Source of the DNA: an uncultured Flavobacteriaceae bacterium
GTDB lineage: Bacteria > Bacteroidota > Bacteroidia > Flavobacteriales > Flavobacteriaceae
Length of the DNA stretch: 64,000 bases
Reading direction: 5' to 3'
Assembly (NCBI GenBank): GCA_943787365.1
Contig: CALSMD010000005.1
Location: forward strand, 1-64,000
Every line of letters begins with the position of its first letter. Position 1 is the stretch's first letter. Under the pieces are notes generated by a model. The model had not been told where the DNA came from. It saw nothing but the letters and a program-made list of their open reading frames with translations, and did not search any database. The position numbers and the translations under genes were made by a program. Positions 1 to 64,000 of the stretch are shown here, piece by piece.

Positions 1-381
1 GAAGCACTGAATAAAAAATACGCAGCAAAAGGGTATCCAGTCATTGCTATTATGCCCAACAATGTCAAAACAAAACCTGGGGATTCGATGAAAGCGATGC
101 AAATACGCGCGAAAGAAAAAGGATTTACGTTTCCGTATTTAATGGATGCTGATCAATCTATTTACCCTCAATATGGCGCTACTAAAACGCCGCATATTTA
201 TATCTTAGAATCTACAGATCTTGGGCCTGTTGTACAATATATTGGTGCGATTGACGATAATTATAAAGACGCTGCTTTGGTGAAAACCAAATATGTTGAA
301 AATGCTGTGGATGCACTCCTAAATGGTGTGGCTTTTGAGGTTCATAAAACCAAAGCCATTGGCTGCTCAATTAAGCTTTAA
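1..381 (+). CDS. Thioredoxin-like / AhpC-TSA family protein, 5' truncated by window edge
   Basis: Frame 1 is open from base 1 (EALNKKYAAKGYPVIAIMPNN...) and continues into the listed ORF; 'YGATKTPHIYILE' resembles the cis-Pro region of thioredoxin-fold peroxiredoxins. Confidence 0.75.
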   Translation, partial: EALNKKYAAKGYPVIAIMPNNVKTKPGDSMKAMQIRAKEKGFTFPYLMDADQSIYPQYGATKTPHIYILESTDLGPVVQYIGAIDDNYKDAALVKTKYVENAVDALLNGVAFEVHKTKAIGCSIKL

Positions 382-436
382 GGTTCCGATACTAAGATTA
401 AAAAAAAATATAAATTAATATAATAAAAGAGATACT

Positions 437-754
437 ATGTCAGATTTGTCACAAAATGAATGGGCTTCACAATTAGAGTCCGATTCAAAATCAATAATTT
501 TAGATGTTCGTACAGATGCAGAAGTCGAGGAGGGGATGATTCCCGAAGCGATTCACTTGGACATTCATCAAGGGCAGGCCTTTATTTCGGAGCTCGAAAA
601 ACTCGATAAAACCAACCATTACTACGTCTATTGCAGATCAGGTGCCCGAAGTGGACAGGCGTGTTCAATTATGAAACAATTGGGCTTTACAGCTTCCTAC
701 AATCTTTTGGGCGGTTTCAATGAATGGGATGGCGCCACAATAATTCCAGAATAG
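437..754 (+). CDS. Rhodanese-like domain protein
   Basis: IILDVRTDAEVEEGMIPEAIHLDI ... YYVYCRSGARSGQA: rhodanese fold with CRSGARS active-site loop. Confidence 0.9.
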   Translation: MSDLSQNEWASQLESDSKSIILDVRTDAEVEEGMIPEAIHLDIHQGQAFISELEKLDKTNHYYVYCRSGARSGQACSIMKQLGFTASYNLLGGFNEWDGATIIPE

Positions 755-1147
755 ATGCGGTTTTTTAAATTTGGATGTGCGTTGCTAGGCATGCTCACAT
801 TCTTTAATTGTAAAAAAAATCAGTCCGAGGCAATTGAATTGATTACGGCTGCAGAAATGAAAGAAATTTCTAAAATTGAAGGCATTCAGTTGGTAGATGT
901 GCGGACTCCAAATGAGTACAAAGAAGGACATCTTCCAAATGCGCTAAACATAGATTTTTTAGATGCAAATTTTGAAGCAAATATCCAACAGCTCGATAAA
1001 ACCAGACCCGTCATTGTGTATTGTCAGAGTGGGGGTCGAAGTGCAAAGTGCTCCTCACGGTTAATCGCTAACGGATTTGTGAAAATTTATGATTTAGACC
1101 ACGGTTTTTCCAAATGGAAATCAAGTGGTTTAGAGGTCGAAAATTAA
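755..1147 (+). CDS. Rhodanese-like domain protein, probable lipoprotein
   Basis: Signal peptide with lipobox-like LTFFNC; LVDVRTPNEYKEGHLPNALNID ... VYCQSGGRSAKC active-site loop. Starts directly after the preceding stop. Confidence 0.88.
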   Translation: MRFFKFGCALLGMLTFFNCKKNQSEAIELITAAEMKEISKIEGIQLVDVRTPNEYKEGHLPNALNIDFLDANFEANIQQLDKTRPVIVYCQSGGRSAKCSSRLIANGFVKIYDLDHGFSKWKSSGLEVEN

Positions 1148-1152
1148 GGGTT

Positions 1153-2037
1153 TTAGTTCCACAAGGGCGTCGGGTAGGCGCCTTGTTCTGTGAGTTCTGA
1201 TAAGGTTCTGACGGCTTCTTTTTTGTCATCGTAATAAGTGACTCCAAACCAAGTACTTTGTGCTTCAATCACTTCCACGGTAATGTGTCCATTCTCCATC
1301 ATTTCTTGAGTGACAAATGGCAAGTAGATTTCACTTTTTTCGTGGTTGTCAGTATTTTCTAAAAACTTCGTAAAATAGGTTTCGATATACTTAAATATCG
1401 ATGCATTACAAATCCAGAAATTCATAGAAACGGCTGTGTCCGCTTCCAAAACCACTCCTGAATCTTCATCGATAATTTGAGTGTCTTTTTCTGAAATTTT
1501 TGTACGTTCTATGATGGAGGTTAGTTGGTGGTTATTTACTTCACAAACACCTCTTGATACAGATCCAAATTTTGAAAGTGTATTTTTAAGATTGTAAGCC
1601 ACAAGTGCAAACTTGTCAGGCGTGTCGTTGTTTTTGATGAATTTCGCTGCCCCGTCAAACGCGTTTTGCCCATAATAATCATCGGCATTTATAATGACAA
1701 AACTTCCTTTGATCACGTTTCGAGCGGTCCAAACGGCATGGGCGGTGCCCCAGGGTTTTTCGCGTTTTGTATCGAGGGAAATCGCTTCAGGAATGTCCTC
1801 AATTTCTTGAACTAAAACATCTAATTTCACATCGCTAGGAAGGCGTTCTGAAAGATGAGATTCCAGAAACGATTTGTTAGCAGCTTTGGTAATGACCACA
1901 ATGTGGTTAAAGTTATTTTTGAGGGCATCAAAAATACTGAATTCCATCAAAAATTCTTCCGCAGGGCCTAAATCGTCAAATTGTTTTAGTTTTCCATAGC
2001 GGCTTCCGCTTCCTGCGGCCATCAGTAGTAAGGTCAT
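1153..2037 (-). CDS. NTP transferase / nucleotidyltransferase family protein
   Basis: Likely start MTLLLMAAGSGSRYGKLKQFDDLGP; N-terminal G-x-G-x-R-x-G...K motif and 'NADDYYG' typical of sugar nucleotidyltransferases. Confidence 0.82.
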   Translation of the reverse strand: MTLLLMAAGSGSRYGKLKQFDDLGPAEEFLMEFSIFDALKNNFNHIVVITKAANKSFLESHLSERLPSDVKLDVLVQEIEDIPEAISLDTKREKPWGTAHAVWTARNVIKGSFVIINADDYYGQNAFDGAAKFIKNNDTPDKFALVAYNLKNTLSKFGSVSRGVCEVNNHQLTSIIERTKISEKDTQIIDEDSGVVLEADTAVSMNFWICNASIFKYIETYFTKFLENTDNHEKSEIYLPFVTQEMMENGHITVEVIEAQSTWFGVTYYDDKKEAVRTLSELTEQGAYPTPLWN

Positions 2038-2183
2038 TGTGTGTGTGTTTGTTCGCTGCAAAAATATAATTTTTAAACCGTAACTGAAATTTAATTTCGC
2101 AATTCAATTTTAATACGTGACAAAACCCCAATTATTAGTTGTAATTTTGAATTAGAATTAACCAATATTTTAACTTTTATTTT

Positions 2184-3253
2184 ATGAAAACAAAAGCCTT
2201 GATTACGCTTTTCGGGGCGCTTAGTGTTAGGTGTGACTATCTCGATAGGCGCTCAAATTCCCGCCTATTATTCGAGTGTTGACTTTCCTCAAGATGGAAA
2301 TGCACTAAAAGACGATCTTTCGACTTTAATTATTGATACCCATTCAACCCTAATTCCATATACTTCGAGTTCCACCGATACATGGGATGTGATACACGAA
2401 AGTGATTTAGATGTAACCATTTCCTAACAATGTGATTTTGTTTTATGGATACGATGATACAGACAATGTTAGCATTAACGACAGAACCCGTGCGATTACA
2501 GCCCAACAAAGCAGTGGCTCTTGTATAGGCTATTGGAATCGAGAACATGTGTTTGCTAAGAGTTTAGCAAATCCTAGTTTAGTAACGAACTCTGCTGGTG
2601 CGGGTACGGATGTCCATAATCTGAGGGCTGCCGATTGTCAGATGAATTCCAGACGAAATAACAATTATTTTAAGGATGGTAGTGGGGACTCTTATTTGGA
2701 TGGTGATTTCTATCCTGGAGATGAATTTAAAGGGGATGTTGCCCGAATTATTATGTATATGTATTTGCGCTACCCAACTCAATGTGAGCCAACTAATATA
2801 GGCGTTGGTAGTACCTCGTATTCTAACGATGCGGACATGCCAAATATCTTTTTGGAATGGAATGAAGAAGACCCTGTTTCTGAATTTGAACGCAACAGAA
2901 ACGATGTTATTTTTTCCTATCAAGGCAATCGAAATCCGTTTATTGACAACCCTTATTTAGCAAGCCTTATTTGGAGCGGTCCAAATGCAGTGGATTCTTG
3001 GGGAGTACTCTCTACATCTGATTTAGATTCTAAAACCGTATTTATTCACCCAACCATTGCTCAAGATTATGTGTATGTCGAAGGTTTAGAGGTTTCTAAA
3101 GACACCACGAAAATCTACAATCAATTGGGTCAGGTCTTAGAATTTGACCTAGAAGGAAACAGAATCGATGTGTCTAAACTCTCTAAGGGAATGTATTTGA
3201 TGAGCATTCAACAGAAAAATCAGTCCAAATTATTTAAATTTTTGGTGTATTAA
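2184..3253 (+). pseudogene. Endonuclease I family nuclease with T9SS-type C-terminal domain; reading frame broken twice
   Basis: CIGYWNREHVFAKSL...GAGTDVHNLRAADCQMNSRRNNNYF is endonuclease I (NucM/EndA-like). Removing one base near 2225 restores a signal peptide (MKTKALITLFGALVLGVTISIGAQ); one missing base near 2420 restores DVTNPNNVILFYGYDD. Confidence 0.8.
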
Positions 3254-3265
3254 AAACACAGATTT

Positions 3266-3601
3266 ATGAAGCAATTCTTTCTCATAGTTTCTTTCATCGG
3301 AGTAACACAGTTTGCGACCGCTCAAAAACTGTTTTCGGTAAAATACCAAAACCAAGCGGATGTAAAAGTCTTTGTGGTGGACTACGCCAATCAAGCCGAT
3401 TTAAAGGTTTTTAAGGTAGATTATAGCAATCAAGCAAAAGGGAATAAAGGACTTTGGTTTTTTACGGAGTATTCAAATCAGGCGGATACCACTGTTTTTT
3501 TTGTGGACTATGCCAATCAAGCCGATCTAAAGATTTTCTTCGTGGATTATCAAAACCAAGTCGGTTGGCTAAACAATTCTAAAAAGCAGTTGTTGTATTG
3601 A
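3266..3601 (+). CDS. DUF6150-like secreted short-repeat protein
   Basis: Signal peptide plus about six repeats of Y-x-NQAD-x-x-VF-x-VD (YQNQADVKVFVVD/YANQADLKVFKVD/...). Confidence 0.75.
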   Translation: MKQFFLIVSFIGVTQFATAQKLFSVKYQNQADVKVFVVDYANQADLKVFKVDYSNQAKGNKGLWFFTEYSNQADTTVFFVDYANQADLKIFFVDYQNQVGWLNNSKKQLLY

Positions 3602-3670
3602 TTTCAAGGGTTTTTTTTGTTTTTTTCATATAAAATGTTTAGTATTTAATTCAATTTAATAAACATAATT

Positions 3671-3697
3671 AGAGTTAAATAATTTAATATTTAACTC
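3671..3697. repeat. AT-rich inverted repeat upstream of giant adhesin gene
   Basis: gagttaaat-aatttaat-atttaactc: 9-bp arms. Confidence 0.4.
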
Positions 3698-3887
3698 TTT
3701 TAGTTCCTATATATTAAATTTTAATTCAACTAGTTGCATTTATTTTACGACTTACTTTCATATACTATCAAATAACCAATTCTGATTTCTTATAAAATTG
3801 TTCTTAACGATAGTATAATTAATAATTGTTAAATACCTATATTTGTTTACCAATTTAATTCAAAAGTTACACAAAATAATTACAGAT

Positions 3888-6800
3888 ATGAACTTGAATA
3901 ATATAAAATCTATTTTATTTATTATTTTTATAGCGGTTTTTACAAAATCGAATGCACAATCTCAGCTTGTTAATTGCCCAACGAGTTCTGTAATTGTGTT
4001 AGAACATTTTACTGCAGGCCCATATATTCAAGGGGGTCATGTAGCCGTGTTTTTTGATCCTCAGGGTATTTACGAGTTAGACAATCAATTTATCTTAGAA
4101 TTGTCTGATCCATCTGGAGATTTTACATCATCAACAGTACTTTCAATCAAGGATGAGTTTTTTATACCTGTGCTCAATGGAGTGCTGCCGTTAACTGTTC
4201 CTGAAAGTTCTGCTTATAAATTAAGAATACGCTCTACAAACCCAGCAACGGAAGTTGAGACAGATTCTTTTGAAATAGTTTCTGACTCCTCTTCGGATTT
4301 GACTGTTGGTACCATACAATTTATAAATAATTCAGCTACAGATATTACAGATTTCACAAAATGTATAGACTTAGAAGCAAATAATTACTTTTTTGGATAT
4401 AAAAATAGAGGTCAGAATAGCTTAACGCCATCGAGTCCAGACGCTATTCAGGTTAGGGCAATTGGGGGTTCAGCTTCTAGTAAAGACGTTAGAATTTTAG
4501 TTGCAGGTTCTTGGCAATCAATTCCATTATCTGGTTTGGGACAATTTTCTATTCCAGGAGACCTTCCAGTTGACTATTATTTAATTGAGATTGACAGAAC
4601 CATCCAAGGAGCCAGTTCTGAATACCACCACACTTCAGGATTTGTATTTAATTATAATACTGGAAATACAGGAATTGCAAATACAAGCGCTGAAGCTGTT
4701 TGTGTTGGTGAATTAGTTGGTTTTGAAGTGACTTCTTCAGTAATGGCAACCAATTACCCTGGATCTTTATATTCTATCTTTTATGGAGATACTGATCAAG
4801 ATATACCTGAGACCACGGAGTATTATACACATTCCAGACTTCAAATATGTAATACATTAAATCACGTATATGAGTTAGCAACCTGCTCAAGCGACTTTAA
4901 AGATGAGAATGTTGATGAGGATGGGTTTTATTACAAATTAGATTTAAAACTTTTAAACAAAGGGATTTATGATGATGAACTTCTATCTGATAATTTTTTG
5001 TGTAATGAATACTCTCAAAATAGTAACGGTACTACTAAATGGGTCAATGTAAGTTTACAACCAAGTGTGGATTTTGAAACAGAACCTGTAATTTGTGCAG
5101 GAACAGTTTTGTCTGCTAATGATATTTCTCTTGTGGGTGCATTTGGCTATGGCGCTGAATGTTTAACAGAGTATAGTTATTATTGGGATGTATTATTCCC
5201 TGGAGCTACTGCCTGGGATACCGTTACCGACGATCTGGGTTGGATAGACGTTGATGGAAACCTAAACATCCCCGGAGAAGTAACTTTAGACAATCCTGGT
5301 TGTTGGGAAATACAATTAAAAATAAACAATCCAGCGGGTTGTGTCCAATCCGATATTGTTGTGAAAACGGTTATTGTGGAGCCGCAACCACTTTCAAATT
5401 TCACTTATAATCCAACGAGTCTTTTGTGTGCACCACAAGTTATAGATTTCACAAACACTTCAAACACCGAAAATTTTTCTGAAGCATGTGGTAATCCTGT
5501 TTATACTTGGACAGTGACCCCTGTAGAAGCACCTGCTACCTTAACAGGTTTTGATTTTATTGTGGATCCAAATTTAATGGGTGATCCCATAAATTACGTA
5601 GATCCATCAATTAATTTCACTCAACCAGGTACTTACTCGGTTGTGTTAAATACGTCTAACACCTGTGGAGATGATGATTCTGAACCCGTTTTAATAGAAA
5701 TCATAGGAGATCCAACGGTTAATTTTCCAACGCCATTTTTTGCCGCATGTCAGGGTTTAGCGGGTCAAACTGCTGATGGTTTTATCTTAGATTTTTTAAA
5801 TAATACACCAATAAGTCCAGTATATAGCGAAGCACCTTTTGAGCCTACAACGTTCACATGGACCATTACGGGACCCGGAGTGACTGCAGCAGATTATACA
5901 TTTTGGGGGGGAACCGATGCTAGCTAGTGAATTTCCAATCATTAAGTTTTTAAGTTATAACACCTACACGATTACGGTAGAAGTTGATGGCAATTGTGCG
6001 AATTCAAATTCGGATACTTTAACGTTTCTATATGAGCAAACGCCCATTATCACAAATACCGATACGCAACAAGACATCTGTACTGGGGATACAACGCAAC
6101 TTGTTCAGTTTACTTCTGATATGGATCCGGCTACAGACTATATAATATTTGTTAATATAAATCCAGAGATTTCTGGATATGATGCGACTTTAAATTCTGG
6201 AGATACGATTTCAGTAATGACCTTAATAAATTCAACGAACGTTCCACAAGACCTCGTATATTCAGTGGCTCCAGTCGTAAACAATTGTCAAGGGGGTACA
6301 GTCAATTTCACGTTTACGGTGAATCCAGAACCCCTAATTCCAAATCAAACGGATGAGATTTGCTCAGAGGAAACTTTTATTGTCTCGCCTGTAAATAACC
6401 CACCCACAACGATCGTACCAGCAGATACTACCTATACTTGGACGGTAGTTGATAATCCAAACGTTGAAGGGGAGTTAGATGAAACAACTCCTCAAACTTC
6501 TATAAGCCAAACACTTACCAATATAACGAATACGGTTCAAACAGTTGATTATATTGTCACGCCAACTTCTGGTGCTGATGGTTTTTGTGTTGGTGAAGAT
6601 TTCACGCTCACAGTGAGTGTCAATCCAAAACCATTTATGGATCCCTTTACTCACGCACCGTTCTGTTCAAACTTTACTTTTATTGTATTACCAATAGACG
6701 GTCAAGGCAATACGAATAGCGATATTGTTCCAGTAGGTACCACCTATACATGGACGGTAGTTGATGTAAATGGTTTGGTAACTGGCGATTCTGATGTAAC

Positions 6801-9800
6801 AATAGGTCAAACGTCTATAAGTCAAAACTTAATAAATATTTCAGATGTCCCTCAAACGTTGGTCTATACAGTGACACCAACTTCAGGAGATGTAGGTGCT
6901 TGTGTCGGAGATCCTTTTATTGTAACTTTTACGGTGAATCCTGCTCCAGTGATTCCAAATCAAACGGATGAGATTTGCTCAGATGAAACTTTTACGGTCA
7001 ATCCTACAAATAACCCACCCACAACGATCGTACCAACAGATACAACCTATACTTGGACGGTAGTTGATAATCCAAACGTTGATGGGGAGTTAGATGAAAC
7101 AACTCCTCAAACTTCTATAAGCCAAACACTTACCAATACAACGAACACGGTTCAAACAGTTGATTATATTGTCACGCCAACTTCTGGTGCTGATGGTTTT
7201 TGTGTTGGTGAAGATTTCACGCTCACAGTGAGTGTCAATCCAAAACCATTTATGGATCCCTTTACTCACGCACCGTTCTGCTCAAACTTTAATTTTGTTG
7301 TATTTCCAATAGACGGTGAAGGCGATACGAATAGCGATATTGTTCCAGTAGGTACCACCTATACATGGACGGTAGTGGATGTAAATGGTTTGGTAACTGG
7401 CGATTCTGATGTAACTATAGGTCAAACGTCTATAAGTCAAACCTTAATAAATATTTCAGATGTCCCTCAAACGTTGGTCTATACAGTGACACCAACTTCA
7501 GGAGATGTAGGTGCTTGTGTCGGAGATCCTTTTATTGTAACTTTTACGGTGAATCCTGCGCCAGTGATTCCAAACCAAACGGCTGAGATTTGCTCATCTG
7601 AAATTTTTACGGTCACTCCTTTAAATAATCCACCCACAACGATCATACCAGCAGATACAACCTATACTTGGGCGGTAGTTGATAATCCAAACGTTGATGG
7701 GGAGTTAGATGAAACAACTCCTCAAACTTCTATAAGCCAAACACTTACCAATACAACGAACACGGTTCAAACAGTTGATTATATTGTCACGCCAACTTCT
7801 GGTGCTGATGGTTTTTGTGTTGGTGAAGTTTTTACAGTGACAGTACAAGTAAATCCTGAACCTGTCATACAACCTGTTAACTTTGGAGCGATTTGCTCGG
7901 GTACAGCTTTTACTGTAATCCCAACCAATGATGGAGGTTCATCTCTTAGCGATATTGTTCCAGTAAATACAACTTATATATGGACGGTAGTTGATAATCC
8001 AAACGTTGAAGGGGACTTAGATGAAGTAGATCCTCAAACTTCTATAAGCCAAATACTTACCAATTTAACGAATACGGTTCAAACAGTTGATTATATTGTC
8101 ACGCCAACTTCTGGTGCTGATGGTTTTTGTGTTGGTGCTGATTTTACGCTCACAGTGAGTGTAAATCCAAAACCATTTATGGATCCCTTTACTCACGCAC
8201 CGTTCTGTTCAAACTTTACTTTTATTGTATTACCAATAGACGGTCAAGGCAATACGAATAGCGATATTGTTCCAGTAGGTACCACCTATACATGGACGGT
8301 AGTTGATGTAAATGGTTTGGTAACTGGCGATTCTGATGTAACAATAGGTCAAACGTCTATAAGTCAAAACTTAATAAATATTTCAGATGTCCCTCAAACG
8401 TTGGTCTATACAGTGACACCAACTTCAGGAGATGTAGGTGCTTGTGTCGGAGATCCTTTTATTGTAACTTTTACGGTGAATCCTGCTCCAGTGATTCCAA
8501 ATCAAACGGATGAGATTTGCTCAGATGAAACTTTTACGGTCAATCCTACAAATAATCCACCCACAACGATCGTACCAACAGATACAACTTATATATGGAC
8601 GGTAGTTGATAATCCAAACGTTGAAGGGGAGTTAGATGAAACAACTCCTCAAACTTCTATAAGCCAAACACTTACCAATACAACGAACACGGTTCAAACA
8701 GTTGATTATATTGTCACGCCAACTTCTGGTGCTGATGGTTTTTGTGTTGGTGAAGATTTCACGCTCACAGTGAGTGTCAATCCAAAACCATTTATGGATC
8801 CCTTTACTCACGCACCGTTCTGCTCAAACTTTAATTTTGTTGTATTTCCAATAGACGGTCAAGGCGATACGAATAGCGATATTGTTCCAGTAGGTACCAC
8901 CTATACATGGACGGTAGTGGATGTAAATGGTTTGGTAACTGGCGATTCTGATGTAACTATAGGTCAAACGTCTATAAGTCAAACCTTAATAAATATTTCA
9001 GATGTCCCTCAAACGTTGGTCTATACAGTGACACCAACTTCAGGAGATGTAGGTGCTTGTGTCGGAGATCCTTTTATTGTAACTTTTACGGTGAATCCTG
9101 CGCCAGTGATTCCAAACCAAACGGCTGAGATTTGCTCATCTGAAATTTTTACGGTCACTCCTTTAAATAATCCACCCACAACGATCATACCAGCAGATAC
9201 AACCTATACTTGGGCGGTAGTTGATAATCCAAACGTTGATGGGGAGTTAGATGAAACAACTCCTCAAACTTCTATAAGCCAAACACTTACCAATACAACG
9301 AACACGGTTCAAACAGTTGATTATATTGTCACGCCAACTTCTGGTGCTGATGGTTTTTGTGTTGGTGAAGTTTTTACAGTGACAGTACAAGTAAATCCTG
9401 AACCTGTCATACAACCTGTTAACTTTGGAGCGATTTGCTCGGGTACAGCTTTTACTGTAATCCCAACCAATGATGGAGGTTCATCTCTTAGCGATATTGT
9501 TCCAGTAAATACAACTTATATATGGACAGTGGCCGATGCAAATGGGTTGGTGACTGGCTATTCTGACGAAACTACAGCGCAAACCTCTATAAGTCAGACT
9601 TTAACAAACACATCAATTGTAACTCAAACTGTGGTGTACACAGTGACGCCAACTTCGGGAGCTCAAGGAAATTGTGAGGGGCTACCATTCACAATAAGTG
9701 TGGATGTAGATCCGCGACCAATAATGAATCCAATTGACCCTCAAACGATTTGTGGAGGGACTGCTTTTACAACACCAGTTCTTGGAGCGGATGTTGCAGG

Positions 9801-12800
9801 GACCGATTATAATTGGATATTATTAAATGTTGCAATGATCCCAGCCACAATAACAGGCTATCCAACAGATCCAACGCAAGCTTTAGTAGGAACTACTATT
9901 TTTAATTCAGGAGATGATGCTTACACACTGACTTACGAATTTACACCAAGTTTTAATGGTTGTGTAGGCCCGTCAAAATTCTTTGATATCACCGTGGAGC
10001 CAGCACCTAGTGTTGATTTTGATATTCTAGATCAAAGTGTTTGTTCTGGAGGTACTTCGGTTCAAGTGAATTTAGATTCAGAAACTGCTCCAGTGAATAT
10101 TTCATGGACTATAGATCCAACTTTATATCCTGCGATTACAGGAATCACAACAACTGCGGGGACGACTCTAATTCCTGCCTTTAACCTTAGTAATTCTGGA
10201 TCCACTCCAGTCGATTTAATTTTTAGTGCTGAGGCGGTTACCACTTCTGCGGGAGCTTGTTTAGGAAGTCCCGTATTTTATACAATTACGGTGAATCCTG
10301 CAGCCGAAATGGATGCAGTAAATAATGTTGTTTTTTGTAATGGAGAAACGACTCCTGAAATTACGTTTTCAACTCCTTTAGTTACAGGAAACACTACTTA
10401 CGAATGGACGATTGATACCAATATTGGTTTAGCACCTTTGGCAGATACCGGCGCAATTCCTTCATTTATTGCAATAAATACTACAAATGATCCTATCATA
10501 GCAACTGTGACTGTGGAGCCCATTTTTTCAAATGCGACAGATCCGACGGTTGAATGTGACGGAGTTCAACAAGTGTTTACAATCACAATTAATCCATCAC
10601 CACAAATTACAAATACTTTGGACAGTCAAACGATTTGTTCAGAAGATTCGTCAACTGCGGTGGAATGGACAAGCTCGATTGTGAATGGAACTCCAACCGA
10701 ATACAACTGGACATTTGTATCTGCGACTGCGGGTATCACAGGACATGTAACAGATCCAAATGTAGGTGATTTACCAGTATTTCCGTTATTATCTAACTCA
10801 TCTAATACTATAGGTGAATTGGTTTATGAAGTGATTCCTACTTCCTTAGGTTGTGCAGGAGATCCTTTCTTATATACCATTTTTATAAACCCTGTAATTG
10901 CAATTACCAATACAGAAACTTCACAAACATTGTGTAGCGGAGATATTTCCGCAGAGGTTGTTTGGGAAAATACAAATGCGGCATTGGCTGTCGTTTACAA
11001 TTGGGTGTTGGATGCAAGTACAGTACCTGCTGGCACAACCGGACTGGAAACTGTTGGGACAGGAAATTTATCTGCAATGACTGTAGATATTACAGCTATT
11101 GTAACAACTAATATTGATTACATTGTAACACCAAATTTTGATGGATGTGATGGAACACCGTTTACTTATACGCTCACTATAGATCCTTTACCAATAATGA
11201 TTCCAATTGCCCCCCAAACGATTTGTGGCGGCACTGCTTTTACAACACCAATCCTTGATGCAGATGTTATTGGCACCGTTTATGAGTGGGTATTATTAGA
11301 TGTTGGAATGATTCCAGCCACAGTAACGGGTTACCCAACAGATGTAACGCAGGCTTTAGTTGGAACTACTATTTTAAATTCTGGAACGGCTGCTTATACA
11401 CTGACTTACGAATTTACACCAAGTTTTAATGGCTGTATAGGTTTTTCAAAACTCTTTGATATTACCATCAATCCATCTCCAACAGTCACCTTAACTTTAG
11501 ACACTCAAGAAATTTGCTCGGGTGCAACCTCGCTGCCTTTTACTGCGAGTTCGGCTACAGATCCTTCGACTACTTATGAATGGAATGTTATAAGTGGTGC
11601 CGCTGCTTTGGATGCAACAGACCCAATTACTGGGAATACAAATGCGATTCCATCATTTACGGTCACTAATTTTGGAGTAACTCCCATCGCTATTGAGATT
11701 GAAGTTATAGCCTCCACAACTGGAGGAGCTGTTTGTCCTGGAACCCCTACAATTCATACAATCAACGTTGTACCAGATCCAGAGGTCATTATAGACTCTG
11801 CTCTACCCACAGATATTTGTATAGGTGGAAGTATTTCAGATATAGAAGTGAGCACTAGTGGTGGAACCGGAACAGTATCCTTTGAATGGTATATTTCAGA
11901 TGCTTTAGGAACCTTAATAAGCATCCATCCAAACTCCACAGATTCAGCAATTTTTAATCCAGGTGTTTTCATAGCAGCTGGACAATATCATTTTGTAGCC
12001 GTCGCTAATTTTGATGGCAGTGGATGTGATCAGGCACAAAGTTTAGATGTCTTTGTGGAAGTTGTAGAAGACCCTATTTTAACAGCACCTTTAGCTTTCC
12101 AAGAATTATGTGAAGGCACTGCCTCCACAGATTTAGAAGTGATTGCAACAGGAGGAACCGGTACTTATAGTTACCAATGGTTTTCAAATACCACCAATAC
12201 CAATACAGGAGGCACCTTAATAGCAGGAGATATCAATCCAGTTTTCACACCAGAAACCACCCCAGTAGGGACCGTGTTTTATTACTGTGTTGTAACCACA
12301 GACGCATCAGGATGTGAAACGATAAGTGCAATTTCAGAAGTTCAGGTGAATGAAGGTCCAACCATAAGTGTAGATCCTTTAGCCACGCAAACCGTTTGTT
12401 TAGACGGCGCTACCACGACTTTAGAAGTAGACCATATAAATGGAGTCGGTGTTCCAACCTACCAGTGGTATTCAAGCTTGACTTGTGATAACACCGATTT
12501 AAGCAATCCAATAACAGGAGCTACCGCAAACACCTTTACACCGCTAAGTACTGCGGTAAGTTCAATTAATTATTTTGCAGTATTGACCTTCGCCGATGGC
12601 GGATGTGATCCAATACCCTCAGAATGTGCACTAGTTACCGTTGTACCAGATCCAGTTGTCACTATTGATTCCGCTATCCCAACAGATATTTGTATAGGTG
12701 GAAGTATTTCAGATATAGAAGTGAGCACTAGTGGTGGAACCGGAACAGTATCCTTTGAATGGTATATTTCAGATGCTTTAGGAACCTTAATAAGCATCCA

Positions 12801-15800
12801 TCCAAACTCCACAGATTCAGCAACTTTTAATCCAGGTGTTTTCATAGCAGCTGGACAATATCATTTTGTAGCCGTCGCTAATTTTGATGGCAGTGGATGT
12901 GATCAGGCACAAAGTTTAGTTGTGACTTTGTGGAAGTTGTAGAAGACCCTACTTTAACAGCACCTTTAGCTTTCCAAGAATTATGTGAAGGCACTGCCTC
13001 CACAGATTTAGAAGTGATTGCAACAGGAGGAACCGGTACTTATAGTTACCAATGGTTTTCAAATACCACCAATACCAATACAGGAGGCACCTTAATAGCA
13101 GGAGATATCAATCCAGTTTTCACACCAGAAACCACCCCAGTAGGGACCGTGTTTTATTACTGTGTTGTAACCACAGACGCATCAGGATGTGAAACGATAA
13201 GTGCAATTTCAGAAGTTCAGGTGAATGAAGGTCCAACCATAAGTGTAGATCCTTTAGCCACGCAAACCGTTTGTTTAGACGGCGCTACCACGACTTTAGA
13301 AGTAGACCATATAAATGGAGTCGGTGTTCCAACCTACCAGTGGTATTCAAGCTTGACTTGTGATAACACCGATTTAAGCAATCCAATAACAGGAGCTACC
13401 GCAAACACCTTTACACCGCTAAGTACTGCGGTAAGTTCAATTAATTATTTTGCAGTATTGACCTTCGCCGATGGCGGATGTGATCCAATACCCTCAGAAT
13501 GTGCACTAGTTACCGTTGTACCAGATCCAGTTGTCACTATTGATTCCGCTATCCCAACAGATATTTGTATAGGTGGAAGTATTTCAGATATAGAAGTGAG
13601 CACTAGTGGTGGAACCGGAACAGTATCCTTTGACTGGTATGTTTCAGATGCTTTAGGAACCTTAATAAGCATCCATCCAAACTCCACAGATTCTACAACT
13701 TTTAATCCAGGTGTTTTCATAGCAGCTGGACAATATCATTTTGTAGCCGTCGCTAATTTTGATGGCAGTGGATGTGATCAGGCAGAAAGTTTAGTTGTGA
13801 CAGTTGAAGTTGTAGAAGATCCAACCTTAACAGCCCCTTTAGCTTTCCAAGAACTATGTGAAGGCACTGCCTCCACAGATTTAGAAGTGATTGCAACAGG
13901 AGGAACCGGTACTTATAGTTACCAATGGTTTTCAAATACGACCAACACTACTACAGGCGGCACCTTAATAGCAGGAGATATCAATCCAGTTTTCACACCA
14001 GAATCCACCCCAGTAGGGACCGTGTTTTATTACTGTGTTGTAACCACAGATGCATCAGGATGTGAAACGATAAGTGCAATTTCAGAAGTTCAGGTGAATG
14101 AAGGTCCCTCAATAAGTGTAGATCCTTTAGCTACGCAAACCGTTTGTTTAGATGGCGCTACCACCGTATTAGAAGTAGACCATATAAATGGAGTCGGTGT
14201 TCCAACCTACCAGTGGTATTCAAGTTTGACTTGTGATAACACCGATTTAAGCAATCCAATTCCCGGAGCCACAGCAAACACCTTTACTCCGCTAAGTACT
14301 GCGGTAGGTTCAATTAATTATTTTGCAGTGTTGACCTTCGCCGATGGCGGATGTGGACCAATACCTTCAGAATGTGCATTGGTGAATGTAGGCGAAATAC
14401 CTGTTATTGATAATGTACAAGTAATTATTTGTTCTGAAGCGAATTTTAATGAATCCCCAACAAATGGTGGCGGTATAAACGCAACCGATATTGTGCCAAC
14501 CACCACAGAATATACTTGGACGGTTTTCGGATCCACTTTTATTACTGGTGCTTCAGATAATTTGGTTCCGGCAACTTCAATATCACAAACACTACAAAAT
14601 ACAACAAATACAACCCAACAAGTTGTGTATACAGTGACGCCAATTTCTACAGCTATAGGAGAATGTATTGGAAATACATTTACCATTACAGTCTCCGTAG
14701 ATCCAACACCAACGATTGCTGATACAACGCTCACAGTATGTTCAGAAATTCCATTTAGCTATAGTGCTATCGGCGATGGATCGGCAGGTTCGGACAGTGT
14801 TCCAGCCAACACTACCTATACTTGGACAGTTGCAGCCAATCCAGATGTTTTAGGACAGTCTGCTGATAATACAGGTCTTGCTTCCTTAGATCAGACGCTT
14901 ACAAACCAAACAAATACCCCACAATTGGTGGAATACACCATCATACCAACATCGGATTTAGGATGTGTTGGAGACGAATTCACTCTGACGGTGACTGTAG
15001 ATCCAGTACCTTTTATTTTAGATACGACAGCGGATATTTGTAGTGGTGAAGCCTTTACGATCACGCCTCTAAATGATGAGCCAACAGAAATTGTACCTGA
15101 CAATACAACTTATACTTGGACTGTTTCAGCCAATGCAAATATTACGGGAGCATCTGATGTTACTGTAGGTGAAAATTCAATAAGCCAAACACTCACAAAT
15201 ACGAACCCATTAAATGTTCCTGAGAATATCACTTATACCGTCATTCCAATGAGCGGTGTTTGTGTAGGAGTCCCTTTTGACATTGTCGTCACAGTGAAAC
15301 CAAACCCTGAAGTGACTGTTTCTATCCCTGTTCAAACAGCCTGTAGTGGTGACTTATTTTCTCAAGTCGATTTCACTTCTAGTGTCCCATTAACAGCAAC
15401 AACCTATCAATATGATCTGTTGAACCCAACTTTAGTGCCAGCTGGTATTACAGGATATGAAGCAGATGTGACAGGAACGGGAGATTTCTTTCCGGCCTTA
15501 ACACTTATCAATACAACGGCAGATCCATTTACACTTACATATTCAGTCCAACCATTATCGGACGGCTGTGACGGATTGCCTTTAACTTTTGATATCACAA
15601 TCAATCCAAGTCCAGGAATCATATTCGATGAATTGGATCAAGAATTGTGTGACTTAGAAACCTCAGTAGCGGTAACGCTAACGTCTGCATCTCCGAATGT
15701 GGACATTCAATGGACAACGTTCGTTCCAGTAGGATTATTAGGGGTAGATGTTTTAGCAGGAACGGATGTAATTCCAGCTCTATACATTGGACAATACATT

Positions 15801-18800
15801 AAATGTGCCTATTGACTTGGTGTTTACAGCAACAGCAACCACCAATGATCCATCGGCTTGTCCAGGTGCTGATTTTACGTATACAATTACGGTGAATCCA
15901 ACCACTACAATTGATGCCATACCAAACCAGATAATTTGTAGTAGAGGTGATTTTGCAGATGTATTCATTACATCGCCAACCACACCATTAGGGTCATTGA
16001 CCTACGAATGGGAAGTCACTTCTGCAGGGCCAAATTTAACAGGCTTTACCACAAATGCGGGGCCTATAGCGTTTACAGACCCAATTTTGGGAGAAACAAT
16101 TTTTAATGCTTCCAACCTTGCGGAAGATTTGGTTTACACACTGACACCATTTTTTAATGGATGTGCTGGGGACACGCAACAGTTTACGATCACTGTCAAC
16201 CCAACGCCAGAAATTTTCGATAGGGTTGATACGATTTGTAGTGAAGATACTTTTGACATCAACCCAACGAATGGCGATCCAACAATCGCAACGATTGTTC
16301 CTGCAAATTCAACTTATATATGGACAGTCCTTGCAAATGATGACGTTACAGGGGAAGCGGATGAAATTCTTCCACAAACCAATATAAGTCAAACTTTGGT
16401 GAACGAGACCAATATCCCTCAAGATGTAGTGTACACAATCACACCAGTGTCTGATTTAGGATGTGATGGACCAACGTTTGAACTGACAGTGACCGTAGAA
16501 CCACGTCCAATAATTTCAGATAAACAAGATGGTATTTGTAGTGGTGAAACGTTTACAGTCACACCCGTAGATGCGGCACCTCTTGAAATTGTACCAACGA
16601 ATACATTGTATACATGGACCGTTGTCACAGCGGCGGATAATGCTTTTGTAACAGGCTTTAGCGATGTGACAGTACCAACGACTCCAATCAGTCAAACACT
16701 GATTAACGGATCGGATGCGGTAAGAATCATTACCTATATAGTGACACCAAGTTCAGGAACTTGTATCGGGCTTCCATTTGAAGTAGAAATTACCTTAAGC
16801 CCAAGTCCTACAATTGAAGATGTTGTTGTAGATCCGATTTGTAGTGAAGATACGTTTGTTGTATCGCCAACCACAGGCATTCCAAACGCGAATACTGTAG
16901 TGCCAATAGGAACTACTTATACATGGACAGTGCTTGACAATCCAGATGTAGATGGGGAAAGCGATGAAATCGTTCCACAAACAGACATCAGTCAAACCTT
17001 AACAAATACAAGCTCAGTAACTCAAACAATAGAATATACCGTGACACCACTCTCTATTGGATGTGCGGGATTAACATTCCAAGTATCTGTAGATGTGAAG
17101 CCACGCCCATTTATTGTTGAAGGCGCAGCAACTCAAGACACTCAATGTAGTGGAAGTCCATTTGTGATTTCTCCTCAAGATGGAATCCCTACCCCAGCAA
17201 TGATTGTTCCAGTAGGAACGCAATATACGTGGGTAGTGTCAGTGCCGAATTTGGATTTAACAGGTTGGAGTGATCAAGTAACTGCGGTTGATGACATCAC
17301 GCAAACCTTGACAAATATATCTAATACAATTCAGCAAATCACCTATACCGTCACTCCTGAAGCAGATGGATGTGTGGGGCCAGCATTTGATGCGGTCATT
17401 ACCATAGAGCCAAGACCCTTTGTACCAGATGTGTTTGTACAGATATGTGATGCGACCTCTTATATATTGAGTCCAGAGAACGGGGTAACACCTGATGCGA
17501 CAACTATTATTCCAGATGTGACCTTATATACTTGGGCTTTACCAACAGTTACAGGAGGAGTGACAGGCGGTTCTGATGGAACTGATGAAGCATTTTTTGA
17601 GACAGGTGTTTTAGAAAATCCAACTACGGATTTGCAAACATTGGTTTATACCATTACACCTATATATTATAAAGTAGCAGATCTAACGACCCCAGTGTGT
17701 ATTGGAGATCCGTTTATAGTGACGGTTACACTATCGCCTTCACCAGAAATAAATGAGGTGGTCACCAATATTTCCTGTAGTTTTAGTCCCCTTTGTGAAG
17801 CGACGATCGATATTAGTCCAGTAGGAATCTTACCATTCTCGTACAATTGGACATCTTTAGAAGGCAATCCAATTGCAGACCCAACAGCAGAAGATTTAGT
17901 TGACCTCTGTCCTGGCACCTATGAATTAGCCATTACAGATGGTTCAAACTGTACTTACATCTTTCAATACCTAGTGGAGCCACCAACTCCGGTCGATTTC
18001 ACACTTGAAAGACGTGTTGATATTTCATGTAATAATGTCGATGTCCCACCTTGTGATGGGTATATTGAAATGAGTATTACAGGGGGAACCTTGCCTTATA
18101 CATTGATCGAATATTACACAGAAACAATTCCAAATTCAGGAATATTTGATGCAGGACCTCTTACCAATTCAACCAATCCACTAGAGTTATTCAATGCTTG
18201 TGAAGGAAACTATGTGTTGAAAGTACTAGATGGCAATGGATGTCTGTTTGTCTCTAACACGATTCTAATCGAACAGCTAAACACACCTGTTTCTTTAACG
18301 TCAACGCTTTCAGATTTTAATGGATTTAATATCGATTGTACAACCGCAAACAGTGGTTTTGTGTCTGTTGATTTATCAGGCGGTTCAGGAATGTATAACT
18401 ACAGTTTTGAAAACAATGCCGGAGTTGTTTTATTTGATGGGCTATTGATAACTGCACCAGCCAACATCTTGTTTGATAACTTGCTTGCAGGCGATTATAC
18501 ACTGACCGTTGAAGATCCAAACTGTCCGAATCTCATCGTTCAAACCTATACACTGACCGAACCAACACCGTTAATTGTGACTGCTACTTTAGTAGATCCT
18601 ATTCTATGTTTTGGTGGATTGGCAACTTACGAAGTCACTGCCACAGGAGGTGTGCCTCCTTATTTCGGCACAGGCTTTGTGGATGTCTTAAGTGGACCAG
18701 CAGTATTTGTAGTGTCTGATTCCAACGGTTGTTCGCAACAAGATGCAACAGTTGTTACAGAGCCAGCGCAAGTATTAGCTACTGAAATTGTCAACGATGC

Positions 18801-20094
18801 GCTTTGTTTTGAAGATAGAGGCTCACTGGTGATTACACCTACAGGTGGAACGGGTATTTTAACCGTTTCATTATTTGATGCTGCCAATAATTTTATGAGC
18901 AGTCAAATCACCACCACAGGAGTTGCAGTACAGTTCAATGAATTTGAGGGTACTTATTTTTACAATGTTTTAGATGAAGAAAATTGTGAATTTGGCCCGA
19001 TCGCAATCACGATTGGTCAGCCAGATCCTATTGAAATAGTGGACACAGTCATCACACAACCCAATTGTGATACAGTCCCAGCATGGGCGTTTGATAATGG
19101 GTCTATTTGTATCACCATCACAGGTGGAACAAATCCATTCCCTGTAGGCGCTGGATGGGTTGATAATGGCGGCGGACAATGGTGTTTAAGTGGACTTACT
19201 GAAGGTACGTATCCAATTGATGTCACCGATATCAATGGCTGTCCATTATTTGTGCCAGTACCAGATGTTGTACTCACACGACCACCAGAAATTACAGCAT
19301 TCTTTACAGATACCTTAGCAATCGATTGTGCGACGGATACTGCGACACAAACCAATGTTATCTTTGTAAGTGGGGGCGTACCTCCTTATGAAATCACATG
19401 GTCAGGCGGCGTATGGGATCCAGCAACCCAAGAAGTGATGTCAACCACTGTTGGTGGAATTTATACGGCTTTTGTAAACGATCAACATGGAATCGCCAAT
19501 GGCTGTCCTCCAATACCATTTGTTTTAGATCCGATTACATTCTTTGAATTTGGAATTGCAGACTTTACTCTGAATTCTCTCAACAGTGATTTCTGTGGGA
19601 TCTTTGCAATTGATGATCCAGTAAATTTCCAAAATACATCTACAGGAGATATCGTTAATTTCACATGGAACTTTGGCGACGGTTCTGCACCATTAAGCGG
19701 TGTAGATGCTCCAACACATGTATACGATCAACTAGGTGTTTACACAATCGATCTCACAGTAGAAGACGCCTATGGTTGTTTTGACACGTACACAGAAACC
19801 ATCCGAGTCACTAAAGGATATGATATCGTATTGCCAACTGCATTTACACCCAATGACGATGGTATAAATGATACCATGCGTCCAGTGTTTAGCTGTATGA
19901 CCAATGTCCAAATCAGTATCTATGATACTTGGGGCTCCAAACTCTATGTCGAAGAAGGCGATACCATTACAGGATGGGATGGCACCATCGATGGAAATCC
20001 AGTTGAAAATGGAAACTATATCATGGTCGTCATTGCAAATACATTCAACGGCATACTGCTAGAGATGAATGGACCAGTAACCTTAATTAAATAA
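3888..20094 (+). CDS. Giant SprB-like surface adhesin (PKD-like/SprB repeats, PKD domain, gliding motility-associated C-terminal domain); split by three apparent frameshifts (~5905, ~12920, ~15785)
   Basis: Four ORFs (3843-5927, 5917-12942, 12930-15815, 15787-20094) form one continuous repetitive protein: signal peptide MNLNNIKSILFIIFIAVFTKSNAQ, many 'TTYTWTV..QTSISQTLTN..VYTVTPTS' PKD-like repeats, 'NFTWNFGDGSAP' PKD domain, and 'VLPTAFTPNDDGINDTMRPVF' gliding CTD at the C-terminus. Confidence 0.85.
6631..7985 (+). repeat. Large intragenic duplication, copy A (period 1542 bp)
   Basis: Begins 'ccatttatggatccctttactcacgcaccgttc' and ends 'acaacttatatatggac'; near-identical to 8173-9527. Confidence 0.9.
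8173..9527 (+). repeat. Large intragenic duplication, copy B (period 1542 bp)
   Basis: Same sequence as copy A with only a few differences noted; 1542 bp is 514 codons, so frame is kept. Confidence 0.9.
11809..12681 (+). repeat. 873-bp tandem unit 1 of 3 in adhesin
   Basis: 'acagatatttgtataggtggaagtatttcagatatagaagtgagcactagtgg' starts units at 11809, 12682 and 13557. Confidence 0.9.
12682..13556 (+). repeat. Tandem unit 2 of 3 (875 bp, 2 bp longer than unit 1, frame broken)
   Basis: Near-identical to unit 1 except 'agtttagttgtgactttgtgg' versus 'agtttagatgtctttgtgg' at ~12916-12935. Confidence 0.9.
13557..14390 (+). repeat. Tandem unit 3 of 3, more diverged
   Basis: Same order of domains; junction reads 'agtttagttgtgacagttgaagttgtagaa' and stays in frame. 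Confidence 0.85.
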
Positions 20095-20103
20095 GATTTT
20101 AAG

Positions 20104-21072
20104 ATGAAAAAATATATTGTAATACTAACCGTTTTAGTGTGTTTCAAAGGCTATGCCCAAGATCCCATACACACGCAGTTTTTTATGATTCCCGAAACAA
20201 TAAGTTCTAGTTTTACAGGCGGGAAACAATCCACCAGAGCGGGGATTATTCACCGTACGCAATGGGCAGGTTTGAATTTTAGTATCAATACCCAATTTGC
20301 TTTTGTAGATAACTGGTTTGAAGAAGTCAGTAGTGGTATTGGAATTAGTGTATTGAACCATCAAGAAACCACCACGCGTTATAATTTTACGCAAGTAAAT
20401 TTAAACTATGCCTATCAATTTGCGATTTCCGACGAGTGGAATGTAAGGCCGAGTATTTCAGCAGGATATGGTGCTAAAGATTTTGGCTTTCAAAATTTAT
20501 TATTAGAAGATCAGATCAATGTGTTTAGCGGCATTATTAATGCCAACTCCATTGATCCTATTAATTTACAAGAATCCATTCGATTTATAGATTTTAGTGC
20601 CTCTGTGCTTTTCAACAATGAAAATTCTTGGGTTGGGTTGACTATAAAGCATTTGAATCAACCGAATATCTCCATGAGTTTTGACGGTCAAGAAAGCTTG
20701 GAGATGTTTATGTCTTTGCATGGATCGCTCTATATTCCTACGGGGAGTTATAGAAATGAGAATAAACTATTTGTATTGGCAAACGCCATGCAACAAGGGA
20801 CTTACAGTCGTTTAGATTTAGGTGCCAAATATGAACTGGATCGTTTCTCGTTTGCGTTGTTAGCAGCTACAAACCCGAACAAAGTAGATCCGAACAGTCA
20901 CCTCTTAACATCTGTTAATGCGTTTGTAGGGATGGACTGGGAAGGTTTTGTGTTTGGATACTCTTATGATTTTAACATGACGGATATTGGACAAACTGGC
21001 GGTGTCTATGAACTCTCAATTACCTATGATTTCCTAAACAATTATAAGTGTTTTGGATGTCCTGATTATTAA
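20104..21072 (+). CDS. PorP/SprF family type IX secretion system membrane protein
   Basis: Signal peptide, 'DPIHTQFFMIPETISSSFTGGKQSTRAGIIHRTQWAGLNF' N-terminus; placed directly after a gliding-CTD adhesin as in SprB-SprF pairs. Confidence 0.88.
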   Translation: MKKYIVILTVLVCFKGYAQDPIHTQFFMIPETISSSFTGGKQSTRAGIIHRTQWAGLNFSINTQFAFVDNWFEEVSSGIGISVLNHQETTTRYNFTQVNLNYAYQFAISDEWNVRPSISAGYGAKDFGFQNLLLEDQINVFSGIINANSIDPINLQESIRFIDFSASVLFNNENSWVGLTIKHLNQPNISMSFDGQESLEMFMSLHGSLYIPTGSYRNENKLFVLANAMQQGTYSRLDLGAKYELDRFSFALLAATNPNKVDPNSHLLTSVNAFVGMDWEGFVFGYSYDFNMTDIGQTGGVYELSITYDFLNNYKCFGCPDY

Positions 21073-21188
21073 GTACTCTTAATTTTAAAGAGTTATTTAT
21101 TTTCTGATTCTGGCTACGGATTGCAATATAAGTAGTAATCTTGTGATTCGGTTTTCCGATACATTTGGATATTAAATCTTATTAAGTA

Positions 21189-21893
21189 ATGCAGTCACTT
21201 CCGTTGTTATCTATTGTCATTCCTGTGTTTAATGAAGAAGACAACATTAAATTATTAATAGCTTCTATTGAAAAGGAACTGTCTGAATACAGTTACGAAC
21301 TTATTTTTATAGATGATTCCTCATCAGATGCAAGCTGCAAAACCATAAAATCAGAGGGAAATCCACATACCAGTCTGATTGCCTTTGAGTATCATAAAGG
21401 CCAGAGTTCAGCACTTGCAGCAGGGATTAAAAAAGCCCGTGGACAGTACATCGCCACGATGGATGGCGACCTTCAAAATGATCCGTCAGACCTCCCAAAA
21501 ATGCTCGATCTCATTAAAAATGAAGGCTGGGACATGGTCATTGGTTTTCGCCAAAATCGTCAAGATCCCTTCCTTAAAACAATGCCCTCTAAGATTGCAA
21601 ATTTTATAATCCGACTCACCACCCAACTACAAATTAGAGATTCAGGCTGTGCCTTAAAAGTGATGACCTCCAAAACCGCCAAAGAACTTCCGCTCTATGG
21701 CGAACTGCATCGGTTCATGGCACTCAACGCACACATCAATGGCGCACGGATTAAGGAAGTTCCCGTCATTCACCACCCAAGAGTTTACGGCGTTTCTAAA
21801 TATGGCTTAGAACGCACCTTTAAAGTACTGAAGGATTTAAGCCGAATTATCATTGATCATAAAACATCACGATCTAGAAGCGTGAAGACTTAG
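21189..21893 (+). CDS. Glycosyltransferase family 2 (dolichol-phosphate-mannosyltransferase-like)
   Basis: LSIVIPVFNEEDNIKLLIASIEKEL...FIDDSSSDAS...MDGDLQNDPSDLPKML. Confidence 0.88.
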   Translation: MQSLPLLSIVIPVFNEEDNIKLLIASIEKELSEYSYELIFIDDSSSDASCKTIKSEGNPHTSLIAFEYHKGQSSALAAGIKKARGQYIATMDGDLQNDPSDLPKMLDLIKNEGWDMVIGFRQNRQDPFLKTMPSKIANFIIRLTTQLQIRDSGCALKVMTSKTAKELPLYGELHRFMALNAHINGARIKEVPVIHHPRVYGVSKYGLERTFKVLKDLSRIIIDHKTSRSRSVKT

Positions 21894-21954
21894 TTTCAAT
21901 CCATCGCTTTATTTCATGTGTCTTTATCTATAATTTTTAAAAGGTCACATGCTG

Positions 21955-21973
21955 CCTGCCTGCCGCAGGCAGG
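21955..21973. repeat. Short palindromic element copy a
   Basis: cctgcctgccgcaggcagg, intergenic. Confidence 0.75.
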
Positions 21974-22061
21974 TTCGCTATTAGTTATTCCCTTGGGTGA
22001 TCATAATTTTAGCATGCTCGTTTCAAAAAATAATAGTAATTTTAGAGTCTGAATCAATTGG

Positions 22062-22928
22062 ATGCAACCACCACTAAAAATAATTGAATGCCCACGAGAT
22101 GCCATGCAAGGCATCAAGGCGTTTATACCAACCGCTCAAAAGGTTCAATACCTTCAGTCGTTGTTGCGTGTGGGTTTTGATACTCTTGATTTTGGAAGTT
22201 TTGTATCGCCTAAAGCCATCCCTCAAATGTCGGATACGGCAGAGGTCTTATCTCAGTTAGACCTAAGTAATACATCTAGTAAATTACTCGCCATTGTAGC
22301 GAACAGTCGAGGCGCATTAGCCGCCGCCTCCCATAAAGAAATTGATTATTTAGGCTATCCGTTTTCAATCTCTGAAAATTTCCAAATGCGAAACACGCAT
22401 AAAACAATAGCGCAATCTATTGAAACCCTCCAAGAGATTTTAGAAATTGCACACGCCAATAATAAACGCGTTGTGGTGTACATCTCCATGGCTTTTGGAA
22501 ACCCCTATGGTGATCCTTGGAATGTTGACATCGTTTCTAAGTGGACGGAGCGCTTGCATAAAATGGGCGTCGAAATTTTGTCGTTAAGTGACACCATTGG
22601 CAGTTCAAATCCTGAGAGTATTTCCTATTTGTTTTCAAATTTAATTCCCGCCTATCCCCATATCGAATTTGGGGCGCACTTGCATACGAATCCTCTGCAT
22701 TGGCATTCCAAAGTAGATGCTGCTTATAAGGCTGGGTGTTTACGATTTGATGGCGCGATTCAAGGGTTTGGAGGTTGCCCCATGGCCAAAGACGATCTGA
22801 CAGGTAACATGCCAACAGAAAAATTACTCTCTTATTTCACAGCTCAAAAAGCACTAACCAATTTGAATGCCCTTAGTTTTGAAAGTGCCTATAACGAGGC
22901 CACAAAGATTTTCTCTGTTTACCATTAA
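22062..22928 (+). CDS. Hydroxymethylglutaryl-CoA lyase-like (HMGL family)
   Basis: IECPRDAMQGIKAFIPTAQKVQYLQSLLRVGFDTLDFGSFVSPKAIPQM ... EFGAHLHTNP ... RFDGAIQGFGGCPMAKDDLTGNMPTE. Confidence 0.88.
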   Translation: MQPPLKIIECPRDAMQGIKAFIPTAQKVQYLQSLLRVGFDTLDFGSFVSPKAIPQMSDTAEVLSQLDLSNTSSKLLAIVANSRGALAAASHKEIDYLGYPFSISENFQMRNTHKTIAQSIETLQEILEIAHANNKRVVVYISMAFGNPYGDPWNVDIVSKWTERLHKMGVEILSLSDTIGSSNPESISYLFSNLIPAYPHIEFGAHLHTNPLHWHSKVDAAYKAGCLRFDGAIQGFGGCPMAKDDLTGNMPTEKLLSYFTAQKALTNLNALSFESAYNEATKIFSVYH

Positions 22929-22938
22929 CAATAGAGGT

Positions 22939-23016
22939 GTCTAAAAAGGTTTGCTTTGTCAATCTGAACCTGACGGTAGGCAGGTTCAGATTGACAGATT
23001 TACTACTTTTTTAGAC
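22939..23016. terminator. Nested inverted repeat between convergent genes, probable bidirectional terminator containing palindromic element copy b
   Basis: Outer arms gtctaaaaa (22939)/tttttagac (23008-23016); inner 15-bp arms gtcaatctgaacctg (22958-22972)/caggttcagattgac (22981-22995). Confidence 0.6.
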
Positions 23017-23046
23017 AGCTTTTTTGAGGTTTTTAATTCTTTTAGT

Positions 23047-25263
23047 TTAGAACCTAAAGTCCAGACCTCCGTAAATCCCAAAAGGATGTCCAGGGCGTAA
23101 GCCAGCAGGCACTTTAGCAACTGCATACGTTTCATCTAAAACATTAATGATTTTAGCAGATAAACTAAGTGTTTTTGTAACATGGTATTTCCCCACAAAA
23201 TCGATGATAAAGTTAGAGGTAATCCCATTAGCAGTATTGACTGCATCTGCACTCGCCTCAGTTTTAAAAGCACCATTCAAACGACCACTCAAGTTCAGCT
23301 CAAATTTCGCATGTTCTAAAGATATAGAAGTGTTAAATTGATGTCTGGCAATATAAGGCAGCTCGTCACCACTCTGAACTTCTCCCCACAAACCGTCATC
23401 ACTTCCAAAACTGTTTAGAAAGGTCGCATCTGTAAAGGTATATCCGAAGCTTATAGGTAATGCATAAGATGTGTTCTTTTGCAGTAAGTCATAGTTTAAA
23501 AGTAATTCAATTCCTTTCACGCTTACTTCTCCAGCGTTAAATTGCTCTAACGACCCAGTTCCGCCAGAAGCTGCTAAATCACTTCCCAGTAAGTTGCTGT
23601 AATCGTTGTAAAACCCAACGATCTCTCCCCGCACTCCTCTGATGTTGAAACGCGATCCTAACTCGTAATTCACACTTTCTTCTGATTCTTGTCCAACCGT
23701 ATTCCCTGGAGGCGAAAAGCCTTTATGTACTCCACCAAATACCGAAGTCAAATTGTTGAATTTATAGTTGAACCCTATACCAGGAATAAAAATAGCGACT
23801 TTATTTTCTCTACTAGAAAGGTCAGCTCCAGTTCTGCTAGGGTCACTGGTTCCAAAATTATCTCTTCCCAATACAATGTCCTCGTAGCGCAATCCAGGTG
23901 TTATGGTGATGTTATTGTATTTTAATTTATACAAAATAGACCCTGCAAATGCAGTCGCTTTACTGATGCGGTTGGCATCACTTCCTGGTGCGCCTGCGGA
24001 AGTTAAATTCATCTGTCCGTCCGTCATACTGTATCCATCTTTCCACTGAAAACGGTCTTCTTCATCATAATGATAACGCAATCCAATTTCAATATCATGA
24101 AATACATTTGCACTGTCCCAATGGAAGTCCAATTTAGTTTGAACCCCTTTTGACAGGTAACTTCGGTTGTTTGCTTTTAAGACGAGTGCATCCGCATCTG
24201 AATTAGACGTCCCATTAATAATATCCATATAGTTAGGGTAATCTTGAGGCGCCTCTAATATTTTAGAAATTTTCACTTTGTCACCACCAAATACTACGTC
24301 ATTTAATTTATACCAATTTCGTGAGAAATCATTATAATAAGCGCTGCTCGTAACTCTTAAGAATTTAGATACCTCTATTTTATGAGTCACCATAAATTGA
24401 AGGTGTTCATTCGTCATTTTATCTTTTTGAGACCCTGCATAGCGATCAAAAGGATTGGACTTAAAATCTTCAGTGGTTAGACCAAGATACGTTTCGTTGG
24501 AAGTTTCATCCGAATATTGAAACTTAAATTCAAGCGATTGATTGAATTTTGTATTCTTTTTATTTTGAAGTCGAAATTTGGCCACCACATCATTTTTGTC
24601 AAACCCAGTATTGTCTCCATTAGGGAGGTTTTTAAAACCATCCGAATTGTTATTTAGATACTCAAGAGAATATCCAATATTGGTTTTAGAATCTCCAATT
24701 TTGAAATGGGTTTGACCTGTGTTAAAGCTCCCATAACTCGTTTGTATGCTCCCACTAAAACGGTTAGGGATTTGTGTACTCACCAAATTGATAGCACCCC
24801 CTGTAGTAAATGGGCCATACTGTATTTGACTACTGCCTTTTAGAATTTCAACAGCTTGCATTCTGGCAACCGAAGGGAAATAATAAGCTGCTGGCGCACT
24901 GTAAGGTGCCGGCGCAATCAAAACGCCATCTTCCATGATGGATATTTTTGCACTTCGTTCTGGAGAGGTTCCACGAAGGCTGATGTTTGGACGCAATCCG
25001 TAGCCATCTTCTTCGTATATATTCACACCAGGTACCGTTCTTAAAACTCTATTGATATCTGAATAAGAGAATTTTTCTAATTCTTCTGGAGAGAGGTAAA
25101 ATGAGGACCCTGTTCTGTTTTTAGCTTCATATTTACTGCCAAAAATAACTTGGGAGTTGATGAAAACAGGTTCTAGTTTTTGAATAGAATCCGTTGGTTT
25201 TGTAGATTCTTGTGCATTTAACATGCCTATTCCTAGTAAGGTAATTTTGAGTAAATTCTTCAT
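23047..25263 (-). CDS. TonB-dependent outer-membrane receptor (FecA-like)
   Basis: Plug domain 'DINRVLRTVPGVNIYEEDGYGLRPNISLRGTSPERSAKISIMEDGVLIAPAPYSAP', C-terminal 'GHPFGIYGGLDFRF' ending in an aromatic residue. Confidence 0.9.
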   Translation of the reverse strand: MKNLLKITLLGIGMLNAQESTKPTDSIQKLEPVFINSQVIFGSKYEAKNRTGSSFYLSPEELEKFSYSDINRVLRTVPGVNIYEEDGYGLRPNISLRGTSPERSAKISIMEDGVLIAPAPYSAPAAYYFPSVARMQAVEILKGSSQIQYGPFTTGGAINLVSTQIPNRFSGSIQTSYGSFNTGQTHFKIGDSKTNIGYSLEYLNNNSDGFKNLPNGDNTGFDKNDVVAKFRLQNKKNTKFNQSLEFKFQYSDETSNETYLGLTTEDFKSNPFDRYAGSQKDKMTNEHLQFMVTHKIEVSKFLRVTSSAYYNDFSRNWYKLNDVVFGGDKVKISKILEAPQDYPNYMDIINGTSNSDADALVLKANNRSYLSKGVQTKLDFHWDSANVFHDIEIGLRYHYDEEDRFQWKDGYSMTDGQMNLTSAGAPGSDANRISKATAFAGSILYKLKYNNITITPGLRYEDIVLGRDNFGTSDPSRTGADLSSRENKVAIFIPGIGFNYKFNNLTSVFGGVHKGFSPPGNTVGQESEESVNYELGSRFNIRGVRGEIVGFYNDYSNLLGSDLAASGGTGSLEQFNAGEVSVKGIELLLNYDLLQKNTSYALPISFGYTFTDATFLNSFGSDDGLWGEVQSGDELPYIARHQFNTSISLEHAKFELNLSGRLNGAFKTEASADAVNTANGITSNFIIDFVGKYHVTKTLSLSAKIINVLDETYAVAKVPAGLRPGHPFGIYGGLDFRF

Positions 25264-25548
25264 TTTATTTAGACTGATTAAAAATAACGTTTAATTTCAG
25301 CCGCAAAGTTACAAATGAATTTTAGTTTCACAAAGCTTATTTAGAATAAATAAAGATAAAAAAATTAAAAACTTGAAATACAATTATTTATACCTTAAAA
25401 ATAGTTAGTTTTATCAAAACAACAACTTGACAAAACTGTTTCATGTCTTTATATATGTGAATTCATGTTTTTTATTAAATAATAGAGCATTATGCCTTAT
25501 TCAACTAAAAAAAATCTTAAATTTGCATGCAATTATAAGCTATTTGCT

Positions 25549-27021
25549 ATGAATGCACATCTATCCAAAATTGTCGGCGAAGGTCTTACTTACGACGACG
25601 TCCTTTTAATACCAGCCTATTCAGAAATACTACCACGTGACGTGAGTATTAAATCTAAATTCACCAGAAATATTTCGTTGAATGTTCCGATCAGTTCGGC
25701 AGCAATGGACACAGTCACCGAAAGTAAAATGGCCATCGCCATGGCGCGTGAAGGCGGCATTGGTGTGTTGCATAAAAACATGACCATCGAGCAACAAGCC
25801 ATTAAGGTTCGAAAAGTAAAACGTGCTGAAAGTGGTATGATCATCGATCCCGTGACTTTGCCATTAGATGCGACGGTGAAGGATGCACAGATGAGCATGA
25901 AAGAACACAGTATTGGCGGTATTCCGATCATTGATAAAGACGGCTACTTAAAAGGAATTGTCACCAATAGAGATTTACGTTTCGAAAAGGAAAGCAACCG
26001 TCCTATTACAGAGATCATGACCACCGAAGGTTTGGTAACTACTTCTGAAGGAACTTCTTTACAACAAGCAGAGGTCATTTTACAAAAGAAAAAAATCGAA
26101 AAATTACCAGTGGTGGATGCCAATTTTAAACTCGTTGGTCTCATCACTTTTAGAGATATTACAAAACTTACGCAGAAACCAATTTCTAATAAAGATAGCT
26201 ATGGCAGACTCAGAGTGGCCGCAGCCATTGGAGTTACGCAAGATGCCGTTGAGCGTACCGCCGCCTTGGTGAAATCTGGAGTGGATGCTGTTGTTATTGA
26301 CACGGCACACGGACATACCAAAGGCGTTGTTAGTGTTTTAAAACTAATCAAAGCAAAATTCCCAGACCTAGATGTGGTGGTTGGAAACATAGCCACAGCG
26401 GAAGCTGCTAAATATTTAGTAGAAGCTGGTGCCGATGCTGTTAAAGTCGGAATTGGTCCAGGATCTATCTGTACAACACGAGTGGTTGCAGGTGTTGGAT
26501 TCCCACAATTTTCAGCCATACTTGAAGTTGCCGCAGCACTCAAAGGATCGGGTGTGCCCGTCATTGCAGATGGAGGAATCCGATATACCGGAGACATTCC
26601 AAAAGCAATTGCAGCGGGTGCCGATTGTGTGATGCTTGGATCGCTCTTAGCAGGAACCAAAGAATCGCCGGGAGAAACCATCATCTACGAAGGTCGTAAA
26701 TTCAAATCGTATCGAGGAATGGGCTCTGTAGAAGCTATGAAGGAAGGTAGTAAAGACCGTTATTTCCAAGATGTTGAGGATGATATCAAAAAATTGGTTC
26801 CCGAAGGAATTGTAGGACGTGTTCCTTACAAAGGAGATCTCTATGAAAGTATCCACCAATTTATTGGAGGGATCAGAGCAGGGATGGGCTATTGTGGAGC
26901 CAAAGATATTGAGACCCTTAAAGAAACAGGTCGTTTTGTGAAAATCACCTCCTCAGGAATCAGTGAAAGCCATCCGCACAACGTTATGATTACAAAAGAG
27001 GCCCCTAACTATTCTAGATAG
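25549..27021 (+). CDS. guaB: IMP dehydrogenase
   Basis: GLTYDDVLLIPAYSEILPRDV, two CBS domains, VGIGPGSICTTRVVAGVGFPQ active-site loop. The listed ORF opens at 25492; the likely start is MNAHLSK at 25549. Confidence 0.95.
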   Translation: MNAHLSKIVGEGLTYDDVLLIPAYSEILPRDVSIKSKFTRNISLNVPISSAAMDTVTESKMAIAMAREGGIGVLHKNMTIEQQAIKVRKVKRAESGMIIDPVTLPLDATVKDAQMSMKEHSIGGIPIIDKDGYLKGIVTNRDLRFEKESNRPITEIMTTEGLVTTSEGTSLQQAEVILQKKKIEKLPVVDANFKLVGLITFRDITKLTQKPISNKDSYGRLRVAAAIGVTQDAVERTAALVKSGVDAVVIDTAHGHTKGVVSVLKLIKAKFPDLDVVVGNIATAEAAKYLVEAGADAVKVGIGPGSICTTRVVAGVGFPQFSAILEVAAALKGSGVPVIADGGIRYTGDIPKAIAAGADCVMLGSLLAGTKESPGETIIYEGRKFKSYRGMGSVEAMKEGSKDRYFQDVEDDIKKLVPEGIVGRVPYKGDLYESIHQFIGGIRAGMGYCGAKDIETLKETGRFVKITSSGISESHPHNVMITKEAPNYSR

Positions 27022-27115
27022 TAAGCTCACTTTTCATTTTTTTTAAGGCATAAGGAATTTACATTTGTAGTCTCCCTTATAATTAGTATTTTTGATTTTC
27101 ATAAAAATTTATAAC

Positions 27116-29056
27116 ATGCAAAAAACGTTTCTATTTCTAAGTATTTCCTGCTTTTCATTTTTGTTGTCTAATGCTCAAATAGCGAATGACGATGTCCTAC
27201 TTACCATTTCGGGGGAGCCGGTCTTGGCAAATGAATTTGTGAGAGTTTACAATAAAAACTTGAACTTAGTTCAAGATGATTCTCAAAAGGAAGTGGATTC
27301 TTATTTAGAGTTGTTTGTGAATTATAAATTAAAATTAACAGAGGCGAAAGCATTGCGATATGACAAAGATCCTGTGTATCTAAATGAATTCAAGTCTTAC
27401 AAAGATCAATTGACTCAATCCTTTTTGACCGATAAAAATGTGACGGACGATTTAGTTAGTGAAGCTTATGACCGTACAGAAAATGAAGTCAAAGCGCAGC
27501 ACATCTTAATCTTATTGGATGAGGTTGAAACAGATACCTTAGCAGCGTACTCAAAAATTCAAGCCTATAGAGAACGCTTTATAAACGAAGATTTTGAGTC
27601 TCTAAAAAAGGAACTCCACAATGGAAAATCTGTTTTTGTAGAAGATTTAGGGTATTTTTCTGCTTTTAAAATGGTTTATAATTTTGAGTCGGCCGCTTAT
27701 GCAACCGAAGTTGGTAACGTTTCCCAACCCTTCCGAACCAGATTTGGATTTCATGTGGTAAAAGTTTTAGAAAAACGCAAGTCAAGAGGGCAGGTAACTG
27801 TAGCTCATATCATGATTGCTAACACACAAAAAGACAGTACGCTTGTGCCAGAGGAGCGCATCCAAGAATTACACCGATTGGTACTACAAGGCGATGATTT
27901 TGCAGACCTCGCGAAACAATTCTCCGACGATAAAAGCAGTTCAATGCGTGGTGGGGAACTCAGCCCTTTTAAGTCAGGTCAAATAAACTCTGAAATTTTT
28001 GAAACCACAGCTTTTGAACTCAGTCCTTCCAACCCTATCTCTCAACCGATTCAAACGCAGTTTGGATGGCACATTCTAAAATACATCAACAAAAAATCGG
28101 TACAGTCTTTTGAAGAATTGCAGCCAGAGTTAAATAACAAAGTTGGAAAAGATTCCCGTTCACAACTCGTAAAGGCAAAGATGTTGGAACAATTATTGAC
28201 AGAATATCAAATTCAAAATCCAAACTCTAAGGTAGCGAATTTAGAATCAAATCTCAGCTATAATGCATCTCAGAATGCTTGGGAACTTTCTCAGAATTTT
28301 GATACAAACCAATCGTTCTTGGTTATTAAAAACCAAACTTACACCTATCAAGATTTTTTGGAGTATTTAAACAAAAACCAAAAATCGATCAAAAAAGAGT
28401 GGTCAACGGCTGTAGTGGTTAAAAGACAATATGCTTCCTTTTTAGAACAAGCTGTGTTCAAATACAAAGAAGCAAATCTTGAAACTGAAAATGAAGAGTT
28501 TGCGCATATTCTGAATGAATACAGAGAAGGCTTGTTATTGTTTGAATTGATGCAAGACAAAATTTGGGAAGGAGCTAAAAACGATTCCATAGGCTTGCAA
28601 GAATTTTACAATGCCAACAAACAAAACTATGTCTGGCCTGATAGAATTGAAGGGTCTGTAGCGCGTTCAACCGATGCGAAGTACATCAAAAAAGTTCGTA
28701 AGTATTGGAAAAAAAATAAGTCCAATAAAATGATCGATGAAACACTTAATAAGGAACAACAAAACGTCATGTTTTCTAACGGCGAACTCGAATTGGAACA
28801 CCCTTCATTGCCCAAAACGCTTGAGTTTAAAACAGGGCTTTCTAAAGTGATTGAAGAAAATTCAAATTTTTATGTCGTCAATGTAACAGCTTTGAAACCA
28901 ACCACTCAAAAAACTTTTGAAGAGGCTCAAGGACAAGTGATTGCGAATTACCAAATTACTTTGGAATCGGAATGGATAGAAGAATTACGCACTAAATTTG
29001 AGGTGGATATCAATGAATCTGTGCTTGCAAAAGTAAACGCCTTAATTTCTAATTAA
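27116..29056 (+). CDS. Periplasmic peptidyl-prolyl isomerase (PpiC/SurA-type, two parvulin domains)
   Basis: Signal peptide; 'KAQHILILLDEVETDTLAAY...RFGFHVVKVLEKR' and 'VAHIMIANTQ...MRGGELSPFKSGQ...QFGWHILKYI' parvulin motifs. Confidence 0.85.
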   Translation: MQKTFLFLSISCFSFLLSNAQIANDDVLLTISGEPVLANEFVRVYNKNLNLVQDDSQKEVDSYLELFVNYKLKLTEAKALRYDKDPVYLNEFKSYKDQLTQSFLTDKNVTDDLVSEAYDRTENEVKAQHILILLDEVETDTLAAYSKIQAYRERFINEDFESLKKELHNGKSVFVEDLGYFSAFKMVYNFESAAYATEVGNVSQPFRTRFGFHVVKVLEKRKSRGQVTVAHIMIANTQKDSTLVPEERIQELHRLVLQGDDFADLAKQFSDDKSSSMRGGELSPFKSGQINSEIFETTAFELSPSNPISQPIQTQFGWHILKYINKKSVQSFEELQPELNNKVGKDSRSQLVKAKMLEQLLTEYQIQNPNSKVANLESNLSYNASQNAWELSQNFDTNQSFLVIKNQTYTYQDFLEYLNKNQKSIKKEWSTAVVVKRQYASFLEQAVFKYKEANLETENEEFAHILNEYREGLLLFELMQDKIWEGAKNDSIGLQEFYNANKQNYVWPDRIEGSVARSTDAKYIKKVRKYWKKNKSNKMIDETLNKEQQNVMFSNGELELEHPSLPKTLEFKTGLSKVIEENSNFYVVNVTALKPTTQKTFEEAQGQVIANYQITLESEWIEELRTKFEVDINESVLAKVNALISN

Positions 29057-29057
29057 T

Positions 29058-29912
29058 TTGAAACGTTTCAATCAACTATTAGGGCTTTCTTTTTTGATGT
29101 TGGCGGCGTGTAATCTACGACCTGCTCCCACAGAAGCGAATCCTTTGGCGCGTGTCAATGACGCGTTTTTGTTTGAAACCGACATTGATTTTAGTTTTGT
29201 AGAAGGACAGACAGAGTCGGATAGTATTATTTATGTTCAAAATATTATTAATAATTGGGCCACCACCCAACTCCTCATTGACGGTGCAAATTTAAACCTA
29301 ACAAAAGAGACGCAAACGGAGTTTGAACAACTGGTCCAGCAATATAAAAGTGATCTTTATACCTCTGCCTATGTAGAAGCCTTGGTAAATAAGAACTTAG
29401 ATACTTCCATAACAGATCAGGAATTAGACGAAGTGTATTCTAGTAACAAACAACTCTTTGTTTTGAAAGAAGACCTTTTAAAAATGAGATATGTGAATGT
29501 AAACGCATCCTTGTCCAATTTGGAGGAAGTCAAAAAACGATTCAAGCGTTACAATGCAGAGGACAAAACGCGCTTAGACTCTATATCCATCCAGTTCAAT
29601 TCCTTTTATTTAAAAGACTCCATTTGGATAAAATCTGAACAAGCAATTTCTAAAATCAAACCCTTACAAATAGGATTTAATAAAGTACTGTTAAAAAAAC
29701 CAAATTTTATACAGCTCAAAGATTCTTTAGGGTTATATTTGATGCAGATTAATGAAGTTTTAGAGCGTGGAAGTCAAGCACCCTTGGAGTATGTATTGCC
29801 AACTTTGAAACAAATCGTCATTAATAATAGAAAGTTAAAAGTCATCAGACAACTAAAAAGTGATATAGTTAATGATGCCATTAAAAATAAAAAATTTGAA
29901 ATTTATAATTAA
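29058..29912 (+). CDS. Probable lipoprotein, SurA/PPIase-associated
   Basis: LGLSFLMLAACNLRPAPTE lipobox; sits between two PPIase genes; TTG start assumed. Confidence 0.6.
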   Translation: MKRFNQLLGLSFLMLAACNLRPAPTEANPLARVNDAFLFETDIDFSFVEGQTESDSIIYVQNIINNWATTQLLIDGANLNLTKETQTEFEQLVQQYKSDLYTSAYVEALVNKNLDTSITDQELDEVYSSNKQLFVLKEDLLKMRYVNVNASLSNLEEVKKRFKRYNAEDKTRLDSISIQFNSFYLKDSIWIKSEQAISKIKPLQIGFNKVLLKKPNFIQLKDSLGLYLMQINEVLERGSQAPLEYVLPTLKQIVINNRKLKVIRQLKSDIVNDAIKNKKFEIYN

Positions 29913-31329
29913 GTCTTACGTATTAGGGTTCTGTTTTTTAATGACCCTTTCTTCTTTTTCACAAGAAATTATTGAAGAGTCTGTTGAGGTCGAAGCACCA
30001 AAAACGACGGTCATTGATTCTGTAAAGGATTCAATGAAACGAGTTAAACTTGACGGTGTTGCTGCGGTCATAGGGGATTTTGTCATTTTAGACTCTGATA
30101 TCGACAAGCAATTCACTCAGCTAGAAGCGGGTGGTATCTCTACAGAGGACATCACGCGTTGTCAACTTTTCGGAAAACTCTTAGAAGATAAACTATACAT
30201 ACATCATGCCATTCAAGACAGTCTTGAAGTGAATGATGCAGAGGTTAAATCCTATGTGGATCAACAGCTAGAAGGATTTGCAGAGCAAATTGGTTCAATG
30301 GAAAAATTGATTGCTTACTACAAAAAATCATCTGAAAAAGAACTCAGAGATGAAATGTTTGAGTTGAACAAAAACGGTAAAATGGCATCCTTGATGCAGC
30401 AAACTATTGTAGAAGAGATTGAAGTCACTCCTGACGAAGTACGTCAGTTTTTTAATAAAATAGCTGAAGATGAACGTCCACAGTTTGGTACTGAAATGCG
30501 GGTCGCTCAAATTGTAGTGATTCCAGAAACAACCAAAGTAGAGGTCGACAAAGTGATAAATCGTTTGAATGAATTCAGAGCTGATGTTGTGGACAACGGT
30601 GCAAGTTTTACCACCAAAGCTGTTCTTTACACCGAAGATCCAGGGTCGAAACGAACGGGAGGAAAATACACCCTTAACAGGAAACGTCCTGTAATGGCCA
30701 AAGAATTTAGAGAAGTCGCCTTTTCATTACAAGAAGGAGAAGTGTCCAAACCCTTCAAAACGGATTTTGGTTACCACATCATTCAATTGGAAAAAATTAG
30801 AGGTCAAGAATATGATATCAGACATATTTTATTAATTCCAAAAGTGACTTCTTCAGCCATCAAAGAAGCCAAAGAAAGACTTGAAAAAGTAAGACAAAGC
30901 ATTGTCGATGGTGAAATTACATTTGCAGACGCAGCTAAAGAAGCGAGTGACGAAAAAGAAACGAAGTTTGACGGCGGACAACTTCGAAATCCAGAAACGC
31001 AAGATTACAACTTTGAGCTCACAAAAATGGATCCTGAGTTGTATGCTCAAATCCAGAATCTAAAAGACAACGAAGTCAGTCCAGTACTTAAAGACGAAGA
31101 TCGTGTCAACCCTGTGAAATTTAAAATTCTAACCGTTACGGCACGAGTCGATGAGCATGAAGCGACCTTTGCGCAGGATTACTTAAAAATTAAAGCACTT
31201 GCACTTCAAGAAAAACAATTGAATGCGATTGAGAAGTGGCAAGAAGAAAAAATCATGGATACCTACATTAAAATTAATGGTGAGTTACGTAGCTGTGATT
31301 TTAATAGTAACTGGTTTAAAATTAACTAA
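29878..31329 (+). CDS. SurA-like peptidyl-prolyl isomerase
   Basis: DGVAAVIGDFVILDSDIDKQFTQLEAGG N-terminal SurA module; 'GGKYTLNRKRPVMAKEFREVAFSLQEGEVSKPFKTDFGYHIIQLEKIRGQEYDIRHIL' parvulin domains. Overlaps the end of the previous CDS. Confidence 0.88.
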   Translation, partial: PLKIKNLKFIIKSYVLGFCFLMTLSSFSQEIIEESVEVEAPKTTVIDSVKDSMKRVKLDGVAAVIGDFVILDSDIDKQFTQLEAGGISTEDITRCQLFGKLLEDKLYIHHAIQDSLEVNDAEVKSYVDQQLEGFAEQIGSMEKLIAYYKKSSEKELRDEMFELNKNGKMASLMQQTIVEEIEVTPDEVRQFFNKIAEDERPQFGTEMRVAQIVVIPETTKVEVDKVINRLNEFRADVVDNGASFTTKAVLYTEDPGSKRTGGKYTLNRKRPVMAKEFREVAFSLQEGEVSKPFKTDFGYHIIQLEKIRGQEYDIRHILLIPKVTSSAIKEAKERLEKVRQSIVDGEITFADAAKEASDEKETKFDGGQLRNPETQDYNFELTKMDPELYAQIQNLKDNEVSPVLKDEDRVNPVKFKILTVTARVDEHEATFAQDYLKIKALALQEKQLNAIEKWQEEKIMDTYIKINGELRSCDFNSNWFKIN

Positions 31330-31332
31330 GCG

Positions 31333-32286
31333 ATGTCAGATGTTGCGTCTTTAAAACAACACCTCCAGAAGTACGAGACTTTAAAACAGGAAATTTCTAA
31401 AGTCATCGTAGGTCAGGATGCTGTTATAGAACAAATTCTAATCTCCATATTCTCTGGTGGTCACTCCTTATTAGTAGGCGTTCCCGGATTGGCAAAAACC
31501 TTAATGGTCAACACCATTGCAAAAGCACTCGGATTGGATTTTAAACGTATTCAATTTACTCCAGACCTTATGCCTAGCGATATTTTAGGAAGTGAAATTT
31601 TGGATAAGGATCGTCAATTCAAATTTATCAAAGGTCCAATTTTTTCAAACATCATATTGGCCGATGAAATCAATAGAACCCCTCCAAAAACACAAGCTGC
31701 GCTTTTAGAAGCCATGCAAGAACGGTCGGTGACCATTGCAGGACATCATTATAAATTAGATGCGCCTTACTTTGTATTGGCCACTCAAAACCCGATTGAG
31801 CAAGAAGGAACCTACCCGTTGCCCGAAGCACAATTGGACCGTTTTATGTTCTCCATCAATCTGACCTATCCAAGTTTTGAGGAAGAGGTGCAAGTGGTAA
31901 AGTTGACAACTGCCAGCACACAGTCGGACGTTGAGGTGGTGTTTTCTGCAAGTGAAATTTTAGATTTTCAAGCGCTCATCCGTAAAATTCCAGTGGCGGA
32001 TAACGTGATTGAATACGCTGTTAAAATGGTTGGTAAAACCCGTCCAGATTCTTTGGAAGCGATTCCAGTAATCAAACAGTACGTCGATTGGGGAGCAGGA
32101 CCAAGAGCTTCTCAAAACCTAATCTTAGCAGCCAAAACCTATGCGGTGATCAATGGGAAACTTTCTCCTGATATCGAAGACGTGCAAGCTGTTGCGATTA
32201 GCATTCTTCGCCATAGAATAATCAAGAATTACAAGGCAGAAGCCGATGGAATCTCTATAGAGTCCATTGTTGAAAGTTTATTCTAA
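31333..32286 (+). CDS. MoxR family AAA ATPase
   Basis: SGGHSLLVGVPGLAKTLMVNTIA Walker A; ILADEINRTPPKTQAALLEAMQE; ATQNPIEQEGTYPLPEAQLDRFM. Confidence 0.93.
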   Translation: MSDVASLKQHLQKYETLKQEISKVIVGQDAVIEQILISIFSGGHSLLVGVPGLAKTLMVNTIAKALGLDFKRIQFTPDLMPSDILGSEILDKDRQFKFIKGPIFSNIILADEINRTPPKTQAALLEAMQERSVTIAGHHYKLDAPYFVLATQNPIEQEGTYPLPEAQLDRFMFSINLTYPSFEEEVQVVKLTTASTQSDVEVVFSASEILDFQALIRKIPVADNVIEYAVKMVGKTRPDSLEAIPVIKQYVDWGAGPRASQNLILAAKTYAVINGKLSPDIEDVQAVAISILRHRIIKNYKAEADGISIESIVESLF

Positions 32287-32474
32287 TCTTAGATTTGTCA
32301 ATTTTTTGATGGATTTACCCCTTTAAAATTACTAATAATATATTTTTTAAAAGAGAAGTTTACGTTTAATTAAATTCTAGATGTAAACACGTCTTATTCA
32401 CTTTTTAATTGAATATAATTTTATTTAATTCGTACTTTTACGAACGATTATTACGAAATAAAATTATTTAGATT

Positions 32475-34742
32475 ATGGCTTTCGATATAAATATTATTAA
32501 AGAAGTGTACGGTCAAATGCCGGCACGCATTGAAAAAGCACGTCAACTTGTTGGACGTCCGCTTACCTTATCAGAAAAAATTCTTTACAGTCACCTTTGG
32601 GATGACAAATCTACCAAAGCATACGAGCGCGGAAAAGATTATGTGGATTTCGCACCGGATCGAATTGCCTTACAAGATGCAACGGCTCAAATGGCGTTGT
32701 TGCAATTTATGCAAGCAGGTAAAAGTAAAGTAGCGGTACCTACCACTACACACTGTGATCATTTAATTCAAGCAAAAAACGGAGCTGGAACCGATTTACA
32801 AAGTGCTTTAAACACGAGTAATGAAGTTTTTAACTTTTTAGAATCAGTCTCAAATAAATACGGATTAGGATTTTGGAAACCAGGCGCAGGTATTATTCAC
32901 CAAGTGGTCTTAGAAAATTATGCGTTCCCTGGTGGAATGATGATTGGAACTGATTCGCATACCGTGAATGCGGGTGGATTGGGAATGATTGCCATTGGTG
33001 TTGGTGGTGCTGATGCTGTAGATGTGATGGCAGGTATGGCTTGGGAACTTAAATTCCCAAAATTAATAGGTGTTAAATTAACTGGAAAACTTTCTGGTTG
33101 GACGGCACCCAAAGATGTCATTTTAAAAGTAGCAGGAATTGTTTCTGCAAAAGGAGGAACTGGAGCCGTTGTAGAATATTTTGGTGAAGGTGCTATCGGA
33201 ATGTCTTGTACAGGAAAAGGAACTATTTGTAATATGGGAGCAGAAATAGGAGCAACCACTTCTACTTTTGGGTATGACGAATCGATGGAGCGTTATTTAC
33301 GTGCGACCGATAGATCAGATGTGGCTGATGCTGCAAATACAGTCAAAGAACATTTAACTGGAGATGCTGAAGTATATGCAAATCCAGAACACTATTTTGA
33401 TCAAGTCATTGAAATCAATTTATCAGATTTAAGTCCTTTATTAAACGGTCCTTTTACGCCAGATTTATCTACAAAAGTAGGTGCAGACATGAAGACTATT
33501 GCAACTAAAAATGAATGGCCTATAAAAGTTGAATGGGGATTGATTGGATCTTGTACAAACTCTTCTTACGAAGATTTATCAAGAGCTGCTTCAATCGCAC
33601 AACAAGCCTTGGATAAAGGTTTAGGGATCAAAGCTGAATTTGGAATCAATCCAGGTTCTGAAAAAGTACGTTATACAGCAGACAGAGACGGAATTTTAAG
33701 TGTTTTTGAACAATTGGACGCAAAGATTTTCACCAATGCTTGTGGCCCTTGTATTGGGCAATGGGCACGTTATGAAGACCCTAAAAATGCACCAAAAAAC
33801 TCAATCATTCATTCTTTCAATAGAAACTTTGCAAAACGTGCAGATGGAAATCCAAACACACATGCCTTTGTTGCTTCACCAGAAATGGTGGCTGCAATTA
33901 CCATTGCAGGTCGTTTAGATTTTAATCCTATGACAGATGCTCTAATCAATAAAGATGGTGAAAAGGTGATGTTAGACGAGCCAACTGGATGGGAATTACC
34001 TCCAAAAGGTTTTGAAGTAAAAGACGACGGATATCTTGCTCCCGAAGAAGATGGAAGTGGAGTTGTGATCAATGTGAGTCTAGAATCTGAAAGATTGCAA
34101 TTATTAGCTCCTTTTGAGCCGATTGGTAATACAATAGACGGGGCAAAATTGTTAATCAAAGCACACGGAAAATGTACGACGGATCATATCTCAATGGCGG
34201 GTCCTTGGTTGCGTTATAGAGGGCATTTAGATAATATTTCTAACAACTGTTTGATTGGTGCTGTAAATGCATTCAACATGAAAACGAACTTTGTAAAAAA
34301 TCAATCAGGTGGGGAGTACGACGCAGTGCCTTTAACGGCAAGAGCCTATAAAGCAGCCAATATAAAAACAATCGTTGTTGGGGATCATAACTATGGTGAA
34401 GGATCTTCAAGAGAACATGCGGCGATGGAGCCACGTCACCTTGGAGTGGCTGCAGTGATTGTAAAATCATTTGCTCGTATTCATGAAACCAACCTTAAAA
34501 AACAAGGAATGTTAGGTTTGACTTTTGCAACAGAATCGGATTACGATTTAATTCAAGAAGACGATACCTTTAATTTTGTGGACTTAAATGCATTTGCACC
34601 AGGAAAGCCTTTAACCATTGAAGCGATTCACGCGGATGGTTCTAAGGATATAATCATTGCAAACCATACGTATAACAATTCTCAAATAGAATGGTATAAT
34701 GAAGGTTCAGCATTGAACTTGATTAAAAAACAAAATGCCTAA
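32475..34742 (+). CDS. Aconitate hydratase
   Basis: [76 protein letters not shown]. Confidence 0.95.
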
Positions 34743-34769
34743 GAAGTGAATTAATTTTTCTTAGTATTC

Positions 34770-34792
34770 CGAAAGTTGTTTAGCAACTTTCG
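34770..34792. terminator. Hairpin after aconitase
   Basis: cgaaagttg-tttag-caactttcg, 9-bp stem. Confidence 0.4.
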
Positions 34793-34801
34793 ATAAAAAT
34801 T

Positions 34802-34848
34802 AAATCGAGACCTCTTTTAATATAAGAAAGGTCTCGATTTTTTTTATT
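34802..34848 (+). terminator. Rho-independent-type terminator
   Basis: aaatcgagacct ... aggtctcgattttttttt: 12-bp perfect stem then T-tract. Confidence 0.75.
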
Positions 34849-34966
34849 TCATAAACAAACTAGTTCAGCACGACAAAGTTGTGTTGGTAACCTGCTAGTT
34901 GTCCTGCTGAGCTGTTTTCGGCAAGCGAGTCAAAAGTCAAAAACTTTGTAGTATCGGGTTGGGGTT

Positions 34967-35024
34967 ACAAGGGACTTAAGCCCCTTGATTTTATATGTGT
35001 TGGCGGTTGTGTGATTACACTGAG
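34967..35024. repeat. 58-bp dispersed repeat, copy 1 (upstream of LRR gene)
   Basis: acaagggacttaagccccttgattttatatgtgttggcggttgtgtgattacactgag; 53 of 58 positions match copy 2 by hand alignment, no gaps. Confidence 0.85.
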
Positions 35025-35165
35025 CTGACTTCGGTAGGATCAGTCTAAATTCTAAATTCTGAAGTATCGAAGCGCAAGTATTGTAGAATTTTGTTTATTA
35101 TTTAATGAAAACTATTAAACAAAAATAGAATACAGTACATTTGTCAAAATTTAAAAACCAATACT

Positions 35166-38034
35166 TTGAAAACAACTGTACTTCGACTTCTATTTTTAAT
35201 GGGGGCTATGGCTTCTTTTTCGCAAACCACTTCTATTCCAGATGCTAACTTTGAAGCATTTTTAGAAACTCATAACGCCGATGGAGAGGTTGTGGATGTT
35301 GGAGACACATCAAGTATGGGAGATGGTATTGAGAACAATAACTTAGTCACTACTGCAAACATCAATACGGTGACTAGCTTAGATGTTCTTGGCAAAGGGA
35401 TAGCGCATTTAAGGGGCATCGAGGATTTTGTGTTGCTAGAGACTTTGAATTGCTCTAGTAATGTATTGACTGTTTTAGACCTGACTAAGAACTCAAGTTT
35501 AACGAGTTTGAATTGCGAATCTAATTCTTTAATCTATTTAAACGTGAAAAACGGAAATACCTTAGCTATAACAACTTTTAATGCTTTAGAAAATGAAAAT
35601 CTTTCATGTATTCAAATAGATGATGAAATGATAGCTCCATTTAATTGGGAGTACGACAATCAAGAAGGGTTCAATATGGAGTTTAATTTAAATTGCGGGC
35701 TCACTTATGTTCCCGATGACAACTTTGAAGCCTATTTAGAAACTCATAACTCTACTGGCGATGTTGTGCCTGTTGGAGATGTTTCAAGCATGGGAGATGG
35801 CATTGAAAACAATAATTTAGTAGCCACCGCAAATATTAGTGAGGTGACTTCTTTGACGGTTAGTGGTTTAGAGATTTCAGACTTAACAGGGATAGAAGCT
35901 TTTGCGGCTTTAAGGTTTTTAAATTGCGATTATAATACCTTAAGCAGTTTAGACATGTCTGGTAATTTGAATTTAGATACTGTATATGCCAATAATAATA
36001 ATTTAACGAGTATAAATGTTTCGAATAATACGGTTTTAACACAGATATATTGCTCTAATAATGCCTTAAGCAATTTAGATGTTTCATTAAATGAAGACTT
36101 ACGAGGGTTATATTGCTGATAATAATGCCTTAAGCACTTTAAATGTTTCAACCAATACGGCCTCTAACAGCGATTATATTGTGGTTTTAACAACTTAACA
36201 TCTTTAGATGTCTCAACTAATGTTTCTTTAACTAATCTTAGCTTTTTCTAATAACAGTATAAGCAGTATAAATCTCTCATCCAATACAGATTTAATAACT
36301 TTGAACAGCGGACAGAACAACTTAACCGAATTAAATGTTGCTAACAATACAGCATTAGAAACTTTATTATGTTCTAATAATAATTTGGGCGATTTAGATA
36401 TTTCTACAAATACAGTCTTAGAGGAATTGTATGTACAATTTGCTCAATTAACGGATTTAGATATTTCTAATAACATGAATTTAGAAGATCTGTCTTGTTC
36501 TTATAACAACTTAAGTGGGAGTTTAGATGTTTCTGCTCATACGAATTTAGAATATCTTGATGCCAGTGAAAATTATTTTAGCAGTTTAAATGTAAAAAAC
36601 GGAAATAATTCTAATTTTAGAAATTTTTATGCAGACGCAAATCCAAACCTTACATGTATTGAGGTTGATGATGTAGACTACAGTACAACCAATTGGAACT
36701 ATATTGATGCTACCGCAAGTTTTAATACAACTTGCAGCCTCACCTCTGTGCCCGATGCTAACTTTGAAGCCTATTTAGAAACTCATAACTCTACTGGCGA
36801 TGTTGTGCCTGTTGGAGATGTTTCAAGCATGGGAGATGGCATTGCAAACAATAATTTAGTAGCCACCGCAAATATTAGTGAGGTGACTTCTTTGACGGTT
36901 AGTGGTTTAGAGATTTCAGACTTAACAGGGATAGAAGCTTTTGCGGCTTTAAGGTTTTTAAATTGCGATTATAATACCTTAAGCAGTTTAGACATGTCTG
37001 GTAATTTGAATTTAGATACTGTATATGCCAATAATAATAATTTAACGAGTATAAATGTTTCGAATAATACGGTTTTAACACAGATATATTGCTCTAATAA
37101 TAACATAAGCAATTTAGATGTTTCATTAAATGTAAACTTACGAGGGTTATATTGCTCTAATAATGCCTTAAGTGTTTTAAATGTCTCAACCAATACAGCT
37201 CTAACAGCGTTGTATTGCGGTTATAACAACTTAACTTCTTTAGATGTCTCAACTAATGTCTCTTTAAATTATCTAAGTTTTTCTAATAACAGTATAAGCA
37301 GTATAAATCTCTCATCCAATACAGATTTAATAACTTTGAACAGCGGACAGAACAACTTAACCGAATTAAATGTTGCTAACAATACAGCATTAGAAACTTT
37401 ATTATGTTCTAATAATAATTTGGGCGATTTAGATATTTCTACAAATACAGTCTTAGAGGAATTGTATGTACAATTTGCTCAATTAACGGATTTAGATATT
37501 TCTAATAACATGAATTTAGAAGATCTGTCTTGTTCTTATAACAACTTAAGTGGGAGTTTAGATGTTTCTGCTCATACGAATTTAGAATATCTTGATGCCA
37601 GTGAAAATTATTTTAGCAGTTTAAATGTAAAAAACGGAAATAATTCTAATTTTAGAAATTTTTATGCAGACGCAAATCCAAACCTTACATGTATTGAGGT
37701 TGATGATGTAGACTACAGTACAACCAATTGGAACTATATTGATGATACTTCTACCTTTGTCAATAGTCAAGAAGAATGTGCAGCTTTAGGAGTAGAGGGT
37801 ATAGAAAAGCTAAACGTTTCTATCTATCCTAATCCATCAAAAGGGGCGTTTACGATTGAGGTTTTAGAAGTTTCTGATCTTATACTTTATTCAGCTATTG
37901 GAAAAGAAGTCTTTAGAAAACCATTAAACAGTGGTCAAAATCAACTGAATGATTTAAACCTTTCTAAAGGCCTGTATTTTGTAAAAATATCATCTAAAGA
38001 AAAAGTGATGACTAAAAAATTGATTATTGAATAA
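35166..38034 (+). pseudogene. Leucine-rich repeat surface protein with T9SS type A sorting domain; frame broken by a cluster of indels at ~36115-36245
   Basis: Two ORFs (35166-36119, 36301-38034) cover one protein: signal peptide, 'NVSNNTVLTQIYCSNN' LRRs, C-terminal 'SIYPNPSKGAFTIEVLEVSDLILYSAIGKEVF...LSKGLYFVKISSKEKVMTKKLIIE'. Confidence 0.85.
35713..37740 (+). repeat. Two ~1.04-kb tandem halves of the LRR gene
   Basis: 'aactttgaagcctatttagaaactcataactctactggcgatg' recurs at 35721 and 36760 (offset 1039 bp); long identical stretches. Confidence 0.88.
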
Positions 38035-38205
38035 ATAATAGTTGTGTCGGGTTTTCTTCTCGATACAAATTTGTTCATCCTTCACAAATTCACTCGAAGT
38101 GACATCCTTACTGTTTGTCAGCTCGAGTGTTTTTTGTTTACAAAAAATGTATCAGACAAAGTATTAAGAATTAAAACAAAACCTAAGAACCCTCAGCATC
38201 TGGTC

Positions 38206-38263
38206 ACAAGGGACTTAAGTCCCTTGATTTTATATGTACTGGTGGTTGTGTGATTACATTGAG
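38206..38263. repeat. 58-bp dispersed repeat, copy 2 (downstream of LRR gene)
   Basis: acaagggacttaagtcccttgattttatatgtactggtggttgtgtgattacattgag; contains the perfect palindrome aagggacttaagtccctt. Confidence 0.85.
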
Positions 38264-38286
38264 TTTACTTGCCGAAGGTAGGAAGT

Positions 38287-38307
38287 CCTGCCTGTCGGCA
38301 GACAAGC
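38287..38307. repeat. Short palindromic element copy c
   Basis: cctgcctgtcggcagacaagc; first 18 nt identical to the insert in tRNA-Leu. Confidence 0.8.
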
Positions 38308-38368
38308 TTTTCTAACGAAGGTATGCTTGTTTCAGATTCTGAAACAAATTATATTTCAGTTCATTGAG

Positions 38369-38409
38369 ATTCTGAAACAAACCTGCCTACCGTCAGGCAG
38401 GTTCAGAAT
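38369..38409. repeat. Short palindromic element copy d inside a longer inverted repeat
   Basis: attctgaa...cctgcctaccgtcaggcagg...ttcagaat; the 3' flank (gttcagaatgacagattttctactttttagacag) resembles the flank of copy b at 22983-23017. Confidence 0.75.
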
Positions 38410-38426
38410 GACAGATTTTCTACTTT

Positions 38427-39128
38427 TTAGACAGACTCGTTTTTACGAAATTTCTTCACAAAAAACTCCGTCAAAAACAAATTACAAAGAATCATGGTAT
38501 AGGCATAAATACTGTCTTCTACAGGGATAGTTCCCATTCGAATGCCTAAGTTTTCGGCATTGTTGTACCAGACCACTTGATTGTCAATAAAGCTGCCGGT
38601 TAAGACGCCATTCACAATAAAAAATGGAATCAGCATCACCAAAAAAGTCAAGAAAAAATGCTGAAGCAATTTAAGATTGTATTTATAAACAAGAACCGTT
38701 AACGGAATCGCCAATCCAAAATTAATCACCGTGTACCATTTGTCATAGTTGACAACCGCGAGGATGAACAACAGAAGTATAAGAAGTATACTGATCTTTT
38801 TTGTGGTTACCTCATTGACTTTTAAATTCGGAAAATAGAGGAGAAGCGCATAATGTGTAAACACACAAGCAAAAGGAATACAAATGAAAAACAACCATTC
38901 TTCAATAGGAAGACTAAAAAGTTTGATGCCTAAAAAGTAAGTGTCGTTAAACCCCCAAATTCCATTCATTGTGAAAATCACATCCCAAGGGATAAAAATC
39001 CCCATTGTTAGTAGGATCGAAACGAAGATCCATAAAAACCGTTTGTGGAGCTGCAGCCTTGGATGAAAACTATACAAAAATGGTACTGAAACAGACCCTA
39101 AGTTTAATAAAAGATAGAGTGTGTTCAT
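38427..39128 (-). CDS. crtYcd: Lycopene cyclase (CrtYcd-type membrane protein)
   Basis: ~230 aa polytopic protein with 'FSLPIEEWLFFICIP' motif of this family; end of crt gene run. Confidence 0.82.
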   Translation of the reverse strand: MNTLYLLLNLGSVSVPFLYSFHPRLQLHKRFLWIFVSILLTMGIFIPWDVIFTMNGIWGFNDTYFLGIKLFSLPIEEWLFFICIPFACVFTHYALLLYFPNLKVNEVTTKKISILLILLLFILAVVNYDKWYTVINFGLAIPLTVLVYKYNLKLLQHFFLTFLVMLIPFFIVNGVLTGSFIDNQVVWYNNAENLGIRMGTIPVEDSIYAYTMILCNLFLTEFFVKKFRKNESV

Positions 39129-39131
39129 CAG

Positions 39132-39581
39132 TTAGCGTTTAAAATATTTGAAGGGTACAAACAACATTCCAAAACATTCGCCATCGCCTTTTCCGAGGTG
39201 TTTGTGGTGGATTTTGTGCGCACGTCTCAGTCCTTTTGCATACCAGTTATTGGCTTTTCTTAAATACTTAAACCGTTGATGAATAAAAATATCATGTACT
39301 ATAAAATAGGTAGCACCATACGCCATAATTCCCAAACCTATAGGAAGTCCGGCCCAAAAACCTTCGTAACTCCAGAAATAAAAACAGGTCATACTAACGA
39401 CCGCATAGAAAATAAAAAAGGCATCATTACGTTCAAACCAGCTTTTGTGATCTTTGTGATGGTGGTCTTTGTGAAGTTTCCACAAAAAACCATGCATGAC
39501 GTATTTATGCGTAAACCACGCCATAAACTCCATGGTCGTAAAGGTTCCTAAAAAAACGAGTATCCAAAAAATTGTATTCAT
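39132..39581 (-). CDS. crtZ: Beta-carotene hydroxylase
   Basis: Histidine boxes HKYVMH, HKDHHHKDH, HDIFIHQRF, HKIHHKH. Confidence 0.88.
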   Translation of the reverse strand: MNTIFWILVFLGTFTTMEFMAWFTHKYVMHGFLWKLHKDHHHKDHKSWFERNDAFFIFYAVVSMTCFYFWSYEGFWAGLPIGLGIMAYGATYFIVHDIFIHQRFKYLRKANNWYAKGLRRAHKIHHKHLGKGDGECFGMLFVPFKYFKR

Positions 39582-39589
39582 AATAAAGG

Positions 39590-40429
39590 CTATAATAGAT
39601 TGAGTTGATATTTAACATAACTGCGGGTGAGCAGTTCTACTTTTTTATAATCGGGAACTCGAATTCGGGTACTTTTGATTTCGAGTGCAGGAGTTGTTTT
39701 TAGTTTTATAAGAAGTTGATTGTAATAACGGTATGCCATAAACACACCAAACTTCGCTTCTAAAGGCAGTTGTTTAATTCCTGATAATCCTTCTGCAAAA
39801 TCTTTTTCAATATCGTCAATGATCGCCTTTTTAGAGACTTCATCTAAATTATTTAAATCTGTATTAGGGAAATACGTTCGGTTCAGCTCGTCGTGATCCG
39901 CTTTTAAATCTCTCAGAAAATTTACTTTTTGAAATGCAGACCCAAGCGCCATAGCCGTTTGTTTGAGTGCCTCATAACGTTCATCATCTCCTTTTACAAA
40001 GACTTTTAAACACATCAATCCAACCACATCTGCGGAGCCATAAATGTAGTTTTTATATTCTTCATCCGTATGATAGATTGTTTTATGTAAATCCTGACGC
40101 ATTGAATTCATAAAAGCATCTACCATGTCTTTATCAATAGCATAGGTGTGATAGGTGTGTTGGAAGGAATTCAAAATAGGGTTGAGGCTTATTTTATTAA
40201 TAAGTGCTGATTCTAAATCTGCTTCAAACTGAACAAACAACGCTTCTTTATCGTAGTCGTGAAATGAATCTACAATTTCATCCGCCAAGCGCACAAAGCC
40301 GTAAATATTATAAATATCCTGACGAATTGAGTTCGACAGCATTTTTGTGGCCATCGAAAACGAAGTGCTGTAGGTCTGGGTAATAATCCGACTACAATCT
40401 TGTGAAACAGCATCAAATATAGACTTCAT
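39590..40429 (-). CDS. crtB: Phytoene synthase
   Basis: YGFVRLADEIVDSFHD; ALGSAFQKVNFLRDLKADHDELNRTYFP. Confidence 0.92.
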   Translation of the reverse strand: MKSIFDAVSQDCSRIITQTYSTSFSMATKMLSNSIRQDIYNIYGFVRLADEIVDSFHDYDKEALFVQFEADLESALINKISLNPILNSFQHTYHTYAIDKDMVDAFMNSMRQDLHKTIYHTDEEYKNYIYGSADVVGLMCLKVFVKGDDERYEALKQTAMALGSAFQKVNFLRDLKADHDELNRTYFPNTDLNNLDEVSKKAIIDDIEKDFAEGLSGIKQLPLEAKFGVFMAYRYYNQLLIKLKTTPALEIKSTRIRVPDYKKVELLTRSYVKYQLNLL

Positions 40430-40462
40430 AAACTTAAATTTTAAATTTTTTAACTAAGATGC

Positions 40463-41932
40463 TTAACATTTGTCCAGCATCTTTTGTATAAGTTCTGAGG
40501 TCAGTTTTCCGGAGATTAAAGAAGGGGGTACTCCTGGTCCAGGGACGGTCAATTGTCCTGTAAAATATAAATTTTTGACTTTGTTACTTTTTAATTTCGG
40601 TCTCAAAAAAGCCGTTTGTAATAGTGTCATTGCCATTCCGTAGGCATTTCCTTTGTATGAATTGTATTCGGATTTAAAGTCTTCAACACAAAAGGATTCC
40701 TTAAATATAATATTATTTTGAATCGATTGCTTTGTTTTTTCTTCAAATCTTTCAATTATCTTTTCAAGATAGTGGCTTCTGAGCTCAGGAGTGTCCTCAA
40801 TATTTGGAGCGATTGGCATCAAAATAAACAAAGCATCACAACCTTCTGGTGCCATAGAAGGATCTGTTTTTGATGGGACATTGGCATAAAACAACGGATG
40901 GCTAGGCCATTTTGGATCGTCATAGATTTCTTCGGCATGTTTCTCAAAATCAGCATCAAAAAACAAATTGTGATGCTCTGCATTTTTAAGCTTTTTATCC
41001 AATCCAATATAAAATAATAAGGATGAGGGCGCAAATACTTTTTTGTCCCAATACGCTTCTGAATGTTGTCGGTGTGCTGCGTCTAACAAAGTTTCGGAAT
41101 GGTGATAATCTGCACCACTCAAAACAATGTCAGATTCTATGAACACATCTTTAGTAATCAATCCGCTCACAGTACCCTTATCCACCACAATTTTATCTAC
41201 AGGATGGTTGGTGTGAATTTGCACACCTAATTCTACAGCTAAGGCTTCCATTGCCTTAATGATTTCATACATGCCACCTCTTGGATGCCAAGTGCCCAAA
41301 CCAAAATCAGCATAATTCATAAAACTAAAAAACGAAGGTGTTTTACTCGGTTTGGCTCCTAAAAAGAGGGAGGGAAATTCAAGTGTTGAAATTAACTTTG
41401 GATTGCTAAAGTTTTTTCGAACCTCGTGACTGATGGTCTTAAAAAACTGATCTAAGCGCTTAACAGTATCTTTAGAAACCAATTCTAAGGGCGATACTCC
41501 TGGCGCGTTGTACAAGATTTTATTGACGGCAATACCGTAATTACTTTGCGCTTTGTCAATGAATTTTTTTAGCTTGATGCCACTTCCTTTTTCGATGCGT
41601 TCAAACTCGGCACAAATTTTATCCATAGAGTCGCCGATGGTAATAATTTCATCGTCGAAAAATATTTTATAAGCGGGGTCTAGTTTGTCAATGTGGTAAT
41701 AGTCTGAAGTTTGTTTACCAAAATCCGCAAAAAAGCGATCAAATACATCAGGCATCCAATACCAGGAAGGGCCGATGTCAAAAGTAAATCCATCTTTTTT
41801 TAGTTGGCGTGCACGACCGCCCACAGTACTGTTTTTTTCATAGATGGAGACCGTATGTCCTGCTTGTGCTAAATAGCAGGCTGCAGATAGGGATGAAAAC
41901 CCTGAACCAATAATTTGTATTGTTTTTTTCAT
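40463..41932 (-). CDS. crtI: Phytoene desaturase
   Basis: IIGSGFSSLSAACYLAQAGHTVSIYEKNSTVGGRARQ dinucleotide-binding motif; C-terminal 'NLYFTGQLTVPGPGVPPSLISGKL'. Confidence 0.93.
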   Translation of the reverse strand: MKKTIQIIGSGFSSLSAACYLAQAGHTVSIYEKNSTVGGRARQLKKDGFTFDIGPSWYWMPDVFDRFFADFGKQTSDYYHIDKLDPAYKIFFDDEIITIGDSMDKICAEFERIEKGSGIKLKKFIDKAQSNYGIAVNKILYNAPGVSPLELVSKDTVKRLDQFFKTISHEVRKNFSNPKLISTLEFPSLFLGAKPSKTPSFFSFMNYADFGLGTWHPRGGMYEIIKAMEALAVELGVQIHTNHPVDKIVVDKGTVSGLITKDVFIESDIVLSGADYHHSETLLDAAHRQHSEAYWDKKVFAPSSLLFYIGLDKKLKNAEHHNLFFDADFEKHAEEIYDDPKWPSHPLFYANVPSKTDPSMAPEGCDALFILMPIAPNIEDTPELRSHYLEKIIERFEEKTKQSIQNNIIFKESFCVEDFKSEYNSYKGNAYGMAMTLLQTAFLRPKLKSNKVKNLYFTGQLTVPGPGVPPSLISGKLTSELIQKMLDKC

Positions 41933-41987
41933 TTAGAGTATAAAAATACGCAAAAGCCAATACAGTTAGTATGTGTGTAACGATTTT

Positions 41988-42887
41988 TTACAAATCTTTA
42001 ACTAAATTTTTGATAGATTTAAAGAGTTTCATCCCTTTTGGGAGTTTTTTGGGTTTAGAATCTATAAAACGGGTTCCAAGGAGTCTTACCGAATTAGTAG
42101 TGTCTTTAACCACTTCAGTATACAGTTTTTTCAAATAACCTTCAACCTTTTCTGGGTCTGGTTTGATCGTGAAATAGGAAACGTATGTAATGTCTTCATA
42201 GATAGCATTAAGTAGATTGAGATCCTCAATTGGAACGCTTTCACCAAGATAGATGGTGTGATATCCACGACTCAAAAGCTCGTAGTTTATAAACAGAAGT
42301 CCAATATCATGAATTTCGTTAAGTGGTAAAAACAACACAAAAGTTTTTGTGTCAGGTTTCGGGTTTGAACTTTGTATGCGCTCAATATGAATCAACACTT
42401 TTTGTCGAATATGAACAAAGAGAAAATGCTCATGCGAAGGTTTAATAGTAAGCGTTTGCCATAAAAAACCGATGTCTTGTATGATGGGAATAAAGAGCTC
42501 GTAAAAAATTTCACGAAAGCTTTTTTCTTCTAACAAGCGGTTATAAGTATTATAAAAAAGTGCTTGATCAAAATTTAGCATCGCCAGTTTAAAGGCGTTA
42601 AACGCATGCGTTTCCGTATTTCCTAAGTACGAAATCTCTTTTACTTTTGTTGCAATTTGAAACTCATCAAGTGCTGCAATTCTAGAGACTTTATAGCCAT
42701 TACTGTTTAAGAAACTAATGTTCATCAGCTTTTGTAAGCTTCTTAAATTGTAAGTTCTAATGTTGGTGTCTGTGCGTTCTGGCACGAGAAGATTGTACCG
42801 TTTTTCCCATATACGAATGGTATGGGCTTTGATTCCAGAAAGATTTTCTAAGTCCTTTATGCTAAAGGAGGTTTTAATTGTGTTCAT
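41988..42887 (-). CDS. MerR-family regulator with C-terminal B12-binding-like domain (CarH/LitR-like)
   Basis: SIKDLENLSGIKAHTIRIWEKRYNLLVPERTDTNIRTY (MerR HTH); FLWQTLTIKPSHEHF (W-x9-EH); LPLNEIHDIGLLF (E-x-H-x-x-G). Confidence 0.85.
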   Translation of the reverse strand: MNTIKTSFSIKDLENLSGIKAHTIRIWEKRYNLLVPERTDTNIRTYNLRSLQKLMNISFLNSNGYKVSRIAALDEFQIATKVKEISYLGNTETHAFNAFKLAMLNFDQALFYNTYNRLLEEKSFREIFYELFIPIIQDIGFLWQTLTIKPSHEHFLFVHIRQKVLIHIERIQSSNPKPDTKTFVLFLPLNEIHDIGLLFINYELLSRGYHTIYLGESVPIEDLNLLNAIYEDITYVSYFTIKPDPEKVEGYLKKLYTEVVKDTTNSVRLLGTRFIDSKPKKLPKGMKLFKSIKNLVKDL

Positions 42888-42903
42888 GTTTTAATAAGAT
42901 TTG

Positions 42904-42947
42904 GGTCAACTAAATTAACCAAAAAAAAATTAAAATCAAAATATTGA
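42904..42947. promoter_or_regulatory. Candidate operator(s) upstream of the carotenoid regulator
   Basis: Imperfect palindromes ggtcaactaaattaacc (42904-42920) and tcaaaatattga (42936-42947) in the 77-bp gap upstream of the regulator start. Confidence 0.25.
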
Positions 42948-42964
42948 ACTAAAAAATAATAAAG

Positions 42965-43069
42965 TGCGCACGAGAAGACTCGAACTTCCACGGGAATAAT
43001 TCCCACTAGCCCCTCAAGCTAGCGCGCCTGCCTGTCGGCAGACAGGTCTACAAATTCCGCCACCTGCGC
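42965..43069 (-). tRNA. tRNA-Leu(GAG) with 20-nt palindromic insertion in the D-arm; no encoded CCA
   Basis: Reverse complement GCGCAGG TG GCG GAATTTGTAGA [CCTGTCTGCCGACAGGCAGG] CGC G CTAGC TTGAGGG GCTAG TGGGAATTATTCCCG TGGAAGTTCGAGTCTTCT CGTGCGC A. Anticodon stem-loop, long variable arm and T-arm fit tRNA-Leu; acceptor has one mismatch. Confidence 0.85.
43027..43046. repeat. Short palindromic element copy e, inside tRNA-Leu
   Basis: cctgcctgtcggcagacagg; forms an 8-bp hairpin with tetraloop in the transcript; first 18 nt identical to copy c. Confidence 0.88.
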
Positions 43070-43124
43070 ATTATGAATGTTAAAATTGAGAGTTCGTGTC
43101 TCAGTTTTATATTTCGATTAAAAA

Positions 43125-43637
43125 TCATCCAAAACTCTTCAACAAAATCCTTGCTTGCAAATAAAACCGTCCCGTTCTGTAGTTTTTCTTTTTTTCAAAA
43201 TGAAGACTGATGACTTCCCCAAATTTAGTTTTTTGTTCTAATAAATATACAAGTTGATTGATGTTGTTATAAGTGCCTTCAAGGGTAAAGTCATATGTTT
43301 TAATTACCAGCTCATTATTTGTAGAGACGTGGGGCTCAAGAAAATCAACTACTTTTAGGGCGTTGTTGCTGGCATACGTATTGATGACTTTAAGAAGGTT
43401 GTTTTGAATCGAAGACCCGCCTAGCTGAAACTTTGTTAAGAGCGAATCATAATAAACATTTTTTTGTTTTAATACGGCTAATTGCTGCGGGCCGTTTTTG
43501 AGTAATACAGCTTCGTTTACTAAATTGGTGTGTTGTTCTTTTAGCTGAAGGGTGTTTTTAATGGCTAAATTATAGCAAAGAATCAATGCCATAACAAAAC
43601 TCACAATAAGGGCTATATTTTTCTGCTGTTTAGTCAT
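43125..43637 (-). CDS. GspM/PilO-like inner-membrane secretion protein
   Basis: Single N-terminal TM helix plus ~170 aa; downstream of the GspL-like gene in a secretin/ATPase/pseudopilin run. Confidence 0.55.
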   Translation of the reverse strand: MTKQQKNIALIVSFVMALILCYNLAIKNTLQLKEQHTNLVNEAVLLKNGPQQLAVLKQKNVYYDSLLTKFQLGGSSIQNNLLKVINTYASNNALKVVDFLEPHVSTNNELVIKTYDFTLEGTYNNINQLVYLLEQKTKFGEVISLHFEKKKNYRTGRFYLQARILLKSFG

Positions 43638-44832
43638 TTCTTATAAGGATAGAAATTTTAAATTCTGATTTTTTTGAACTCGTATTGCGATACTCTACAA
43701 TTGCAACTTTAGCAATCCACTCCATTTTTTCTAAGGTATTAATCCACTCTGAAAAATCAGTACTCTTGATGGAGGAGCCTGAAACGGATATAATATCTTC
43801 AGAGATTTCAACAGAAGTATCCTCTTTAATACGTCTTAATAAAGGTTGGTAATGATAGTCTGAAAGTAGTATTGTTTTGGGTAAACTTTGGGTAATAGTG
43901 TGACTGTAAAACGAGCTTTTAGATCCATTACTTTTTAGTAAATCATCTACCATTTTCTGTTTTTTAGAGACGGTTTCATTAAGTATAATAATTTGATTTT
44001 TGGTGACTTGATTTATTTCAGAAACTTGCTCCAATTCATTTACGCTATCGAAATAATGATTGAAAAAGAAAAAATTAATCAACAGCAATCCCAAAACAAA
44101 TAACCCTCCAAATTTTATAAATAGGTTAAAAAAACGTGTTTGTTTGTAACTATCTTCTAAGCGTCTTTTTTCTATTGAAAAGTTGGTATTTGTACTGATG
44201 TTTTTTAAAATAGGTTGGAGTGCTCCCGAAAAAGAGAGCAACTGATCATTGGATACACTAATGCCATTCACATCATAACTCTGTGAGACAACAGGCTCTT
44301 TTTCAATTTGTATGATGTCATCGTTTTCTAGTGTAATTTTAGCATTAGAACTGTAGATTGTTTTTTCATGTAAAAAACCGACAAGGTTGCTAAGAGAATG
44401 ATTTCCTAAGGATATATTGAGTATCAAAAGTTGATGTTTCGCATAGGTTTCTACAAGTGTATTTATATAATCTTTCCGACAGATATTTATAAAATGCGTG
44501 TTCTTTTGAGAGAGGACTTCAAAATAAAAATCTTCAAGATTGATGTTTGGGAATGCGCTATAAACTAATTTTAAAGCATCCGTTTGTTTGTTTTCAATTG
44601 TTTTAGAAAGCACTTTGTCATTATTTACGATCAAAACAATATGTTGGTGTTTCGATAGTTTTTTTGAGAGGCTTTCAACCGTATTCTCTTTAAAAGAAGC
44701 GCTGATGTTTAACTCTTTTTTAGATTGAAGAAGCACTGTTGCATTTAGAATTTCCGTCTGATTTTGGGTGCTGAGTTCAACCCCACAAAAGTGCTTTCCA
44801 TACTGTAGATATGTCCAAATGATATTTAGCAT
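43630..44832 (-). CDS. GspL/PilM-PilN-like protein
   Basis: Actin-like N-terminal region then TM (FGGLFVLGLLLINFFFFNHYFD) and periplasmic domain; gene order. Confidence 0.55.
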   Translation of the reverse strand: MLNIIWTYLQYGKHFCGVELSTQNQTEILNATVLLQSKKELNISASFKENTVESLSKKLSKHQHIVLIVNNDKVLSKTIENKQTDALKLVYSAFPNINLEDFYFEVLSQKNTHFINICRKDYINTLVETYAKHQLLILNISLGNHSLSNLVGFLHEKTIYSSNAKITLENDDIIQIEKEPVVSQSYDVNGISVSNDQLLSFSGALQPILKNISTNTNFSIEKRRLEDSYKQTRFFNLFIKFGGLFVLGLLLINFFFFNHYFDSVNELEQVSEINQVTKNQIIILNETVSKKQKMVDDLLKSNGSKSSFYSHTITQSLPKTILLSDYHYQPLLRRIKEDTSVEISEDIISVSGSSIKSTDFSEWINTLEKMEWIAKVAIVEYRNTSSKKSEFKISILIRND

Positions 44833-47036
44833 TAGTAAATAATGGTAGGTTTAATCAACACGGTTAATTTAGATTTACGACCTTCTCGTACCCGCTTGCT
44901 AAACAGCCATTTTATAATGGGGACTCTCGACAAAAAGGGAACTCCCGATCCTGAGTTATTGGTCCGTTGTTCTTCCAAACCTCCTAGAACGACAATGTCT
45001 TGATCTCTCACGCGAATAATGGAACTGAATTCTCGAGAGCTAATGTCTGGTGGTGCATCTTTTGAAATTCGACCTCTAAAACTGGACTGAATCACAAAAA
45101 TATCCAAGGTGACTTGTCCATCTCCTGAAACAATGGGTTTGATGGTGAGGCCCAATTCTGCTTCAATAGGCTGATAGTTCGTGATTTCAGAGGTTTGTGG
45201 ATTGTCATTACCATAAATATTACGTTGAGTGACGGCGTAATAGGAAGTTTGCCCATTTGAAAATCGGGCACGGTGACCATTTAAGGTAGAGAGTTTTGGT
45301 GTGGAACGTACCTTTAGATTCCCATTGGTTTCCATGGCTTTAATTGTTGCGAAAAAATTAGGAACTACTTTCCCTAAGTTAAAAGATCCAAAGCCGTCAA
45401 ACCCACCAATTACTTTATTAATAGTTTGTGCGCCTAAGGTAAGGTCTGTTTCTGGATAAATCCCTCCGCTGGTGGTTGTTGGCTCGTCTCCAATGCCCCA
45501 ACTAACTCCTGTTTCTACAATAGCATTTGTGTTGACCTCAATCATCATGACTTCAATTAAAATAACGGGGACAGGTTTGTCAATTTTAGTTATAAAATCT
45601 TTGAAGCGTTCAATGTTACTACTCGGACCATTGACATAAAAACTATTGAGTTCATAATCCACTTTAATGTCTAAATCTTTTTTGATTTCATCTGGAAGAA
45701 TGTTTACCAATGCTTCGGCTTTACTGCTATAATTACTAAAGGATTGATTCGAATTGGTATTCAGTTGTTGCTGGTTACGATTGCTGTAATTATCAATTTG
45801 GTTCGAATTAGAATTTGTGTTATTTCTTGAATTTGTGTTGGTATTTTGTACTTGACTTCTAGCGTTTCGACTGCTGCCGCGACTGCCGCCGCCGCTTGGG
45901 TCTGATAGCAATTCTACAGAACGGTGTTGTAAATGAATGATAGCAACTTCACGAACACTCAACTGGTTTTCGGTTCCAAAGAAATAAATGGTACCTTCTT
46001 TCTTGTAAGTAAAACGTTTGGAGCCTTTGGAGCTTTTTGCATTTGATGAGGCCCGTTGATTTTGGTTATTGAAATTTGAATTGTTAGGATTGTTAGAATT
46101 TGAAGTTTCGGAAGTTTGAGTCGTTTGTCCTTCAAAAATCTTGGTTAATAGAGCATCAAAAGAAATAGACTTGGCTTTAAAGGTCGCCATACCTGCTTGG
46201 TCTAAAGGCGTTGCGGTAAACACATCAATGTTGAGGGCATTGCCAATATCATTGATAATATCAGCAATGGATGTATTGACAAAATCAACTTCTAACAATT
46301 GTTTTTCTAAGTTTAACACATTAAAAAAGAAGTTAGAATTTCGAGATCTTGTAGGACGTTGGCTTGCTGGATTGGAGGCCGTAGCGCTTGGCGAATTATC
46401 TTCAAACACATAAAACCCATCTTTGGATTGTTCTACATATAAATTATTTGCAAAAGCCATATTCTCCATTGCAGCATCAAAAGGCGTTTGTTGAATATAA
46501 GCCGTCAATAATTTCGTTTCAAGACCTGGAGAGAATACTAAGTTTTTTCCAGTTTCATCCATAATGCGTTTAAAGACATCGTAAAGCGAGTCTCCTTTCG
46601 CATCGATAGAAATGGTCTGATTATTTGGGTTGTAGGTAATGGGGATCACCCGTTTTTCGGGAGCTTCGGGGGCTTCAAAATACTGTTTAATTGAAAGGAT
46701 GTTTCCTGTAAAATCAATGGTCAAGTTATACTCTTTACATAAAAATACCAGTAAATCTGCAACAGATACATCCGTAAAATTATTTGCAATACTAATTTGA
46801 TTCAGTTCTGGCGACACATTAATATTCACTTTATGCACATCTGAAACCGCTAACAAAAAATTAGCGAGCGTGATGTTGTCAACATTAATTTCCGTCTTTA
46901 CATTTTCGGTTAAACCATTCACCTCCGTCGATAGCAACTCCAATTGATTTTTTATATTTAAAATACGTTGATCTGGATTTTGCGCATGGATGAAACTGCA
47001 AATTAATAAGGCAACTATGGGGACTATTTTTTTCAT
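44832..47036 (-). CDS. gspD: Secretin (GspD/PilQ family) with Asn/Ser-rich linker
   Basis: VPVILIEVMMIEVNTNAIVETGVSWG ... LKVRSTPKLSTLNGHRARFSNGQTSYY ... IRVRDQDIVVLGGLEEQRTNNSGSGVPFLSRVPIIKWLFS. Confidence 0.92.
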   Translation of the reverse strand: MKKIVPIVALLICSFIHAQNPDQRILNIKNQLELLSTEVNGLTENVKTEINVDNITLANFLLAVSDVHKVNINVSPELNQISIANNFTDVSVADLLVFLCKEYNLTIDFTGNILSIKQYFEAPEAPEKRVIPITYNPNNQTISIDAKGDSLYDVFKRIMDETGKNLVFSPGLETKLLTAYIQQTPFDAAMENMAFANNLYVEQSKDGFYVFEDNSPSATASNPASQRPTRSRNSNFFFNVLNLEKQLLEVDFVNTSIADIINDIGNALNIDVFTATPLDQAGMATFKAKSISFDALLTKIFEGQTTQTSETSNSNNPNNSNFNNQNQRASSNAKSSKGSKRFTYKKEGTIYFFGTENQLSVREVAIIHLQHRSVELLSDPSGGGSRGSSRNARSQVQNTNTNSRNNTNSNSNQIDNYSNRNQQQLNTNSNQSFSNYSSKAEALVNILPDEIKKDLDIKVDYELNSFYVNGPSSNIERFKDFITKIDKPVPVILIEVMMIEVNTNAIVETGVSWGIGDEPTTTSGGIYPETDLTLGAQTINKVIGGFDGFGSFNLGKVVPNFFATIKAMETNGNLKVRSTPKLSTLNGHRARFSNGQTSYYAVTQRNIYGNDNPQTSEITNYQPIEAELGLTIKPIVSGDGQVTLDIFVIQSSFRGRISKDAPPDISSREFSSIIRVRDQDIVVLGGLEEQRTNNSGSGVPFLSRVPIIKWLFSKRVREGRKSKLTVLIKPTIIY

Positions 47037-47075
47037 TTTTTAGAGATTAAACTTAGGTAATGTCAACAGATGTAT

Positions 47076-48482
47076 TTAATTAGAGAGCAGGGTGTACACT
47101 TCGTCTATAGAAGTTACGCCTGCGACCACTAAGTCCAGTGCATTGTCTTTTAGGTTTTTAATATTATTTTTTGTGCTATAATCTTCAATTTCTAAGGTGT
47201 TCTGTTTGATGTGTTCGGTCAAGGCTTTTTGGATGGGTAAAATCTCGTAAATCGCACGTCTTCCTTGATAGCCTGTGTGGTAGCAGTCGTTACAGCCCTC
47301 CGCTTTGAAATGCGTTTTTAAGTTGTTGGGTATTTTAAAATCAGCAGGGAATAATTCGATTGAGATAGGGGCTTCTTTTTTACAAACGGGACATAGTTTC
47401 CGAACCAAGCGTTGTGCGACACTGACGTTTAAGGTGCTGGCGATTAGAAAGGATGGGATGCCCATATCAATTAATCTCGAAATCGTGGCCCAAGCCGAAT
47501 TGGTATGGATGGTGGACAGTACCAAATGCCCTGTCAGCGCGGCACGAATGGCCATGTTAGCGGTTTTCACATCTCGAATTTCTCCGACCATAATCACATC
47601 AGGATCCTGACGTAAAAAGGTTCTTAAAGTACTCGAAAAATCCAATCCAATACTTTCTTTAAGCTGCACTTGGTTGATGCCTTCTAGCGTATATTCTATC
47701 GGATCCTCAATGGTAAGAATGTTGGTTGTTTCGTCGTTCAGAAGCTTCAGGGTGGCATAGAGTGTTGTTGTTTTTCCAGAGCCTGTAGGGCCAGAAATTA
47801 AAATAATGCCGTTGGGTTTTTTCAGCGTTTCCGTATACAGTTTGAGTTCAGAGTCTGTAAACCCCAATTCACTTAAATTAATATGGGTCGCATCTTTACT
47901 TAAAATACGAAGCACAATTTTTTCGCCATGGAGCGTGGGTAAGGTGGACACCCGAATGTCAAATTCATCGCCATTGGCTTTGACCGTGATCCGCCCATCT
48001 TGGGGGAGGCGTTTTTCGGAAATATCTAAGTTTGCTTTTATTTTGAGCTTGTTAATAATCACGGGATACTCTTCTAAAGCAATGATAAACTGCTCTTTTA
48101 ATTTCCCGTCCAATCGGTAGCGGACCCGACACGAAAACTCATATGGTTCAAAATGAATATCACTACTTCCAATATCTTTAGCGGTCAAGAGTAGTTTTTC
48201 TAAAAAATCCGTACTGTAGTGCAGGTCTTCGTGGGTGTTGTCAGACTGTGGTCTAAAATTAACACTTAAATACTGTTGTATGTTTTCGGTAGAATCTTCA
48301 AGGAGTTGAATCTCTTTATTTAAAATGATTTGTAATTCCTGTGTCAAATGATCAGACACTTGATCGGATTTAAATGTCAAACTGCCATTGTGCGCTTCCA
48401 CAGGAATGATCCGATAATGGTAGGCTTGTGCACTCGAAATGAGTTGTGATAAATGGGTTTCTATGTGAAAATCGTCCTTCAA
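47076..48482 (-). CDS. gspE: Type II secretion / type IV pilus assembly ATPase (GspE family)
   Basis: GIILISGPTGSGKTTTLYATLKLL; LTIEDPIEYTLEGINQVQ; LRQDPDVIMVGEIRDVKTANMAIRAALTGHLVLSTIHTN; C-x2-C...C-x2-C zinc motif. Confidence 0.95.
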   Translation of the reverse strand: MKDDFHIETHLSQLISSAQAYHYRIIPVEAHNGSLTFKSDQVSDHLTQELQIILNKEIQLLEDSTENIQQYLSVNFRPQSDNTHEDLHYSTDFLEKLLLTAKDIGSSDIHFEPYEFSCRVRYRLDGKLKEQFIIALEEYPVIINKLKIKANLDISEKRLPQDGRITVKANGDEFDIRVSTLPTLHGEKIVLRILSKDATHINLSELGFTDSELKLYTETLKKPNGIILISGPTGSGKTTTLYATLKLLNDETTNILTIEDPIEYTLEGINQVQLKESIGLDFSSTLRTFLRQDPDVIMVGEIRDVKTANMAIRAALTGHLVLSTIHTNSAWATISRLIDMGIPSFLIASTLNVSVAQRLVRKLCPVCKKEAPISIELFPADFKIPNNLKTHFKAEGCNDCYHTGYQGRRAIYEILPIQKALTEHIKQNTLEIEDYSTKNNIKNLKDNALDLVVAGVTSIDEVYTLLSN

Positions 48483-48483
48483 A

Positions 48484-48960
48484 TTATAGGGTATAAACAG
48501 GGGTTAAAAATCCCATCCAATGGGCAGCATAAGCGAGTGCAAAAAACACACTCATATAGCCGGCTAGGGGCACGGATTCTGATTTGGATTTTTTTAGAAC
48601 CAGATGTAAAAGCAACGAACCTACCAATCCAAACACAAAGACAATCATAAAAGTCAGTGGGGCAAAACCAAATGCCAGCGCGACAAAAAACAGTCCATCG
48701 CCCAAACCAAATGTGTCGGATAATTTCATTTTTAGTTTATAAGTTGCATACAAAAAAATCACGCCCAACAACAGACCAATAAACACCAAGTTGAGTAGGA
48801 TGGTTTCCAAAAAAAATCCCGCTGAGGTTTCCTGAAAAAAGAGGATTCCAGCGCAAATGCCAATGGCTGGAAACAAAAACCAATACACAGAGCGGTCTTT
48901 CAAATCCTGATAGGTCACGCTCACAAAAGCACTCAATAAGATTAGTTTTAGCACACTCAT
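48484..48960 (-). CDS. Prepilin peptidase (A24 family, short form)
   Basis: TYQDLKDRSVYW and FGLGDGLFF (GxGD) catalytic Asp motifs; polytopic. Confidence 0.82.
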   Translation of the reverse strand: MSVLKLILLSAFVSVTYQDLKDRSVYWFLFPAIGICAGILFFQETSAGFFLETILLNLVFIGLLLGVIFLYATYKLKMKLSDTFGLGDGLFFVALAFGFAPLTFMIVFVFGLVGSLLLHLVLKKSKSESVPLAGYMSVFFALAYAAHWMGFLTPVYTL

Positions 48961-48961
48961 T

Positions 48962-49423
48962 TTAGTCTTTTACGGTTTGTTTTGGTTTTCCATTTTCGTC
49001 AATTTCCCACACATTAAACACTCCATCGCCGTCAAAATCTGTAATCGCAGTCGCACGGGCTTTGAATTGGTGGTTGGTGGCACTTATAATTTCATAGCGG
49101 TAATTGGAGGTCCCCTCTTCTTTAACCGTTTTTGGGGCTTCAAAATCTATGGCTTCTAAGTCCATTGAATATTTTGAATTCATATAACGGTAGGTGGTCT
49201 GTGAATTGTAGAGGTGACTTAACTGGAGTTGTGCTTCCACACTTTTGGCTTTGCTAATGAGGGGCATCAAGTTGGGCAGTGCCAACAGCAGTAAAATCCC
49301 AATAATGACAAGCACAATGAGGATTTCTTGGAGATTATAAGCAGGCAGTTTTTTCATCTTTTTGGGGATTAATGAGAAACAATGGGCTAAATATATATAA
49401 AATTTTAATAACAACTTGCTCAA
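48962..49423 (-). CDS. GspG-like pseudopilin
   Basis: MKKLPAYNLQEILIVLVIIGILLLLALPNLMPLISKAKSVEAQLQLSHLYNSQTTYRYMNSKYSMDL; class III prepilin signal with Glu+5; start probably at an internal ATG (49367 or 49358). Confidence 0.85.
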   Translation of the reverse strand: MSKLLLKFYIYLAHCFSLIPKKMKKLPAYNLQEILIVLVIIGILLLLALPNLMPLISKAKSVEAQLQLSHLYNSQTTYRYMNSKYSMDLEAIDFEAPKTVKEEGTSNYRYEIISATNHQFKARATAITDFDGDGVFNVWEIDENGKPKQTVKD

Positions 49424-49718
49424 TAAATGAAGATCATATAAAATTCTGGTCAGTAATAGTCACTTAAGCCCATGAAGTCATACTATTTATTGCTGGTGTA
49501 ATTTACGGAGTAAAAAACGTTTAGCTATGAAAAATAAGTAGTAGCAAACTTTTTTATACACCCAGCTTTACATTTTGTCAAATCATTTTTTAGGATATAT
49601 TACAATTAATTTAAATTTAGCAACTAATTAGTGTTAAATATATGTTAAAATAAAAAACTTCCATTATTTTCATTAAGTTTATTTATAGTTTTAGGGTGCC
49701 TTAAAACCTATTAAAGTT

Positions 49719-50252
49719 ATGAATAAACTCGTCTTCCCTGTAGCCATTGCTGCACTTTTAATCAGCATTGGATCCTTTTTTTATTTACAATCGTCCTCCA
49801 ACCAAGTGTATGTGGATGTCAATAAATTATTGGATGGGTACAAACGCACCAAAATAGTACGTGCTCAATTTGAAGAAAAAGCCAAAACGCTCAATGCCAA
49901 TGTGGACAGCCTGCTCGTGGACTGGCAAAATGAATTGAAAATCTACGAAAAAGAACGTTCCAAAATGAGTAAAAAAGAACTGGAACTCAAGCAGGAATTG
50001 TTGGGCAATAAACAACAACAGATTAATAACTACCAACAAGCCATTCAAAAACAAATTCAAGAAGAGGACAAGAAAGCCACGCAAACCGTCATCAATGATA
50101 TTAATGACTATGTGAAGGACTATGGTAAACAGCAAGGGCATCAAATTATTTTTGGCGCCAGTGGCAGTGGAAATATCATGTATGCCAACGAAGCCTCCGA
50201 TTTAACCCAAACCGTTTTAGACGGTTTAAATGCGGAGTTTGAAGGTCAATAA
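49719..50252 (+). CDS. OmpH/Skp family chaperone-like protein
   Basis: Signal anchor, 'VYVDVNKLLDGYKRTKIVRAQFEEKAKTLNANVDSL', long coiled coil, 'QIIFGASGSGNIMYANEASDLTQTVLDGLN'. Confidence 0.85.
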   Translation: MNKLVFPVAIAALLISIGSFFYLQSSSNQVYVDVNKLLDGYKRTKIVRAQFEEKAKTLNANVDSLLVDWQNELKIYEKERSKMSKKELELKQELLGNKQQQINNYQQAIQKQIQEEDKKATQTVINDINDYVKDYGKQQGHQIIFGASGSGNIMYANEASDLTQTVLDGLNAEFEGQ

Positions 50253-50380
50253 AAAACTTAAATACAACAGAACTAAATACTATTTATTATGAACCATCCC
50301 TATCTAAAACTTGATACTAAAGAGAATTATTGAAATGGATGCAACATATGACAGATAAACAACAATAAATTATATACATT

Positions 50381-51517
50381 ATGAAAAATCAAATTTTATT
50401 TATCACACTAATTGGATTGAGTTTTGGAATAAAGGCTCAAAATACTTTTCCAACAAACGGAAATGTTGGGATAGGGACAACAAATCCAACTCAGAAATTA
50501 GATGTCTCAGGCGATGCTTTGATTAACGGCTTAACTGTTGGCAGAGGAAATAGACACATACATTCAAACACGGTAATCGGTATCGCTGCCTTAAACTCAA
50601 ACACTACAGGGTTTTGTAATACAGTTATAGGCAATAAAGCTCTTATCTTAAATACAGAAGGTTATTTTAATATAGCGACTGGTTATGGTGCTCTTAGGTC
50701 AAACACAACAGGATTTTCTAATACGGCTATAGGTGCGGTTTCTCTTAAATTGAATACGGGCGGTTATTATAATGTTGCCGCAGGCTATCAATCACTTAGT
50801 TCAAACACGATAGGATCTTTTAATACAGCAAATGGTGTATCTGCTCTGGTCTCGAATATTGACGGGCATTCAAATACGGGATCGGGCTATCGATCCCTTT
50901 ACAAAAATACAAACGGTCATAATAATTCAGCGTTTGGTTCGTGGGCTGGCAGTTTCAGAGGAGCAACAGGTACATCATCTAACTTGACGGGTTCTAATAA
51001 TTTATATTTAGGCGCTTTAGCTAGAGCCTCTGCATCAGGGTTAGATAATGAAATTGTCATTGGTTTTAATGCACTTGGGAATGGCAATAATTCAGTCGTT
51101 TTAGGGAATGACAAAATAGTCACAACCGTACTGAAGGGCAACGTTGGTATCGGCACTAACACCCCCGATTCTGGCTATAAATTAACCGTCAAGGGCAATA
51201 TATCTACAAGAGAGGTAAAAGTCACAGCGACCGCAGGTGGTGCAGATTTTGTTTTTGAAGACACGTATAAGTTACCAACATTAAAAACAGTTGAGCAGTT
51301 TATTACTAAAAATAAACATTTACCAGAAATAGCATCGGCTAAAGAAATGGAAGAAAACGGGATTCATCTTGCAGAAATGAACATTAAACTCCTCCAAAAA
51401 ATCGAAGAACTCACTCTTTACACCATTCAACAACAAAAAGAGTTAGAAGCCCAACACCAAAAAAACAAAACCTTAGAAGCGCGATTGGAAGCTTTGGAAG
51501 TCCATCTAAAAAATTAA
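50381..51517 (+). CDS. YadA-head-like / tail-fibre-domain surface protein
   Basis: NVGIGTTNPTQKLDVSGDALINGL; repeats 'LNSNTTGFCNTVIGNKAL'; C-terminal 'TLKTVEQFITKNKHLPEIASAKEMEENGIHLAEMNIKLLQKIEELTLYTI' plus coiled coil. Confidence 0.8.
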   Translation: MKNQILFITLIGLSFGIKAQNTFPTNGNVGIGTTNPTQKLDVSGDALINGLTVGRGNRHIHSNTVIGIAALNSNTTGFCNTVIGNKALILNTEGYFNIATGYGALRSNTTGFSNTAIGAVSLKLNTGGYYNVAAGYQSLSSNTIGSFNTANGVSALVSNIDGHSNTGSGYRSLYKNTNGHNNSAFGSWAGSFRGATGTSSNLTGSNNLYLGALARASASGLDNEIVIGFNALGNGNNSVVLGNDKIVTTVLKGNVGIGTNTPDSGYKLTVKGNISTREVKVTATAGGADFVFEDTYKLPTLKTVEQFITKNKHLPEIASAKEMEENGIHLAEMNIKLLQKIEELTLYTIQQQKELEAQHQKNKTLEARLEALEVHLKN

Positions 51518-51523
51518 ATAATT

Positions 51524-52186
51524 ATGATAAAATCACTTTTTGTTTTAATGATTCTATGCCTCACAGTTCAGGGGCAGGCACAGGAAACCGATGCCTCTCA
51601 ACTGGTGAAGCTCCTACATCAAACCGATATGGACTCTAGGTTGGAGTTCTTACAACAATTCCAATCCGCAGAGCCTTCTGAGAAAATGAAAGACAGTACC
51701 GCTTTAGCAAAGTCGCTTTACACAGGTATTGAAGCCGTCTATCAAAAACAATTCACCCCAAAGGAGTTGAAAGGCTTGTATGCCTTTTACAGCAGCCCAT
51801 TGGGAACAAAACTCCTACAGCAACAAGCCCAACTCCATAGCGAGGTTTCAACCGTGGCTTATAAGTGGGAGATGGAACAACAAGGCATCACTATTGAAGA
51901 CCTCGAAACACCAATTTTCAACGATAAAGAGGACGAACTCATGGAGCCGAATGCTGAGACCATTGCAGAAGAAGTCGCCCCAAAAGTGGAAAAAATTCCG
52001 CTGCCAAAAATCGCAACTTTAGACGATTTAAAATCCTTGTTGCGTAAAGATCCCTTTATCATCGCGGATCAGAACATATTACTCGCATTGTTCGGGAAAA
52101 AAGAACTGGACGCTGTGTTTGAACAACTGATGGAAGAACAGGGAGCTGAGCTAATGGAAGAAGAGGAAATAGAACCAAAACAATAA
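51524..52186 (+). CDS. DUF2059-like secreted protein
   Basis: Signal peptide; 'FTPKELKGLYAFYSSPLGTKLLQQQAQL'. Confidence 0.6.
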   Translation: MIKSLFVLMILCLTVQGQAQETDASQLVKLLHQTDMDSRLEFLQQFQSAEPSEKMKDSTALAKSLYTGIEAVYQKQFTPKELKGLYAFYSSPLGTKLLQQQAQLHSEVSTVAYKWEMEQQGITIEDLETPIFNDKEDELMEPNAETIAEEVAPKVEKIPLPKIATLDDLKSLLRKDPFIIADQNILLALFGKKELDAVFEQLMEEQGAELMEEEEIEPKQ

Positions 52187-52198
52187 GGAATCAAACGG

Positions 52199-52825
52199 AT
52201 GGCTAAAAAACACCGCTTTCAAAAAATGCTTACCCTAAGTTTTTTAGGAGCGCTCCTCATCGGGTGTCAAGGTCATAAAACGTTTGAGAACGAAGACGAT
52301 TTACTCATGTACATACAAGACGAACAAAACGGTTACACACAACACAAAACGATCAATGGCGTCGAATACACGCTCTTGTACCGTCCTACCGATTTGTTGG
52401 TCAAACAAGAATTAGGCGATGCGTCGGCAACAGAAACTCAAGTGCAAACATCCAGAGAAAAATACAATAAGTACCTCTATTTCAATTTAAGCATGAGCAA
52501 AAACAACCAGGAATTGTTGAGTGTTGCGCCCAAAAACCAAAATGAATTTGGAGCCATGGTCAACCAATTGGCGTTTGGAATGCAAGACAAGGTACACCTG
52601 TTTACAGCACAGAAAGACACCATTGAACTGGCGGATTATATCTATCCACGGATGTATGGAATGAGCCGCGCCACCACCATGATGTTTGTGTATCCAAGAG
52701 AGGCCGACAAACTAAACCAAGACTACCTCAACTTCACCATTGAGGATTTGGGCTTATACACAGGCGAAGTGAAGTTTAAAATAGCGACTCAAACATTAAA
52801 AAATGAACCGACCTTAAAATTGTAA
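52199..52825 (+). CDS. Hypothetical lipoprotein
   Basis: LSFLGALLIGCQGHK lipobox. Confidence 0.6.
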   Translation: MAKKHRFQKMLTLSFLGALLIGCQGHKTFENEDDLLMYIQDEQNGYTQHKTINGVEYTLLYRPTDLLVKQELGDASATETQVQTSREKYNKYLYFNLSMSKNNQELLSVAPKNQNEFGAMVNQLAFGMQDKVHLFTAQKDTIELADYIYPRMYGMSRATTMMFVYPREADKLNQDYLNFTIEDLGLYTGEVKFKIATQTLKNEPTLKL

Positions 52826-52836
52826 GGGCATAGCAA

Positions 52837-53490
52837 ATGAATATAAAACCAAACATCCAAATCTTAAGAAGCCTCCTACTGGGAGTTGCACTGCTTTTTT
52901 GCACTGCAACCCTGAACGCGCAACGCTCAGAAGCCATTTTAACGTTTAAGGATGGAACGGTTAAAAAAGGCTTTGGGAAATTAATTTCTCAGGACCGAGT
53001 GAAGTTCAGAAAAAACAAGAAATCCAAAGCTAAAAAGTACCCTTTTAAAAACCTAAAGCATGTGAAAATCAAGGAATACGACGAATTTCAGACCTATGCC
53101 TATATCCGCATACAAAACAAAAAGAAACCACGTGTTTTGGAAGTTAAAGTCACTGGGAATTTAAGTCTCTATGAACTGAGCAGAACCTACCACAATTTTG
53201 GAGGCGGTTTTGGCGGCGCAGGCGGCTTTGGTGGCGGTGGGGCGTCTGTTGGTCTTACATTTGGGCACAGCTATAATATCAATAATTTTTACGTCCGTAA
53301 AGAAGGCCAAAAAGAAGCCACCCATTTGGGTTCCAACCAATTGTTTAGCAAAAACTTTAAAAAGGCGGCTTCCGCTTATTTTAAAGACTGCCCCAGTTTG
53401 GTAAAAAAAATACAGTCCCGAACCTTTAAAAAAAGGGACCTCGAAAAAATAGTATCCTATTACAATAACAAATGCACCCAAAAAGAATGA
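52837..53490 (+). CDS. Hypothetical secreted protein with Gly-rich segment
   Basis: Signal peptide ending LNAQ; 'NFGGGFGGAGGFGGGGASVG'. Confidence 0.6.
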   Translation: MNIKPNIQILRSLLLGVALLFCTATLNAQRSEAILTFKDGTVKKGFGKLISQDRVKFRKNKKSKAKKYPFKNLKHVKIKEYDEFQTYAYIRIQNKKKPRVLEVKVTGNLSLYELSRTYHNFGGGFGGAGGFGGGGASVGLTFGHSYNINNFYVRKEGQKEATHLGSNQLFSKNFKKAASAYFKDCPSLVKKIQSRTFKKRDLEKIVSYYNNKCTQKE

Positions 53491-53495
53491 CACTT

Positions 53496-56400
53496 ATGAA
53501 CTTCCTACCCTTAAATCGATTAAAAACCTACAGCCTCCGTTTCGCCCTACTCGTATTGGCATTTCAAATGAGTGCATGCGCAAGGGCCTAATGCGCCAGA
53601 AGCATGCTCGTTTTGAACCTGTTGATGCCACGGATATGGTGAGTTTAGTAACTGGCGATGTAAGTTATGTACTACCCTTATTAAATGTGCCATCCCAGAA
53701 GGGGGCTATCCCATAGCATTAGCATACCATGCAGGATTAGCATATGGATCAAGAAGCCTCTTGGGTTGGTTTGGGGTGGAATTAAATCCTGGAGCTATCA
53801 ATAGAACGTGTAATGGGTATCCAGATGATTGGAACGGTGGAAGCATTAGGAATAGAAATTATTATAAATATGAAGTAGAGACTATTACGATTTCTTTAGG
53901 AGTGGGAGAGAAAGTAGAAGCAGAGATTGGTGTGGGATATTCCTGGGATTCAAATGGGTCTCAAAGTGGTTCAGTAAGTTTATCAATTACTAATAATGAA
54001 ACGGGTGCTGGGGCACAGGTAGGAGTAGGCTATAGTTCTTCTGAGGGATGGAGCGCAAATGCAGGAGTATCATTAAGCAAAAATTTAGGAGGTTCTGGAG
54101 GTAGTATTGGTGTATCAGGTAGCACAAACGGAAATGTTAATGGCTATATAGGTTATGGAAACAGTGATAACTCTATAGGAGTTTCTTTTGGTACCGCTGG
54201 GTTAGTAGTTAATGCCAATGCTTCAGGAATTGGCAAAGCAAGTTATGCATCTAATAATTCTGTTTCAGCTGATGTAACGTCATTAGATGTAAGTATAAAA
54301 ATACCTATTGCTCCTAGCACATTTATTAAATTAGGCTATTCTAAAGTTAAGTTTGAAAAAGATGAAACTTATTTTAATAAAGTATGGGGTCCATTAAATT
54401 ATAAAAATTTAAATGATTCTCCAAAATATGCAGATGATATTACTTATCAAAATCTTATCACTAATGAGCATAATAGAGATTTTTATATGGATACTTATGA
54501 TCAACCTTTACCTGAAACTGAAAAAGAAATTATTTCTTTTAAAGATACCTTTGAAAAATACCAACATTCCTTTTCAAATCCTGCCTATGACAGTTACATT
54601 GTAAATGCTCAAGGTTTATCAGGGAGTATGAAACCAAGGCTTCTAGAAAATGCTTATCTTATAGGCAAAGGATATAAATTAGAGTATGATACAGAGGAAA
54701 AAGGTAGTATTTCTGGAGTTAACTTAGTTAGAGCAATTGCTGTAGATGTTATAGAAAATAATAATATAGAACTTGCTGCTTTTGCATTAACTCAATCAGG
54801 GGGACTGTCCAATTTTTTAAGTGGACCATCTTTTTATAGTACATTTGAAAAGAGAAGTGCTATTGTAAATCATCATTTTGATTCTTCTAAGCGATTTGAT
54901 AAAAAGTTTGGAAACGCACGGAATGATATACATTTTTATTTTGATCATCAATTACACTCTAACCTCTTAATAAATATAAACAGCATAAATCATAACACGC
55001 CTTCTAGTGCAACAAGCATCAACCAATTTTTTAGTGGAATACATGTTAATAGAACAGGTAGAGAAGAAAATACAAATTTCATAGAATCGTTCACTAATAA
55101 AGAGATTAAAGAGCTGATAAATTCTAATGGGTACTTTTTTGAATCTAAAAATTTTAATAGACAAAATCAATTTGGTGCAAAAGATTATGGTATAGGCGGT
55201 TACAGAATAACTACTGCTGATGGAAAAACATACCACTACTCCCAACCTGTCTATCAATATGAAGAATTTTATCGACAGCTAACTCCTAAAGCAGATTCTG
55301 ACACTAATAATCCTGAAAATTTCTCCGAACATAAATTTTATCATGAACAACGAAAAACTGAGCCTTATGCAACCCACTGGCTGTTAACGGCTATTACAGG
55401 GCCAGATTATGTAAAACGTAGTGCAAATAATATTCGTTATCCTTCAGTAAATGACTACGGTTATTGGGTGCGTTTTGATTATGGGGCTTGGACTGATGGT
55501 TTTGTGTGGCGTACACCCAAAGAACAAAAAACCTATAATAATCTTGTTTTTGATAAAACTAATGCCACAAATAATTACTCTTGGGGTAGAAAACAACTAG
55601 TTTATCTTAATAAAGTAGTTACAAGATCTCATACAGCATTATTTGTAAAATCTATAAGAGAAGATAGTGAAAGCGCTCAAATTGGATACCTTAATTCAGG
55701 ACCGTTTACGATTGATAAATTCCCGTCTTACGAAGGTGATGATTATGTTTATTATCCGAAACAAAAATCTTTAAAACTAGATGAAATTATATTAGTCAAA
55801 AATAAAGATGACAATACAAATACAAATAATTTTGCAGGTGATTTGGTAAGTAACCCAAATTCTACAGTTAACGTTTCATGGAATACCATGTCTGATATTA
55901 GCTATGGAGTTAACAATCAAAATAATGTTTTAGATAATTTGGATTTAATAAAAAACTCAGAAGGTAACTATGTTATTTACGACAAAGCTGTAAAGGTTAT
56001 TAAATTACAACAAGATTATACACTTGCAAAAGATACTAATACAAACCAAGGTCGTTTAACGTTAAATAGTGTAGATTTTCTAGCAAAAACTGCTTCAAAA
56101 ATCATGCCTGCGTATAATTTTAATTATATAGATGAAAATACTAAATATGAATATTGTGAAGATTATGAAAATTGTGATAAAGACGCCTGGGGTTATCATA
56201 AAAATAAGACGGATTTATGGAGCTTAAATAGCATTAAAACCCCTTTAGGGAGTGAAATAAAAATAGAATATGAAGAAGACGACTATTATACAGAGGCTTT
56301 TTCTAGACGTTTTTGGACTGAGGGGTTAACTTTTAAAGTTGAAAATTATAATGATGATGAATATAAAATCACCGTTAGAAACAGCCCTGAATATGTAGAG

Positions 56401-59400
56401 GATGCACAAATTGATGATTTTTCGGATTATTTTGAAATGGGTCAAAAAGTATCTATAGATTTATGGATATCACGAAGAAAAAATTGTATTGAATGGTTTG
56501 ATCAAAAAAAGTACATTGCAGCTTTTGATTTAAACCCAAGGATATTAGCAGATGAGTTTTATCCCGAAGTTATAATTGCAAATAGTGAAAATTTAATTGT
56601 TAAAGTTAGTAAGAGAGTTAATTATGGGGATTTATTAAATCGTCCCAATATTAGAGGGACTAGTTTTGAACCTGGTCTACTATTAAAAAATGAATTTTGG
56701 AAACATAATAATTGTCCTGTAACTCATTACTATGATGCAAAAAAAAGAGGTGAGTCTCCTGCTTATGTTAGTCCTGGCGTAAGTGGTTGTTCTGATCATC
56801 ATTCAATGTATATTGGATTAATAGCCAATAAAACACCTGTTGCCGATTCTGGAGGAGGTATTCGTGCAAAATCTATAGCAACTTATTCTAATACTGGAGA
56901 ATTCTTCAAGGTAGCTTACAATTATGATCATCCAACAATGGAAAGGTCTTCGGGAATAACTTCATATGCACCAGTAAGGGGTTATAAATATGTAGCTTAT
57001 CAATCAGAATTACCAGGTCCAAAAGTTAATTATGAATATGTTACAATGTCTCAAGTTGGAGAAGATGGAAGCTCTTTAGGTAGTACTCAATATCATTTTG
57101 ATGTTTTAAAACCTGCAGTAAATATTTTTAGTAAAAGTTTAAACATTGGAAATCATTTTAAGTCTGAAGTTGTTGAGCATGATTTACCAAGAAAGACATT
57201 AGGTGCTGATGTGAAGTTATATGACAATACCGCTATGATAGGTAGTTTGTTAGAGGTTTCAGAATTTAATTCTAAAGGGCATTTAATTAGGCAAAAAACA
57301 AATAATTATAAAAATTTCACAGAGTTAGCTAATTCGAATAATGGTAGTATTCAAGAGTCTTTTTTATCCATGAAGTCTATACATGATTTTCACGCTCTTT
57401 ATGTAAAAGTTCCTTTTAATTATGGGATTCAAAGTCCTGATGGTTCGGCAGGAATTAATGTGAAGTTAACTAAAAACATATATTTTGAATCATTATCAAA
57501 TTTAAATACAAAAAAAAGATTTGCAAATGTTTCCACAAAAATAACGTATCCATTAATACAAAAATCTAATACGATTATTCAAAACGGTTTCAAAACAACA
57601 AATGAATTTTTTAACCCAGACCCCAAAACAGGAGACTTTTTAAATACACGAACTACACTCGCTAACGGTACAACGATAGAAAATATAAAGATTCCTGCTT
57701 ACACAAAATATCCAGATATGGGCTCCAAAGTGGATCGAGTCACCAATAGAAACATGCTCACCCAAGAAGCCATGAATATCACCAAATCTGGAAACTTAAT
57801 CACGAATGCAACAATTACCACTTGGAATCCTAATTGGATTTATACAGATGCAATTGGAAACACAAGTACACAAAACGGGGTATGGCGGAAACACAAAACC
57901 TTTGTTTGGGAGGGGAGTATAGGTTCTTCTGGCTCCTACTTTGGATTTGTTGGAGAAGATGATCATTTTAATTGGGGCGTCGCCGCTGCGGGTTCTGAAA
58001 CGGTGCAATCCAATCCAAAATGGAAAAACACCTCTACAGTCACAAAATACACCCATTGGTCATCGCCTATAGAAACGCGTGATATTAACAACAATTTTGC
58101 GGCCTCAAAAATGGCAGACGATTTTACTAAAGTCATTGCAACTGGGAACGCCCGTCAATCGGAGCTGTTTTACAGTGGAGCCGAGTACAACCCTTCAGGG
58201 AACTATACAGAAGGTGCCATTTTAGGAGCCAATTACCGCAGTCAAGACGCAGCGCATACAGGAAACTGGAGTTTAAAAACCACATCGAGTTCAAACAAAC
58301 TTTTTGAAATCAATAAAGCGGTCAGTTCAAGATTGTCAACCAACGCGATGCGCCCAGGCAATTACAGGGTTTCTTATTGGGTTAAAGACCCTCAAACTAC
58401 AGGAATTACGTCAAGTCGATCGCATTTAATGGTGAATGGCGTTGAGGTTTTCGTGTCCGAGACTGTAACTGCAGGTTGTTGGAAGCAATTTAATTATACG
58501 ATTACAATTCCAGTCACGAGTACAGCAGTTAACATTTATGTAAAAAATGACCACTCAAATGTGTATTACGACGATTTCAGAATGCATCCTATCTATGCCT
58601 CTATGAGCAGCTATGTGTACAACCAAGACACCGATGAATTGGTGGCTATTTTAGGAGCTAACAATATGGCTTCTGTATTTTGTTATGACAAGGCAGGACG
58701 ATTGTGTGCGTCTTATGCCGAAGCCGTGAATGGAGATACCCATATTGGAGGTTTTAAGGTCGTAAGCCAAAATAAATATAATTATGCCGACGGAACCTCC
58801 AATTATTTAGGCTGTGAGTGTGTGATTGATAGGTGTGGCGAACAGGTAAATCATGAACCTTTAAAAGTTTTATCCGTAGATAATATTTGTACCGCTGGCT
58901 TAAGAAGGGAGTATGAAGCCAATGTTACGGGAGGGTCTGGGAATTATAAATATGAATGGAGTTGGTTAATTAATGCTGAAGAGGGACAATATACAAACTT
59001 TATTGAAGGAAACCGATCAATGTTAGTGCCTTATGCTGTCAAAAAGTGTGATACCGAAAACAATAAATTTAACAGAGTATGGAAAGCAAGAGTTAAAGTT
59101 ACAGATCAAGTTACAGCTGAGGTGGCTAATTCATCTGGTGGTGTAACTTTTTCAGGGTGTAATTTATATATTGATGAAAATTATTGGTATGATTTAGAAG
59201 TCACAAAATGCCTCAAAAATTGTAGTAATTCAGACTATACGTTCAAAGTTCATACAAGAGACCCAAATATGTCTGGAAACTTTAAGTACGAATATATTTA
59301 TTACAATCCAATTACTAAAACTAATTCAGATTGGATTGACGTCACAGCAAGTGATGGTGAATTCTGTCCTCAAATTTTCAACAGAGAATGGTCAAATTGC

Positions 59401-59661
59401 GCAAGTGGTTATGTTAAAAATGTAACTTTAGGAATTAGAATCACAAATTTATCTACAGGTCAAGTTTCGGGAACATCGGGGCCAGCGTACTCTGTTTATT
59501 TGGGTTGTAGTGATGTTCCGCCAAGTCCACAGTATAGGGTTCTTCCAAATTATGTGGGTAAAGAAAAAAATTACATTAATGAGGATACAATTATAGAGAT
59601 AGACTCTGAAGGCGAAGTTATTTCTGTTCGTAGTATTAATGGTGAAAATTTAAAACAATGA
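53496..59661 (+). CDS. Large RHS/YD-associated surface protein; N-terminus broken by about five apparent single-base indels (53580-53790)
   Basis: Piecing frames gives '..APEACSFEPVDATDMVSLVTGDVSYVLPLLNVPSPEGGYPIALAYHAGLAMDQEASWVGLGWNLNPGAINRTCNGYPDDW', typical of flavobacterial RHS-associated proteins; long ORF from 53761. Confidence 0.75.
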
Positions 59662-59777
59662 TAGCCCAAATGAAATCAAAAGAATCACATACAATTCTGA
59701 GAGAATCCCTAAGAGATGATTTGGACCATTCAATTATTTTTATACGAAACGTTGACATTATTAAAAGATAAGGAATC

Positions 59778-62700
59778 ATGAGAAAATTATTTATAACATT
59801 ATCAGTATTATTAGTCACCAACATAACATGGGCTCAAGAAAATGCCCCCTCCCCATCTGACGATCTCAACTGGGTGAGCAGCATTCGTTATGATTTTGGT
59901 GGACAAACTATTGCTAAAAGTGTCAACTACTTTAACACTTTAGGGAAAAGCACTCAAAGTCAGAGTTGGGACATTACTACTAAAAAAATATGGAACTCAG
60001 AAACCCGTTATGACTACCATGGACGTGCAGCCTTGCAAACGCTCAGTGCACCCATAGGAAACAGCTTTCGCTACCAGCCAAACTTTATTAGAAAAAGCAA
60101 TAACGGCACCTATACGCTATCAGATTTTGAAGCCAATCCACTGAACCCAACAGCCATTGGAACCGCTTCAAACACTTTAGGCGCCTATTACAGCACATCA
60201 AACTCAACAGAACCCTACCAAGACGTCACCAGCTACCCGTTTAGCCGTACCGTTTTTAGCAAACTCAATCCGGGAGCGGTCAAAGCCGTGGTAGGCGGCA
60301 ACAAAACCGACACCAATAATGATGGCGTCATCAACCACTTAGATAAATGGCTGCAAACCTATAGTTTTTCAATGCCAGCCCCCGGTCAAAGTAGAGGCGT
60401 CAGTAAAACCGTGAGTCGGGATGTGCATGGTATAGAAGTCGTTGTCTTTACAGATGCCGAAGGCAACACCTCCAAAGCCGCTCGATCTGGCGATGAAGAA
60501 GGCGTAAAACCAAAAACCACCGTCAACAGTCTCATAAAAGAATTAGGCTATGTGGATGTTCATATTCCAACGGGCTGTTCTGGAGTGTCTGTGTCTAACG
60601 ATCCAGGAGGGCATCAATTGGTAATTTATGATTTAATTACAGAAAAACCGGTGTATACTTCTTGGCACACATTACCAAGTGGTTTTTATCGTTTTTCAGT
60701 CCAAACCACAGTAGGACCGCCATATGAATACGATGCATCAAAACCTATTGGGATTAGACACCAAATCAATTATTACGACTTTACCACCAATACGTATGAC
60801 AGAGCTGGACGACTCTTGCGCAGCACACAGCCAAACGGGACCGATCTATTAAGTAAATTTAGATACAACAGCTTGGGACAACTCTTAGAAACCACCTCTC
60901 CCGATGAAGGCAAAGCACAATTCAAATACCGCAAAGACGGACAAATCCGTTATTCTCAAAACAGCAAGCAAAAAGGACCCAGGCCCTTTTTAGAGAGTAA
61001 TTTCAATTCAGTTATAGAATCTTGGGGGTGGGATGTTAATGGAAATGCCACTGTAAGTTTAGAGAATGGGCGGGTAAAAGTCAATGTTATGACCGCCTAC
61101 CAAGGCGTGAAACACCAACTAAACGGATTAAAAACCACCGCAGGAAACACCCTAAAAGTCAACATAATTTTTGATAAAGGAACCACCCAATCCAATGTAA
61201 GACTGTACCTTCAGGAAAACACGCCCAGCGGAACCTTAGTAAGCTACAACGTACTAGATAATAATCTACAAACCGGAACACACCAGTACAGTCACAGCAT
61301 GACCACTACTGGGAATACCCTCCAACTACGGATTGATAAAGCAAATACCTTTCTAAGCAATGCTACCTATTTCTATCTCGACTTTGTGAGCTTAGCCCCC
61401 GATACAGGCACATCGGAAGAATATTCCTACACCAATTACGACCCCTTAGGACGTCCCGTTGAAAGTGGCGTTGCCATTGGTGCTTTTAGCAATCTTGACC
61501 CCGAGGTGGAAGCTCTGCCATCTGGAACAAAAAAAGAACAGCACTTTACGCAATATGACATTCCTGATTCTGGTTTAGAAGTAGTACTTAGAAATGCAGG
61601 GATTTATTATAGAAAACAAAATTTTGTTGCTGGAAATGTGAGTAAAACATGGACCCAAAACCCAAATACCAACACCACTTGGTACAGCTACGATGTTTAT
61701 GGTCGGGTGGAGTGGCTCATACAAAACGTAGAAGGCTTAGGAGTCAAAACCATTGATTATGAGTACGATTTTGCCCGTGGGCAGGTCACAAAGGTAGAGT
61801 ATCAGAAATCAAAACCTGATGAAAGCTTTATACACCGCTATACCTACAACCCAGCAGGGCAACTCACCCAAGTAGAAACTTCTACAGATAGCAGCAACTA
61901 TACCGTACAAGCCACCTACGAATACTACGAAACTGGTGCCTTAAAACGCACCGAACTTGCCGACGGAATTCAAGGCACCGACTATGTGTACAACCTCAAT
62001 GGGCAACTCAAATCCATCAACCACCCTGCACTGTCCGCCGCCAAAGACCCCGGGCAGGATGCCAACGACCTGTTTGGAATGCAAATTGACTACCATGCAT
62101 TTGACTACGCCCGAACCCAGCGCAGCAACATCACCACCGCCGCAGTAGGTACCAACCAATACAATGGAAACATCAAAAACACCCGTTGGAACACTTCTGG
62201 GAGTTTGCCAACCCCCAGAGAACACGTGTACAGTTACACCTACAACAAAAACAACTGGCTCGCCGGTGCCAATTTTTCTGCTACCGACAACACTCCCTCA
62301 CCATTTCCGCCAGACATTATATCCACAGCCATCACAAACGCCGGGCAAACCCTTAACCTAAAAGCCACCAACAGCATCACCTTAAAACCAGGATTCCATG
62401 CCAAAACAGGCAGTATATTCTCCGCAAAAATAGTAGAAGCCCCCCTCATCATCCCCGAAGGAGATTACGATGTCAGCAACATCACTTACGATGCCAATGG
62501 CAACATCCAAACCCTCAACAGAAATGGCTATACCGGTGGTGGCAGCAACGCCATGGACAACTTCTCCTACAACTATAAACCAAAAACCAACCAACTCACC
62601 ACCGTCACCGATACCAATGACAACCCTGATTCCGACCGCTACAGCGATTTAAAATCGCAAGGCAGCAGTGCCACCAACAACTACAGCTACAACAGCATCG

Positions 62701-64000
62701 GACAACTGGTCTCCAATCTACAAGAGCAGATAAGCTATGAATACAATGCCGCAGGATTGGTCACCAAAATAAATACCTTTTCTGCAACCACAACCCCCTC
62801 TTGGACCCGTATCTATGAAAACGATTTCTCATTGAATAGCGACGGAGATCCTACCTTCTGGACCTTTAGTAGCAGTAACAACCCTTCTGAACGTGTCTCT
62901 TCAGTATTCTCAAACAGATATTCGACTCCTGTTAGGGGTTCAGATGTTGGAGGTTGCTCGGAACTATTAGAAACTTATGGAATGGCTGTTGCTTTAAGTA
63001 TGGACGATGCGACTGCCAAACGTGAGTTAAATGTTGCGCCCAACAAATTTCATAAACTCGACTTAGACGCCATCGTAAAACATACGTTATTTATGGACAG
63101 ACACGATCTTATTCAGGCCGCCGCAGGAGTTATCATCACCATAAAGGATGCCAATGGATTAATATTAGGCACTGTGGCACATAACAGCCCCAACCCAGTA
63201 GCAGCCTCTAATGTTGGTCCAAATAATCGAGCGTGCATACCTTATTTTACAACACACAGTAGCTTTGAATTCACGCCCACCACATCCACCATTACCATAG
63301 AAGTCCAGCGCGATTGTACATCAAGTGGAACTATTTTTATTGACAATATAAACCTGCAAGTCCCCACAGCCGCCAAACTGGCCTTTTTCTATGACGATCG
63401 GGGGCAGCGTGTACGCAAAGAAGTTTATAGTTCAGGGAATACCTATCTAACCTACTATGTACGGGATGCTTCTGGCAGTCCAATGGGCATTTATACTGGT
63501 GCGTTTGGACCCACAATACTCCAACCCACCGTGCTCAAAGAACACCCCATTTATGGCAGCAGCCGTTTGGGGGTCCACTACCGCGAGACAGGAACAGATG
63601 CCTACCAACTCACCGACCATCTTAGGAAATGTACGTGCCGTAATTATGAAAAATGGCGGAAATGCTGTATCTTTAACTGCGAAAACAGACTACTATCCCT
63701 TTGGGATGCCAATGCCTAACCGAAATATAGAAGGCAATTATAGGTATGGTTACCAAGGTGAGTTTGCGGAAAAGGATAAAGAGACTGGATTAAATGCGTT
63801 CCAATTGAGAATGTATGATGCTAGGATTGGGCGTTGGATAAGCCCAGATCCTTATGGAGAATTCCACTCACCTTATCTTGCAATGGCTAACAACCCAGCA
63901 AGTGTAACAGACCCAGATGGAGGGTGTACTACTAAAGGAGGTAGACCATGTGTGTTTTCAGTTATGGGAGGAACAGCGACAGATGCAGGAGGGAATATTT
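59778..64000 (+). CDS. RHS/YD-repeat protein with DUF6443-like N-terminus and RHS-associated core; one frameshift ~63625; 3' end beyond window
   Basis: SSIRYDFGGQTIAKSVNYFNTLGKSTQSQSWD; YD repeats (YDRAGRLLRSTQPNGTD, YNSLGQLLETTSPDEGKAQFKY); frame-corrected DHLGNVRAVI...GYQGEFAEKDKETGLNAFQLRMYDARIGRWISPDPYGEFHSPYLAMANNPASVTDPDG. Confidence 0.88.

Follow-up and report, generated by a model that had tools for sequence, protein, structure and literature searches.

A tRNA-Leu(GAG) copy interrupted by a 20-nt palindrome in an uncultured flavobacterium, and its likeness to displaced tRNA copies beside small GIY-YIG genes

The window analysed here is the 64,000-nt stretch that opens contig C5 of an uncultured Flavobacteriaceae bacterium (genome G000; 2.30 Mb in 8 contigs, 88.8% complete, 7.5% contaminated). 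On its minus strand, at 43069..42965, lies a tRNA-Leu(GAG) copy which, as the initial annotation had claimed and the sequence confirms, carries a 20-nt palindromic insert in its D-arm, between nucleotides 21 and 22 of the D-loop. The features of the window are:

38287..38306, plus strand: second copy of the palindrome, with 1 mismatch; intergenic, also found in the sister genome G010
38382..38401, plus strand: CCTGCCTACCGTCAGGCAGG, a variant palindrome seated within a hairpin loop (TTCTGAA..TTCAGAA)
41988..42887, minus strand: MerR-like HTH gene, which ancestrally followed tRNA-Lys/tRNA-Leu(GAG) in this genus
43069..42965, minus strand: interrupted tRNA-Leu(GAG) copy, 105 nt (Rfam RF00005); its 3' 62 nt equal the intact gene
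43027..43046, minus strand: the palindromic insert itself, CCTGTCTGCCGACAGGCAGG (20 nt), at D-loop position 21|22
43052, minus strand: G18U substitution, conserved G18 lost (alignment of 18 genus tRNA-Leu(GAG) genes)
43064, minus strand: C6G substitution, acceptor pair 6-67 broken (same alignment, and fold)
43070..43084, minus strand: upstream segment TTTAACATTCATAAT, common with the intact locus and part of the duplicated block
43085..64000, strand not assigned: left part of a 33-kb block (which runs to C5:76167), with type IV pilus/T2SS genes

Read on the tRNA strand (window 43046..43027), CCTGTCTGCCGACAGGCAGG forms the 8-bp hairpin with one U-G pair and a CCGA loop that had been described. 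When aligned with the 17 other tRNA-Leu(GAG) genes of the genus, the insert is exactly 20 nt long, with a placement ambiguous by 1 nt and no target duplication. The reported loss of the conserved G18 is borne out by the alignment of these genes, as G18U. The remainder had been taken for a normal-looking tRNA-Leu, which holds for the anticodon arm, the variable arm and the T-arm, but overlooks C6G, which breaks acceptor pair 6-67. All three lesions (the insert, C6G and G18U) fall within the first 23 nt of the copy, whose final 62 nt do not differ from the intact tRNA-Leu(GAG) gene. Rfam scores 43069..42965 (minus) as a tRNA with a long D-loop insert at 33 bits, against a cut-off of 29 bits and 52-73 bits for the remaining full-length tRNAs of the genome. 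ARAGORN does not call the interrupted gene, yet calls Leu(gag) once the 20-mer is deleted in silico. In the predicted fold of the interrupted copy the palindrome stays a hairpin, the acceptor stem is shortened, and the D- and T-arms are not formed.

A second tRNA-Leu(GAG), which the initial annotation had advised looking for, is present on the same contig 33 kb away (C5:76178-76262), intact and beside tRNA-Lys(UUU). Across the other members of the genus for which this locus was retrieved, the genes run tRNA-Lys, tRNA-Leu(GAG), in most of them with the MerR-like gene directly next. When window 38441-43084 is aligned with genomes G003 and G006, the match carries straight on into C5:76168 and beyond; in G000 and G010 a block of ~33 kb, which G003 and G006 lack here, sits between two tRNA-Leu(GAG) copies. 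The window copy has kept the ancestral downstream sequence and has foreign sequence upstream; the intact copy has kept the ancestral upstream sequence together with tRNA-Lys. Comparison of these genomes thus indicates that insertion of a 33-kb type IV pilus/T2SS block at tRNA-Leu(GAG) gave rise to the duplication of the tRNA. Among the block ORFs scanned (window 43125-49423 and C5:60000-76167) were PilN, a secretin, T2SSE, T2SSF and a pilin-like protein; the block also holds very large ORFs and one Y1 (IS200-like) transposase.

Sister genome G010 has both tRNA copies intact, and these are among the 17 other tRNA-Leu(GAG) genes of the genus, all 17 of which are free of the 20 nt and so provide a precise empty site. 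The 17 genes are identical over the tRNA, save for the variable arm of one genome, and among all 18 the insert, C6G and G18U are found in the window copy only. Since both copies are intact in G010, the palindrome is best seen as a later, lineage-specific hit on a redundant gene; the notion that it was carried in with the 33-kb block is rejected, as G010 has the block along with intact tRNA copies. What this establishes for the window is that the spare tRNA-Leu(GAG), which remained next to the MerR-like gene, was inactivated by a palindrome and two substitutions.

The palindrome belongs to a dispersed family with a consensus of roughly CCTGYCTNNCGNNAGRCAGG (20 nt). The window holds three members, against 0 in 100 shuffles at up to 3 mismatches. 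G000 holds 16 sites, against 0 for a reversed control pattern that likewise found 0 matches in 300 family genomes. At no more than 1 mismatch to the window variant, the palindrome occurs in 64 of 301 family genomes; a literature search for the 20-mer string returned no match. Within G000, a longer hairpin repeat, TTCTGAA..TTTCAGAA, encloses most copies in its loop, and 40 copies sampled from nine genomes were located in hairpins, in simple repeats and in the centre of another copy, with 4 of the 40 in tRNA-Leu 5' fragments, where they match the window copy in D-loop site and orientation. The palindrome can therefore insert without a tRNA, and its unbiased sites lie mostly outside tRNAs. We also observed that it often sits in the exact centre of another copy, CCTGCCTGC|CGGCAGGCAGG (loci L199, L200, L201, L203, L227, L228 and L230). 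A general preference for hairpin loops is unconvincing as a rule, with stems of at least 6 at 3 of 29 non-tRNA copies vs 2% of controls.

The initial annotation had likened the insert to the mobile palindromic elements found inside genes of Rickettsia. It was right in kind, given an interspersed 20-mer family and an empty site, but the Rickettsia comparison is not the best one. Rickettsia palindromic elements are ~100-150 nt long and are read through within genes. The window palindrome resembles them as a short interspersed palindrome inside a gene; it differs in being 20 nt long, in disabling its gene, and in being tied to tRNA copies and GIY-YIG genes, and where the Rickettsia elements are tolerated in frame in protein-coding genes, it lies in a tRNA pseudogene. 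With its many dispersed, near-identical copies and a precise empty site, the palindrome behaves as a REP-like mobile palindrome would; REP families are tagged GTAG or CGTC (PMC3733652). The likeness to REP/RAYT and IS200-like (Y1) systems extends to multi-copy 20-nt extragenic palindromes with Y1 transposase genes in the same genomes; the present palindromes depart from them in self-nesting, in inserting into tRNA loops and in having no constant GTAG or CGTC tag in the flanks examined, and their link to Y1 is putative.

We then turned to palindrome-interrupted tRNAs in other bacteria. A scan of 85,462 species genomes for this palindrome 15-45 nt before a T-loop reported 80 loci (82 stretches), of which at least 52, the window included, proved on reading their contexts to have a proper anticodon arm and T-arm. 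Inserts are concentrated where the D-loop ends (21|22) and at either anticodon-loop junction, and the hosts include Patescibacteria, Bacteroidota and Ignavibacteria, with one isolate, Halpernia humi DSM 21580, which has a tRNA-Arg(TCG) cassette. In 9 of 14 genomes with such an interrupted tRNA, an intact copy of the same tRNA, 96-100% identical, lies on the same contig and strand ~0.1-1.7 kb off; the remaining 5 had no intact partner tRNA at the threshold used. The two copies, intact and interrupted, flank a small ORF of the GIY-YIG type, and such an ORF occurs within 1 kb at 37 of the 80 loci, mostly within 200 bp. Palindrome-interrupted tRNA copies beside small GIY-YIG genes are the closest relatives of the window arrangement.

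The same arrangement is found in the family. Leaving the window locus aside, an intact tRNA-Leu(CAA) stands alongside 22 of 23 palindrome loci at the tRNA-Leu D-loop site, with a GIY-YIG ORF between in 20 of the 23. The nucleases are ~85 aa long, a bare GIY-YIG domain, and conserve the Y, R and E that an active domain should have; one member matches PF01541 at 52 bits (cut-off 22.6), and the nuclease profile finds UPF0213 proteins and, in PDB, the catalytic domain of I-TevI (1mk0). A palindrome-independent sample was obtained by searching 201 family genomes with the nuclease profile alone. It yielded 29 loci, at 28 of which an intact tRNA stands no more than 180 bp from the nuclease domain, always on the same strand. 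On the displaced-tRNA side, that is, away from the intact tRNA, the palindrome type of the window occurs in 16 of 29 loci vs 0 of 1681 control windows drawn from the same loci, and a looser palindrome motif in 22 of 29 vs 10 of 1681. At corresponding tRNA positions, other displaced sides carry different hairpins, those of tRNA-Ala and tRNA-Arg(ACG) being instances, and the palindromes of displaced tRNAs beside GIY-YIG genes are of several unrelated sequences; generic hairpin strength does not discriminate these sides from controls (8 of 29 above the 95% control level).

Several nuclease loci are tandem arrays of 2-3 units with an intact tRNA at the end. In G010 (C1:1215154-1217000; L282, L285, L286), a 391-bp unit is repeated ~5 times after an intact tRNA-Met(CAT), and every unit pairs a GIY-YIG ORF with a 3' copy of tRNA-Met in which a different palindrome, CCCCCGATAACTATCGGGG, takes the place of the anticodon loop. 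Given the profile-only sample, the other hairpins and this array, we take a palindrome in the displaced tRNA copy to be a regular feature of the cassettes. Some loci vary the pattern: in L323 (1402-1424) the displaced tRNA-Leu(CAA) copy of a nuclease locus has its hairpin in the T-arm rather than in the D-loop or anticodon loop, and in L220, L216, L292 and L296 displaced tRNA-Leu 5' fragments carry two palindromes, before and after GCGGAATTGGTAGA. In G000 itself, a 58-nt tRNA-Met 3' fragment (C6:387592-387649, L072) lies ~4 kb downstream of a tRNA-Met(CAT) gene and is possibly a relic of this type of cassette.

The cassettes recall GIY-YIG homing endonuclease elements, which include I-TevI, the free-standing Seg-type nucleases of phages and fungal mitochondrial inserts, the last of which duplicate part of their host gene. 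Like these, the cassettes consist of a small nuclease gene parked at a single position in a conserved gene, with part of that gene duplicated and its function thereby restored, and they re-insert in tandem at the intact target. Unlike these, they reside in tRNA genes of cellular bacteria and involve no intron, their displaced tRNA carries a palindrome at the D-loop or an anticodon-loop junction, and their nuclease, a putative cutter, is a bare domain of ~85 aa; the window copy differs further in being without a nuclease gene. Our literature search, with subscription journals mostly outside it, found no description of palindrome/GIY-YIG/tRNA cassettes in bacteria, and as far as can be told they are an undescribed variant of GIY-YIG homing elements. 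We are evenly divided on a broader proposal: that these are a class of selfish cassettes, hitherto undescribed and widespread in Bacteroidota, Patescibacteria and others, in which a minimal GIY-YIG gene occupies a tRNA gene and the displaced copy is disarmed, made immune and kept out of use as a tRNA by a palindrome at the cut site, the window tRNA being a hairpin-only scar of such a cassette.

The window copy bears the cassette mark: its palindrome lies at exactly the 21|22 site and in the same orientation as in the tRNA-Leu cassettes, and an intact copy of the same tRNA is present elsewhere in the genome. Its variant of the 20-mer accounts for 17 of the 25 exact-site matches in the family, but for only 2 of the 16 palindrome sites in G000. 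These matches of position and variant indicate that the window palindrome is the mark that many tRNA-resident GIY-YIG cassettes carry in the displaced tRNA. C5 1-79.5 kb, which takes in the whole window, contains no GIY-YIG gene, either within a few hundred bp of the copy or farther off, and neither G000, an assembly only 89% complete, nor G010 yielded a tRNA-Leu-type cassette that could have served as donor. The 23 nt around the site, GTGGCGGAATTGGTAGACGCGCT, are identical in the tRNA-Leu(CAA) and tRNA-Leu(GAG) of G000.

We thus arrived at a model in which a GIY-YIG nuclease of the tRNA-Leu(CAA) type would cut tRNA-Leu D-arms at or near 21|22, and would have cut the spare tRNA-Leu(GAG) copy by way of GTGGCGGAATTGGTAGACGCGCT, which it shares with tRNA-Leu(CAA). 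The break would have been repaired from the displaced fragment of a cassette and, because that fragment is homologous on both sides of its hairpin, the hairpin alone would have been copied in. By destroying the target the hairpin would render this copy immune to further cutting, with the intact tRNA-Leu(GAG) 33 kb away supplying the tRNA. Such cutting and repair at a cassette target site is the most likely source of the hairpin, and independent palindrome insertion the next. The C6G and G18U substitutions are not accounted for by the cassettes seen, which counts against a cassette explanation, as do the lack of a GIY-YIG gene or donor cassette in the stretches and genomes just named and the many palindrome sites outside tRNAs.

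The main rival to cut-and-repair is that the palindrome entered a redundant gene independently: a REP-like palindrome that inserts itself in hairpin loops, for instance by an HUH/Y1 transposase, would have chanced on the spare tRNA, and the nuclease cassettes would be separate entities that merely attract the palindrome too. It accords with the many copies in hairpin loops or another copy's centre, with most genus and family copies lying outside tRNAs, and with the genomic distribution, as IS200-like Y1_Tnp genes number 6 each in G000 and G010 and 0 in G003 and G006, and palindromes 10 in G000, 17 in G010 and 0-1 in other genus members. It does not explain why the exact 21|22 position, the orientation and the variant are common to the tRNA-Leu cassettes of other genera, or why unrelated palindromes occupy displaced tRNAs beside GIY-YIG genes, and flanking stems at its other sites are near background (3 of 29). 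We regard it as possible, though rather doubtful.

A scar of an attachment site, by which the 33-kb block would be an integrative element that used tRNA-Leu(GAG) and left the palindrome on integration, appears improbable. Direct tRNA copies do bound the block, as duplicated tRNAs do at the ends of inserted blocks at tRNA attachment sites, and G003 and G006 offer empty sites, but here the whole tRNA and ~15 nt upstream are duplicated, and no integrase was seen among the scanned ORFs of the block. Palindromes are not known as part of the tRNA attachment sites of integrative elements. This reading is largely refuted by G010, in which the same block lies between two intact tRNA copies, placing the palindrome later.

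That the 105-nt tRNA is in use, its extra D-arm helix being tolerated or trimmed by the cell, one of two options that the initial annotation had offered, is more improbable still. The unchanged 3' 62 nt, the normal anticodon-arm, variable-arm and T-arm sequences and an Rfam score that is still that of a tRNA speak for it. Against it, the copy lacks an intact acceptor stem (G6-G67) and a D-arm with G18G19 (G18U and the 20-nt insert), in a gene otherwise invariant in the genus but for one variable arm; its minimum-energy fold is without D- and T-arms; the original upstream region with tRNA-Lys went with the other copy; and Leu(TAG) probably reads the same codons too. Nor is it the sole isoacceptor: the idea that it is the only functional tRNA of its kind is rejected, since an intact, identical tRNA-Leu(GAG) is on the same contig. 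The other option offered, a decaying copy, is strongly favoured by that isoacceptor, the broken acceptor stem and the uninterrupted sister copy; as a redundant gene with three lesions, the window copy is very probably a pseudogene. Least credible of all is an assembly artefact: the genome is of metagenome-bin quality, but the site is mid-contig in an 8-contig assembly, and many independent assemblies, that of the isolate H. humi among them, show the same palindrome at the corresponding position of a tRNA.

Taken together, we lean slightly towards a history in which insertion of the block left a redundant tRNA copy that was later hit by a cassette-derived palindrome and two substitutions. The feature in the window, taken by itself, is a modest pseudogene. 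Few genes are as constrained as those of tRNAs, and a minimal nuclease appears to inhabit them repeatedly across phyla, with the tRNA duplicated and the old copy marked by a hairpin. If the proposed cut site and immunity are true, they would account for interrupted tRNA genes and fragments that annotation tools miss or miscall, and would offer a simple case of palindromic repeats spreading through nuclease-driven repair.
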